Positions 1 through 25,698 of a stretch of 25,698 nucleotides of DNA are shown here, piece by piece; within the stretch, counting starts at the first letter, position 1, and every line of letters starts with the position of its first letter. Position numbers and translations under genes: made by a program. The notes under the pieces were generated by a model. It did not search any database, was not told the origin of the DNA, and saw nothing but the letters and a program-made list of their open reading frames with translations. The stretch is from the IMG/VR virus record IMGVR_UViG_3300028027_000216, positions 1-25,698 of that record; one strand, written 5' to 3'. The stretch comes from a virus.

Positions 1-1
1 G

Positions 2-748
2 GCTAAAGAGCAAGCGGAAGCAGATGCAAAAGCAGAAGCAGATAGATTAGAAGCAGAGGCAGAGGCTGCAAGAGAAGCTGAAGAGCAAGCAAAGGCAGAA
101 GCCGAAGCTAAGGCACAAGAAGAAGCAAACGCTAAAGCAGAAGCAGAAGCAAAGCAAGCAGAGGCAGAGGCAGCGCAAGCAGAAGCAGATAGATTAAAGG
201 CGGAGGCGGAAGCAAAAGAAGCAGATAAAGAAGCCCTTGAGAAAGCAATAGAAGATGCTAAAGCAGGTAAAGAATTAACTAAAGAACAAAAAGACGCAGT
301 AGTTGAAAGTCTTATTGCAGATTTAAAGCCAGGAGAAGCAGTAACTTCTGCAGACATAAAAGCTTCTGGAATTGAATATAAAGATCTTCCACCTGCAACA
401 CCAGTAGATGTAAGAACAGATGAAAATGGAAATGCCGTTGTAATTACTGCAGCCGTTGCAGCACAAGTAGAATTGTTACAAAATCCAGGCGCATTACTAC
501 AAGAAGCGTTTACAAATCCAGCAGCAGCATTCGCTGCACTTGGTGCGATTGGTGCAGATATGTCTGATGAAGAAAGAGCTGAGGCAACAGATATGGTTGT
601 TGCAACAGTAGTTGCTGCAGGTGCAGCAATTAATGCAGCAGCAGTTGCTACAGGAGGAGCCACTGGAGGTGGCGGAAGTGGCGGAGGAAGTTCTGGTGGA
701 GGCTCAGGAGCCAATTCACCAGGTTCACGAGGAGGAAGAAGATGGTAA
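2..748 (+). CDS. Ala/Glu-rich coiled-coil phage protein, C-terminal part (5' end outside window)
   Basis: The reading frame is open from base 2 to the TAA at 746-748, so only the last 248 residues are seen and the start lies upstream. Residues 1 to about 85 are an almost uninterrupted run of A, E, K, Q and D in heptad-like spacing (AEAEAK type repeats), a long charged alpha-helix or coiled coil. A short mixed region follows (PGEAVTSADIKASG), then an alanine-rich hydrophobic stretch (about 180-220) and a Gly/Ser-rich tail ending in RGGRRW. Its place next to holin-like genes and an endolysin suggests a virion or lysis-linked structural protein such as a fibre or tail component, but no known domain is recognised. 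The last 7 bases overlap the next gene. Confidence 0.8.
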   Translation, partial: AKEQAEADAKAEADRLEAEAEAAREAEEQAKAEAEAKAQEEANAKAEAEAKQAEAEAAQAEADRLKAEAEAKEADKEALEKAIEDAKAGKELTKEQKDAVVESLIADLKPGEAVTSADIKASGIEYKDLPPATPVDVRTDENGNAVVITAAVAAQVELLQNPGALLQEAFTNPAAAFAALGAIGADMSDEERAEATDMVVATVVAAGAAINAAAVATGGATGGGGSGGGSSGGGSGANSPGSRGGRRW

Positions 749-921
749 GAATAATAAAGAATATCCTAAAAGATATGGTAGATCAGGCATGGACTCTCCT
801 TGGAATGTTTATTGCCTGGGTTGTACTAGATGGTAGTGCTAAAACAATTGTTGGTTATGGAATTATAGCTACAACAGCACTATGGATATTAACAAGTCCT
901 ATTCGCAATAGGGAGGAGTAA
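742..921 (+). CDS. Small membrane protein, holin-like (59 aa)
   Basis: The ATG at 742 overlaps the end of the preceding gene by 7 bases; the frame ends at TAA 919-921. The product begins MVRIIKNILKDMVDQ, an amphipathic basic/acidic N-terminus, followed by two hydrophobic segments (about residues 16-30, LLGMFIAWVVL; and 35-51, IVGYGIIATTALWILT) and a short charged tail SPIRNREE. Size, two membrane spans, charged ends and position three genes before an endolysin fit a small class II-type holin, the protein that permeabilises the inner membrane at lysis. No sequence-specific holin family is recognised, so the role is inferred from architecture and context. Confidence 0.7.
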   Translation: MVRIIKNILKDMVDQAWTLLGMFIAWVVLDGSAKTIVGYGIIATTALWILTSPIRNREE

Positions 922-925
922 AATA

Positions 926-1234
926 ATGGCAAAAAAGAAAGATATAGATCTAACAATAATAGATGAGGCAACAGGTGCAGAGGTCCTTGGAGGCGCTGTC
1001 ACAAATCTTTGGAATATATTCTTAAGAATTGTTGCTGTATTTGCAGCTTCAGGACTATCAGTAATTGGTGCAGGAGCAGTAGTAGGGATAAGCACAGTAA
1101 CAGCCGTAACAATGGCTGGACTATTGGGTGTAGCAACAGTAGTTGAAAGACTAGCTCGCTCATTCCTAGATGATGGAAAGCTTAGCTCAGAAGAAATCAA
1201 TGCGGCATTTTCTAAGGTAGATAAGCAAGCGTAG
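926..1234 (+). CDS. Membrane protein, holin-like (102 aa)
   Basis: Preceded by a good ribosome site (GGGAGGAG, 911-918) with a suitable gap to the ATG at 926. The N-terminus is hydrophilic (MAKKKDIDLTIIDEATG), the middle (about residues 24-70) is a long hydrophobic Ala/Gly/Val region able to form two membrane segments, and the C-terminus is charged (LDDGKLSSEEINAAFSKVDKQA). Together with the 742 gene this makes two adjacent candidate holin/antiholin partners just upstream of the endolysin at 1439. That pairing is known in actinobacteriophages, but here it rests on topology and position only. Confidence 0.75.
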   Translation: MAKKKDIDLTIIDEATGAEVLGGAVTNLWNIFLRIVAVFAASGLSVIGAGAVVGISTVTAVTMAGLLGVATVVERLARSFLDDGKLSSEEINAAFSKVDKQA

Positions 1235-1235
1235 T

Positions 1236-1264
1236 TTGACCAGAATGAGGGGATAGGTTATAAT
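1236..1264 (+). promoter_or_regulatory. Predicted sigma70-type promoter inside a terminator hairpin
   Basis: TTGACC (1236-1241), 17-base spacer, TATAAT (1259-1264). The -10 lies in and beside the loop of the inverted repeat at 1248-1277, so one stretch can end the holin transcript and start the 1294/1439 (endolysin) transcript. Confidence 0.6.
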
Positions 1265-1277
1265 TAATCTATCCCCT
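1248..1277 (+). terminator. Inverted repeat, likely terminator after the holin genes
   Basis: AGGGGATAGGTTA pairs with TAATCTATCCCCT (13-bp stem with one G-U pair, TAAT loop), followed by TATTTATT. It sits 14 bases after the stop at 1234. There is no perfect U-run, so termination strength is uncertain. Confidence 0.6.
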
Positions 1278-1293
1278 TATTTATTGGAGAAAA

Positions 1294-1434
1294 ATGGACA
1301 TTGACTTAGATATCATCAATGACCGTATCAGAGATAAAATGATTAATGAAATAAGCGGACTTGAACTTCCAGAAGCCTGGACTCCAACTCAGGTAATTGA
1401 TTACATAATATATATATTAGAAAAGGGTAGGTAA
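1294..1434 (+). CDS. Small acidic protein of unknown function (46 aa)
   Basis: The ATG at 1294 follows TTGGAGA (1284-1290). The frame of 46 codons ends at TAA 1432-1434, just 4 bases before the endolysin ATG, whose ribosome site (AAGGGTAGG) lies in its last codons, so the two are translationally linked. The sequence (MDIDLDIINDRIRDKMINE... PEAWTPTQVIDYIIYILEKGR) is predicted helical and soluble with no recognised domain. It occupies the usual place of a lysis regulator or small accessory gene, but nothing in it identifies a function. Confidence 0.65.
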   Translation: MDIDLDIINDRIRDKMINEISGLELPEAWTPTQVIDYIIYILEKGR

Positions 1435-1438
1435 TACT

Positions 1439-2254
1439 ATGGCCACAAAGGGCTCATTAGAAGCAATCATTGAGATTGCAAAGAAAGAAGTTGGGACTAT
1501 TGAAGGTCCTAAAGATAACGAGACAAAGTACGGTAAGTGGACAGGGGCTAACTTCCTTCCATGGTGCCAGTCATTTGTTTCTTGGTGTGCATTTACATCT
1601 GGACTAGATCCAAAGAAGTACCCAAAGTCAGCATCAACTGTTGCTGCAGCAGACTTCTTTAAGAAGAATGATCGTTGGGCAGATGCTCGTAATGATGAGC
1701 CAACTGCAGGAGATTGGATTTATTTTGATTTCCCAGATGATGGCGTCAACAGAATTTCACACGTTGGTATTTGTATTAAAAACAATGGAAACGGAACAAT
1801 CCAAGTTATTGAAGGAAACACTTCAGGAACTGCAAAGGGAGATCAACGCAATGGCGGAATGTGCGTAGAAAAAACTCGTGCATACGTTAAGGATAATAAG
1901 CTAAAGCTTATGAATGCAGTAGTTGGTTGGGGACGCCCAGTTTATGCTGGAGAAGAAAATACACCACTACTATCAAAGGTTGGATCTTCAGATGCACCTG
2001 TAAAGGCTGCAAAGCCAGCACCTGCAAAGGTTGCAGCACCAGTTGTTAAGGCTGCTCCAGCAGAGTTTAAGCCACTAAAGGCTGGATCTAAGGGTCAAGG
2101 TGTAAAGAATGTACAAGCACTCCTTAAAATCAAAGCTGACGGAGATTTTGGTTCAGGAACTGCAAACGCAGTAAAAGAATTTCAAAAGAAAGCAAAGCTA
2201 CCAGTAACTGGTATCGTAGATAAAGCGACATTTACTGCTTTAAAATCAAAGTAA
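1439..2254 (+). CDS. Endolysin: N-terminal CHAP-type amidase/peptidase plus C-terminal peptidoglycan-binding domain
   Basis: Peptidoglycan hydrolase that cuts the host wall at lysis. Residues 1-170 resemble a CHAP domain: the catalytic cysteine is probably Cys43 in PWCQSFVSWC, the catalytic histidine His108 in RISHVGI, with the polar residue in IEGNT (about 125-129). An Ala/Pro/Lys linker (about 183-210) leads to a PG_binding_1-like domain (212-270) with the expected LKAGSKGQGVKNVQALL and DGDFGSGTANAVKEFQ signatures. The length (271 aa) is normal for a two-domain phage lysin. There is no signal peptide, so export should depend on the holin-like proteins upstream. The start is supported by AAGGGTAGG 5-10 bases upstream and tight spacing to the previous stop. 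Confidence 0.93.
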   Translation: MATKGSLEAIIEIAKKEVGTIEGPKDNETKYGKWTGANFLPWCQSFVSWCAFTSGLDPKKYPKSASTVAAADFFKKNDRWADARNDEPTAGDWIYFDFPDDGVNRISHVGICIKNNGNGTIQVIEGNTSGTAKGDQRNGGMCVEKTRAYVKDNKLKLMNAVVGWGRPVYAGEENTPLLSKVGSSDAPVKAAKPAPAKVAAPVVKAAPAEFKPLKAGSKGQGVKNVQALLKIKADGDFGSGTANAVKEFQKKAKLPVTGIVDKATFTALKSK

Positions 2255-2255
2255 C

Positions 2256-2285
2256 TTGACAGTTACAGCGACAATTTGATATAAT
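2256..2285 (+). promoter_or_regulatory. Consensus promoter for the hsp20 gene
   Basis: TTGACA (2256-2261), 18-base spacer, extended -10 TGA-TATAAT (2280-2285), starting one base after the endolysin stop. It is the best-matching promoter in the left part of the window. Confidence 0.8.
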
Positions 2286-2320
2286 AGTGTGGTACCTGCC
2301 CAATGGGGGGTACCACACTA
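2285..2320 (+). promoter_or_regulatory. 12-bp inverted repeat at the transcription start of hsp20
   Basis: TAGTGTGGTACC (2285-2296) pairs perfectly with GGTACCACACTA (2309-2320); CCC/GGG in the loop can extend it. It overlaps the -10 and the predicted start site (about 2292). It could be an operator, or a terminator for readthrough from the endolysin gene; only part of the left arm would be in the hsp20 mRNA. Confidence 0.6.
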
Positions 2321-2342
2321 ACTCGCTTAAAAGGAGCACAAA

Positions 2343-2771
2343 ATGGTAACAACAACAACGTTCGGCATGGATTTTTTTAGAGATCCATTTTTTATTGGCT
2401 TTAATCGTGAAGTAGAAAGATTTAATAGCCTACACCAATTAAATCGTGGATCATTCCCACCATACGACCTACTAAAACTAGATGATGACAAATATCGTTT
2501 GTCTTTAGCCGTGGCAGGATTCACAAAAGATGATATTACAGTAACAGTAGAAGATAGTAGCCTTATGATTACTGGAGATATTACAGAAGTAACAGACGCA
2601 GAAGTCCTACATAAAGGAATTGCTGGTCGTAAATTTACAAGATCTTTTGAGCTTGGAGAATATATGGAAGTATCTGAGGTAACATTAAAAGACGGAATGT
2701 TAACTATTGATATTGATCGCAATATTCCAAAAGAAAAGCTTCCTAAGATTATTAAGATAAATAACAAATAG
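2343..2771 (+). CDS. Small heat shock protein, Hsp20/alpha-crystallin family (IbpA-like)
   Basis: ATP-independent holdase chaperone that binds unfolding proteins in the cytoplasm. The 142-aa product has the family layout: a Phe-rich N-terminal arm with GFNREVERF as in IbpA; an alpha-crystallin domain (about 40-130) including YRLSLAVAGFTKDDITVTVED and an IAGRKFTRSFEL segment; and a short C-terminal tail with an I-x-I type oligomerisation motif (IIKI, about 136-139). The start follows AAAAGGAG (2329-2336). Hsp20 genes are known in phages, notably cyanophages, where they are thought to protect or assemble virion proteins. Here it has its own consensus promoter, and a GroES-like gene lies 2.5 kb downstream. 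Confidence 0.92.
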   Translation: MVTTTTFGMDFFRDPFFIGFNREVERFNSLHQLNRGSFPPYDLLKLDDDKYRLSLAVAGFTKDDITVTVEDSSLMITGDITEVTDAEVLHKGIAGRKFTRSFELGEYMEVSEVTLKDGMLTIDIDRNIPKEKLPKIIKINNK

Positions 2772-2810
2772 AAGTATCAGACATTGTTCTGATCAAAACT
2801 AAATATAGAG

Positions 2811-2840
2811 ATGGCAGGGGGGTCTTGACTCCCCTGCCAT
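2811..2840 (+). terminator. Terminator hairpin after hsp20, carrying the next promoter's -35
   Basis: ATGGCAGGGG (2811-2820) pairs perfectly with CCCCTGCCAT (2831-2840), 10-base loop GGTCTTGACT, then ATTTAGG. The loop contains TTGACT, the -35 of the following promoter. Confidence 0.7.
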
Positions 2841-2853
2841 ATTTAGGTATAAT
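2825..2853 (+). promoter_or_regulatory. Promoter for a leaderless transcript starting at 2860
   Basis: TTGACT (2825-2830), 17-base spacer, TATAAT (2848-2853). Six bases (GGATAT) separate the -10 from the ATG at 2860, so transcription should begin at or next to the start codon. Confidence 0.75.
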
Positions 2854-2859
2854 GGATAT

Positions 2860-3138
2860 ATGATTAATCCAATTTGGACGGAAGAGGCTATAGAAGCCAT
2901 TCAAACTAAAAAGCTAAGTATGAAATCATTCTATCTAGATGAGTCAGTGTTAGCAAACGCAGTTCTTGAAAAAGTTGTAGAAAATATAGAACAAAGATTA
3001 TATGAGTGTCCAAACGTAGAAAAATATGTATGCAGTGTTTGGTGGAAGCATGATGAATGTACAGCCTTTATGAGGTTGCTAGAAGATTTAACTGGTAACG
3101 ATAGATACAGAGAAAAGAAATGGGTAGCAAATGAATAA
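2860..3138 (+). CDS. Hypothetical protein (92 aa), probably translated from a leaderless mRNA
   Basis: The ATG is only 6 bases after a TATAAT box and has no Shine-Dalgarno sequence, which points to leaderless initiation, a mode common in actinobacteria. The protein (MINPIWTEEAIEAIQTKK... WWKHDECTAFMRLLEDLTGNDRYREKKW) is mostly helical and soluble, with a central ENIEQRLYECPNVEKYVCSV segment containing two Cys and a C-terminal WWKHDECTAF motif. No family is recognised. It overlaps the thioredoxin gene by 8 bases (ATGAATAA), so it probably belongs to the same operon and may be coupled to it. Confidence 0.8.
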   Translation: MINPIWTEEAIEAIQTKKLSMKSFYLDESVLANAVLEKVVENIEQRLYECPNVEKYVCSVWWKHDECTAFMRLLEDLTGNDRYREKKWVANE

Positions 3139-3490
3139 GAAGTTAGTGCATTTTACTGCAGAATGGTGCAAGCCTTGCAAAGCAATGAAGCCAATAATTG
3201 GTCAGTTTATTGAGCAAAATCCAGATATGGAGTATGTTCTTATAGATATAGATACAGAACCAGAAGTTGCTAAATCACACGGAGTTATGGGAGTTCCAAC
3301 TTTTATTAGCTATGTTGATGGAAAGCAACACACGTCGCACACGGGCGCAATGCGTCTTGCAAACTTAAAACAAATGTTTCCAGAAGATGGTCAGGAAATT
3401 TTTAAAACATCAAACATGGAGTCTGCTGCTTTATCAGAAACAGATTCTATGGGAAGAGAAATGTTTTGGAAAGATGCTGGTCGTCCGTGA
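3131..3490 (+). CDS. Thioredoxin-fold protein with WCKPC active site
   Basis: Thiol-disulfide oxidoreductase of the cytoplasm. The N-terminal 85 residues carry the thioredoxin features: beta strand KKLVHFTA, redox motif W12-C13-K14-P15-C16, a helix (KAMKPIIGQFIEQNP), strand YVLIDID and cis-proline Pro56 in GVPTF. The active site differs from the usual WCGPC by Lys in place of Gly. A 30-residue tail (FKTSNMESAALSETDSMGR...) extends beyond the fold and is not typical. Phage thioredoxins usually reduce ribonucleotide reductase or act as a polymerase processivity factor; no reductase is visible here. The stop overlaps the next gene's GTG (GTGA). Confidence 0.9.
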   Translation: MNKKLVHFTAEWCKPCKAMKPIIGQFIEQNPDMEYVLIDIDTEPEVAKSHGVMGVPTFISYVDGKQHTSHTGAMRLANLKQMFPEDGQEIFKTSNMESAALSETDSMGREMFWKDAGRP

Positions 3491-4224
3491 TCAACCCATT
3501 TAAAAAAGATAAAATTAAAGAAGGCGAAATTCATTTTCGTCCTATAGATAGAAATAGATTTTTTGCAGAAAACGCTCCAACACCTGCAATCAAACATCTT
3601 CCAAAATGGTATAGAGAAATTCCTAGAAACTATAAGCCAAGTGCAAAGTTTATTGCACAAAAGCCTACTAGATTAACAGCTATGCCACAAGGAACTATTA
3701 AGAAATGCATACCAGTAATGGATGGTATGTCTGCTGGATATATGTACACTACTCCAGTTGAAGTAAACTTTGATCCACTTTCTGCTACATTTGCATGGGC
3801 GCATGAATATGAATTTATTCAATGGCATCAGCAAGAACAGATTGATGGTTGGAAAGCAACAGATGAGTATTTTCCTATAGCTTTTAAGTGGCGTAATCTA
3901 AATATAATTAAAACCCCTCCAGGGTGGTCATGTTTATTTACTCACCCATTAAATAGAATGGACCTTCCATTTCAAACTTTATCTGCAGTAGTAGATACAG
4001 ATAAGCACGATGTTCCAACTCATTTTCCATTCTTTATGAAGCACGGCTTTGAAGGAAAGATACCTTTGGGAACTCCAATTGTTCAGATAATTCCATTTAA
4101 AAGGCAGGAGTGGAAGTCGGTGTCGGATGAATATGACGTGTATGATCCAGCCATGCTAAATGCACTTACTCTTGTAGAAGATAATTATAAAAAGAATACG
4201 TGGGAGTCAAAGAAATATGAATGA
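3487..4224 (+). CDS. Conserved phage protein, DUF6065-like
   Basis: Read from the GTG at 3487, which overlaps the thioredoxin stop as GTGA; the product would begin (M)INPFKKDKIKEGEIHF and have 245 residues. An ATG 7 codons upstream (3466) lies inside the thioredoxin gene and is less likely. The segments LPKWYREIP, CIPVMDGMSAGYMY, FKWRNLNIIKTPPGWSCLF, THPLNRMDLPF, LSAVVDTDKH and GTPIVQIIPFKRQEW match a protein type frequent in marine and freshwater phages that I recall as DUF6065; the family number is from memory. Function is unknown; the domain is compact, aromatic-rich and has no membrane segment. Confidence 0.8.
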   Translation: MINPFKKDKIKEGEIHFRPIDRNRFFAENAPTPAIKHLPKWYREIPRNYKPSAKFIAQKPTRLTAMPQGTIKKCIPVMDGMSAGYMYTTPVEVNFDPLSATFAWAHEYEFIQWHQQEQIDGWKATDEYFPIAFKWRNLNIIKTPPGWSCLFTHPLNRMDLPFQTLSAVVDTDKHDVPTHFPFFMKHGFEGKIPLGTPIVQIIPFKRQEWKSVSDEYDVYDPAMLNALTLVEDNYKKNTWESKKYE

Positions 4225-4441
4225 TTGTGGAGGACCAAGACCAATACAAATGTTTAGACGAGCACTAGAAAAGATTAATAATACACCTAACTATCAGTAT
4301 GAATTATTCAGTGTATTAGAAGAAGATAGATGGATACCAATGCAGGATAGAATAGATCATTCAGTGTTTTACCACTTATATCCTTACGATTATATTGTTA
4401 ACTATATTACTTCTTGGGAGCAGAAGAACGCTTTGGCTTAG
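4217..4441 (+). CDS. Hypothetical protein (74 aa)
   Basis: Begins within the end of the DUF6065-like gene (ATGAATGA overlap of 8 bases), so it is probably co-translated with it. The sequence (MNDCGGPRPIQMFRRALEK... YELFSVLEEDRWIPMQDRIDHSVFYHLYPYDYIVNYI) is rich in Tyr and Trp, soluble, and matches no family I know. Its 3' end overlaps the tail of the convergent 4407-4742 gene by 35 bases, so the two transcripts share antisense sequence. Confidence 0.75.
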   Translation: MNDCGGPRPIQMFRRALEKINNTPNYQYELFSVLEEDRWIPMQDRIDHSVFYHLYPYDYIVNYITSWEQKNALA

Positions 4442-4742
4442 CTACAGCCTCTTCAATGCGATCAATTGCATCACGTAATGAAGATCCATGATTATTAAAT
4501 AGCTCTTCCTTAATTGTCTTAAGTTCGCCTTCAATGTAATCAAATCTTTTATTTCCCTCAGCAAGTCTTTCTATAACTCCAGGAGCATCTTCTGTTCCGT
4601 ACCAATCAGTTATGAAATGAAACCATGTTCTAAAAAGCTTAAATAATTTAGTAAGAAAATAACCAATTGCTGATGCAGCAGCAGCTAATAATACTATAAG
4701 TTCGAGGGTCATATTGATTTGCATAATAGTATAATTATACAT
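4407..4742 (-). CDS. Phage membrane protein with C-terminal coiled coil
   Basis: One N-terminal membrane segment (about residues 13-32, LELIVLLAAAASAIGYFLTK) is followed by a Trp/Phe-rich amphipathic part (FRTWFHFITDWYGTED), a helix-rich region and the segment ELFNNHGSSLRDAIDRIEEAV, seen in small actinophage membrane or holin-like proteins, ending in a basic tail (KPKRSSAPKK). The start is uncertain: ATG at 4742, 4724 and 4712 are all in frame and none has a ribosome site. A TATAAT sits right after the first ATG on this strand, so a leaderless start at 4724 (105 aa) is possible. It is the only leftward gene in the first 8 kb. Confidence 0.75.
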   Translation of the reverse strand: MYNYTIMQINMTLELIVLLAAAASAIGYFLTKLFKLFRTWFHFITDWYGTEDAPGVIERLAEGNKRFDYIEGELKTIKEELFNNHGSSLRDAIDRIEEAVAKPKRSSAPKK

Positions 4743-4758
4743 TAGTATTTATTTAAAA

Positions 4759-4767
4759 TGTGGATAA
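4759..4767 (-). promoter_or_regulatory. DnaA-box-like TTATCCACA
   Basis: TGTGGATAA on the plus strand, an exact match to the reverse of the bacterial DnaA box, in the gap before the tRNA promoter. A single site; its role is unproven. Confidence 0.35.
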
Positions 4768-4789
4768 ATATGTGTAAAACTTTTAATAG

Positions 4790-4818
4790 TTGACAAGAAT
4801 TTATTAATCGACTATAAT
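4790..4818 (+). promoter_or_regulatory. Perfect consensus promoter for tRNA-fMet
   Basis: TTGACA (4790-4795), 17-base spacer, TATAAT (4813-4818): all 12 bases consensus. The predicted start, about 4825, lies 7 bases before the tRNA. Confidence 0.85.
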
Positions 4819-4831
4819 TAATATATAGCAA

Positions 4832-4909
4832 CGCAGAGTAGAGAAGCTCGGTTATCTCGTCTGGCTCATAACCAGAAGGCCATGGGTTCGAATCCCATCT
4901 CTGCTACCA
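4832..4909 (+). tRNA. tRNA-fMet(CAU): tRNA with CAU anticodon, initiator (fMet) type
   Basis: The cloverleaf is clear. Positions 2-7 (GCAGAG) pair with CTCTGC, while base 1 (C) faces U72 and cannot pair: the hallmark of bacterial initiator tRNAs. The D arm contains AGCTCGGTTA, the anticodon loop is CTCATAA (CAU) between TCTGG and CCAGA, and the T arm is ATGGG/TTCGAAT/CCCAT. A73 and CCA are encoded. One deviation is that the three G-C pairs usual at the base of the initiator anticodon stem are reduced to two (U29-A41 replaces one). Elongator Met is less likely because of the 1-72 mismatch. Confidence 0.9.
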
Positions 4910-5137
4910 GTCTTGGAACATGACTTAAAACTGTTCTTATTTCCTAACCAATGGGTGGTTGGAAAAACGACCTGAGCAAGTCTAAGTAAACTGCTCATTT
5001 TATTTCCACTAATTAGAGTGGTAGTGTGTTAGAGTTGGTGGAAGCCTACATCGTAAGAGTAGGAATACCTGGAGTTACACAGAAGGTGTATCTATAAGCA
5101 ACAGGGCACACTATCATTCGAAAAAGAAAGGTTAACA
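4910..5137 (+). ncRNA. Candidate structured RNA / leader between tRNA-fMet and the GroES operon
   Basis: No ORF is apparent, yet the region is dense in stems: GAACA/TGTTC (about 4916-4936); TTCC-AACCA/TGGTTGGAA (4941-4964); TGAGCA/TGCTCA (4973-4997) followed by TTTTATTT, a likely terminator; CCACT/AGTGG (5006-5021); then a larger domain closed by TAGTGTG/CACACTA (5022-5028 with 5107-5113), enclosing hairpins CCTAC/GTAGG (5045-5063) and TACAC/GTGTA (5076-5090). The last domain is tRNA-like in outline but lacks a T-loop. It ends 24 bases before the ATG at 5138 and could act as a processed small RNA, a cis-regulatory leader or both. No known riboswitch consensus was recognised. Confidence 0.55.
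4971..4997 (+). repeat. Copy of the CCTGAGCA...TGCTCA hairpin element
   Basis: CCTGAGCAAG...AAACTGCTCA, the same element as the minus-strand copies at 13359, 16272, 16526 and 18860, here on the plus strand and followed by TTTTATTT. A weaker relative (GGAACATGAC...ACTGTTC) lies at 4915-4936. Confidence 0.6.
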
Positions 5138-5341
5138 ATGGCGGAACAAGATCTACACTTCTATGGCGGAGAAGATGGAAGCTTTATTAAAACATTTAAA
5201 GATAAGCAAGATGGCTTATGGTATTCGTTACATTCAGGTGCAGACAAGAAGATGTTCTTTATGGCTTTAGGCATGGAGACAGAGCAAGAAGCGTATAATT
5301 TAATGGTAGAAACATCTAAAGAAAAGAGAACAAATGATTAA
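5138..5341 (+). CDS. Hypothetical protein (67 aa)
   Basis: First gene after the structured RNA region; a ribosome site (GAAAGG, 5126-5131) precedes the ATG. The product (MAEQDLHFYGGEDGSFIKTFKDKQDGLWYSLHS... MFFMALGMETEQEAYNLMVETSKEKRTND) is small, soluble, with a likely beta-rich first half and a helical second half. No family is recognised. It overlaps the GroES-like gene by 8 bases, so the two are probably translated together. Confidence 0.8.
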   Translation: MAEQDLHFYGGEDGSFIKTFKDKQDGLWYSLHSGADKKMFFMALGMETEQEAYNLMVETSKEKRTND

Positions 5342-5627
5342 GCCAATCGGGGGACTCCTCCTTGTAAAGCGTAACCAGTCAGAAGATAAGACCACAAAAA
5401 GCGGTTTAGTTATCTCTGCTGCGTTATCAGAAAGTGATATGAAGACTGGAACTATTATCGATATGGGGCCAGGAGAGCAGAACTATATTGGTGATCTTAT
5501 TCCAATTATTGGTTTAAGCGTAGGAGATACAGTGTATTACACAGAGCGTAGTGCAACGGAGATTGAGGATGAAGACTCAACAAAGTATGATCTAATTAGC
5601 TCAAAGAATGTGCTGGCAAAGCGATGA
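5334..5627 (+). CDS. groES: GroES/Cpn10-like co-chaperonin
   Basis: Co-chaperonin lid that would cap the host GroEL ring. The 97-aa product has the GroES layout: an N-terminal strand IKPIGGLLLVKR, a mobile-loop region (NQSEDKTTKSGLVIS), the barrel core with GTIIDMGPG, VGDTVYYTERSAT and the C-terminal strand KYDLISSKNVLAKR. The usual length is about 95-100 residues, so it is complete. Phage-coded co-chaperonins such as T4 gp31 adapt host GroEL to fold capsid protein; no GroEL gene is seen here, so it presumably works with host GroEL. It is flanked by overlapping small genes in one operon (ATGA overlap with the next). Confidence 0.88.
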   Translation: MIKPIGGLLLVKRNQSEDKTTKSGLVISAALSESDMKTGTIIDMGPGEQNYIGDLIPIIGLSVGDTVYYTERSATEIEDEDSTKYDLISSKNVLAKR

Positions 5628-5785
5628 GTCAAAAGAGACAACAAAAGCTATTAAAGCGACGCAAAAACAAGGCTAAGGGTGAAGCACATTTTAAGATGAG
5701 ACAGTTTCATAGGTTTGCCAATCAGATGCTTGCTCAGATGCAGGAAGAAAATAACGAAGAAAAGAAAACCAGTGAGCCGTCGTAG
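5624..5785 (+). CDS. Small basic protein (53 aa), unknown
   Basis: The ATG overlaps the GroES stop as ATGA. The translation starts MSQKRQQKLLKRRKNKAKG, a run of Lys/Arg that could bind nucleic acid, followed by a Gln/Met-rich helix (HFKMRQFHRFANQMLAQMQ) and an acidic tail (EENNEEKKTSEPS). It has no recognised domain. The tight overlap on both sides supports it as a real operon member. The following gene starts inside its 3' end. Confidence 0.7.
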   Translation: MSQKRQQKLLKRRKNKAKGEAHFKMRQFHRFANQMLAQMQEENNEEKKTSEPS

Positions 5786-6137
5786 AAGAGGCCTAGATTT
5801 ATTTTCAACGCCTGAGCATAAGACACGCATATTACCATTGCGATGGATTGCTAACTCGTTGAACGGACCAGCAACTAAATGTTTAACTAAAGCTGTTGGC
5901 ATGGATGAGGATAGGCTATACGGATGGAAGTTCAATCTATATCTAATAGGCTGGAAGTTCTTAAACCTTCCATATGAGCGGTGGGGAACAACCTATAAGG
6001 TCGACCTAGAAGAATGGAAGAAAGATATGGATTTTGATAATAAGTCATGGGATGACTATGATGAGAATGGCGTTCCATATTGGGAAAAGACTGGAACAGT
6101 TGATCCAGATTATTATGGAGATAAAAATGTTAAATAA
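5772..6137 (+). CDS. Hypothetical protein (121 aa)
   Basis: The frame is open from 5715, but the first 57 bases lie deep in the previous gene. I place the start at GTG 5772, giving (V)SRRRRGLDLFSTPEHK and a 14-base overlap, with GAAAAG upstream. The body (LPLRWIANSLNGPATKCLTKAVGMDEDRLYGWKF...) reads as a globular domain with many Trp and Tyr; residues after about 80 are strongly acidic (KKDMDFDNKSWDDYDENG). No family is recognised. It belongs to the 5138-6273 rightward operon. Confidence 0.75.
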   Translation: MSRRRRGLDLFSTPEHKTRILPLRWIANSLNGPATKCLTKAVGMDEDRLYGWKFNLYLIGWKFLNLPYERWGTTYKVDLEEWKKDMDFDNKSWDDYDENGVPYWEKTGTVDPDYYGDKNVK

Positions 6138-6273
6138 AATTATTAGTATTATTATGTGTATGCCTATGGGACATAATCTAGTATCATCGGCATCATGTCC
6201 ATTTACTGGCATAACATATAAGTATTGTGGCAGATGTAAGGCAATGATCCCTACTCAAAAAGCAGTTGACTAG
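6127..6273 (+). CDS. Small Cys-containing protein, DUF1660-like zinc-ribbon type (48 aa)
   Basis: The ATG at 6127 overlaps the end of the previous gene by 11 bases. An earlier in-frame ATG at 6034 lies inside that gene and is rejected as the start. The product contains MCMPMGHNLVSSASCPFTG and YCGRCKAMIP: CxxC plus further Cys and His, and the spacing GHN...SCPFTG...YCGRC resembles the small prophage family DUF1660. It is likely a zinc-binding microprotein. The promoter of the next gene (6266-6295) overlaps its last codons, ending this transcription unit functionally. Confidence 0.7.
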   Translation: MLNKIISIIMCMPMGHNLVSSASCPFTGITYKYCGRCKAMIPTQKAVD

Positions 6274-6295
6274 AATACTATCAGTATAGTATACT
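6266..6295 (+). promoter_or_regulatory. Promoter for a leaderless transcript starting at 6302
   Basis: TTGACT (6266-6271), 18-base spacer, TATACT (6290-6295), then GAATAT and ATG at 6302. The layout from -10 to ATG is the same as at 2848-2860. AGTATA repeats around the -10 form a small palindrome. Confidence 0.7.
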
Positions 6296-6301
6296 GAATA
6301 T

Positions 6302-6511
6302 ATGATCCATAACATGGAAATACCAGACCCATTTGCTACATTTGTAGCTAATAAGTACAAGAATACTAGCGGACTCAAGTATGACTTCTTTGCACGGGAA
6401 TGGTACCTAAAGACATCCTGTTGCGGTGAAGAGCTATATGCTCCAAGCAAGAAGATTATTAATAAGATACGTTTATACCACACTAGAAATGAGTGTCTGG
6501 GTGGATACTGA
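6302..6511 (+). CDS. Hypothetical protein (69 aa), probably leaderless
   Basis: The start codon is 6 bases after a TATACT box with no ribosome site, the same arrangement as the 2860 gene (…ATATATGAT). The protein (MIHNMEIPDPFATFVANKYK... REWYLKTSCCGEELYAPSKKIINKIRLYHTRNECLGGY) is soluble with a CC pair and one more Cys. Function is not recognised. It heads the rightward series 6302-7567 and overlaps the next ORF by 23 bases if that ORF starts at 6489. Confidence 0.75.
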   Translation: MIHNMEIPDPFATFVANKYKNTSGLKYDFFAREWYLKTSCCGEELYAPSKKIINKIRLYHTRNECLGGY

Positions 6512-6638
6512 GAAAAAATTTGACGGGGAGTTTGAAATGGGATGCGTTAAATGCGGAATGAAGCAGGAGCATATAGAGTATTGGGATACTCATCAAACCA
6601 TGAGTGATTACAGGGTCTGGTGTACAAATGGAAGATAG
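6489..6638 (+). CDS. Small CxxC protein (49 aa or 33 aa)
   Basis: Two in-frame starts are possible. ATG 6489 gives MSVWVDTEKKFDGEFEMGCVKCG... and overlaps the previous gene by 23 bases. ATG 6537 is preceded by GGGGAG with good spacing and would give a 33-aa product. The reading MSVWVDTEKKFDGEFE looks protein-like, so I list the longer form. The CVKC motif followed by a later Cys and two His (QEHIEYWDTH...WCTNG) suggests a metal-binding microprotein. It overlaps the DUF2384 gene by 11 bases. Confidence 0.6.
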   Translation: MSVWVDTEKKFDGEFEMGCVKCGMKQEHIEYWDTHQTMSDYRVWCTNGR

Positions 6639-6822
6639 CCCTAGCATTGATGATATTGCAGAGCTACTCTTAATATTAGTTGGCGGAGATGAAGACAATG
6701 CCAATAAGTGGATGTTTGGATATAATAGAGTGTTTGAAGATAGCCCAGTTAACATGATAAAAGACGGCAAACTCAAAGAAGTATATAAGTATTTGCAATA
6801 TATGGTAGAAGGACCTTACTAA
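6628..6822 (+). CDS. DUF2384 / MbcA-ParS antitoxin-type domain protein (64 aa)
   Basis: Start ATG at 6628 (an upstream in-frame ATG at 6604 lies in the previous gene). The sequence follows the DUF2384 toxin-binding domain of Xre/ParS/MbcA antitoxins: ...DIAELLLILVGGDEDNANKW, then FGYNRVFEDSPVNMI and a final helix KLKEVYKYLQYMVEG, matching the family pattern of a GDxxxAxxW helix, N-x2-F-x-x-S-P and a hydrophobic closing helix. The N-terminal DNA-binding half of full antitoxins is missing and no RES-domain toxin gene is next to it. It might therefore neutralise a host toxin or simply share the fold. The assignment is by eye. Confidence 0.65.
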   Translation: MEDSPSIDDIAELLLILVGGDEDNANKWMFGYNRVFEDSPVNMIKDGKLKEVYKYLQYMVEGPY

Positions 6823-6878
6823 TGATAGTCACATATCTTGATTGGCTATCAATAAACAACATTGATTGGAATGATTAA
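6822..6878 (+). CDS. Possible 18-aa micropeptide
   Basis: ATG at 6822 overlaps the preceding stop as TAATG, and the stop (6876-6878) directly abuts the next ATG (TAAATG). The product is MIVTYLDWLSINNIDWND. It has no recognisable domain. Perfect stop/start packing on both sides is the only argument for it; it may instead be a spacer that keeps ribosomes moving to the 6879 gene. Confidence 0.4.
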   Translation: MIVTYLDWLSINNIDWND

Positions 6879-7346
6879 ATGAATAAAAGACTATCGATTT
6901 ATGTTAGTATTATATTAACCATATTAGTATTCCAACCAGAGGTTCAGGCTAGACCTAATGAGCCACAGCACTGGTCTGGGCAGGCTAAGCCTTTACCTAA
7001 GCCAGCTAAGGTAAAGTTTAACACTACCTCTTGCGAGAGGCTAGATATGGCTGTCAAAGATCAGGCAGATGCAATGGTATCTTATATAGGCCACAGGACT
7101 AAGTCTAATAAGGCTAAGACTATTAAAGCTACGCAGGAGCTTTCAGGTAGATTCCTATATGAGCAGAAGAAGTTCCCAGAATCAATTAGACCATATATGC
7201 GAAAAGTGAGTGAGGCGGCGGTAGAAGAACTCACTCGAATTACTAGTAAAGGCGTACTTACATGGAGTTACTCCATAGATAACGCATATCTAGCATATGT
7301 GAAGAAAGTCCAGGAATTGGGTTATGTAGGGAGTAAATGTCTATGA
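6879..7346 (+). CDS. Exported or secreted protein of unknown function (155 aa)
   Basis: A clear signal-peptide-like N-terminus: MNKRLSIYVSIILTILVFQPEVQARP, with a basic start, a hydrophobic core of about 14 residues and a probable cleavage after Ala-24 (VQA). The mature part is helical and basic (KAKTIKATQELSGRFLYEQKKF; EELTRITSKG) with two Cys (TTSCERL and SKCL) that could pair outside the cell. No known family. It immediately precedes a membrane protein gene and overlaps it by 10 bases, so the two may act together at the envelope, for example in superinfection exclusion; that is a guess. Confidence 0.75.
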   Translation: MNKRLSIYVSIILTILVFQPEVQARPNEPQHWSGQAKPLPKPAKVKFNTTSCERLDMAVKDQADAMVSYIGHRTKSNKAKTIKATQELSGRFLYEQKKFPESIRPYMRKVSEAAVEELTRITSKGVLTWSYSIDNAYLAYVKKVQELGYVGSKCL

Positions 7347-7567
7347 TGTGGTCATGGATACTGGCAGCAATTGGCGTCACTGGCATATTCCTAGTAGGTA
7401 AGAAGACCATCTACGGATGGTTAATTCTCCTACTCAATGAATGCATCTGGATCGCCTATGCCATTGCTACTGACCAGTACGGTTTTATAGTTATGGCTTT
7501 GTCATATGCAGCAGTTTATATTAAATCCTATCTGTCCTGGAGAAAAGATCTACAGCGCCCTGAATAG
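7337..7567 (+). CDS. Small integral membrane protein, three predicted spans (76 aa)
   Basis: A ribosome site (GTAGGGAG, 7326-7333) precedes the ATG. Three hydrophobic segments: about 4-21 (MWSWILAAIGVTGIFLVG), 25-43 (YGWLILLLNECIWIAYAIA) and 48-66 (GFIVMALSYAAVYIKSYL), ending WRKDLQRPE. The pattern GVTGIFLVGKKTIYGW...ECIWIAYAI is familiar from small phage membrane proteins and distantly resembles one half of transporter-type helical bundles, but I cannot name the family. It is the last gene of the rightward arm. The stop codon lies in a hairpin (7556-7571). Confidence 0.8.
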   Translation: MSMMWSWILAAIGVTGIFLVGKKTIYGWLILLLNECIWIAYAIATDQYGFIVMALSYAAVYIKSYLSWRKDLQRPE

Positions 7568-7571
7568 GGCG
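7556..7571 (+). terminator. GC-rich hairpin over the stop codon of the last rightward gene
   Basis: CGCCCT (7556-7561) pairs with AGGGCG (7566-7571) around GAAT. No U-run follows, so it may be a weak terminator or an mRNA 3'-end stabiliser. Confidence 0.45.
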
Positions 7572-7674
7572 GTGTGTGAAATAGATAGCACTATTCCCTA
7601 TGTTATATATATACGCTACATTAAGTATATAGAGGCATATAAGGCGATATAAGCCAATTGATCCATATTGAACA

Positions 7675-7697
7675 AGGAGTAGGTTGCTCCTACTCCT
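7675..7697. repeat. Inverted repeat able to form a 9-bp hairpin
   Basis: AGGAGTAGG (7675-7683) pairs with CCTACTCCT (7689-7697), loop TTGCT. An alternative pairing of ACAAGGAG (7672-7679) with CTCCTTGT (7703-7710) competes with it, a layout seen in switching RNA structures. Confidence 0.55.
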
Positions 7698-7730
7698 AAT
7701 ATCTCCTTGTAGAGCTATCTAAAGGCCTAT

Positions 7731-7760
7731 AAAGTGGAGTATAGTGGAGCAAAGTGGAGT
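7731..7760. repeat. Three tandem 10-bp repeats (iteron-like)
   Basis: AAAGTGGAGT, ATAGTGGAGC, AAAGTGGAGT in direct tandem. The 10-bp period places each copy on the same face of the helix, as expected for a protein binding array. Confidence 0.7.
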
Positions 7761-8061
7761 AATATTACTAAAAGAATATCATATAATACTAATGATTTAT
7801 ACTATTAATTATATATGTGTATTCGATCATATTTAATAGCCTTCGTAATCATTTGCGGGATAATACCATATAAAAACATGGATGTCAATAGCATCGATAT
7901 AACAATATGCTGGGAATTTCCGTGATATTTTGGGCGATTTCGTAATGTTTTTTTTGGATAATTTTGCCCAATAATGCACGAAATATAATGAATAATTATA
8001 TATTTAATCATATTCTGGGTATATTTCCCCAGATAATTAATCATATTTATTTACTTCTATA

Positions 8062-8148
8062 TATACCTATACAAGGGATAGTTGTATGTTTATTGCCGCC
8101 CCGCTTTTGGGCGGCGGAAGAGTACTATCCATTATAGCTATAGGTATA
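8062..8148. repeat. Three-tier nested inverted repeat (87 bp)
   Basis: Outer arms TATACCTATA (8062-8071) and TATAGGTATA (8139-8148); middle arms GGATAGT (8076-8082) and ACTATCC (8124-8130); inner arms GCCGCCC (8095-8101) and GGGCGGC (8109-8115). All three tiers pair perfectly and are concentric, so one extended stem-loop or cruciform can form. There is no ORF in it. Confidence 0.7.
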
Positions 8149-8176
8149 AGTACTTGTCAACATTTCAGTGAATATA

Positions 8177-8201
8177 GATCACATGTCGTAATGTCTATTA
8201 G
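8177..8201. repeat. Direct repeat, copy 1
   Basis: GATCACATGTCGTAATGTCT then ATTAG; the second copy is at 8235-8257 (GATCACATCGTAATGTATAT then TAG), 2 bases shorter. It contains a TCACA half site. Confidence 0.6.
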
Positions 8202-8234
8202 AATAAATTTATATTAATATTCAGGGAAAATTTG

Positions 8235-8257
8235 GATCACATCGTAATGTATATTAG
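8235..8257. repeat. Direct repeat, copy 2
   Basis: Second copy of the 8177-8201 repeat, lying just before the DnaA-box cluster. Confidence 0.6.
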
Positions 8258-8271
8258 TTTATGTTGACATT

Positions 8272-8316
8272 ATATCCACATAGATATCCACAGGATGTGG
8301 ATAAAGTTGTGGATAA
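8272..8316. promoter_or_regulatory. Cluster of four DnaA-box-like sites
   Basis: ATATCCACA (8272-8280) and ATATCCACA (8284-8292) face right, each one base from TTATCCACA; TGTGGATAA (8296-8304) and TGTGGATAA (8308-8316) are exact boxes facing left. The starts are 12 bases apart throughout, close to one helical turn. Confidence 0.6.
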
Positions 8317-8337
8317 CTTATGTCCTATATGTCCGAT

Positions 8338-8366
8338 TTGACAGGGCTATTTTTATATGGTAGATT
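8338..8366 (+). promoter_or_regulatory. Predicted forward promoter beside the DnaA boxes
   Basis: TTGACA (8338-8343), 17-base spacer, TAGATT (8361-8366). No gene follows on this strand; transcription would run into the 3' end of the leftward operon. Confidence 0.55.
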
Positions 8367-8376
8367 TCAGTGATTT

Positions 8377-8405
8377 TTGACAAGCCTTCGTAAATATGAT
8401 AGAAT
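8377..8405 (+). promoter_or_regulatory. Strong predicted forward promoter, second of a tandem pair
   Basis: TTGACA (8377-8382), 17-base spacer, extended -10 TGA-TAGAAT (8400-8405). The start near 8412 would make an RNA that begins with the 8429-8464 hairpin and runs antisense to the 8470-8817 gene. Confidence 0.65.
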
Positions 8406-8428
8406 GCCGATTCGAATTTGATCCGATG

Positions 8429-8464
8429 CGGCATACCCTGGCTTTTGTCAAGCCAGAGCTGCCG
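8429..8464. terminator. Two-tier hairpin downstream of the leftward operon
   Basis: CGGCA/TGCCG (8429-8433, 8460-8464) encloses CTGGCTT/AAGCCAG (8438-8444, 8450-8456). It lies 6 bases past the stop of the 8470 gene. No U-run is present on either strand, so it may be a structural 3' end or part of the forward RNA. Confidence 0.5.
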
Positions 8465-8469
8465 TGTGT

Positions 8470-8817
8470 TTAGATCAGCACACCCGAATATGCTGCAATA
8501 AACTTGTCCCAGGGAACTGAGACATTATCTGTGATTGTCTTGGTTGTAAAGTCAATAAGGATTGTTTGCTCACCAAGGTCATAGTTATCACCTTCGATTG
8601 CGTAAATTCCAAATCCCGTTTCATCTAGAATTGAATGTTGGATAAGGTGACTGATAATCATCCTTGTTCCATATGAGCCATCTTGCCAGCGAGGTTTAGC
8701 ATGTTCCATTGCTGCCGCTAAATCTGTCTGCCAGGAATCTTGGCCCCAGTGTGAATATAGTACTACTGATGGACCCGTCTCTGAATCCTTGAATACGAAA
8801 TTAATCCGTGCTCCCAT
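8470..8817 (-). CDS. Hypothetical protein (115 aa)
   Basis: Last gene of the 8470-9441 leftward unit; it overlaps the upstream gene by 17 bases. The sequence reads as a beta-rich domain: MGARINFVFKDSETGPSVVLYSHWGQDSWQTDLAAAMEHAK, then DGSYGTRMIISHLIQHSILDETGFGIYAI and a terminal IDFTTKTITDNVSVPWDKFIAAYS. The same type of small protein (VVLYSHWG...) is familiar from actinobacteriophage genomes, but no function is known to me. There are no Cys clusters or membrane segments. Confidence 0.8.
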   Translation of the reverse strand: MGARINFVFKDSETGPSVVLYSHWGQDSWQTDLAAAMEHAKPRWQDGSYGTRMIISHLIQHSILDETGFGIYAIEGDNYDLGEQTILIDFTTKTITDNVSVPWDKFIAAYSGVLI

Positions 8818-9118
8818 TTGTTTCCTCCGCAGGTGGTAGTTGTATATTTAGTGTTTCTCTGAAGTAGTTCTTCAGATTATTATAGGCCACGACGATGACA
8901 TCTTGACCCTCTTTTTCGATTGTCTTTAGGTGTTGAAGTTGATAGCCAATAGAGTAAGAGATACCCAAATCGTTATCACGTAAGAACTCTAGAACCTCAG
9001 CCTTATCCCTATCTAGTTTAGCAACCATAGCAAACACCCTATAAGTCAATGTGCCAAATGGAATGGTCTCGCCGTCAGCCTTACACCATTCCTGGATTTC
9101 TTGTTCTACTGTGTCCAT
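8801..9118 (-). CDS. Hypothetical protein (105 aa)
   Basis: Good ribosome site on the minus strand (GAGGAGAACA directly before the ATG at 9118). The mostly helical product (MDTVEQEIQEWCKADGE... FGTLTYRVFAMVAKLDRDKAEVLEFLRDNDLG... YNNLKNYFRETLNIQLPP) has no recognised domain. It overlaps its neighbours by 13 and 17 bases, so it is part of a translationally coupled set with 8470 and 9106. Confidence 0.8.
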   Translation of the reverse strand: MDTVEQEIQEWCKADGETIPFGTLTYRVFAMVAKLDRDKAEVLEFLRDNDLGISYSIGYQLQHLKTIEKEGQDVIVVAYNNLKNYFRETLNIQLPPAEETNGSTD

Positions 9119-9441
9119 TGTTCTCCTCTGTTATTATTCCATTCTACTACAGGTGGTTCATACTTGTCAATGATTGCGATTGCATTTGGGTCATCTTCGA
9201 TTATAGTGTTAATCATTCCTGCCGTCTGCACAGTCTGCTCATCTTTTAGATGATAGTTTTCGTGCTTCCAATCTACCGCCCAATATCTAATGGCGTGTAA
9301 GAATATCCGCATAAATCTGCGTTGAACTTTAGGTGGCTGATTCATCATTATATAAGCAAAGTTGCCGTCCTGAAACCTTATGTCTGCAATTGAATCAACA
9401 AGTTTATCCACCGCTTTCTGTTCTCGTGAGCGATTATCCAT
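9106..9441 (-). CDS. Hypothetical protein (111 aa), first gene of its unit
   Basis: The ATG at 9441 lies 9 bases after a strong extended -10 box (TGC-TAGAAT, 9451-9456), so the mRNA leader would be only a few bases long. The product starts MDNRSREQKAVDKLVDSIAD and contains the segments FAYIMMNQPPKVQRRFMRIFLHAIRYW and NTIIEDDPNAIAIIDKYEPP. It is helical and soluble. No family is recognised. It shows a 13-base overlap with the next gene. Confidence 0.8.
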   Translation of the reverse strand: MDNRSREQKAVDKLVDSIADIRFQDGNFAYIMMNQPPKVQRRFMRIFLHAIRYWAVDWKHENYHLKDEQTVQTAGMINTIIEDDPNAIAIIDKYEPPVVEWNNNRGEQWTQ

Positions 9442-9450
9442 TTGATTTCC

Positions 9451-9480
9451 ATTCTAGCATATCGGTGAGGTCACCGTCAA
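9451..9480 (-). promoter_or_regulatory. Promoter with a palindromic operator in its spacer
   Basis: On the minus strand: TTGACG (9480-9475), 18-base spacer, TGC-TAGAAT (9456-9451). The spacer contains the palindrome CGGTGA-GG-TCACCG (9463-9476), a good candidate repressor site that would block polymerase directly. Confidence 0.7.
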
Positions 9481-9481
9481 A

Positions 9482-9634
9482 TCATTCTACAGGTACTTCT
9501 CCACCCAACTCTGTAATCAAACGGGCCAGGCGGTCTAAGACAAACTGAAAGTCAATACGATCATTACCAGTATAGGCAAGGACTTGATAGGCTTCAGCCA
9601 ATTCTTCTGCTAGGTATTCACTCGTCAGAATCAT
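9482..9634 (-). CDS. Small acidic helical protein (50 aa)
   Basis: A 50-codon ORF whose start lies in the 3' end of the upstream gene (17-base overlap) and whose stop (TGA, 9484-9482) abuts the 9451-9480 promoter. The product MILTSEYLAEELAEAYQVLAY... DFQFVLDRLARLITELGGEVPVE is a probable two-helix bundle. It is unlike any family I know. Its place, overlap and protein-like composition support it. Confidence 0.7.
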   Translation of the reverse strand: MILTSEYLAEELAEAYQVLAYTGNDRIDFQFVLDRLARLITELGGEVPVE

Positions 9635-9971
9635 CTTCATCCTCAATTTCTTCTAGGTCTTCTTTTAGCAGTGCATGGTCATGTTCCACAAGATAGTCAA
9701 GGATCTCTTCATATAACTGCTCAGGTCCATACTCTAAAGAAAACACAAGGTCATGCTTTAGGATGTGCTCCCATACAGCAGAGATGTCTGATTTAAAAAT
9801 GTAATCAGAATTCTCAGGGTCCTCATTGCTATCATTAATTAAACAAACAATAGTATCAAATACATACATGTCAGAAAGGGAAGGTCTGACATATGTCTCA
9901 GTATACTTAGTCATTGTGTTGTTGAGTTTGATCATTTCGTCAACACGTTCTTTTAGGTTAGTTACGTTCAC
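9618..9971 (-). CDS. Hypothetical acidic protein (117 aa)
   Basis: Helical product with a very acidic C-terminus (LLKEDLEEIEDEDDSDE). The segments MNVTNLKERVDEMIKLNNTMTKY and DMYVFDTIVCLINDSNEDPENSDYIF suggest a compact domain; the charged tail would suit a DNA-mimic or protein-interaction role, but that is speculation. It overlaps the upstream gene by 14 and the downstream gene by 17 bases. Confidence 0.78.
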   Translation of the reverse strand: MNVTNLKERVDEMIKLNNTMTKYTETYVRPSLSDMYVFDTIVCLINDSNEDPENSDYIFKSDISAVWEHILKHDLVFSLEYGPEQLYEEILDYLVEHDHALLKEDLEEIEDEDDSDE

Positions 9972-10248
9972 GGGCTTTAGTCCTTTCGTTAATAGCGAAT
10001 GCTAGTTGATATGTTAAGGCATAGACCTCGCCAAAGGCGTCAAGTCGTCCCTCTGCACGTGTGCGGTCCATAGATATCATAGCGTCTGAGAAGTCACTCT
10101 CTTCTTCTTCTTTAGATATCTCCTGATACTGTTGCTCAGCAATCAGCATTAGGTTCTTTAGTTCTCCGTGGAGCACATCTGTACCGCTGACGCCTGCGTC
10201 AATCATCTTCTGCAGGTGCGGCGGCAATACTGTTGTATCGGTTTCCAT
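9958..10248 (-). CDS. Hypothetical protein (96 aa), possible paralogue of the 10248 gene
   Basis: METDTTVLPPHLQKMIDAGV... AEQQYQEISKEEEESDFSDAM... GRLDAFGEVYALTYQLAFAI. The C-terminal part (GEVYALTYQLAFAINER) lines up with GEIYATSHLLSVATDI of the neighbouring 10248-10490 product, with similar preceding acidic helices, suggesting duplication. It is soluble and helical, function unknown. It is linked by a 1-base TAATG overlap to the upstream gene. Confidence 0.78.
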   Translation of the reverse strand: METDTTVLPPHLQKMIDAGVSGTDVLHGELKNLMLIAEQQYQEISKEEEESDFSDAMISMDRTRAEGRLDAFGEVYALTYQLAFAINERTKARERN

Positions 10249-10490
10249 TAGTATCCCTTTCCTTGGACGTCTTCATTTAGTATATCAGTTGCCACTGACA
10301 AAAGATGAGAGGTTGCGTATATCTCTCCAGTATTGTTCATATCAGTAATCTCTAGTTCTCTATACTCATCTGAATCATAGTCGCCATCAAAATCATTCAT
10401 TAGTTTTTCAAGCTTTTCTGCGTCTTGTTGTACAGATAGCAAATGTATCTTTATATACTCAACAATCTGCTTGGCTTTATTTTCCATCAA
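10248..10490 (-). CDS. Hypothetical protein (80 aa)
   Basis: Two adjacent ATG codons (10490, 10487) could start it; both lie in the 14-base overlap with the upstream gene. The product (M)MENKAKQIVEYIKIHLLSV... DFDGDYDSDEYRELEITDM... GEIYATSHLLSVATDIL is an acidic helical protein. It shares a C-terminal pattern with the 9958 product. No recognised family. Confidence 0.78.
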   Translation of the reverse strand: MMENKAKQIVEYIKIHLLSVQQDAEKLEKLMNDFDGDYDSDEYRELEITDMNNTGEIYATSHLLSVATDILNEDVQGKGY

Positions 10491-10641
10491 AGTACCCCTC
10501 TGCCCACAGGCCCTGCAAGAAGTCGTGGGCCATAACTAAATAATTATGAATAGCAGGATTCTCATCAGGATTAACTAGCAAGTCTGCTTGCCATACCCCG
10601 TATGTCATATCTGCTAAATCTCTTTGTGTATAGCCTAACAT
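10477..10641 (-). CDS. Hypothetical protein (54 aa)
   Basis: ATG overlaps the preceding stop as TAATG at 10641, and the 3' end overlaps the next gene by 14 bases. The product MLGYTQRDLADMTYGVWQADL... NPAIHNYLVMAHDFLQGLWAEGYFDGK looks like a real folded microprotein with aromatic residues spaced along helices. Function unknown. Its tight coupling on both sides is the main support. Confidence 0.72.
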   Translation of the reverse strand: MLGYTQRDLADMTYGVWQADLLVNPDENPAIHNYLVMAHDFLQGLWAEGYFDGK

Positions 10642-10787
10642 TACTCTACCTCTATTCCTAGATAGTTAGCCATTGTTATTAGTGTTGTATGGATATTGCA
10701 ATCGCAATCTCCGCCCATATTATCCATAAAGTCTACGTGAGAAAAGTTCTCTTCGTATATCTTTTCTATTAGTTGTTCCGCAGTCAT
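10641..10787 (-). CDS. Hypothetical protein (48 aa), start moved downstream
   Basis: An ATG at 10826 would give 61 residues, but the -10 box of a strong promoter (TGC-TAGACT, 10817-10822) overlaps codons 2-3 of that reading, so the upstream ATG would not be in the mRNA. The next in-frame ATG at 10787 gives MTAEQLIEKIYEENFSHVDF... GGDCDCNIHTTLITMANYLGIEVE. The CDCNIH segment might bind metal. It is the first gene of the 9482-10787 unit, coupled to the next by TAATG. Confidence 0.7.
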   Translation of the reverse strand: MTAEQLIEKIYEENFSHVDFMDNMGGDCDCNIHTTLITMANYLGIEVE

Positions 10788-10816
10788 TGTGCCGTCTTTC
10801 GTAGTAGGTATGATTA

Positions 10817-10846
10817 AGTCTAGCATTCAAACTTTCAGTGTGTCAA
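10817..10846 (-). promoter_or_regulatory. Promoter of the 10787-9482 leftward unit
   Basis: Minus strand TTGACA (10846-10841), 18-base spacer, TGC-TAGACT (10822-10817). The spacer begins CACTGAAA, a sequence shared with the promoter at 16159-16187 (CCACTGAAA). Confidence 0.75.
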
Positions 10847-10862
10847 GCCATTTGGTCGTAAA

Positions 10863-10876
10863 GTGATTAAGATCAC
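10863..10876. promoter_or_regulatory. CRP/GlxR-like palindrome
   Basis: GTGAT-TAAG-ATCAC, flanked right by AC; close to the TGTGA-N6-TCACA consensus (outer T replaced by A). It is centred about 50 bases upstream of the start predicted from the 10817 promoter. Confidence 0.5.
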
Positions 10877-10882
10877 ACGGGT

Positions 10883-10923
10883 AAAAAATGGGTGAGCCAG
10901 GACCCCGAATTCCCAGCTCACCC
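10883..10923 (-). terminator. Intrinsic terminator of the 13096-11051 leftward operon
   Basis: On the minus strand GGGTGAGC (10923-10916) pairs with GCTCACCC (10897-10890), followed by ATTTTTT: a standard stem plus U-run. It is the clearest intrinsic terminator in the window. Confidence 0.85.
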
Positions 10924-10951
10924 GAATGCAGGCTGCGCCTAAGCGCTTTAT

Positions 10952-11014
10952 TTAACAACTAGGATAGACAATCATCCTGATAGCTGCACCTACACCATCA
11001 CCTACCCGTGACAT
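10952..11014 (-). CDS. Possible 20-aa peptide
   Basis: The ORF MSRVGDGVGAAIRMIVYPSC starts 37 bases after the 11051 gene stop, with GGAG (11025 region) somewhat far upstream. It sits between that gene and the terminator at 10883-10923. There is no homologue I know; it is listed because it fills the otherwise unexplained 3' space of the operon. It could easily be chance. Confidence 0.3.
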   Translation of the reverse strand: MSRVGDGVGAAIRMIVYPSC

Positions 11015-11050
11015 CTTCTATTTTACTCCACTGATATGGAGTTTGTCAAA

Positions 11051-11236
11051 TTACTCCCAGCGTAGTGTATACTTATTTACTTTGAGATTGTCTTTACCGC
11101 TGCAGTAATCTGCAACAGCTTTAGATCTCAGTGATTTTGATTCCTTCTCCGTAACAGAGATAAATTTGTCAAGAGCGTCAGCTCCTGTTACCCCTGCAAA
11201 CATGATGAAGGATCCGTCTCTAATAATCCAAGCCAT
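11051..11236 (-). CDS. Hypothetical protein (61 aa)
   Basis: Linked to the upstream gene by TAATG at 11236. The product MAWIIRDGSFIMFAGVTGADALDKFISVTEKESKSLRSKAVADYC... KYTLRWE begins with a short beta hairpin and continues as helix, ending in a strand. No family recognised. It is the last well-supported gene before the strong terminator at 10883-10923. Confidence 0.75.
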   Translation of the reverse strand: MAWIIRDGSFIMFAGVTGADALDKFISVTEKESKSLRSKAVADYCSGKDNLKVNKYTLRWE

Positions 11237-11415
11237 TATTCTTCCTCTCTATCTTGAAGTTCCAGGAAGTCCCCAGATTCAATTAAATCTATTAGTCTTG
11301 AGTACATAAATATTACATCAGGGTCCGTAGACTTGTCTGCTGCTTCCTCTAGTTGCTCTAGAAGATCGTCTTTAGCTTGCCTGTACCCGTCAGTCCATCC
11401 GTCTGTATACTGCAT
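11236..11415 (-). CDS. Hypothetical acidic protein (59 aa)
   Basis: The frame is open to 11493, but the first 26 codons lie within the coding part of the upstream gene. ATG 11415 is preceded by GGGGGG about 10 bases upstream and leaves a 26-base overlap, so I take it as the start: MQYTDGWTDGYRQAKDDLLEQLEEA... DPDVIFMYSRLIDLIESGDFLELQDREEE. The YTDGWTDGYRQAKDDLLE pattern is common in small phage proteins of unknown role. Downstream coupling is by TAATG. Confidence 0.72.
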   Translation of the reverse strand: MQYTDGWTDGYRQAKDDLLEQLEEAADKSTDPDVIFMYSRLIDLIESGDFLELQDREEE

Positions 11416-11638
11416 ATGTTGATTGCCCCCCAATCTCATCTCCATAGGGCGCCATTGGTTTAACGTCCTCTTCTGATAAAATTGTAGCACCAACTTTATT
11501 AACTACAGCGGCTACCTTCTCTAGGTAGTTACTATTAATCTCTATTATGTTACCACCAAGGTGGTCCGCCTCTATCCCAAACTTAAGGGCTTCGAATAGG
11601 GCGGTGGCCACCTTAGAAGTACTAATTGTTGTAATCAT
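11390..11638 (-). CDS. Hypothetical protein (82 aa)
   Basis: Start ATG at 11638 overlaps the stop of the upstream 224-aa gene (TAATG). The product MITTISTSKVATALFEALKFGIEA... INSNYLEKVAAVVNKVGATILSEEDVKPM... YAVYRRMD has an N-terminal helix and mixed alpha/beta body. No family is recognised. Its last 26 bases overlap the next gene. Confidence 0.75.
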   Translation of the reverse strand: MITTISTSKVATALFEALKFGIEADHLGGNIIEINSNYLEKVAAVVNKVGATILSEEDVKPMAPYGDEIGGQSTYAVYRRMD

Positions 11639-12312
11639 TAGTTCCAGTCAACATCCGTGTTATCGACTGTCCAAGATTCAATTGAGACATTGCCATTGTT
11701 TGAATCAATGCACAACTCATCTTGTAAGAAATAATGTGCGTCAAAGTCATTAACCTCGTCAAGAGGAAGTTCAACTTCAACATCAACTTGGATTGTTGCA
11801 GAGATAGTCACTGTTTGTGTAAGAGAGATATCCAGGAATTCTGCAATCTCTGTTAGGGCCTCTTGGTCATCTGAATCTGCAAAGCGCTCTTTGATATAAC
11901 TGCGAACGTTATCAATCTTATCTAGGAGCACTGCATTTGTCTTCTGTGCTTGACGTGCATTGTGTAGGTCCCATTCAATAGATGAAACCTTATCAGTTGT
12001 GAATTCAGGGTCTGAGTAACCATGAATGCGCTTATACGTAACTAGCATGTTTGGGTTGTATTCCACTGCAGGTGAGTGGAATGCATCTGAACCGATTGTT
12101 GTTGTCTCTTCCATTTGTTCGCTTTCTTTAGTAGGTGTATTAAGTGTAGCATGTTCGACTGACAATAACGTAGTCTTACGGCCACATGGACATGTTAGCT
12201 CTGTCACACCAGATGGGAATCCAAATCCATCTGATGATGTTAGTTCAATTAAACAATCACACTCATTTGGATCGCAGACGAAGGTATACTTGGATGATAC
12301 TAAATTATCCAT
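11638..12312 (-). CDS. Phage protein with N-terminal zinc-ribbon-like Cys motif (224 aa)
   Basis: The N-terminus has Cys pairs (FVCDPNECDCLIEL and ELTCPCGRKTTLL) in the spacing of a treble-clef or zinc-ribbon fold. A middle region YNPNMLVTYKRIHGYSDPEF is followed by a long helix and a C-terminal strand-rich domain with TQTVTISATIQVDVEVELPLDE and SIESWTVDNTDVDWN. The zinc ribbon hints at nucleic-acid or protein binding, perhaps in transcription or translation, but the protein is not one I can name. It overlaps the Api92-like gene by 8 bases, suggesting co-expression. Confidence 0.78.
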   Translation of the reverse strand: MDNLVSSKYTFVCDPNECDCLIELTSSDGFGFPSGVTELTCPCGRKTTLLSVEHATLNTPTKESEQMEETTTIGSDAFHSPAVEYNPNMLVTYKRIHGYSDPEFTTDKVSSIEWDLHNARQAQKTNAVLLDKIDNVRSYIKERFADSDDQEALTEIAEFLDISLTQTVTISATIQVDVEVELPLDEVNDFDAHYFLQDELCIDSNNGNVSIESWTVDNTDVDWN

Positions 12313-13096
12313 TTAATGCCTCCTCTTGTGTGTATGTCTTAACAGGCAATAGCGACTTATGATTCTCACATTCTGCCATTGCTACTTCATCCTGCCAAGA
12401 ACCCTCGTTACATTCGGAGCAGAACTCACCGCAATCATTTTCACAGTAGTCAACACAATCAAAAGATTGGCAAGCATAGCAACGATTCTCGTATGACATA
12501 ATTTCTTTTACATCACCACGAACAATCTCATACTCCCCACCCCAACCTGTTTCTTCTTCATACTCTAATGTAAGTAAACAGTTGGGAACAAGGTCAGATA
12601 ACTTAGTTAAGATAGTTACGGCAGGTGACCAAGCAGTCTCATACTTATAAACAAGCCAGTTATCATCACCCTCTGATTTATATTCAAGCAATTCTGTATT
12701 TGAGTATTCTTCCTCATCACGAACTGCAACATCCCATTTAGTTCCCCAATTAGAATTGTTCCAAGAATACCAATCCTTCTGAGTCTTAGCAAACTCAATA
12801 GATTTGCGGAACCAATCAGGGTCATTCTTCATATCAATATCACCACGAGAAGGCTGGCAGGCATATTCCTCATCAGTAATTCCGTCATCCTTATATGAGT
12901 GGATATTGTGGAAAGCAAAGACAGGATTATTATATTCAACTACTTTGAACTTGGTCGGGAAGCCTGATGAACTAATATCACCCATACCATAAGTCTCTTG
13001 TGCCAATGTAAATGGCTTATTAAGTCTATCCTTAATCATATCTACTTCAGCCTTTGGACCTTGGATAGTCAAAGTGTTATAACACCAGTTTGGCAT
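12305..13096 (-). CDS. Api92/YubB-like protein with C-terminal Cys-rich domain (263 aa)
   Basis: The N-terminus MPNWCYNTLTIQGP is the hallmark of the Api92-like (YubB, ferredoxin-like fold) family found in phages and plasmids, with the expected later segments NNSNWGTKWDV and TAWSPAVTILTKLSDLVPN. After residue about 205 an extra Cys-rich segment (NRCYACQSFDCVDYCENDCG, then FCSECNEG) looks like a metal-binding module fused to the family domain. Function of the family is unknown. A ribosome site (GAAAGGAACAAA) precedes the ATG. It heads the 13096-11051 operon, behind the promoter at 13131-13160. Confidence 0.85.
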   Translation of the reverse strand: MPNWCYNTLTIQGPKAEVDMIKDRLNKPFTLAQETYGMGDISSSGFPTKFKVVEYNNPVFAFHNIHSYKDDGITDEEYACQPSRGDIDMKNDPDWFRKSIEFAKTQKDWYSWNNSNWGTKWDVAVRDEEEYSNTELLEYKSEGDDNWLVYKYETAWSPAVTILTKLSDLVPNCLLTLEYEEETGWGGEYEIVRGDVKEIMSYENRCYACQSFDCVDYCENDCGEFCSECNEGSWQDEVAMAECENHKSLLPVKTYTQEEALNG

Positions 13097-13130
13097 TTTG
13101 TTCCTTTCGGGTTGGAAATTGTTATATCTA

Positions 13131-13160
13131 ATACTAGCATAGCCGTAATGGGTAGCGCAA
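13131..13160 (-). promoter_or_regulatory. Promoter of the 13096-11051 operon
   Basis: Minus strand TTGCGC (13160-13155), 18-base spacer, extended -10 TGC-TAGTAT (13136-13131). The -35 is weak and the -10 is strong. Confidence 0.6.
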
Positions 13161-13214
13161 CTCTAAATTTCCACAAATTCTGGGATTTCTGCGTAATCTG
13201 CGTAATGCCCGTAA

Positions 13215-13230
13215 TGTGATCAAAATCATA
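13215..13230. promoter_or_regulatory. CRP/GlxR-like site, one arm degenerate
   Basis: TGTGA-TCAAAA-TCATA, one mismatch to TGTGA-N6-TCACA. It stands upstream of the 13131 promoter, preceded by several CGTAAT repeats (13192-13214). Confidence 0.45.
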
Positions 13231-13250
13231 TGCCGCAGCGCCGAATATTT

Positions 13251-13277
13251 ATGCAGAGCTTTGCATATTTATTTATT
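13251..13277. repeat. 27-bp hairpin repeat, copy 1
   Basis: ATGCA-GAGCTT-TGCAT plus ATTTATTTATT; the second copy at 17457-17483 has 25 of 27 identical bases. A 5-bp stem followed on the plus strand by a T-rich tail. Confidence 0.6.
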
Positions 13278-13278
13278 G

Positions 13279-13352
13279 CGATCCATAACGGACTTGAACC
13301 GTCGACCTCTACCGTGACAGGGTAGCGCTCTAACCAACTGAGCTAATGGACC
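13279..13352 (-). tRNA. tRNA-Asp(GUC): tRNA-Asp(GUC)
   Basis: Full cloverleaf on the minus strand: acceptor GGTCCAT/ATGGATC, D arm AGCTCAGTTGGTTAGAGC, anticodon stem CTACC/GGTAG with loop CTGTCAC (anticodon GUC), T arm ACGG/TTCAAGT with CCGT. G73 is the normal discriminator for aspartate. CCA is not encoded. It lies 3' of the DUF932 gene and may be cut out of its transcript. Confidence 0.93.
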
Positions 13353-13358
13353 AAATGG

Positions 13359-13383
13359 TGAGCAGTTTTAAATCTTGCTCAGG
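13359..13383 (-). repeat. 3'-UTR hairpin element (CCTGAGCA...TGCTCA), DUF932 gene copy
   Basis: On the minus strand CCTGAGCAAGATTTAAAACT then GCTCA, 8 bases after the stop at 13392. Shared with 16272, 16526, 18860 and plus-strand 4971; the loop is conserved as well as the stem. Confidence 0.65.
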
Positions 13384-13391
13384 ATTTTTAT

Positions 13392-14405
13392 TTATGCTAT
13401 TGCTAAAACTGATTTAACAATTTTTGCTAAGCGATTTTTTTCTGCGTTGATTTGTGCATCAAATCCACTTGCAGCAGCAAGAAGACTTTCGGTCTTTCCA
13501 CCACGAGCAGTGCGAGCCCAATCAAGGCGTTCAGTTAGTGCATTTAGTGCGCCCCAACCAGTGCCAGCAATCATCCCGTTGAATTCGCCAGTGTATAAAT
13601 CGTTGATTGTATCCACTTTTGTTTCCCACTTTTTAATTGCGCCCTTTGTATCCTTCTCAGGCTTTGGATAAGCAGCGAGAATAATATCGTTGAATTCCTT
13701 AGCATTGACTGACTTCTCATAGAGAGCGTTAGCCAACTTTGAGAATTCGTCCATATAGAAATCTGCCATTCCTAGTGCTTGACGAGCAATAGCAATCTTT
13801 CCTTCTGCAGTTTGTGTGTGGCGAATTTTGAATGATTGCTTTACGCCACCCTTTTTCTTAGAACCTAATGCAAGGTTAAGAGTGTTAGCGCACACAACAC
13901 GAACAGGTGTAATGCTTGCTTGAATTGCAATAGAGCCGTCGTGTGATGTGTTGATAAGCAAATAAGTTTTTACCTTATCATTGACACCAGTAGGGTCTAG
14001 AACAACTTCACGCTCTAGAGCAAGAGAACCGAATACCACACGACCACCCTTGATTGAACCAGCAGTTTCCCAGCGACCACCGCCGTCGAGAATGTTATCA
14101 CCAAATGCAAATAAATCTTCATTTTGCAACGGAACATAACGCTGACCAACTACACCAAGAATATCGGTTTGTGAATTGTCGGTAGGATTAGTGCGTAGGA
14201 CATACTGATAATCCTTATCAGATGTTAGGTGATTTGGAACTTCCAAATCTTCTAAACGGACATTCCATCCATTTAGATTTGCGAGAGATAGCATTTCAGA
14301 TGTATTTACTTCATTAGTAAATACAGTTCCTAAGCCGTGCCAAGCAGGTTCACGGAATGAGGCAAAAGATGTTTTGCCGTTTTGACTTTCGAGGTCGTGC
14401 GCCAT
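13392..14405 (-). CDS. DUF932 phage/plasmid-like protein (337 aa)
   Basis: Matches the phage/plasmid-like DUF932 family (TIGR03299-type) over its length: MAHDLESQNGKTSFASFREPAWHGLGT at the N-terminus, NTSEMLSLANLNGWNV, LGVVGQRYVPLQNEDLFAFGD, LLINTSHDGSIAIQASITPV, RVVCANTLNLAL and a late GTGWGALNALTERLDWAR. The length of about 340 is normal and the protein seems intact. The family is widespread in phages and plasmids of actinobacteria; its activity is not established. A ribosome site (AGAAGGAAAT) precedes the ATG. It has its own promoter (14434-14463), a CRP-like site upstream and a conserved hairpin downstream, and seems monocistronic with tRNA-Asp. Confidence 0.92.
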   Translation of the reverse strand: MAHDLESQNGKTSFASFREPAWHGLGTVFTNEVNTSEMLSLANLNGWNVRLEDLEVPNHLTSDKDYQYVLRTNPTDNSQTDILGVVGQRYVPLQNEDLFAFGDNILDGGGRWETAGSIKGGRVVFGSLALEREVVLDPTGVNDKVKTYLLINTSHDGSIAIQASITPVRVVCANTLNLALGSKKKGGVKQSFKIRHTQTAEGKIAIARQALGMADFYMDEFSKLANALYEKSVNAKEFNDIILAAYPKPEKDTKGAIKKWETKVDTINDLYTGEFNGMIAGTGWGALNALTERLDWARTARGGKTESLLAAASGFDAQINAEKNRLAKIVKSVLAIA

Positions 14406-14433
14406 ATTTCCTTCTTTCTTTGTTGTTATTTCA

Positions 14434-14463
14434 AGTATAACAGGATGAACTGACAGATGTCAA
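14434..14463 (-). promoter_or_regulatory. Promoter of the DUF932 gene, with TGTCAG box
   Basis: Minus strand TTGACA (14463-14458), 18-base spacer, TATACT (14439-14434). TGTCAG (14455-14450) lies inside the spacer, exactly 10 bases before the -10. Confidence 0.8.
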
Positions 14464-14493
14464 TTCGTATAGGTAAAAATGTCCGATTTTCAA

Positions 14494-14509
14494 TGTGATC
14501 AAATTCACA
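14494..14509. promoter_or_regulatory. CRP/GlxR-like site, exact
   Basis: TGTGA-TCAAAT-TCACA, centred about 75 bases upstream of the predicted start of the DUF932 transcript. Confidence 0.6.
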
Positions 14510-14519
14510 CACGTAAGCC

Positions 14520-14539
14520 TGTGGATAAGCTGTGGATAA
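14520..14539 (-). promoter_or_regulatory. Two adjacent DnaA-box-like sites
   Basis: TGTGGATAA at 14520-14528 and 14531-14539, both exact, 11 bases apart, followed by a hairpin (CCGC/GCGG). Confidence 0.45.
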
Positions 14540-14571
14540 CCCGCCTCGCATTTCTGCGGGATTGTCAAGTC

Positions 14572-14757
14572 CTATTTTTGTTTAGTAATTTGTTCCCAAA
14601 AAGTTGGGCGGTCTTCATTTACTTGCGCTTTAACATCATTATAAGTTTTATCATTTACCAGTGCGGTAATAATAAAAAACGGCGCAATAAAGAAAAACAT
14701 AAGTAAGAATACGAAACCAAAACCTATTAGATAGCCAAGAACATCATAGTATCGCAT
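14572..14757 (-). CDS. Small membrane protein (61 aa)
   Basis: MRYYDVLGYLIGFGFVFLLMFFFIAPFFIITALV is one long or two short hydrophobic segments (about residues 8-34), followed by a charged soluble tail (NDKTYNDVKAQVNEDRPTFWEQITKQK). The ribosome site is weak (GAGAC). Function unknown; position after the 14769 gene with an 11-base gap suggests the same transcript. It could be an inner-membrane effector such as an exclusion protein, though nothing specific shows that. Confidence 0.72.
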   Translation of the reverse strand: MRYYDVLGYLIGFGFVFLLMFFFIAPFFIITALVNDKTYNDVKAQVNEDRPTFWEQITKQK

Positions 14758-14768
14758 AGTCTATTGTC

Positions 14769-15239
14769 TCACGCTTCTACTAGATTTGACAAATCGTATC
14801 TATCTTCAGATATTTTTGTTTGGTCAACACTAGACATTTTAGATTGCCATAATGATAGATTGGATTCAAGACGGTCACCAAAAACTCTTACAAAATCTGC
14901 AAGGTCCACGGTCTCACCAGTCAAACAAGATTTAAGTACATCGACACCTAGGTACACTCGACTATCACCGCTCCACCCAATTGAAACAGGCACCAGGCAC
15001 GTGCGATACTCATCTTGAATCCAACCCACCCCCTCTCCACAAATAACAGCATGCTTAGCACATCCATATGCATCAGGCTCATCAATCATGACTAGTACTA
15101 GATCTTCTACAGAATGACTCTTCATATATTCAATAGGGTCCATGTCATAAGTTGCAACCTGGATATCCCGTGCACGTTCCAATAGCTTAGCTTGATCAAG
15201 CTTATGGCCAATAAATCCTCGTGTGCGTTCTCTTGACAT
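14769..15239 (-). CDS. Hypothetical protein (156 aa)
   Basis: A strong ribosome site (AGGAGATATAC) precedes the ATG at 15239. The product MSRERTRGFIGHKLDQAKLL... DIQVATYDMDPIEYMKSHSVEDLVLVMIDEPDAYGCAKHAVICGEG... TCLVPVSIGWSGDSRVYLGVDVLKSC looks like an alpha/beta domain with several Cys, but no catalytic motif is clear. No family recognised. It is in one unit with the GP88-like gene upstream and the membrane protein downstream. Confidence 0.77.
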   Translation of the reverse strand: MSRERTRGFIGHKLDQAKLLERARDIQVATYDMDPIEYMKSHSVEDLVLVMIDEPDAYGCAKHAVICGEGVGWIQDEYRTCLVPVSIGWSGDSRVYLGVDVLKSCLTGETVDLADFVRVFGDRLESNLSLWQSKMSSVDQTKISEDRYDLSNLVEA

Positions 15240-15248
15240 GTATATCTC

Positions 15249-15998
15249 CTATTTCTTAGTAGCGCTAAATCGAATGTCGGCTTTACCATAAACACATAGG
15301 CCACAAGATACGCAGGCGGACCCATTGCTTGAGATTAGAGGAATAGACTTATTATTCTCAGGGCACTTAGCCCCTACTTTACCAGTCAATTCTTTCATCT
15401 TATCAGCGGTTACGGCAAAAGTTTTTCCAAGGTATGCAAGGCGGACCTCATAATCCTTTTTTAACTCTTCTCCAATTGTAGCATTTTCATCATCGGTTGA
15501 AAAGTAGAGAGAGAGGTTGTTAATATTATTTAAAATAAGGGCTGCAGACTTAACTCGTGTATATACCCAAAATTGAATATCAGGATGATTTTCAATAACA
15601 GTCTTCCACGCATATGTATAAGTATCATTAAAGAAATCGCCGTCCCAGTGAATGCGGAATAACTTAGGCGCTTCTTTTTTATCACAATCAGCAACAAATT
15701 CTACAATCATCTCATCTAATAGATTAATCATAGTTTCGCTATCTGCGTCTTTAAGTAGGGCCCAGTTATGGAGCAGATTAGTTTTTACTCCTTTGAATAA
15801 CTTTTCAAGTTTCCCAGCGTAGCAAACAGTCTCACAGATAGACGTTGCACCAGGGCAAGAAAAGTCTTTTCCTGCGGGCAATCCAAACGTGTTTGCAATT
15901 GCGGCTTGCTTTCCATTTTTTGTGACAAGGTTAGCCACCTTTCGGTCATTAGAACGTTTAAGTTTCATATTAATAATTGTATCGGGAGCCACTGACAT
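15249..15998 (-). CDS. GP88-like phage protein (249 aa)
   Basis: The N-terminal region resembles the GP88 family of actinobacteriophage proteins: VANLVTKNGKQAAIANTFGL, LPAGKDFSCPGATSICETVCYAGK, with Cys48, Cys55 and Cys59 in the typical Cx6Cx3CYA spacing. Further segments: FRIHWDGDFFNDTYTYAWKTVIENHPDI and QFWVYTRVKSA. The C-terminus has another Cys group (KCPENNKS... SACVSCGLCVYGKADI). Two Cys groups suggest metal or Fe-S binding. Function is not known to me. The start at 15998 overlaps the previous stop (TAATG). Family naming is by motif recall. Confidence 0.8.
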   Translation of the reverse strand: MSVAPDTIINMKLKRSNDRKVANLVTKNGKQAAIANTFGLPAGKDFSCPGATSICETVCYAGKLEKLFKGVKTNLLHNWALLKDADSETMINLLDEMIVEFVADCDKKEAPKLFRIHWDGDFFNDTYTYAWKTVIENHPDIQFWVYTRVKSAALILNNINNLSLYFSTDDENATIGEELKKDYEVRLAYLGKTFAVTADKMKELTGKVGAKCPENNKSIPLISSNGSACVSCGLCVYGKADIRFSATKK

Positions 15999-16129
15999 TA
16001 TAGGTCCCCCATTTCAGCGTCGGCCATGCGTGTTTCCATATAATCAATTACTGGATCACGGTAGTAACCTTTTACACAGATAGTGCAGATAGAGTAATTA
16101 GTACAGTAGCATGAATTAATATCGTTCAT
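15998..16129 (-). CDS. Cys-rich microprotein (43 aa)
   Basis: First gene of the 16129-14572 unit, with ribosome site GAAAGG upstream. The product MNDINSCYCTNYSICTICVKGYYRDPVIDYMETRMADAEMGDL has CxC and CxxC motifs (Cys7, 9, 15, 18), a likely single zinc knuckle followed by a helix. Coupled by TAATG to the GP88-like gene, which also has Cys clusters, so the two could form a complex; this is inference. Confidence 0.72.
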   Translation of the reverse strand: MNDINSCYCTNYSICTICVKGYYRDPVIDYMETRMADAEMGDL

Positions 16130-16158
16130 GATTATGCCTTTCGTTCGGGTGTATATTA

Positions 16159-16187
16159 ATACTAGCAGATATTTCAGTGGAATTCAA
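16159..16187 (-). promoter_or_regulatory. Promoter of the 16129-14572 unit
   Basis: Minus strand TTGAAT (16187-16182), 17-base spacer, extended -10 TGC-TAGTAT (16164-16159). The spacer carries CCACTGAAA, as at the 10817 promoter, in place of the TGTCAG box. Confidence 0.7.
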
Positions 16188-16206
16188 TTCCTACTCGTAA
16201 GTAGCG

Positions 16207-16222
16207 TGTGATGTTGATCACA
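16207..16222. promoter_or_regulatory. CRP/GlxR-like site, exact
   Basis: TGTGA-TGTTGA-TCACA upstream of the 16159 promoter, followed by a CGCAAAATTGCG hairpin and TTTTGTCAAG. Confidence 0.6.
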
Positions 16223-16271
16223 AGCCGCCTCGCAAAATTGCGTGTTTTGTCAAGCAGCTAGATCGGTGTGT

Positions 16272-16296
16272 TGAGCAGTTTTAATTCTTGCTCAGG
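16272..16296 (-). repeat. 3'-UTR hairpin element, copy after the 16313 gene
   Basis: Minus strand CCTGAGCAAGAATTAAAACT then GCTCA, 16 bases after the stop at 16313. Confidence 0.65.
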
Positions 16297-16312
16297 AATA
16301 TTGCGCTATTTT

Positions 16313-16495
16313 TTATGCGCCAATTTTTACCATAGCCCACCGCATACCATTTTCAGTTTGCAAAGATAACTTAGTTAGGTTTGGTCGGACAGAAACAATT
16401 TCACGAATTGAACCTGTAATACCTGACTTACCTGTTGTGAAAGTATCTCCAATTCGGTAGAACTTTCCTTTTGTTGTATCCATTACTGGCGACAT
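16313..16495 (-). CDS. Small SH3-like/beta-barrel protein (60 aa)
   Basis: The product MSPVMDTTKGKFYRIGDTFTTGKSGITGSIREIVSVRPNLTKLSLQTENGMRWAMVKIGA is predicted all-beta. It aligns by eye with the 17127 product (IGQTYTTARSGVEGTITEVV... RIKLDVNGQPRWTTAK) and more loosely with the 18359 product (IGKTYRSNSRHFEGEIISAE), so three paralogues with a KOW/SH3-like look lie within 2 kb. A ribosome site (GAAGGAAAT) precedes the ATG. Ligand unknown. It shares a transcript with the 16620 gene upstream. Confidence 0.75.
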   Translation of the reverse strand: MSPVMDTTKGKFYRIGDTFTTGKSGITGSIREIVSVRPNLTKLSLQTENGMRWAMVKIGA

Positions 16496-16525
16496 ATATT
16501 TCCTTCTTTCGGGTAGTTGTTGTGT

Positions 16526-16550
16526 TGAGCCTTTTCACAACTTGCTCAGG
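16526..16550 (-). repeat. 3'-UTR hairpin element, copy between the 16620 and 16313 genes
   Basis: Minus strand CCTGAGCAAGTTGTGAAAAG then GCTCA; the loop is the most divergent of the copies and one stem base changes. Confidence 0.55.
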
Positions 16551-16619
16551 TTGTAAGAGTTCTTACTTACGACATTGGACTAGATACTCTTAGAAACTGT
16601 CCCTGTTTCGATTATTTAG

Positions 16620-17036
16620 TTAGAGATAGCGAGCAATTTGCTTCATAGTAGAAGCATTTACTGTTTCCTCATCTGTCATCTTTAGAATTGTGAGAGCATT
16701 TGTGATGTCCTCTTTCATTTCCTTGTATGTGTGAGAGTGGATTACCTCAAAATCCTTTTCAGGCTCAGCAGGAAAATCCTTCTCGCTTACTATGATGTCA
16801 AAATCAACATTTAGTGTCTTGTTCCAAGAACGATAGTTTGTGCGTAAGTTTTCTGACTTTGAGAAATTGTCAATAGCCCACTTACCAATTTGCTTTTTCC
16901 ACGCTTCATAAGCCTTAGTGTGCTTTGCTTCTTTTTCTGATTGTGTAGCATAGTCTTTTTCTAGTTGTGCTAGACGAGTTTCTAGTGCCTTGATTACCTT
17001 TGGTGTTGCCACCTTTACTGTGATTGCTCTTGACAT
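16620..17036 (-). CDS. Coiled-coil protein of unknown function (138 aa)
   Basis: MSRAITVKVATPKVIKALETRLAQLEKDYATQSEKEAKHTKAYEAW... opens with a short strand and then a long charged helix likely to form a coiled coil (about residues 12-55). The second half has FDIIVSEKDFPAEPEKDFEV and a helical end (MKEDITNALTILKMTDEETVNASTMKQIARYL). No family is recognised. A ribosome site (AAAGGAAACAA) lies before the ATG, behind a TGTCAG-box promoter at 17094-17115. Confidence 0.8.
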   Translation of the reverse strand: MSRAITVKVATPKVIKALETRLAQLEKDYATQSEKEAKHTKAYEAWKKQIGKWAIDNFSKSENLRTNYRSWNKTLNVDFDIIVSEKDFPAEPEKDFEVIHSHTYKEMKEDITNALTILKMTDEETVNASTMKQIARYL

Positions 17037-17093
17037 TTGTTTCCTTTGTTTGTGGGTGGGTGGTTTGTTTTTCTTACTCTATAAGTGTAGCAG

Positions 17094-17115
17094 GGGCTAC
17101 TGACATTTGCCAGTA
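17094..17115 (-). promoter_or_regulatory. TGTCAG-box promoter of the 17036 gene
   Basis: Minus strand TGTCAG (17115-17110), 10 bases, extended -10 TGC-TACACT (17099-17094). Confidence 0.65.
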
Positions 17116-17126
17116 GCCCCACTTGA

Positions 17127-17276
17127 CTACTTCTTTGCTGTTGTCCAGCGTGGTTGTCCATTTACATCAAGTTTGATACGATAAGAGCCATTATCGTTCT
17201 TGACGACCTCTGTGATTGTTCCTTCTACTCCTGAGCGAGCAGTTGTGTATGTCTGACCGATTACTGGTGTTGTCAT
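17127..17276 (-). CDS. Small SH3-like protein (49 aa), paralogue of the 16313 product
   Basis: MTTPVIGQTYTTARSGVEGTITEVVKNDNG... YRIKLDVNGQPRWTTAKK is a compact all-beta protein with the same order of motifs as the 16313 product (start, G-x-x-[YF]-T-T-x-x-S-G, I-x-E-[VI]-V, RW near the C-terminus). The ribosome site AAAAGGAAGC precedes the ATG, and a promoter with TTGATA, TGTCAG and TAGACT boxes lies at 17307-17335. It is a single-gene transcript. Function unknown; KOW-like folds often bind RNA or ribosomes, but that is only a possibility. Confidence 0.75.
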   Translation of the reverse strand: MTTPVIGQTYTTARSGVEGTITEVVKNDNGSYRIKLDVNGQPRWTTAKK

Positions 17277-17306
17277 TTTGCTTCCTTTTCTGTTGTTGTT
17301 AATACA

Positions 17307-17335
17307 AGTCTAGCGGATTGGTCTGACATTATCAA
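17307..17335 (-). promoter_or_regulatory. TGTCAG-box promoter of the 17276 gene
   Basis: Minus strand TTGATA (17335-17330), 17-base spacer, -10 TAGACT (17312-17307), with TGTCAG (17328-17323) 10 bases before the -10. Confidence 0.75.
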
Positions 17336-17424
17336 ATCGTAAATCGGTCAAATCGGACATTTTTTCCACAAATTCTGTGATAAATGTCATAATGTCGTAA
17401 CTTGACAAAGCTCGGAAAATCCGT

Positions 17425-17447
17425 GGCGCACTCGGGCGTGTTGCGCC
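17425..17447. repeat. GC-rich hairpin with the shared CTCGGGCGTG core
   Basis: GGCGCA (17425-17430) pairs with TGCGCC (17442-17447); the loop CTCGGGCGTGT is the complement of the ACACGCCCGAG sequence in the gaps at 18809, 19924 and 20759. Confidence 0.5.
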
Positions 17448-17456
17448 AGCATTTTT

Positions 17457-17483
17457 ATGCAGTGCGTTGCATATTTATTTATT
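17457..17483. repeat. 27-bp hairpin repeat, copy 2
   Basis: ATGCA-GTGCGT-TGCAT plus ATTTATTTATT, 25 of 27 bases identical to 13251-13277. Here it overlaps the stop codon of the 17479 gene. Confidence 0.6.
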
Positions 17484-17613
17484 CAGAATATTTATTTTTA
17501 TATTTTTGTTTTCGTGAATAAACTTTTTTTGATTGCACATAAGTTGCAGCGTTTGATCTCCGCAATTCTTGAATGCGTGTAACTTTTTCTTTTAGCATTT
17601 TCTTTAATCCCAT
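17479..17613 (-). CDS. Small highly basic protein (44 aa)
   Basis: The ATG at 17613 lies in the last codons of the upstream gene (10-base overlap). The product MGLKKMLKEKVTRIQELRRSNAATYVQSKKVYSRKQKYKNKYSE has about one third Lys/Arg and no acidic patch, so nucleic-acid binding is plausible. It is the last gene of the 18568-17479 unit. No family recognised. Confidence 0.68.
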   Translation of the reverse strand: MGLKKMLKEKVTRIQELRRSNAATYVQSKKVYSRKQKYKNKYSE

Positions 17614-17876
17614 TCTGGTAGCCAAGCGGACAAGTGGTGTTGGTCTGCAATTGCGTGTGCGGGTGCAGTAGTTTTATTTTTATAGAATACGCCTTCAGGC
17701 AATTCAATTTCAGTATCGCCATCGCCTGCGTGAATTGCATCTATTGCGTCAATGCAAGGTTGCACCATAGTAAGTGGAACGGGCGGGTAGTGATTACCCT
17801 GTAAGTGATAACCGATAGCCTGTTCAAGCGATAGGTCAAAGTTAGTTGCTAAGTCAATTGCTGTATTGTTTCCCAT
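17604..17876 (-). CDS. Hypothetical protein (90 aa)
   Basis: The frame is open from 17924, but ATG 17876 overlaps the preceding stop exactly as TAATG and is the likely start: MGNNTAIDLATNFDLSLEQAIGYHLQGNHYPPVP... MVQPCIDAIDAIHAGDGDTEIELPEGVFYKNKTTAPAHAIADQHHL. The block SLEQAIGYHLQGNHYPPVP...C..AI is seen in many small actinophage proteins whose role is unknown. It is soluble, with no metal motif. Confidence 0.78.
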   Translation of the reverse strand: MGNNTAIDLATNFDLSLEQAIGYHLQGNHYPPVPLTMVQPCIDAIDAIHAGDGDTEIELPEGVFYKNKTTAPAHAIADQHHLSAWLPEWD

Positions 17877-18091
17877 TATCGTGTTACCACTCTTCCATCT
17901 CGATAGAATATTTTTGTATAGCATTTACCTGTATTGGTATAAATATTTACTGTTGAATACTCGTTAGCCATTCCCCAGTCTGTAAAACTGAAGAAAGATT
18001 TCCAAGCGTCAAATTCGCTTTCATAGCGTTGCTTCCAATGAGGACTTTCCTCATAGTCATACTGACAAGATACTAGATACTCATAGTCCAT
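17876..18091 (-). CDS. Hypothetical protein (71 aa)
   Basis: ATG 18091 has a good ribosome site (GAAGGAGCATAACT) and lies 2 bases after the previous stop; the longer reading from 18199 runs through the previous gene and is rejected. The product MDYEYLVSCQYDYEESPHWKQRYESEFDAWKSFFSFTD... YSTVNIYTNTGKCYTKIFYRDGRVVTR is rich in Tyr and Trp, alpha then beta. No family recognised. Confidence 0.77.
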   Translation of the reverse strand: MDYEYLVSCQYDYEESPHWKQRYESEFDAWKSFFSFTDWGMANEYSTVNIYTNTGKCYTKIFYRDGRVVTR

Positions 18092-18093
18092 AG

Positions 18094-18234
18094 TTATGCT
18101 CCTTCGGGTGTTGTAAATAATTTTACCTCTTGGCACTGACAAGTTTCGACATCGTAGTCTAACTCGTTGCCCCAGAAAATAAGTCCTTCTCCGTGGCATT
18201 CATCGCAAGCAAATCGCATTACTGAGTTTATCAT
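18094..18234 (-). CDS. Zinc-finger-like microprotein with a DnaJ-type CxxCxGxG motif (46 aa)
   Basis: ATG 18234 overlaps the preceding stop (TAATG); a second ATG (18219) is possible. The product MINSVMRFACDECHGEGLIFWGNELDY... ETCQCQEVKLFTTPEGA contains CDECHGEG, the repeat unit of DnaJ central zinc fingers, and a second pair CQC. One DnaJ repeat alone cannot form the usual double site, but CxxC plus CxC could hold one zinc. With phage Hsp20 and GroES-like genes present, a chaperone-interfering role is possible but unproven. Confidence 0.7.
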   Translation of the reverse strand: MINSVMRFACDECHGEGLIFWGNELDYDVETCQCQEVKLFTTPEGA

Positions 18235-18356
18235 TAGATAGCACCTTCCTGAAATAATCCAATTTCAATGTCTAATAATTCTGCGGGTGTGGCTTCGGAT
18301 AAATCTACCCAGCCCGCACCTTCATTATCTATTCTAAAGATTTCAATATATCCCAT
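18234..18356 (-). CDS. Small acidic protein (40 aa)
   Basis: The ATG at 18356 follows the previous stop by 2 bases. The product MGYIEIFRIDNEGAGWVDLSEATPAELLDIEIGLFQEGAI is a strand-strand-helix miniature with strongly acidic charge. It resembles the other MGY-starting microprotein at 20334 (MGYVKSLELEYYLADEPKDEL) only in the first residues. No family. Support is from coupling (TAATG) on the downstream side. Confidence 0.68.
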   Translation of the reverse strand: MGYIEIFRIDNEGAGWVDLSEATPAELLDIEIGLFQEGAI

Positions 18357-18358
18357 TA

Positions 18359-18568
18359 TTATTCACCGACTTTCACGGCAATAGTCGCATACTTAGTGCG
18401 GATACTACCTTTATGATTTACGCCGATTAGATAGGCTTCGGTATTTTCTCCATACCAAATACCTTCACGCTTTTCAGCAGAGATAATTTCACCCTCAAAG
18501 TGGCGAGAGTTAGAGCGGTATGTCTTGCCGATTAGCAAGTTTTCGATTGTGTATAGTTTAGTAGCCAT
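18359..18568 (-). CDS. SH3-like protein (69 aa), third paralogue
   Basis: First gene of the 18568-17479 unit. GTG 18577 is also in frame, but ATG 18568 is better spaced from AGAAGG. The product MATKLYTIENLLIGKTYRSNSRHFEGEIISAEKREGIWYGENTEAYLIGV... TIAVKVGE is all-beta and shares the order IGKTY-[TS]...S..[FV]EG.I with the 16313 and 17127 products. Two TGTCAG-box promoters lie in tandem upstream. Confidence 0.75.
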   Translation of the reverse strand: MATKLYTIENLLIGKTYRSNSRHFEGEIISAEKREGIWYGENTEAYLIGVNHKGSIRTKYATIAVKVGE

Positions 18569-18602
18569 TAGTGGCACCTTCTTTCATTTTGTTGTTGATA
18601 CA

Positions 18603-18624
18603 AGTCTATCATTTACTACTGACA
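18603..18624 (-). promoter_or_regulatory. TGTCAG-box promoter, proximal, of the 18568 unit
   Basis: Minus strand TGTCAG (18624-18619), 10 bases, TGA-TAGACT (18608-18603). Confidence 0.65.
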
Positions 18625-18678
18625 TTTCAGGGAAGCCACGCCGTAAATCATAAACTATTTTGTTTTTCTTACTATGTA

Positions 18679-18700
18679 AGTCTAGCAGAACGGACTGACA
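18679..18700 (-). promoter_or_regulatory. TGTCAG-box promoter, distal, of the 18568 unit
   Basis: Minus strand TGTCAG (18700-18695), 10 bases, TGC-TAGACT (18684-18679); it repeats the proximal site 76 bases away. Confidence 0.65.
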
Positions 18701-18748
18701 TTTTCACATTACTAGCCAGTAAATCCAAATAATGAGACGCTCAAGCCG

Positions 18749-18764
18749 TGTGATAAATATCACA
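18749..18764. promoter_or_regulatory. CRP/GlxR-like site, exact
   Basis: TGTGA-TAAATA-TCACA, between the DnaA-box-like site and the distal promoter. Confidence 0.6.
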
Positions 18765-18776
18765 AAAATTTCCAGG

Positions 18777-18785
18777 TTATCCACA
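18777..18785 (+). promoter_or_regulatory. DnaA-box-like TTATCCACA
   Basis: Exact match; a near copy TTATCCCCA follows at 18799-18807. Confidence 0.4.
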
Positions 18786-18808
18786 GACACACCGTAAGTT
18801 ATCCCCAG

Positions 18809-18841
18809 ACACGCCCGAGTGCGAGGCGCTGTCGGGCGTGT
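18809..18841. repeat. 10-bp GC-rich hairpin
   Basis: ACACGCCCGA (18809-18818) pairs perfectly with TCGGGCGTGT (18832-18841). The left arm sequence recurs in the gaps at about 19924 and 20759. It could end transcription of the 19507-18895 unit. Confidence 0.6.
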
Positions 18842-18859
18842 TGCATTTAGTTGAAAGCT

Positions 18860-18884
18860 TGAGCAGTTTTAGATCGTGCTCAGG
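18860..18884 (-). repeat. 3'-UTR hairpin element, copy after the 18895 gene
   Basis: Minus strand CCTGAGCACGATCTAAAACT then GCTCA, 10 bases after the stop at 18895. One stem change (A to C in the left arm side of the loop) leaves the pairing intact. Confidence 0.65.
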
Positions 18885-18894
18885 ATTTTATTTT

Positions 18895-19110
18895 TTATTT
18901 TAGCAGAGCGTGTAATTCTGGCAGTTGACAAATTTCTTTTACACCGCAAGCATTTTGAAATTTTGCAAAATCAAAATTAGGATTATCAGCAGAAAACATT
19001 TCACCAAATTCAAAAACCAAATCTTCAAAAGTAAATTGGTCAATCAAATCTGAAAAAGATTCTAAGACATTTGAAACTTCAATAAAAGTTTTACGAGTAT
19101 AACGAGACAT
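18895..19110 (-). CDS. Hypothetical protein (71 aa)
   Basis: MSRYTRKTFIEVSNVLESFSDLIDQFTFEDLVFEFGEMFSADNPNFDFAKFQNACGVKEICQLPELHALLK: helical, acidic and Phe-rich, in the style of small phage inhibitors, but no family is recognised. The ATG overlaps the preceding stop by one base (TAATG at 19110). It is last in the 19507-18895 unit and followed by the conserved 3' hairpin. Confidence 0.77.
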   Translation of the reverse strand: MSRYTRKTFIEVSNVLESFSDLIDQFTFEDLVFEFGEMFSADNPNFDFAKFQNACGVKEICQLPELHALLK

Positions 19111-19322
19111 TAATTTTTACCCCATTTCAAAGTAGCATAAGAATTATTTTTATTTATTTCTTGCATTGCATTTAGAGAGTCAATAGAACCAATAAAACTT
19201 TCAGCAAAAAGTTTTTGAATAAAACTTTCAGGCATTGTTGCAAGAGCAGAAATTACATAGTCGGGAGCCTTGTGCTCGTCAATCTCTGCAATTAGATTTA
19301 CAGTGTGTGAAATTGTTATCAT
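19110..19322 (-). CDS. Hypothetical protein (70 aa)
   Basis: The frame is open from 19373, but ATG 19322 fits the TAATG overlap with the preceding stop: MITISHTVNLIAEIDEHKAPDYVISALATMPESFIQKLFAESFIGSIDSLNAMQEINKNNSYATLKWGKN. It looks like a beta-alpha-alpha protein. No family is recognised. Coupled on both sides. Confidence 0.76.
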   Translation of the reverse strand: MITISHTVNLIAEIDEHKAPDYVISALATMPESFIQKLFAESFIGSIDSLNAMQEINKNNSYATLKWGKN

Positions 19323-19507
19323 TACTTTACCGCCTTTCCTTTTAGAACACCACGAACACCGAGCAAGTCGCAATCGAACTTGACGGAAATACCAACAGGG
19401 AGTTGTGTTGGATAAGTGTTGATGAATTGAGCAACCGCACCCTTAGAAGGAAGGTTGATTTTTGATACTGAACCTGAGAAGGTTTCTAGTCTGATAGTGT
19501 AAGTCAT
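19322..19507 (-). CDS. Hypothetical beta-rich protein (61 aa)
   Basis: MTYTIRLETFSGSVSKINLPSKGAVAQFINTYPTQLPVGISVKFDCDLLGVRGVLKGKAVK. First gene of its unit, preceded by AGAAAGGTGGTCAGAA, a leader almost identical to that of the 19760 gene (AGAAAGGTGGTCAAA), behind a TGTCAG-box promoter at 19544-19565. Function unknown. Confidence 0.76.
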   Translation of the reverse strand: MTYTIRLETFSGSVSKINLPSKGAVAQFINTYPTQLPVGISVKFDCDLLGVRGVLKGKAVK

Positions 19508-19543
19508 TTCTGACCACCTTTCTGTTGTTTGTTTATAGGAATA

Positions 19544-19565
19544 AGTCTAGCATAGGGGGCTGACA
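19544..19565 (-). promoter_or_regulatory. TGTCAG-box promoter of the 19507 unit
   Basis: Minus strand TGTCAG (19565-19560), 10 bases, TGC-TAGACT (19549-19544). Confidence 0.65.
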
Positions 19566-19593
19566 TTTTGAGGCATTTAGCCCCAAAAGTCGG

Positions 19594-19609
19594 TGTGAGA
19601 TACCTCACA
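19594..19609. promoter_or_regulatory. CRP/GlxR-like site, exact, overlapping a stop codon
   Basis: TGTGA-GATACC-TCACA. The right arm contains the TGA stop of the 19605 gene, about 50 bases upstream of the 19544 promoter. Confidence 0.6.
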
Positions 19610-19760
19610 GGCAGTTGATACAATTACAACCTTTAGAGGAGAAGAGATACTTTAGCAATTCCTTGCGAGTATAAGCATCTAATCCATAAGAGGATTTTAC
19701 TCCGCCATTATGGTATTCGTGAACGATAGTAGAGAATAGAGTTTCATTTAGTGTAGTCAT
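19605..19760 (-). CDS. Hypothetical protein with C-terminal CxCxxC (51 aa)
   Basis: MTTLNETLFSTIVHEYHNGGVKSSYGLDAYTRKELLKYLFSSKGCNCINCL: a helical body ending in a Cys triplet that could bind metal or be lipid- or redox-modified. It has its own promoter (19796-19817, TATAAT), ribosome site AAAGAAAGG, and a leader that nearly copies the 19507 gene's leader. Too short to assign. Confidence 0.72.
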   Translation of the reverse strand: MTTLNETLFSTIVHEYHNGGVKSSYGLDAYTRKELLKYLFSSKGCNCINCL

Positions 19761-19795
19761 TTTGACCACCTTTCTTTTGTTTGTTTATACTAGTA

Positions 19796-19817
19796 ATTAT
19801 AGCAGGGGGGTCTGACA
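19796..19817 (-). promoter_or_regulatory. TGTCAG-box promoter with consensus -10
   Basis: Minus strand TGTCAG (19817-19812), 10 bases, extended -10 TGC-TATAAT (19801-19796): the copy that best identifies the TAGACT hexamer of the others as a -10. Confidence 0.75.
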
Positions 19818-19856
19818 TCTACTGACCAGTAATCGGTCAAATCGGACATTTTGAAA

Positions 19857-19872
19857 TGTGATTAGAATCACA
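19857..19872. promoter_or_regulatory. CRP/GlxR-like site, exact
   Basis: TGTGA-TTAGAA-TCACA upstream of the 19796 promoter; a second, one-mismatch copy (TGTGT-TCATAA-TCACA) lies at 19899-19914. Confidence 0.6.
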
Positions 19873-19985
19873 TTAGCTTTTTACGCTCAAAATTCTAGTG
19901 TGTTCATAATCACACCTGTAAAGACACGCCCGAGTGCGCCTCGATTTTTTTATGTTTGTCAAGTGCAACACGCAATTGTTTTTAT

Positions 19986-20087
19986 TTATTTATAATCAAA
20001 AAACATTTCTGCTAACAATTCTAATTCTTCTTTTGTTAAGTGATCCAATTCAATCGCTTTTTCAAAACCAAAAATATCTTTTTCCAT
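19986..20087 (-). CDS. Small acidic helical protein (33 aa)
   Basis: MEKDIFGFEKAIELDHLTKEELELLAEMFFDYK, behind an excellent ribosome site (GAGGAGAAAT, also the last codons of the upstream gene). Probably two short helices; similar in style to small anti-host factors. Last gene of the 20617-19986 unit. Too short for a family call. Confidence 0.65.
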   Translation of the reverse strand: MEKDIFGFEKAIELDHLTKEELELLAEMFFDYK

Positions 20088-20089
20088 TT

Positions 20090-20230
20090 TTATTTCTCCT
20101 CTATATCTGCAACATAAACATCACTACGGCGGATTCCACCATATTCTAAATTAGAATCAAACATTGAAATAGCAGAGTCATAGTCTTCTGCTTCAACATT
20201 TATAAAACATGTAAATTCAAATAGTGGCAT
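20090..20230 (-). CDS. Small acidic protein (46 aa)
   Basis: MPLFEFTCFINVEAEDYDSAISMFDSNLEYGGIRRSDVYVADIEEK: a beta-alpha-beta pattern resembling half of a ferredoxin-like fold (FTCFINVEAEDYDSAISMF). Two bases separate it from the next coding region; ribosome site GGGAGATAT. No assigned function. Confidence 0.68.
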   Translation of the reverse strand: MPLFEFTCFINVEAEDYDSAISMFDSNLEYGGIRRSDVYVADIEEK

Positions 20231-20232
20231 TA

Positions 20233-20337
20233 TTATATCTCCCAACAATTAGAGCAGAGGGCAGAAATAAATTCTGCATCCTCTTCGGACATTTCCATTA
20301 CAAATTCATCGCAACCTTTACAAAATAAATCTTTCAT
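20233..20337 (-). CDS. Zinc-ribbon microprotein (34 aa)
   Basis: MKDLFCKGCDEFVMEMSEEDAEFISALCSNCWEI has two CxxC pairs (Cys6/Cys9 and Cys28/Cys31) framing an acidic helix: a minimal four-cysteine zinc ribbon. Its ATG overlaps the previous stop (ATGA), with ribosome site AAAGGAG in the previous gene's last codons. Function unknown. Confidence 0.7.
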   Translation of the reverse strand: MKDLFCKGCDEFVMEMSEEDAEFISALCSNCWEI

Positions 20338-20441
20338 TTATATTCTCCTTTCGAGATAAGTTCATCTAGCATTGTTGCTAGTTCATCTTTTGGCTCGTCT
20401 GCCAAATAGTATTCTAATTCTAAAGATTTTACATATCCCAT
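20334..20441 (-). CDS. Small acidic protein (35 aa)
   Basis: MGYVKSLELEYYLADEPKDELATMLDELISKGEYK. Coupled upstream by TAATG and downstream by ATGA. Helical and acidic; no family. Evidence is the exact packing in the operon and the ribosome site it carries for the next gene. Confidence 0.66.
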   Translation of the reverse strand: MGYVKSLELEYYLADEPKDELATMLDELISKGEYK

Positions 20442-20617
20442 TATTTAGAAACCTTCCAATCTCTCCACATCGGGAGTCTTTCAGGGTCGGTATCATCATA
20501 CCAACGCTCAATGTTATTTTCGCAAACTTCACAAAATGTGAATTGCTCATCTCCTACCATAGAGATAGCAGGCTTGAATGGAGTGTGCTCTTTGCACATT
20601 GTAATTGTTGAATTCAT
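20441..20617 (-). CDS. Zinc-finger-like small protein (58 aa)
   Basis: MNSTITMCKEHTPFKPAISMVGDEQFTFCEVCENNIERWYDD... WRDWKVSK: Cys8 and His12 plus Cys29/Cys32 (CEVC) make a plausible C-H-C-C zinc site, followed by a Trp-rich tail. It begins with the shared initiation cassette GGAATTC-AA-ATGAATTC. First gene of the 20617-19986 unit, behind the promoter at 20668-20689. Confidence 0.74.
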   Translation of the reverse strand: MNSTITMCKEHTPFKPAISMVGDEQFTFCEVCENNIERWYDDTDPERLPMWRDWKVSK

Positions 20618-20667
20618 TTGAATTCCTTTCTAGTTTAAGGACTTTCCTTAACTTTCTTTATGACTTT

Positions 20668-20689
20668 AGTCTAACATAGACCACTGACA
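20668..20689 (-). promoter_or_regulatory. TGTCAG-box promoter of the 20617 unit
   Basis: Minus strand TGTCAG (20689-20684), 10 bases, TAGACT (20673-20668), here with TGT before the -10. Confidence 0.65.
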
Positions 20690-20727
20690 TTTTGGGGGGT
20701 TACTCGCCAGTATTTTCAAAGTATTTT

Positions 20728-20743
20728 TGTGATTTGCACCACA
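20728..20743. promoter_or_regulatory. CRP/GlxR-like site, one mismatch
   Basis: TGTGA-TTTGCA-CCACA upstream of the 20668 promoter. A TTATCCACA box follows at 20749-20757, then ACACGCCCGA. Confidence 0.5.
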
Positions 20744-20748
20744 TAGAC

Positions 20749-20757
20749 TTATCCACA
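20749..20757 (+). promoter_or_regulatory. DnaA-box-like TTATCCACA
   Basis: Exact match, in the same order relative to the CRP-like and ACACGCCCGA motifs as in the 18777 gap. Confidence 0.4.
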
Positions 20758-20828
20758 GACACGCCCGACGCCGCCTCGAAATTTTTGCGATCTGTCAAGT
20801 CGACACACCGCAAAAACTTTTTTTTATT

Positions 20829-20891
20829 TTAGATTAATAAAAGATAACCAAATAAAGTTACGAGAATTACTAACGCAATTATTTCTTTCAT
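20829..20891 (-). CDS. Possible 20-aa single-span membrane peptide
   Basis: MKEIIALVILVTLFGYLLLI: a charged start followed by 16 hydrophobic residues, stop at TAA. The ATG is 1 base after the stop of the 20893 gene, last in the 21449-20829 unit. The size is like known one-helix micropeptides, but no homologue is recalled. Confidence 0.5.
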   Translation of the reverse strand: MKEIIALVILVTLFGYLLLI

Positions 20892-20892
20892 T

Positions 20893-21051
20893 TTATTTTT
20901 CCAAGCAAGCTTCAAAAAACTTTTCCTCGTTAAATCTTTCGTTATCTTTTTTAAACATATTAGAAAAATCTAATAGCAGACCAGCGGGTGCATTATCGAA
21001 ATGCTTGTTTAGAATTTCGGCGGTGGCGATGTAGTCTTTACGTGTCATCAT
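20893..21051 (-). CDS. Hypothetical protein (52 aa)
   Basis: Two adjacent ATGs (21051, 21048); the first overlaps the preceding stop (TAATG). The product (M)MTRKDYIATAEILNKHFDNAPAGLLLDFSNMFKKDNERFNEEKFFEACLEK is helical with the motif RKDYIATAEIL, common at the start of small actinophage proteins of unknown role. Predicted soluble. Confidence 0.74.
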   Translation of the reverse strand: MMTRKDYIATAEILNKHFDNAPAGLLLDFSNMFKKDNERFNEEKFFEACLEK

Positions 21052-21161
21052 TAGTTTAATCCATTCTCTTTAAGGTCTTTGATTACTGCGATTACTAGGG
21101 GAATAGTTACACCTAGCATAACAAGTTGCACGAGGGTAGTCAATAGGCGATTAGTTGTCAT
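21051..21161 (-). CDS. Single-span membrane peptide (36 aa)
   Basis: MTTNRLLTTLVQLVMLGVTIPLVIAVIKDLKENGLN: one hydrophobic helix (about residues 7-27) with basic start and charged end. Its ATG lies within the 3' end of the upstream gene (11-base overlap) and its stop gives TAATG to the next. Function unknown. Confidence 0.66.
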   Translation of the reverse strand: MTTNRLLTTLVQLVMLGVTIPLVIAVIKDLKENGLN

Positions 21162-21297
21162 TAGTTGTTTTCCATTTCTTGTAAGCCTTGTAACCTGCAA
21201 AGATTACGCCAGCGGTAATAAGTAACTGCCAAGATAGTGCGATATAGCACCATTCTGTGTCAAGCATAAATCCGTAGTTATCTAGTTCGATTGTCAT
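21151..21297 (-). CDS. Small membrane protein (48 aa)
   Basis: MTIELDNYGFMLDTEWCYIALSWQLLITAGVIFAGYKAYKKWKTTNDN: about 17 soluble residues, one membrane span (18-36) and a basic tail, suggesting N-out/C-in topology by the positive-inside rule. Coupled by TAATG to the 21297 gene. No family. Confidence 0.7.
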   Translation of the reverse strand: MTIELDNYGFMLDTEWCYIALSWQLLITAGVIFAGYKAYKKWKTTNDN

Positions 21298-21449
21298 TAG
21301 TTCTGTTCTACCTTTCGCATATGCGCTACAACATTTTTAGAAACCTTTTGTAGTTCGGCTACTGCCTTATTCATTTCATCTGCTGATGAAGCCTTGAAAT
21401 CAACGCCTAATAGTTGAGCGCCGTCCCATAGTGAGTATGTGATTGTCAT
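21297..21449 (-). CDS. Small soluble helical protein (50 aa)
   Basis: MTITYSLWDGAQLLGVDFKASSADEMNKAVAELQKVSKNVVAHMRKVEQN: a short strand then a long amphipathic helix. First gene of the 21449-20829 unit. Its upstream DNA carries TTGACT on the minus strand but no clear -10, so its promoter is not well defined. Confidence 0.72.
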   Translation of the reverse strand: MTITYSLWDGAQLLGVDFKASSADEMNKAVAELQKVSKNVVAHMRKVEQN

Positions 21450-21530
21450 TTACTGTTCTTCTTTCTGTTAGTTTTTATAGTATAAGTTTAATAGTAGGGA
21501 TAGGGAAAAGTCAAGTTTTGATCGTGTGAG

Positions 21531-21743
21531 TTACGCCACACGATTAGCGAATACCCACTTACTTTCGTTAGGGGTAAGGTAGCGGTGAGAGATAAGACCC
21601 TCAGAGGCTACCATATGGACATATGCCATACGGCTAATGTAGTTACCATTAGCAAGGCGGAAGAGTTCATTACTCTTAGTGTTAGAGGAAGCCATAGGGT
21701 GGCTAGGCTCTGTTACTACTGTTAGTGTATTTAGTGAATTCAT
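21531..21743 (-). CDS. Hypothetical protein (70 aa)
   Basis: MNSLNTLTVVTEPSHPMASSNTKSNELFRLANGNYISRMAYVHMVASEGLISHRYLTPNESKWVFANRVA. Starts with the shared cassette AGAAAGGAATTC...ATGAATTC. Soluble, mixed alpha/beta; no family. A promoter with TTGACT, 17-base spacer and TGA-TAGTCT lies at 21863-21891; the 100-base leader between carries a GGTTAG/CTAACC hairpin (21768-21784). Single-gene unit. Confidence 0.73.
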   Translation of the reverse strand: MNSLNTLTVVTEPSHPMASSNTKSNELFRLANGNYISRMAYVHMVASEGLISHRYLTPNESKWVFANRVA

Positions 21744-21767
21744 TTTAGAATTCCTTTCTTTTTATTC

Positions 21768-21784
21768 GGTTAGTATTTCTAACC
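21768..21784. repeat. Hairpin in the leader of the 21743 gene
   Basis: GGTTAG (21768-21773) pairs with CTAACC (21779-21784), loop TATTT; on the plus strand TTTTT follows. CTAGGT-based repeats lie just upstream (about 21795-21830). Confidence 0.45.
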
Positions 21785-21862
21785 TTTTTGCTGACCTAGT
21801 TTATTTGCTCTTTCGGGAGGCTCACCTAGGATTTTCTTTTATTTAGTTTTTCTTATGTAGTA

Positions 21863-21891
21863 AGACTATCAGACCGAACCCTGAAAGTCAA
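21863..21891 (-). promoter_or_regulatory. Promoter of the 21743 gene
   Basis: Minus strand TTGACT (21891-21886), 17-base spacer, extended -10 TGA-TAGTCT (21868-21863). No TGTCAG at the 10-base position, unlike its neighbours. Confidence 0.65.
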
Positions 21892-21897
21892 GGTTAT

Positions 21898-22065
21898 TTA
21901 GTGTGATGTCTCCCACATTTCTTTACACTTGTTAGGGTTATCCCACCAAGGGAAACCCTCGTGATACTGAGCGGGGGCTAGGACTACCTGACCGCAAGGG
22001 CAGAGGTTCATTAGTCCTCTAGGGTAGTCTGATACTGTAGCGAATGGTTCAAATAGTGAATTCAT
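21898..22065 (-). CDS. Small protein with CPC motif (55 aa)
   Basis: ATG 22065 carries the GGAATTC-AAA-ATGAATTC cassette, so the longer reading from 22095 is rejected. The product MNSLFEPFATVSDYPRGLMNLCPCGQVVLAPAQYHEGFPWWDNPNKCKEMWETSH has CPCG and a later Cys/His, suggesting a metal site, and many aromatic residues. Single-gene unit behind a TGTCAG-box promoter (22117-22138). Confidence 0.73.
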   Translation of the reverse strand: MNSLFEPFATVSDYPRGLMNLCPCGQVVLAPAQYHEGFPWWDNPNKCKEMWETSH

Positions 22066-22116
22066 TTTGAATTCCTTTCTTTCTTTGTTAATCACCTTGA
22101 TTAACTTGATACTAGT

Positions 22117-22138
22117 ATCCTATCAGACCCCACTGACA
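22117..22138 (-). promoter_or_regulatory. TGTCAG-box promoter of the 22065 gene
   Basis: Minus strand TGTCAG (22138-22133), 10 bases, TGA-TAGGAT (22122-22117). Confidence 0.65.
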
Positions 22139-22176
22139 TTTTCTACTCAAAAAACGCCCAAATCGGACATTCTGAA

Positions 22177-22192
22177 TGTGATTTACACCACA
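22177..22192. promoter_or_regulatory. CRP/GlxR-like site, one mismatch
   Basis: TGTGA-TTTACA-CCACA upstream of the 22117 promoter, preceded by AATCGGACATT (22161-22171) as in the 19839 gap. Confidence 0.5.
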
Positions 22193-22260
22193 TTAGGGCT
22201 ATGGGCGCACTATTTGTCCGTTTTGTCCTTCTCAGAGTATGAATCATACAAAATAAACAG

Positions 22261-22307
22261 ATATTAACATTTTAGAAAAGCTAATATTGTAGTTGACTAG
22301 AAATATG
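22261..22307. repeat. Direct repeat around a TTGACT promoter-like box, copy 1
   Basis: ATATTAACATTTTAGAAAAG, then CTAATATTGTAGTTGACTAG and AAATATG. It aligns with 22537-22584 at about 41 of 48 positions. This copy lies 50 bases before tRNA-Ile and probably drives it, although no perfect -10 is seen. Confidence 0.7.
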
Positions 22308-22359
22308 ATATGATTAGATCATGAAAAAGTCGGCGGTAATACGAATACGCTAATCCCTT

Positions 22360-22434
22360 GGGGATATAGCTTAATCTGGTTAAAGCATTTGTCTTATATA
22401 CAAACGACTCTGGGTTCAAATCCCAGTATCCCTA
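22360..22434 (+). tRNA. tRNA-Ile(UAU): tRNA-Ile(UAU)
   Basis: Cloverleaf: acceptor GGGGATA/TATCCCT (G1-U72 wobble), D arm GCTT...AAGC, anticodon stem TTTGT/ACAAA with loop CTTATAT, which gives anticodon UAU for AUA codons, T arm CTGGG/TTCAAAT/CCCAG, A73. CCA is not encoded. Most bacteria decode AUA with a CAU tRNA modified by TilS; a UAU form is rarer and fits an AT-rich phage in a host with few AUA codons. Confidence 0.88.
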
Positions 22435-22449
22435 CTATTGGAGTTTAAT

Positions 22450-22527
22450 ATGAATTGGATCCAAGCAACAATTATCTTTGGACCTATATTGGTTTTGCTA
22501 ATTGCATTCAGAAAAGACATTTTCTAA
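22450..22527 (+). CDS. Possible 25-aa membrane peptide
   Basis: MNWIQATIIFGPILVLLIAFRKDIF: one hydrophobic helix with a basic end. A ribosome site (TTGGAG) stands 7 bases before the ATG, 15 bases after the tRNA. It is bounded by the two 48-bp direct repeats. The only rightward ORF in this part of the window; its size makes it tentative. Confidence 0.5.
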   Translation: MNWIQATIIFGPILVLLIAFRKDIF

Positions 22528-22536
22528 AAAAATATT

Positions 22537-22584
22537 ATATTAACATTTTAGAAAACATAATATTCTAGTTGACTAGGATTTATG
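22537..22584. repeat. Direct repeat, copy 2
   Basis: Copy of 22261-22307: ATATTAACATTTTAGAAAAC, then ATAATATTCTAGTTGACTAG and GATTTATG. It overlaps the 3' end of the 22573 gene. A shorter relative (TATTCTAGTCGACTAAGAT) lies at 22681-22699. Confidence 0.7.
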
Positions 22585-22677
22585 TTCTTTATTTAGATGG
22601 TTATTGAGTGTGAAATGTGCAAAACCTGATCGAACTTCGATTTCTTTTTTGCACAGATCACAGATAACTAATCTCAT
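22573..22677 (-). CDS. C2H2-type zinc-finger-like microprotein (34 aa)
   Basis: MRLVICDLCKKEIEVRSGFAHFTLNNHLNKEHKS: CDLC followed by a 15-residue middle and H-x4-H near the C-terminus, the C-x2-C...H-x4-H order of a single zinc finger. The ATG is just after ATATAT with AAGACA-N17-TAGAAT upstream on the minus strand, so a very short leader is possible. The stop lies inside direct repeat copy 2. Resembles stand-alone zinc-finger microproteins of phages; function unknown. Confidence 0.68.
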   Translation of the reverse strand: MRLVICDLCKKEIEVRSGFAHFTLNNHLNKEHKS

Positions 22678-22700
22678 ATATATTCTAGTCGACTAAGATA

Positions 22701-22928
22701 TTATTGTCTTTTACAAACACATTTATTTGAATTTCTCATTTTAAAGAACATCCAAATGTGATGAGTAGCCATGATACCCATAAGGATCCACATAGCATTC
22801 ATCTGAGTAATGCCAAGAAACATATCTACAGTTTCATGAGCATGTGAGGGAGCTTGAATTAAATCAGGAATCCCATTGTTGTCTTCGTCTAAATAACTTT
22901 TTGTAGTTGTCATATCTTCAGTATACAT
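22701..22928 (-). CDS. Small membrane protein (75 aa)
   Basis: MYTEDMTTTKSYLDEDNNGIPDLIQAPSHAHETVDMFLGITQMNAMWILMGIMATHHIWMFFKMRNSNKCVCKRQ: the segment LDEDNNGIPDLI resembles a Ca-binding dockerin/EF-like loop (DxDxNGxxD), followed by a membrane span (about 43-62) and a basic Cys-containing tail. ATG 22928 follows the previous stop by 2 bases; 22913 is an alternative. Function unknown. Confidence 0.72.
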   Translation of the reverse strand: MYTEDMTTTKSYLDEDNNGIPDLIQAPSHAHETVDMFLGITQMNAMWILMGIMATHHIWMFFKMRNSNKCVCKRQ

Positions 22929-22930
22929 TA

Positions 22931-23161
22931 TTAGGAACGGAACGGCAACTCAAGAGCTTTAGCTCTTCTTGGCTTAAATAGGCGTATAAGGCTTAATATA
23001 GGTATAGTGATAAAAATGCCACATACGCCATCTGCCAGAATATCCCTTATTCGTCCATAGAGGTCCAAATCAGAGACTTTCAGCCTTGGAGGGTAGTCAC
23101 GTATTGCCTCAATACGTAATGAACCCTCAAATCGGCTCCTGTTGAGTTTTTGCTTATACAA
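22931..23161 (-). CDS. Small membrane protein with basic ends, TTG start (76 aa)
   Basis: No ATG opens this frame; the only likely start is TTG 23161, preceded by GGGGA. The product (M)YKQKLNRSRFEGSLRIEAIRDYPPRLKVSDLDLYGRIRDILADGVCGIFITIPILSLIRLFKPRRAKALELPFRS has one membrane span (about 46-60). An imperfect inverted repeat (AATCCCCAGAT with ATCTGAGGATT, about 23167-23197) sits just upstream. Coupled closely to the 22928 gene. Function unknown. Confidence 0.62.
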   Translation of the reverse strand: MYKQKLNRSRFEGSLRIEAIRDYPPRLKVSDLDLYGRIRDILADGVCGIFITIPILSLIRLFKPRRAKALELPFRS

Positions 23162-23247
23162 AGCGAAAATCCCCAGATCTGCGGATATCTGAGGATTCTC
23201 TAATATTCAGGAACTCTACAGCTCAACCGAATACTTCTATAATTATA

Positions 23248-23403
23248 CTAGAAAAGGCTGTCTTCGTCAACTTCTTCTTTTAGATCTACTTCAAAGTCTT
23301 CTAGCATTTGGGATACCGCCCCATATGCATATATGCCAAAGGCAACGGCGCCTGCTCCCATACCTAGAGCAATTGTACCAATTAGGAAAACCTTCTTCTT
23401 CAC
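23248..23403 (-). CDS. Small membrane protein with acidic tail (51 aa)
   Basis: The GTG at 23403 overlaps the previous stop (GTGA). The product (V)KKKVFLIGTIALGMGAGAVAFGIYAYGAVSQMLEDFEVDLKEEVDEDSLF has a basic start, one Gly/Ala-rich membrane helix (4-28) and a strongly acidic C-terminus. Last gene in the ThyX operon. No family. Confidence 0.7.
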   Translation of the reverse strand: MKKKVFLIGTIALGMGAGAVAFGIYAYGAVSQMLEDFEVDLKEEVDEDSLF

Positions 23404-23624
23404 TCCGCCTCACTTTCACTTTCACTATTTAACGCTGGAAGCGGACCAAGTAGTTCACCATTTCGATGAGCTTCGATCATCTTCAAAACTTCTTCGCCTT
23501 TTCCGACACCATCTGCTATTAAGCAGAGAACGTCGTATATGCGAGAAAGAGTAATATATGTAACGATATTAATGTTATCGTCAATTGTCTCAGATGGCTT
23601 TTCTTCTGCGGCGAAATCACTCAT
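23400..23624 (-). CDS. Hypothetical protein (74 aa)
   Basis: MSDFAAEEKPSETIDDNINIVTYITLSRIYDVLCLIADGVGKGEEVLKMIEAHRNGELLGPLPALNSESESEAE: central helix NIVTYITLSRIYDVLCLIADGVG in the style seen in small actinophage proteins; acidic ends. Coupled to thyX by a 1-base overlap and to the next gene by GTGA. Function unknown. Confidence 0.77.
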   Translation of the reverse strand: MSDFAAEEKPSETIDDNINIVTYITLSRIYDVLCLIADGVGKGEEVLKMIEAHRNGELLGPLPALNSESESEAE

Positions 23625-24328
23625 TAGACGCCCACCGCCTTAAATGTATTAGGAAAATGTTGTTCTGATAATTTTTGAACTGCCTGAGCATACTTCTGAA
23701 TCTCTACCTGAGCATCAGACTCTAATCTCTGCTGAAGGAAGTTAATTACACCATGCAAAGATGTTGTCCATCTCCATCGAACATACATTCCATATGCTGG
23801 CAAGAATAGTCGTGCTAGTTCTGGAGCAACTTCTTCATCAAGTGCTCTCTGATAAAGCTCTTCACCACTGGCAACGTAATTTTCTAGGGCAAGTGTAAAA
23901 TATTGTCCTTTACCGTCCATAATTGGAGCACCAGAGCCCTGCTTAGAATTTTCTGGCTTTGATCTCCACTCATTAGCTTGAGGAATATAGAATTCTTCAT
24001 TCTCTGTAATGTATCGACGTGAAGATTCGTTCCAGCCGTTCTGGTCATCAATATGGGAACCTGCTACTGCATACTTCCACCACTGTCTAGCGACAACAAG
24101 AGGCGCATAGACTTCAAATGTCATAGCTGCGTGTCTAAAAGGGCTTGTATGGCCTTCTCGCCACAAAAAGTCTATCAGCTTTTGGTCTGCAATAGTAAGT
24201 GATCCGTCTTCACGAAGCTTTGACTCTTTGTCATATGACACACGAGCAGCATTAGCTACTGAAAGGTCATTTCCAAGTACGTCTACTAAACGGACGTATC
24301 CTTTATCAAGCACATCATACTTTTCCAA
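23624..24328 (-). CDS. thyX: Flavin-dependent thymidylate synthase ThyX
   Basis: Makes dTMP from dUMP using methylenetetrahydrofolate, FAD and NADPH, supplying thymidine for phage DNA. The 234-aa product has the ThyX order: GNDLSVANAARVSYDKES, LIDFLWREGHTSPFRHAAMTFEV with conserved His/Ser/His (about 60-66), PLVVARQWWKY and NESSRRY (100-106), the core of the RHRX7S/NExSxRY signature. Here the motif begins RQW (81-83) rather than RHR, and a short insertion (AVAGSHIDDQNGW) precedes NESSRRY. This variant is known among phage and some bacterial ThyX. The C-terminal WTTSLHGVINFLQQRLESDAQVEIQ is also typical. Overlaps its neighbours by 14 and 1 bases. Confidence 0.95.
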   Translation of the reverse strand: MEKYDVLDKGYVRLVDVLGNDLSVANAARVSYDKESKLREDGSLTIADQKLIDFLWREGHTSPFRHAAMTFEVYAPLVVARQWWKYAVAGSHIDDQNGWNESSRRYITENEEFYIPQANEWRSKPENSKQGSGAPIMDGKGQYFTLALENYVASGEELYQRALDEEVAPELARLFLPAYGMYVRWRWTTSLHGVINFLQQRLESDAQVEIQKYAQAVQKLSEQHFPNTFKAVGV

Positions 24329-24512
24329 CTAGGGCCGCTTTCATTCTGTCGTAGGAGTTATATCCTATTTCTATCTTATCATTGCATTCAAGGCAATATA
24401 AATAGATTGTATCATCATGTCTTAAATTTGGCAATAAAGCCCTATTGTCCTTCTCGCAAAAAAGTTCACTAGGATAACGCTTTATAAATTCACGGACAAT
24501 TCTGATGTCCAT
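24315..24512 (-). CDS. Small conserved phage protein with CxxC (65 aa)
   Basis: MDIRIVREFIKRYPSELFCEKDNRALLPNLRHDDTIYLYCLECNDKIEIGYNSYDRMKAALVGKV. The string NRALLPNLRHDDTIYLYCLECNDKIEIG is strongly patterned and occurs, as I recall, in many actinobacteriophages; Cys19 plus CLEC give a possible metal site. Linked to the neighbouring lysozyme-like gene by 1-base overlap and to thyX by 14 bases. Function unknown. Confidence 0.78.
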   Translation of the reverse strand: MDIRIVREFIKRYPSELFCEKDNRALLPNLRHDDTIYLYCLECNDKIEIGYNSYDRMKAALVGKV

Positions 24513-25072
24513 TACTTATTACTTTCTGGATTGTCCCATTTGCATTGCAAGGGTTCGAATGAGTTTGGATATTTTGCAATCCACTCCTTAGTTTTAGGAG
24601 TCATCCCTTTCCATGCTGACCAATTGTTTCCGCCACCACTCATGTGAAATGCAACAGTTGCATTAGTCCATGGATCCAACAGATCTTTATCATAAGTCAA
24701 ATTAAATTTTTCTCTTCGGTCCGCTCCCATTGATCCAAGCATATTGATCTGGAAAACTCCATAAGAGTTATCTCCAGTTTTTCTGTTACCGTTGTATGCC
24801 AGTGGTCGTCCATTAGATTCTTTCTTAGCGACTGCCCAGGCTTCAATAAGGTCACGACCCTTGAAACCAGCGCAGAATAGTAGCTGAGCTAAATCCTCAT
24901 CACTCAGCGATTTAACGCTCTTAAAGTCCTCTATATAGGCGTATTGTGCTTGTGGTACATCATTTGATATACTTGTTTGAGCAACAGCGTTGTTAAATCC
25001 TGGAAAGCTAGCACATACTAGTGCAATCATTCCCAATTTAAGGGCTGTGTCTCTTATGGTTTTATTTTTCAT
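24512..25072 (-). CDS. Exported lysozyme-like / lytic transglycosylase-type protein
   Basis: An N-terminal signal peptide (MKNKTIRDTALKLGMIALVCASFPGFNNAVAQT, probable cleavage after Ala31) shows export. Residues 55-170 resemble an SLT/lysozyme-like domain: AWAVAKKESNGRPLAYNG with catalytic Glu85, NSYGVFQINMLG (103-112), and the later DPWTNATVAFHMSGGGNNWSAWKG. The likely substrate is host peptidoglycan, acting from outside the membrane. It is not near the endolysin cassette and heads the ThyX operon, so it may help DNA entry, wall remodelling or virion function rather than lysis. TTGACA-N18-TATGAT lies just upstream with a very short leader. Confidence 0.85.
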   Translation of the reverse strand: MKNKTIRDTALKLGMIALVCASFPGFNNAVAQTSISNDVPQAQYAYIEDFKSVKSLSDEDLAQLLFCAGFKGRDLIEAWAVAKKESNGRPLAYNGNRKTGDNSYGVFQINMLGSMGADRREKFNLTYDKDLLDPWTNATVAFHMSGGGNNWSAWKGMTPKTKEWIAKYPNSFEPLQCKWDNPESNK

Positions 25073-25081
25073 AAGGTATTA

Positions 25082-25111
25082 ATCATAACCTATTACTAGA
25101 AAGGCTGTCAA
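25082..25111 (-). promoter_or_regulatory. Promoter of the 25072-23248 operon
   Basis: Minus strand TTGACA (25111-25106), 18-base spacer, TATGAT (25087-25082). Only 9 bases separate the -10 from the ATG at 25072, giving a leader of a few bases at most. Confidence 0.7.
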
Positions 25112-25114
25112 GTC

Positions 25115-25698
25115 GTGATTTTAAGTTTTAATACTAATCCAGGAAATTTAAATATTTCTACAGGTTATGGATATGCGGGATATCATATTGTAACAAGTCT
25201 ACAAAAACTAGGATACAAAGTTCCTTTTAAATACAAGGATGCTAAAGTTCAATTAAATTTTAGTCAACCACAATTTTTTGAATTTAATAAAGATCAGTAT
25301 CAAATTGGATACATGCCATGGGAATCAACTAAATTACAAGAGGGTTGGCTAGAATCATTAAATCAATGTGATGAAGTATGGGCAACTTCTCCTTGGGTAA
25401 AACAAGTTTATGAAAACTGCGGAGTCACTCCGCCAATACATGTTTACGAACACGGTATTGAAAATATTTGGCAACCAATTAAAAGATATAGAAAAGATGG
25501 ACCACTTAGATTTTTACATGTTGGAGAACCAGCACCTAGAAAATCAGGACAGATGGCTTTTGAAGCTTTTGTTGATGTTTTTGGAAATGATCCAGATTAT
25601 CGTTTAACTATTAAATCTTATAAATATAATACTATAAGAGTATATAATAAATATAATAATATTATAGATAGTACTTTAACTAATACATATAATAATAT
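25115..25698 (+). CDS. Glycosyltransferase (GT4-like), 5' part; continues beyond window
   Basis: Start at GTG 25115, preceded by AGAAAGG; no stop before the end. The first residues (M)ILSFNTNPGNLNISTGYGYAGYHIV form a GT-B type N-terminal strand and Gly-rich loop, followed by MPWESTKLQEGWLESLNQCDEVWATSPWVKQVYENCG, EHGIENIWQP and RFLHVGEPAPRKSGQMAFEAF, the linker and start of the nucleotide-sugar-binding half of a GT4-family enzyme. It may modify host surface sugars or virion proteins. The last 80 bases are almost only A and T with encoded Tyr/Asn runs, unlike the rest of the gene. Confidence 0.85.
   Translation, partial: MILSFNTNPGNLNISTGYGYAGYHIVTSLQKLGYKVPFKYKDAKVQLNFSQPQFFEFNKDQYQIGYMPWESTKLQEGWLESLNQCDEVWATSPWVKQVYENCGVTPPIHVYEHGIENIWQPIKRYRKDGPLRFLHVGEPAPRKSGQMAFEAFVDVFGNDPDYRLTIKSYKYNTIRVYNKYNNIIDSTLTNTYNN

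Follow-up and report, generated by a model that had tools for sequence, protein, structure and literature searches.

The RNA that follows the initiator-like tRNA in the window (the whole 25.7-kb viral contig analysed here) is a conserved structured RNA, in which two copies of a small H-type pseudoknot are followed by one three-way-junction domain (positions 4910–5119). Further copies of the pseudoknot occur elsewhere in this genome and in phages of very different kinds, mostly close behind stop codons, and behind DUF932 genes its place can be taken by strong hairpins. We put at roughly even chances the reading in which the pseudoknot shields RNA ends, chiefly the 3′ ends of mRNAs, from exonucleases, and 4910–5119 is a tRNA-linked non-coding RNA.

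Genes for GP88, DUF932, ThyX and GroES, together with an initiator-like tRNA whose C1:U72 mismatch we take to resemble the actinobacterial type, suggest that the window derives from a phage of an actinobacterium, its putative host. This tRNA-Met(cat) (4832–4909, + strand; ARAGORN and the Rfam tRNA model, with the mismatch visible in the alignment) is accompanied in the window by tRNA-Ile(tat) (22360–22435, +) and by tRNA-Asp (13278–13352, −), which stands directly behind the DUF932 gene here and recurrently in relatives. The first-pass annotation had described about 230 ORF-free bases that begin at the tRNA 3′ end under a perfect consensus promoter, and each of these points holds: TTGACA-17-TATAAT (4790–4818, +) matches the consensus at 12 of 12 positions and is kept in three relatives, the tRNA ends at 4909, and 4910–5137 is free of ORFs of at least 60 aa. 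Downstream, ORF67 (5138–5341, +; 67 aa, only weakly matched by a PHROG of unknown function) overlaps groES, and its ribosome site AAAGG (5127–5131, +), read from the sequence, lies outside the conserved fold; close relatives likewise have ORF67 between the RNA and groES. No terminator was found on the + strand of 4700–5700.

The region 4910–5137 folds with lower energy than shuffled sequence, but only moderately so (z = −2.63, with 3 of 200 shuffles folding equally well; 3′ domain z = −3.94, 1 of 200 as good; 5′ part z = −1.67), and scanning the entire window in 120-nt segments places it no higher than rank 145 of 854. Since the region is no outlier in that scan, we rejected folding energy as proof of structure and call the RNA real beyond chance because of the comparative evidence, namely conservation and double-sided changes. 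It is 98–99% identical in three relatives in which ORF67 is 82–86%, groES 87–92% and the upstream gene of 252 aa 81–91% identical, and across the window and these relatives one pair in P2 of the 3′ domain runs C–G, U–G, U–A. The scan also brought up 120-nt stretches at 14221 (−), 11521 (−), 22561 (+) and 2221 (both strands) with fold z of −5 to −6.7, stronger than the region studied here; these are possibly terminators.

Fold, covariation and spread of the pseudoknot

The consensus of the H-type pseudoknot is nnnC-C-UNNNCA-W-Gnnn-..AAAC-UGNNNA. A single C (L1) joins P1 (nnnC/Gnnn, 3–4 bp) to P2 (TNNNCA/TGNNNA, 6 bp) and crosses the latter, L2 is usually one base, and the A-rich third loop (L3), ending in AAAC, runs along P1; annotators may use nnnCCTGAGCA-n-Gnnn..AAACTGCTCA as a signature. 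The stems noted in the first pass, at least six, are present, but those at 4915–4937 and 4973–4997 are the second helices of such pseudoknots, and the 5′ stems are copies of the recurring element. PK1 (4909–4937, +), a divergent copy found by the descriptor scan and identical in three relatives, reads AGTC-TT-GGAACA-T-GACT-TAAAAC-TGTTCT; its first base is the last of the tRNA, and its L1, TT, departs from the consensus. PK2 (4969–4997, +), a canonical copy from the same scan, reads GAC-C-TGAGCA-A-GTC-TAAGTAAAC-TGCTCA, and both its P1 and P2 covary across phages. The hairpin predicted between them (4940–4965, +) is identical in relatives. Further copies lie on the − strand, between the DUF932 stop codon and tRNA-Asp (13359–13387), 13 nt 3′ of the stop of ORF 16313–16495 (16272–16299) and 8 nt 3′ of the stop of ORF 18895–19110 (18860–18886). 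The window has four exact matches to TGAGCA..AACTGCTCA; 100 shuffles have none.

Pairing in P1 was assessed on 85 distinct sites picked by a pattern blind to its variable bases. Pairs −1×1 and −2×2 are Watson–Crick in 85 of 85 sites each, against shuffled means of 37 and 22, and pair −3×3 in 61 of 85, against a mean of 28; because the next outward pair shows nothing, P1 is taken to comprise 3–4 bp. Changes in P2 are compensated (TGAGCA/TGCTCA, TGGGCA/TGCCCA, TTAGCA/TGCTAA, TAAGCA/TGCTTA, TGAACA/TGTTCA), and 114 of 115 distinct cores have C as L1. Two interleaved helices, each with covariation, place the predicted fold in the class of H-type pseudoknots. A variant that lacks the L2 base and has a longer constant stretch, GTGGCTAATAGACCTGAGCAGTCGTCTATAAACTGCTCA, is nearly unchanged in several contigs (L217:253–279, L218, L245, L252, L256, G006:25998–26023 and G078:5325–5350).

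A covariance model of the 5′ part (R2) matches at several places in related phages. The pseudoknot pattern was matched in 47 of 50 viral records, most of which had been picked for carrying one copy, and many hold several; a reversed control pattern gave 0. Across 265 kb of relatives, a free descriptor matched 74 times (29 distinct), compared with 0 in shuffles; in 1 Mb of control phages, mostly chance loci from a too-loose 15-mer pattern, it gave 2 matches against 2 in shuffles. All figures for distribution and copy number are to be read as "at least". Breadth was established by blastn and by reading the sequences: complete copies with matching P1 occur in the Paracoccus phages ParKuw1 and ParMal1, Cyanophage S-RIM4 (Synechococcus), Mycobacterium phage Labelle, crAss-like phage cr8_1 and phages of Christensenellales/Acutalibacteraceae. 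The pattern scan of bacterial genomes yielded many chance matches, and among the matches listed only P1-matching sites were kept, in Ligilactobacillus (L378), Lacticaseibacillus (L392) and a Syntrophomonadaceae MAG (L363); in these likely prophages the pseudoknot lies 5–39 nt behind one gene and 16–60 nt before a scaffold-like gene (by eye). A blastn match in Streptococcus phage Javan221 falls inside a gene and was treated as chance. In direct DNA searches, megablast found no match among phages, and blastn found only tRNA-dominated matches among phages and none among plasmids.

The three-way-junction domain

The junction (5016–5119, +) is built from a P1 of 14 bp (5016–5029/5106–5119), a P2 hairpin with a GUAA loop (5045–5063), P3 with CCUG/CAGG (5068–5075/5098–5105) and P3b (5076–5090), all on the + strand. 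P3 replaces an inner stem GTTG/CAAC of the single-sequence fold, which is broken in relatives. With a covariance model built on 5012–5123 (R1), a distant copy came up at 115 bits in the L148 contig (G014), and a pattern derived from that copy found more at 109–120 bits; the junction is now known from nine viral contigs, and the nine loci align well. Comparison with homologues, which the first-pass annotation had named as a check, supports the fold: among seven distinct sequences 99.6% of cells are paired, 10 of 32 pairs have changed on both sides across the nine loci, and the covariation score is 0.301. None of 500 shuffles reaches the pairing, double-change or covariation value, and slid structures pair at 30–47%. 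The pairing percentage leans to the fold because this alignment also served to derive the structure, and the double changes are the better evidence. Further phage records tested held no additional copy; the junction is rare, rarer than the pseudoknot.

At its 5′ edge the domain has two alternative pairings. AGTGG (5017–5021) can pair with CCACT (5006–5010) in a hairpin suggested by the fold (5006–5021, +) or can instead extend P1 by pairing with the P1 3′ strand, and the two are mutually exclusive. As CCACT, AGTGG and the P1 3′ strand are all kept in the nine loci, a strand switch between 5006–5021 and P1 is conceivable and, to judge from the conserved letters, possible. The conserved single-stranded bases of the junction, together with this alternative pairing, suggest more than passive protection.

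Placement behind stop codons and possible function

Among 132 intergenic sites, 125 lie behind a same-strand gene and about 5% follow an opposite-strand gene, single cases being subject to error since the neighbours come from a simple ORF picker. P1 starts 5–15 nt behind the stop codon in 63 of 95 cases and never at less than 5 nt, while the spacing extends past 100 nt. Downstream stand 89 same-strand genes, 24 tRNAs at 3–12 nt (22 of them tRNA-Asp) and 18 convergent genes (131 in all), and the spacing to the downstream start is broad, with a median of 68 nt. This broad spacing and the convergent neighbours tie the pseudoknot to the upstream gene. The window offers an exception, in that PK1 and PK2 stand behind a tRNA and the usual stop codon is missing.

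Just before the pseudoknot in a number of loci, a G5-loop hairpin GTAGGGGGCTAC lies at or overlaps the stop codon of a gene of about 140 aa (L462:6898–6940 (−), L464, L220, L240, L313, L323, L255, L262 and L141). The ribosome site of the same gene is mostly GAGGCCCCC(n)ATGG, complementary to the G5 loop; long-range pairing of the GGCCCCC site with the loop, in this gene upstream of the junction, is available in most cases, not all, as L141, L255, L262 and L323 have no full complement. Such complementarity suggests that the 5′ and 3′ ends of this mRNA may pair through loop and ribosome site.

The main argument on function comes from 29 DUF932 genes, which were found by protein homology alone: 23 have a pseudoknot behind them and 6 a strong hairpin. 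The replacing hairpins are terminator-like or GC-rich; three have a direct U-tract (L139, L145, L149) and two stand right before tRNA-Asp (L146, L147). From this swap we infer that the pseudoknot does the job of 3′-end hairpins. We hypothesize that a polycistronic phage transcript would be cut, for example by RNase P at a following tRNA, and that the pseudoknot would cap the resulting mRNA 3′ end as a mechanical block, keeping 3′–5′ exonucleases out of the coding region; without a U-tract, it would act as 3′-end hairpins otherwise do. In the window, transcription from the consensus promoter would yield a single RNA from which processing would release the tRNA, whereupon PK1 would guard the new end behind the tRNA and PK2 with the junction would form a stable trailer RNA ahead of the ORF67–groES mRNA. 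As PK1 begins with the final tRNA base, a trailer left by tRNA processing would start with a pseudoknot. A precedent for a knotted RNA that stops an exonuclease is the flaviviral xrRNA, which blocks bacterial RNase J1 (PMC5760640).

The nearest alternative, which we regard as unlikely, is a barrier at 5′ ends that would stop the 5′–3′ exonuclease RNase J and so protect the downstream RNA, be it a tRNA precursor, the next gene or the junction; it would leave much the same footprint. It draws on the same stop of RNase J1 by xrRNA (PMC5760640), on the position of the lactobacillus prophage copies 16–60 nt before the scaffold-like gene (by eye) and on the window itself, where a pseudoknot heads the RNA behind the tRNA. 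Against a 5′ barrier speak the tight spacing to the upstream stop rather than to the downstream start, the 18 of 131 downstream genes that are convergent, and the replacement behind DUF932 by hairpins of which some are terminator-like. Also conceivable, and distinctly unlikely, is a binding site for a phage or host protein or for the ribosome, regulating the upstream or the downstream gene, on the model of the pseudoknot of T4 gene 32, to which gp32 binds. Such a site would explain why the invariant L1 C, the AAAC loop and the UG/CA helix end exceed the needs of pairing, but invariant loops may be required by the tertiary fold alone, and the phages that carry the element have very different hosts and no common neighbour gene.

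For the RNA at 4910–5137, the first-pass annotation had considered the specific role of a leader of the groES operon, and a cis-acting leader regulating ORF67–groES would suit both its position directly 5′ of the ribosome site and the two exclusive pairings of AGTGG, as are found in switches. The other loci do not support this role. The window and its close relatives have the RNA 3′ of tRNA-fMet and 5′ of ORF67–groES, whereas six other loci have the order unrelated gene of unknown function, G-rich-loop hairpin, pseudoknot and junction, with the junction about 170 nt before a DUF932 gene, promoter-like sequence between them (by eye), and neither groES nor a tRNA adjoining. The PK2-type pseudoknot with the junction is the constant part across both contexts, and the one constant downstream gene expected of a groES riboswitch or leader is lacking. 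As the same module precedes different genes, and as the ribosome site lies outside the fold, a specific groES leader is improbable. A processed small RNA, the other role raised in the first pass, is possible, and the junction is likelier to be a stable processed RNA than a leader.

A role for the pseudoknot as a kind of intrinsic terminator is highly improbable, too. It does substitute for U-tract hairpins behind DUF932, and 16 of 73 copies have at least 5 T in the next 8 bases, but 57 of 73 have no U-tract, 24 copies stand directly before a same-direction tRNA, and in the window the stretch from the RNA to the downstream groES yielded no other strong promoter. Stimulation of recoding (readthrough or frameshifting) at the preceding stop codon is scarcely credible: the observed spacing overlaps the 5–8 nt common in known recoding pseudoknots, but frames 0 and −1 run for a median of 7–8 codons past the stop before closing, many copies are followed by a tRNA or by nothing, and the spacing can exceed 100 nt.

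Comparison with known systems

With Rfam 15 at gathering score, the whole window returned only its three tRNAs and no STAXI, GOLLD, wcaG, manA or riboswitch; at E ≤ 10, 4700–5400 gave nothing credible besides the tRNA, and the copy at 13353–13400 gave only two sub-threshold CRISPR-repeat matches. We found no description of the pseudoknot or the junction in the literature searched, which included few subscription journals. Given the strong covariation and the lack of an Rfam match, the initial impression of a structured, apparently undescribed RNA stands, and we rate the element as a new architecture among 3′-UTR and processing elements, of which an earlier description is possible.

The nearest named repeated pseudoknot is STAXI (RF01728; Weinberg 2010), which likewise recurs in mobile DNA and has no known function (PMC2864571). 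STAXI forms tandem repeats, often with UUCG tetraloops, in Enterobacteriales and near DNA-handling genes (PMC2864571), whereas the phage pseudoknot has no UUCG or other tetraloop hairpin, is mostly single, lies behind stop codons in phages of many hosts and gave no STAXI match at E ≤ 10. With terminators and 3′-stabilising hairpins it shares the place behind stop codons and is interchangeable behind DUF932, but it is a pseudoknot in place of the GC-rich hairpin with direct U-tract, a U-rich tail being present in 16 of 73 copies. GOLLD and other large phage RNAs resemble the RNA of the window as structured RNAs beside a phage tRNA gene and are far larger. In type III toxin–antitoxin RNAs, pseudoknots repeat in tandem immediately ahead of the gene for a toxin endoribonuclease, whereas our copies are mostly single and lie behind varied genes, the neighbours in the window being those for GroES, DUF932 and GP88. 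The autoregulatory pseudoknot of T4 gene 32 is likewise an H-type element of a phage mRNA, and its short first loop crosses a second helix of 6–7 bp; that pseudoknot occupies one site upstream of one gene and has a known protein ligand, while the element described here is multi-copy, lies behind stop codons and conserves other bases.

Recurrence behind stop codons of unrelated phages, near-perfect covariation and the lack of an Rfam entry point to a shared, largely unseen layer of phage RNA processing or stability, and the isolated phages Labelle, S-RIM4, ParKuw1 and ParMal1 carry the pseudoknot and make it directly testable. With the xrRNAs of flaviviruses and plant viruses the pseudoknot shares that it is a knotted viral RNA for which a mechanical stop of exonucleases is proposed. 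The phage element differs from the known xrRNA families in its plain two-helix H-type fold of about 28 nt, matched by no Rfam family, in its occurrence in DNA phages and in a predicted protection that is probably of 3′ ends. If it is an exonuclease barrier, phages would have in it a minimal module of about 28 nt for setting RNA ends. With somewhat less than even confidence, we suggest that this family, whose phages infect very different bacteria, serves viruses generally as an RNA barrier to bacterial exonucleases. As the counterpart of xrRNA in DNA phages, it would set the ends of mRNAs, tRNA precursors and non-coding RNAs, and the mobile junction would be built onto it.

Follow-up and report, generated by a model that had tools for sequence, protein, structure and literature searches.

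What reads a short box, TGTCAG, that recurs at a fixed distance before the -10 hexamers of one arm of this viral DNA is the question raised by this locus. The sequence analysed (the window) comprises an entire IMG/VR virus record, 25,698 bases long, and, judging by its ends, is a fragment. Its leftward arm of tiny genes includes a GP88 gene (Pfam match, 4.9e-52) and a DUF932 gene (Pfam match, 1.8e-46); a pattern search gave 14 matches, with no DUF932 relative among them. The leftward arm of Jay2Jay, NootNoot and others (Stanwilliamsviridae) is alike in having tiny genes and DUF932, then ThyX and a transglycosylase. We interpret the window as DNA of an actinophage akin to these Streptomyces phages and the box sites as promoters of its leftward arm, a reading which, taken as a whole and judged from the DNA sequence, appears reasonably probable; the host is probably a small low-GC freshwater actinobacterium.

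Predicted box promoters of the window

The pattern TGTCAG-N10-TANNNT has 13 exact matches in the 25,698 bp, all on the minus strand, against 0.42 +/- 0.61 (maximum 3) expected from 100 dinucleotide shuffles. TGTCAG by itself is not over-represented in the window (16 copies versus 12.2 expected, with 20 of 100 shuffles reaching 16), and a Markov check of the hexamer alone was likewise without excess, so that the arrangement, rather than the hexamer, is enriched. Ten of the 13 have a TGN directly before the -10, and all 13 are followed by a start codon 25-101 nt after the -10, as called by a script that takes a start codon following a purine-rich stretch. A scan for consensus sigma-70 promoters gave no excess (40 versus 42.0). 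The sites, with TGN unless stated, are:

22117..22138, minus strand: box promoter, -10 TAGGAT preceded by TGA, ATG at 22065
20668..20689, minus strand: box promoter, -10 TAGACT, ATG at 20617
19796..19817, minus strand: box promoter, -10 TATAAT, GTG at 19769
19544..19565, minus strand: box promoter, -10 TAGACT, ATG at 19507
18679..18700, minus strand: box promoter, upstream one of a pair, -10 TAGACT
18603..18624, minus strand: box promoter, downstream one of the same pair, -10 TAGACT, GTG at 18577
18120..18141, minus strand: box promoter, -10 TAAAAT without TGN, ATG at 18091
17307..17328, minus strand: box promoter, -10 TAGACT without TGN, -35 TTGATA, ATG at 17276
17084..17105, minus strand: box promoter, -10 TACACT, ATG at 17036
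15976..15997, minus strand: box promoter, -10 TACAAT without TGN, at the GP88 gene start
14434..14455, minus strand: box promoter, -10 TATACT, -35 TTGACA, preceding the DUF932 gene
12143..12164, minus strand: box promoter, -10 TACACT, ATG at 12114
10279..10300, minus strand: box promoter, -10 TATACT, ATG at 10248

The earlier note had listed nine leftward sites, eight of them at exact coordinates; the ninth, given as 17094, is 17084-17105 and thus 10 bases off, and the real pattern extends to four sites that it missed (10279, 12143, 15976 and 18120). Its nine -10 hexamers and its two -35 elements, TTGACA before 14455 and TTGATA before 17328, are as it described them. At 15976..15997 the ATG starts at about the predicted start point, and a leaderless mRNA is possible.

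Spacing, direction and distribution of the box

Across 35 related viral loci, of which 33 have at least one box site and several are 99% alike, 220 sites lie along one gene direction and 3 opposite, whereas a control hexamer, GACTGT, gave 5 and 0 in the same loci. Thirteen of the 15 matches in one related record (G001, 107,950 bp) fall within 11.8-24 kb. The spacing is rigid, an extended -10 standing exactly 10 bp from the box in 99 of 233 distinct TGTCAG copies and at 22 other spacings together in 6. TANNNT has a further peak at spacing 5 (24 of 233), which by eye appears to be TATGAT overlapping the real -10.

On 144 distinct sites the box lies, as had been claimed, between the -35 and -10 positions; TGN is present in 101 of them, and where transcription would be expected to start, seven bases past the -10, 72% have an A. 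The consensus, AAA(W)TGTCAG(W)(S)(S)C, spans roughly -32 to -19 and is in most cases followed by an extended TGN and a TAGACT-like -10 of sigma-A type, with A at +1; in other relatives TGTCGG or TGTCTG takes the place of TGTCAG with the spacing unchanged. Cultured Streptomyces phages (Jay2Jay and kin, NootNoot included) share TAGACT promoters, with TGTC at the exact box position in 11 of 43 (2 at the next best offset) and A at +1 in 93%, but unlike the window they retain TTG at -35. A TAGACT promoter was not found in the 32-kb stretch of the Streptomyces phage Blueeyedbeauty.

The phage box stands next to a sigma-70 type -10, and where an extended -10 lies ahead of an ORF, a -35 element is found in 8 of 97 with the box versus 32 of 127 without it (nominal p 0.0013). 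This depletion is nominally significant only at such ORF-proximal sites, box and -35 not being significantly exclusive over all 578 extended -10 matches (p 0.26). An activator site or an unusual promoter class serving the tiny genes, as suggested earlier, fits the rigid spacing, single direction, conservation and start-point A, and also the fewer -35s at ORF-preceding box promoters and the absence of the class from the bacteria searched.

As to the latter, the pattern AATGTCAG-N7-TGNTANNNT, which covers 47 of the 144 distinct phage sites, occurred in 5 of 296 Actinomycetes genomes with one copy each, and one of these five, the Rothia MAG G022, had been picked via a contig scan with a stricter pattern. 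In 320 kb of small genomes there was 1 box site versus 3.6 at other spacings, and a strict pattern gave 10 scattered stretches in a collection of genome contigs, a weak test because it matches just 6 of the 144 phage sites. No class of box promoters was seen in these actinobacterial genomes, which speaks against the idea that host sigma-A polymerase or a host factor contacts the box intrinsically, in what would simply be strong host-type promoters; this is an unlikely explanation, even though the -10 and TGN are host-type and the Streptomyces phages keep the -35 TTG as well.

Phased CRP/GlxR-type palindromes

TGTGA-N6-TCACA palindromes, which the earlier note did not contain, number 14 in the window versus 1.14 expected, and all 14 lie within the leftward arm. 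They are given here without strand, with distances in bp from palindrome centre to box:

22177..22192, no strand: CRP/GlxR-type palindrome, 1 mismatch, 46.5 upstream of the 22117..22138 promoter
21902..21917, no strand: palindrome, 1 mismatch, close to a boxless TTGACT-N17-TAGTCT match (by eye)
21525..21540, no strand: palindrome, 1 mismatch, close to a boxless TTGACT-N18-TAAACT match
20728..20743, no strand: CRP/GlxR-type palindrome, 1 mismatch, 46.5 upstream of 20668..20689
19899..19914, no strand: palindrome, 1 mismatch, second one upstream of 19796..19817, at 89.5
19857..19872, no strand: CRP/GlxR-type palindrome TGTGATTAGAATCACA, exact, 47.5 upstream of 19796..19817
19594..19609, no strand: CRP/GlxR-type palindrome, exact, 36.5 upstream of 19544..19565
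18749..18764, no strand: CRP/GlxR-type palindrome, exact, 56.5 upstream of 18679..18700
17376..17391, no strand: CRP/GlxR-type palindrome, 1 mismatch, 55.5 upstream of 17307..17328
16207..16222, no strand: CRP/GlxR-type palindrome, exact, box promoter more than 150 bp away
14494..14509, no strand: CRP/GlxR-type palindrome, exact, 46.5 upstream of 14434..14455
13215..13230, no strand: palindrome, 1 mismatch, box promoter more than 150 bp away
12193..12208, no strand: palindrome, 1 mismatch, 36.5 from the box at 12164
10862..10877, no strand: palindrome, 1 mismatch, close to a boxless TTGACA-N18-TAGACT match

Most centres sit 36.5, 46.5 or 56.5 bp ahead of the box, along a single face of the helix, and the phasing with the promoter has R 0.66 near 10 bp (n=61). 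Upstream of 205 distinct sites there are 38 exact palindromes with spacer 6, compared with a single one for spacers 0-5 and 7-12 combined. About one third of the box promoters across the studied loci have such a site, mostly at about -64, -74 or -84. In the window, 5 of the 14 palindromes are more than 150 bp from any box promoter, and 5 of the 13 boxes lack a palindrome at a phased distance; palindromes are few in the distant relatives (L023-L040), and an exact one was not found in the Jay2Jay and Mandalore stretches examined.

Class I activation by CRP or GlxR uses an upstream TGTGA-N6-TCACA palindrome with phasing of about 10 bp, and both the palindrome and the helical phasing with the promoter recur here. 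Unlike in that system, the promoters are those of a phage, a box stands alongside, and the phase is 2-3 bp off the E. coli class I positions. A Crp-type HTH was not found in 22 viral records, the window among them, and ASRETVNKALADF, which we take to be the GlxR recognition helix, is present in every one of 20 loci examined in small Actinomycetes genomes. Exact palindromes in small Actinomycetes genomes came to 4/29, with the reversed control higher (7/29), and such rarity in host-type genomes means that the GlxR sites of the host are degenerate, unless the GlxR assignment is wrong. Exact matches to the GlxR consensus are more frequent among the phased sites of the phage arm than in whole small host-type genomes.

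The palindromes are probably bound by a host GlxR/Crp protein acting as a class-I-type co-activator, and they could also titrate GlxR. Tentatively, box and phased GlxR-type sites may together form two-input promoters that drive an entire arm of tiny takeover genes and tie them to the cAMP state of the host, and on this view viruses of lake bacteria may make use of a host cAMP regulator. The putative control of phage promoters by host CRP has a parallel in the pir promoter of phage T1, where, however, cAMP-CRP represses; neither a box nor a phased array is mentioned in the accessible part of that source (PMC6737242).

Candidate readers and modes of action

For the box itself we favour, as fairly probable, a mechanism in which it replaces the -35 element and a phage-encoded factor reads it together with the host sigma-A polymerase, possibly co-activated by a GlxR-type host protein. 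At each presumably active promoter of the leftward arm the box would take the place of the -35; the phage factor would bind it at fixed geometry, in concert with host sigma-A RNA polymerase and in the manner of MotA, and so activate; and at part of the promoters host GlxR/Crp on the phased palindrome would add class-I-type co-activation. The T4 middle promoter has a MotA box, wwwTGCTTtA, 12 +/- 1 bp from the -10 and operates by sigma appropriation (PMC2988021). The two systems share a phage box of WWWTG form that replaces the -35, occurs in many copies and precedes a host sigma -10, often with TGN; they differ in that TGTCAGWSS here stands at exactly 10 bp, 1-3 bp further downstream than the MotA box, that TGCTT at 12 +/- 1 bp is not found here, and that phased palindromes are added. 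The box class is a candidate actinophage counterpart of T4 middle promoters, and its sites mark the transcription units of a poorly understood tiny-gene arm.

The box might instead be the operator of a phage repressor, or a stoperator, within promoters of an arm that is shut off later or in lysogeny, as the earlier note had also considered. Repressor sites that overlap promoters are common, and mycobacteriophage L5 stoperators, to which a phage repressor binds, have a TGTCA core and one orientation, both also seen for the box; however, the L5 13-mer is a different sequence without a match here at up to 2 mismatches. The box is moreover tied to the -10, 13 of the 16 TGTCAG copies of the window being locked to one, with a base-exact spacing (99 versus 6) that would be needless for a repressor, and the -35 is rarer where the box is present at ORF-proximal promoters. 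The L5 comparison is therefore unsupported, and a repressor role in general, including one of a kind other than L5, seems improbable to us.

Loading of an antiterminator is a comparably doubtful role for the box. Q and AlpA each act at one or a few promoters, unlike the many here (at least 13). Their elements QBE and ABE are short sites between -35 and -10 that are fixed relative to polymerase (PMC6606751, PMC9371919), and the lambda/21 Q and Pseudomonas AlpA elements share with the box a short asymmetric site in the -35/-10 spacer, of 6-bp length and fixed geometry. The arm also has 17 terminator-like matches versus 9.1 in shuffles, but just 5 of the 17 are on the leftward strand, and a -10-like pause element was not detected in the initially transcribed sequence, ANNNT being clearly above column expectation at no offset from -5 to +32 (205 sites). 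That a phage-encoded sigma factor recognises the box is very improbable: two cultured Nanopelagicales phages encode a sigma-70 factor (PMC10202952) and 5 of 13 possibly incomplete records have weak matches to Sigma70 region 4, but none of the 13 passes the family cut-off of Sigma70_r4, the sole domain searched, a gap of 10 bp would not accommodate a sigma -35/-10 pair, and the -10 and TGN are of sigma-A type.

Returning to a phage-encoded reader, neither MotA nor AsiA was among the families listed in Pfam scans of 82 G001 proteins, one of these lists covering 25 of 32 families. An HTH_17 protein was rejected: of 17 records, one had it above the cut-off and 5 had it at E <= 0.001. WhiB is encoded in all 7 related records over 80 kb, but also in Blueeyedbeauty, and its presence in a phage whose 32-kb stretch showed no TAGACT promoter means that WhiB alone fails to explain the box. 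DUF7455 is found in 14 of 17 records and is missing from Blueeyedbeauty, and it is a weak lead because two fragments lack it as well. Because a version of the element is also present in the Streptomyces relatives, the putative box-reading protein can be sought in laboratory strains.

Box promoters in the window and its viral relatives

TGTCAG as a hexamer is without excess in the window (16 copies against 12.2 expected). The unusual feature is its placement, since 13 of the 16 copies sit exactly 10 bp before a -10 element, giving 13 matches to TGTCAG-N10-TANNNT, on the minus strand only, where 0.42 would be expected. The nine sites listed in an earlier note all exist, but four had been missed (10279, 12143, 15976 and 18120) and one lies at 17084 instead of 17094, 10 bases off. 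The extended -10 triplet TGN stands ahead of the -10 in 10 of the 13. By script, a plausible start codon follows 25-101 nt past the -10 at all 13 sites. At 15976 an ATG within the GP88 gene starts about at the predicted start point, and the GP88 mRNA made from this site may therefore be leaderless. Away from any promoter, a TGTCAG inverted pair (CATGTCAG...CTGACAT) lies in an ORF at 9868-9892.

The window spans an entire IMG/VR virus record of 25,698 bp. Megablast of its positions 8000-22500 against the phage collection gave no match, and 35 viral relatives were collected by a DUF932 scan. The search of relatives for the same pattern, as the earlier note had proposed, returned 220 sites along the direction of the DUF932 gene versus 3 opposite, with at least one site in 33 of the 35 loci; the scrambled control GACTGT gave 5 along and none opposite. 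Because several loci are 99% alike, near-identical sites were collapsed to 144 distinct exact sites, whose consensus reads AAA(W)TGTCAG(W)(S)(S)C-N3-TGN-TA(G)(A)(A/C)T-T and 72% of which carry an A seven bases past the -10. The box-to-10 spacing is rigid: among 233 distinct TGTCAG copies, TANNNT is found at 10 bp in 142 and TGNTANNNT in 99, the latter against 6 summed over the other spacings from 3 to 25. Variants are favoured at the box position in some loci, namely TGTCGG in L023, L024, L028 and L029 and TGTCTG in L026 and L042. Judged from its sequence signature, the box is a genuine promoter element that belongs to this lineage of phages.

In G001, a 107,950-bp relative with a DUF932 protein 98% identical to that of the window, 13 of 15 box matches fall within the leftward arm (11.8-24 kb), outside of which the longer ORFs run mostly rightward. 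Among cultured phages, the DUF932 protein finds its closest counterparts in Stanwilliamsviridae phages of Streptomyces (54%), and the GP88 protein in mycobacteriophages and Streptomyces phage Mandalore (53-55%). The gene order of Jay2Jay is similar to that of the window: tiny leftward genes including DUF932 come first, followed by ThyX and then by a transglycosylase, where the window has ThyX and an SLT-type lysozyme gene.

Other features of the window
2343-2771, Hsp20 gene, phage-encoded
3131-3490, thioredoxin gene, phage-encoded
5334-5627, GroES-like (Cpn10) gene, phage-encoded
4832, tRNA-Met
13278, tRNA-Asp
22360, tRNA-Ile (anticodon TAT)
23624-24328, ThyX gene
24512-25072, SLT-type lysozyme gene

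CRP/GlxR-type palindromes upstream of the box

Allowing up to one mismatch, the window contains 14 copies of the palindrome TGTGA-N6-TCACA versus 1.14 expected, all in the leftward arm. For 8 of the 13 boxes a copy is centred 36.5-56.5 bp upstream, and five copies lie more than 150 bp from any box promoter. In the upstream regions of 205 distinct sites, taken from the relatives and the window, exact palindromes number 38 with the spacer of 6 and one with any other spacer from 0 to 12, and seven permuted half-sites gave 0-4 matches versus 68 for the real one at up to one mismatch. Relative to the box, palindrome centres peak at -36.5, -46.5 and -56.5, and a few lie at -26.5, -41.5 or elsewhere; phasing near 10 bp has R 0.66 (n=61), its nominal p of 2e-12 being optimistic because the sites are related. 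All 4 exact palindromes of G001 lie inside its arm, at 16-22 kb. Of 58 promoters that have a -35 but lack the box, 12 likewise carry palindromes.

A Crp-type HTH was found in none of 22 viral records (the window's included, many of them fragments) and in all 29 sampled Actinomycetes genomes no larger than 1.5 Mb. The motif ASRETVNKALADF, which we take to be the recognition helix of GlxR, the host cAMP-type regulator, is present in all 20 Crp-type loci read, five of which are of higher GC (0.58-0.63). What counts against GlxR is that few of the small Actinomycetes genomes contain the exact palindrome (4/29 versus 7/29 for the reversed control).

Additional modules recur between palindrome and box, in the window at 17340-17360, 19830-19855 and 22150-22170 and also in the upstream regions of relatives: ATGTCCG, usually 32-33 or 24 upstream, as well as GACACGC at -25 (8 sites) and GCGTGTC at -17 (7 sites).

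Mechanism, candidate readers and known systems

With the conserved A taken as +1, the box spans roughly -32 to -19, where it would substitute for the -35 element and be read by a phage factor that would activate transcription. Where an ORF follows the extended -10, 8/97 sites with a box also carry a -35, versus 32/127 without a box (nominal p 0.0013), but over all 578 extended -10 matches the exclusion is not significant (p 0.26). WhiB and DUF7455 are candidate readers. WhiB is encoded in 7/7 viral records above 80 kb and 16/22 overall, but also in phage Blueeyedbeauty; the small family DUF7455 (G001:101771-101923, also in relatives) is found in 14/17 phage records of the group and 0/14 control genomes. 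Sigma region 4 was above cut-off in none of 13 records, with weak matches in 5. A WhiB gene lies among box promoters in G003, G005, G006, G012, G013 and G015, all but G005 having a second WhiB elsewhere.

Of known systems, the T4 middle promoters come closest in their working: there too a box takes the place of the -35 (PMC2988021), and its sequence wwwTGCTTtA is spaced 12 +/- 1 bp from the -10. QBE and ABE resemble the box in lying within the promoter spacer, but they require a -10-like pause element (PMC6606751, PMC9371919), which was not found at the box sites. For host CRP there is a precedent in phage T1, whose promoters it represses (PMC6737242). No description of the motif was found in the literature searched, in which coverage of subscription papers was small, nor in passages of PMC10202952, PMC6802176, PMC8612146, PMC7650747 and PMC10914622, each with 0 occurrences of 'promoter'. 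The sigma-A type -10 is ordinary, and the novelty lies in the box, in how rigidly it is placed and in the phased CRP/GlxR-type sites with which it is paired.

Host genomes and cultured Streptomyces phages

As regards a host promoter class, AATGTCAG-N7-TGNTANNNT, a pattern that catches 47 of the 144 phage sites, was looked for in 296 genomes belonging to the same class as a Rothia MAG and occurs in five of them, once each (reversed control 0). This MAG is among the five and had itself been chosen through a scan with a stricter pattern. That scan of the whole genome-contig collection gave 10 scattered matches, none titled freshwater actinobacterium, and is a weak test because the stricter pattern matches just 6/144 phage sites. 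TGTCNG-N10-TANNNT occurs once versus a mean of 3.6 for other spacings in 320 kb drawn from 16 of 29 Actinomycetes genomes (at most 1.5 Mb, GC 0.40-0.49), some of which appear Nanopelagicales-like in size and GC.

Among cultured phages, the leftward arms of the seven Streptomyces phages Jay2Jay, NootNoot, EGole, Daubenski, LilMartin, LukeCage and Genie2 hold 43 distinct TAGACT promoters. In 11 of these TGTC stands exactly where the box would be, the next best offset giving 2; its fourth base is C in 74%, a TTG occupies the -35 position, and +1 is A in 93%. Mandalore and Naboo together have TGTC at the box position in 4/26 (next best 2). TAGACT promoters of such form numbered none in the stretch read of Blueeyedbeauty and three in that of Weasels2.
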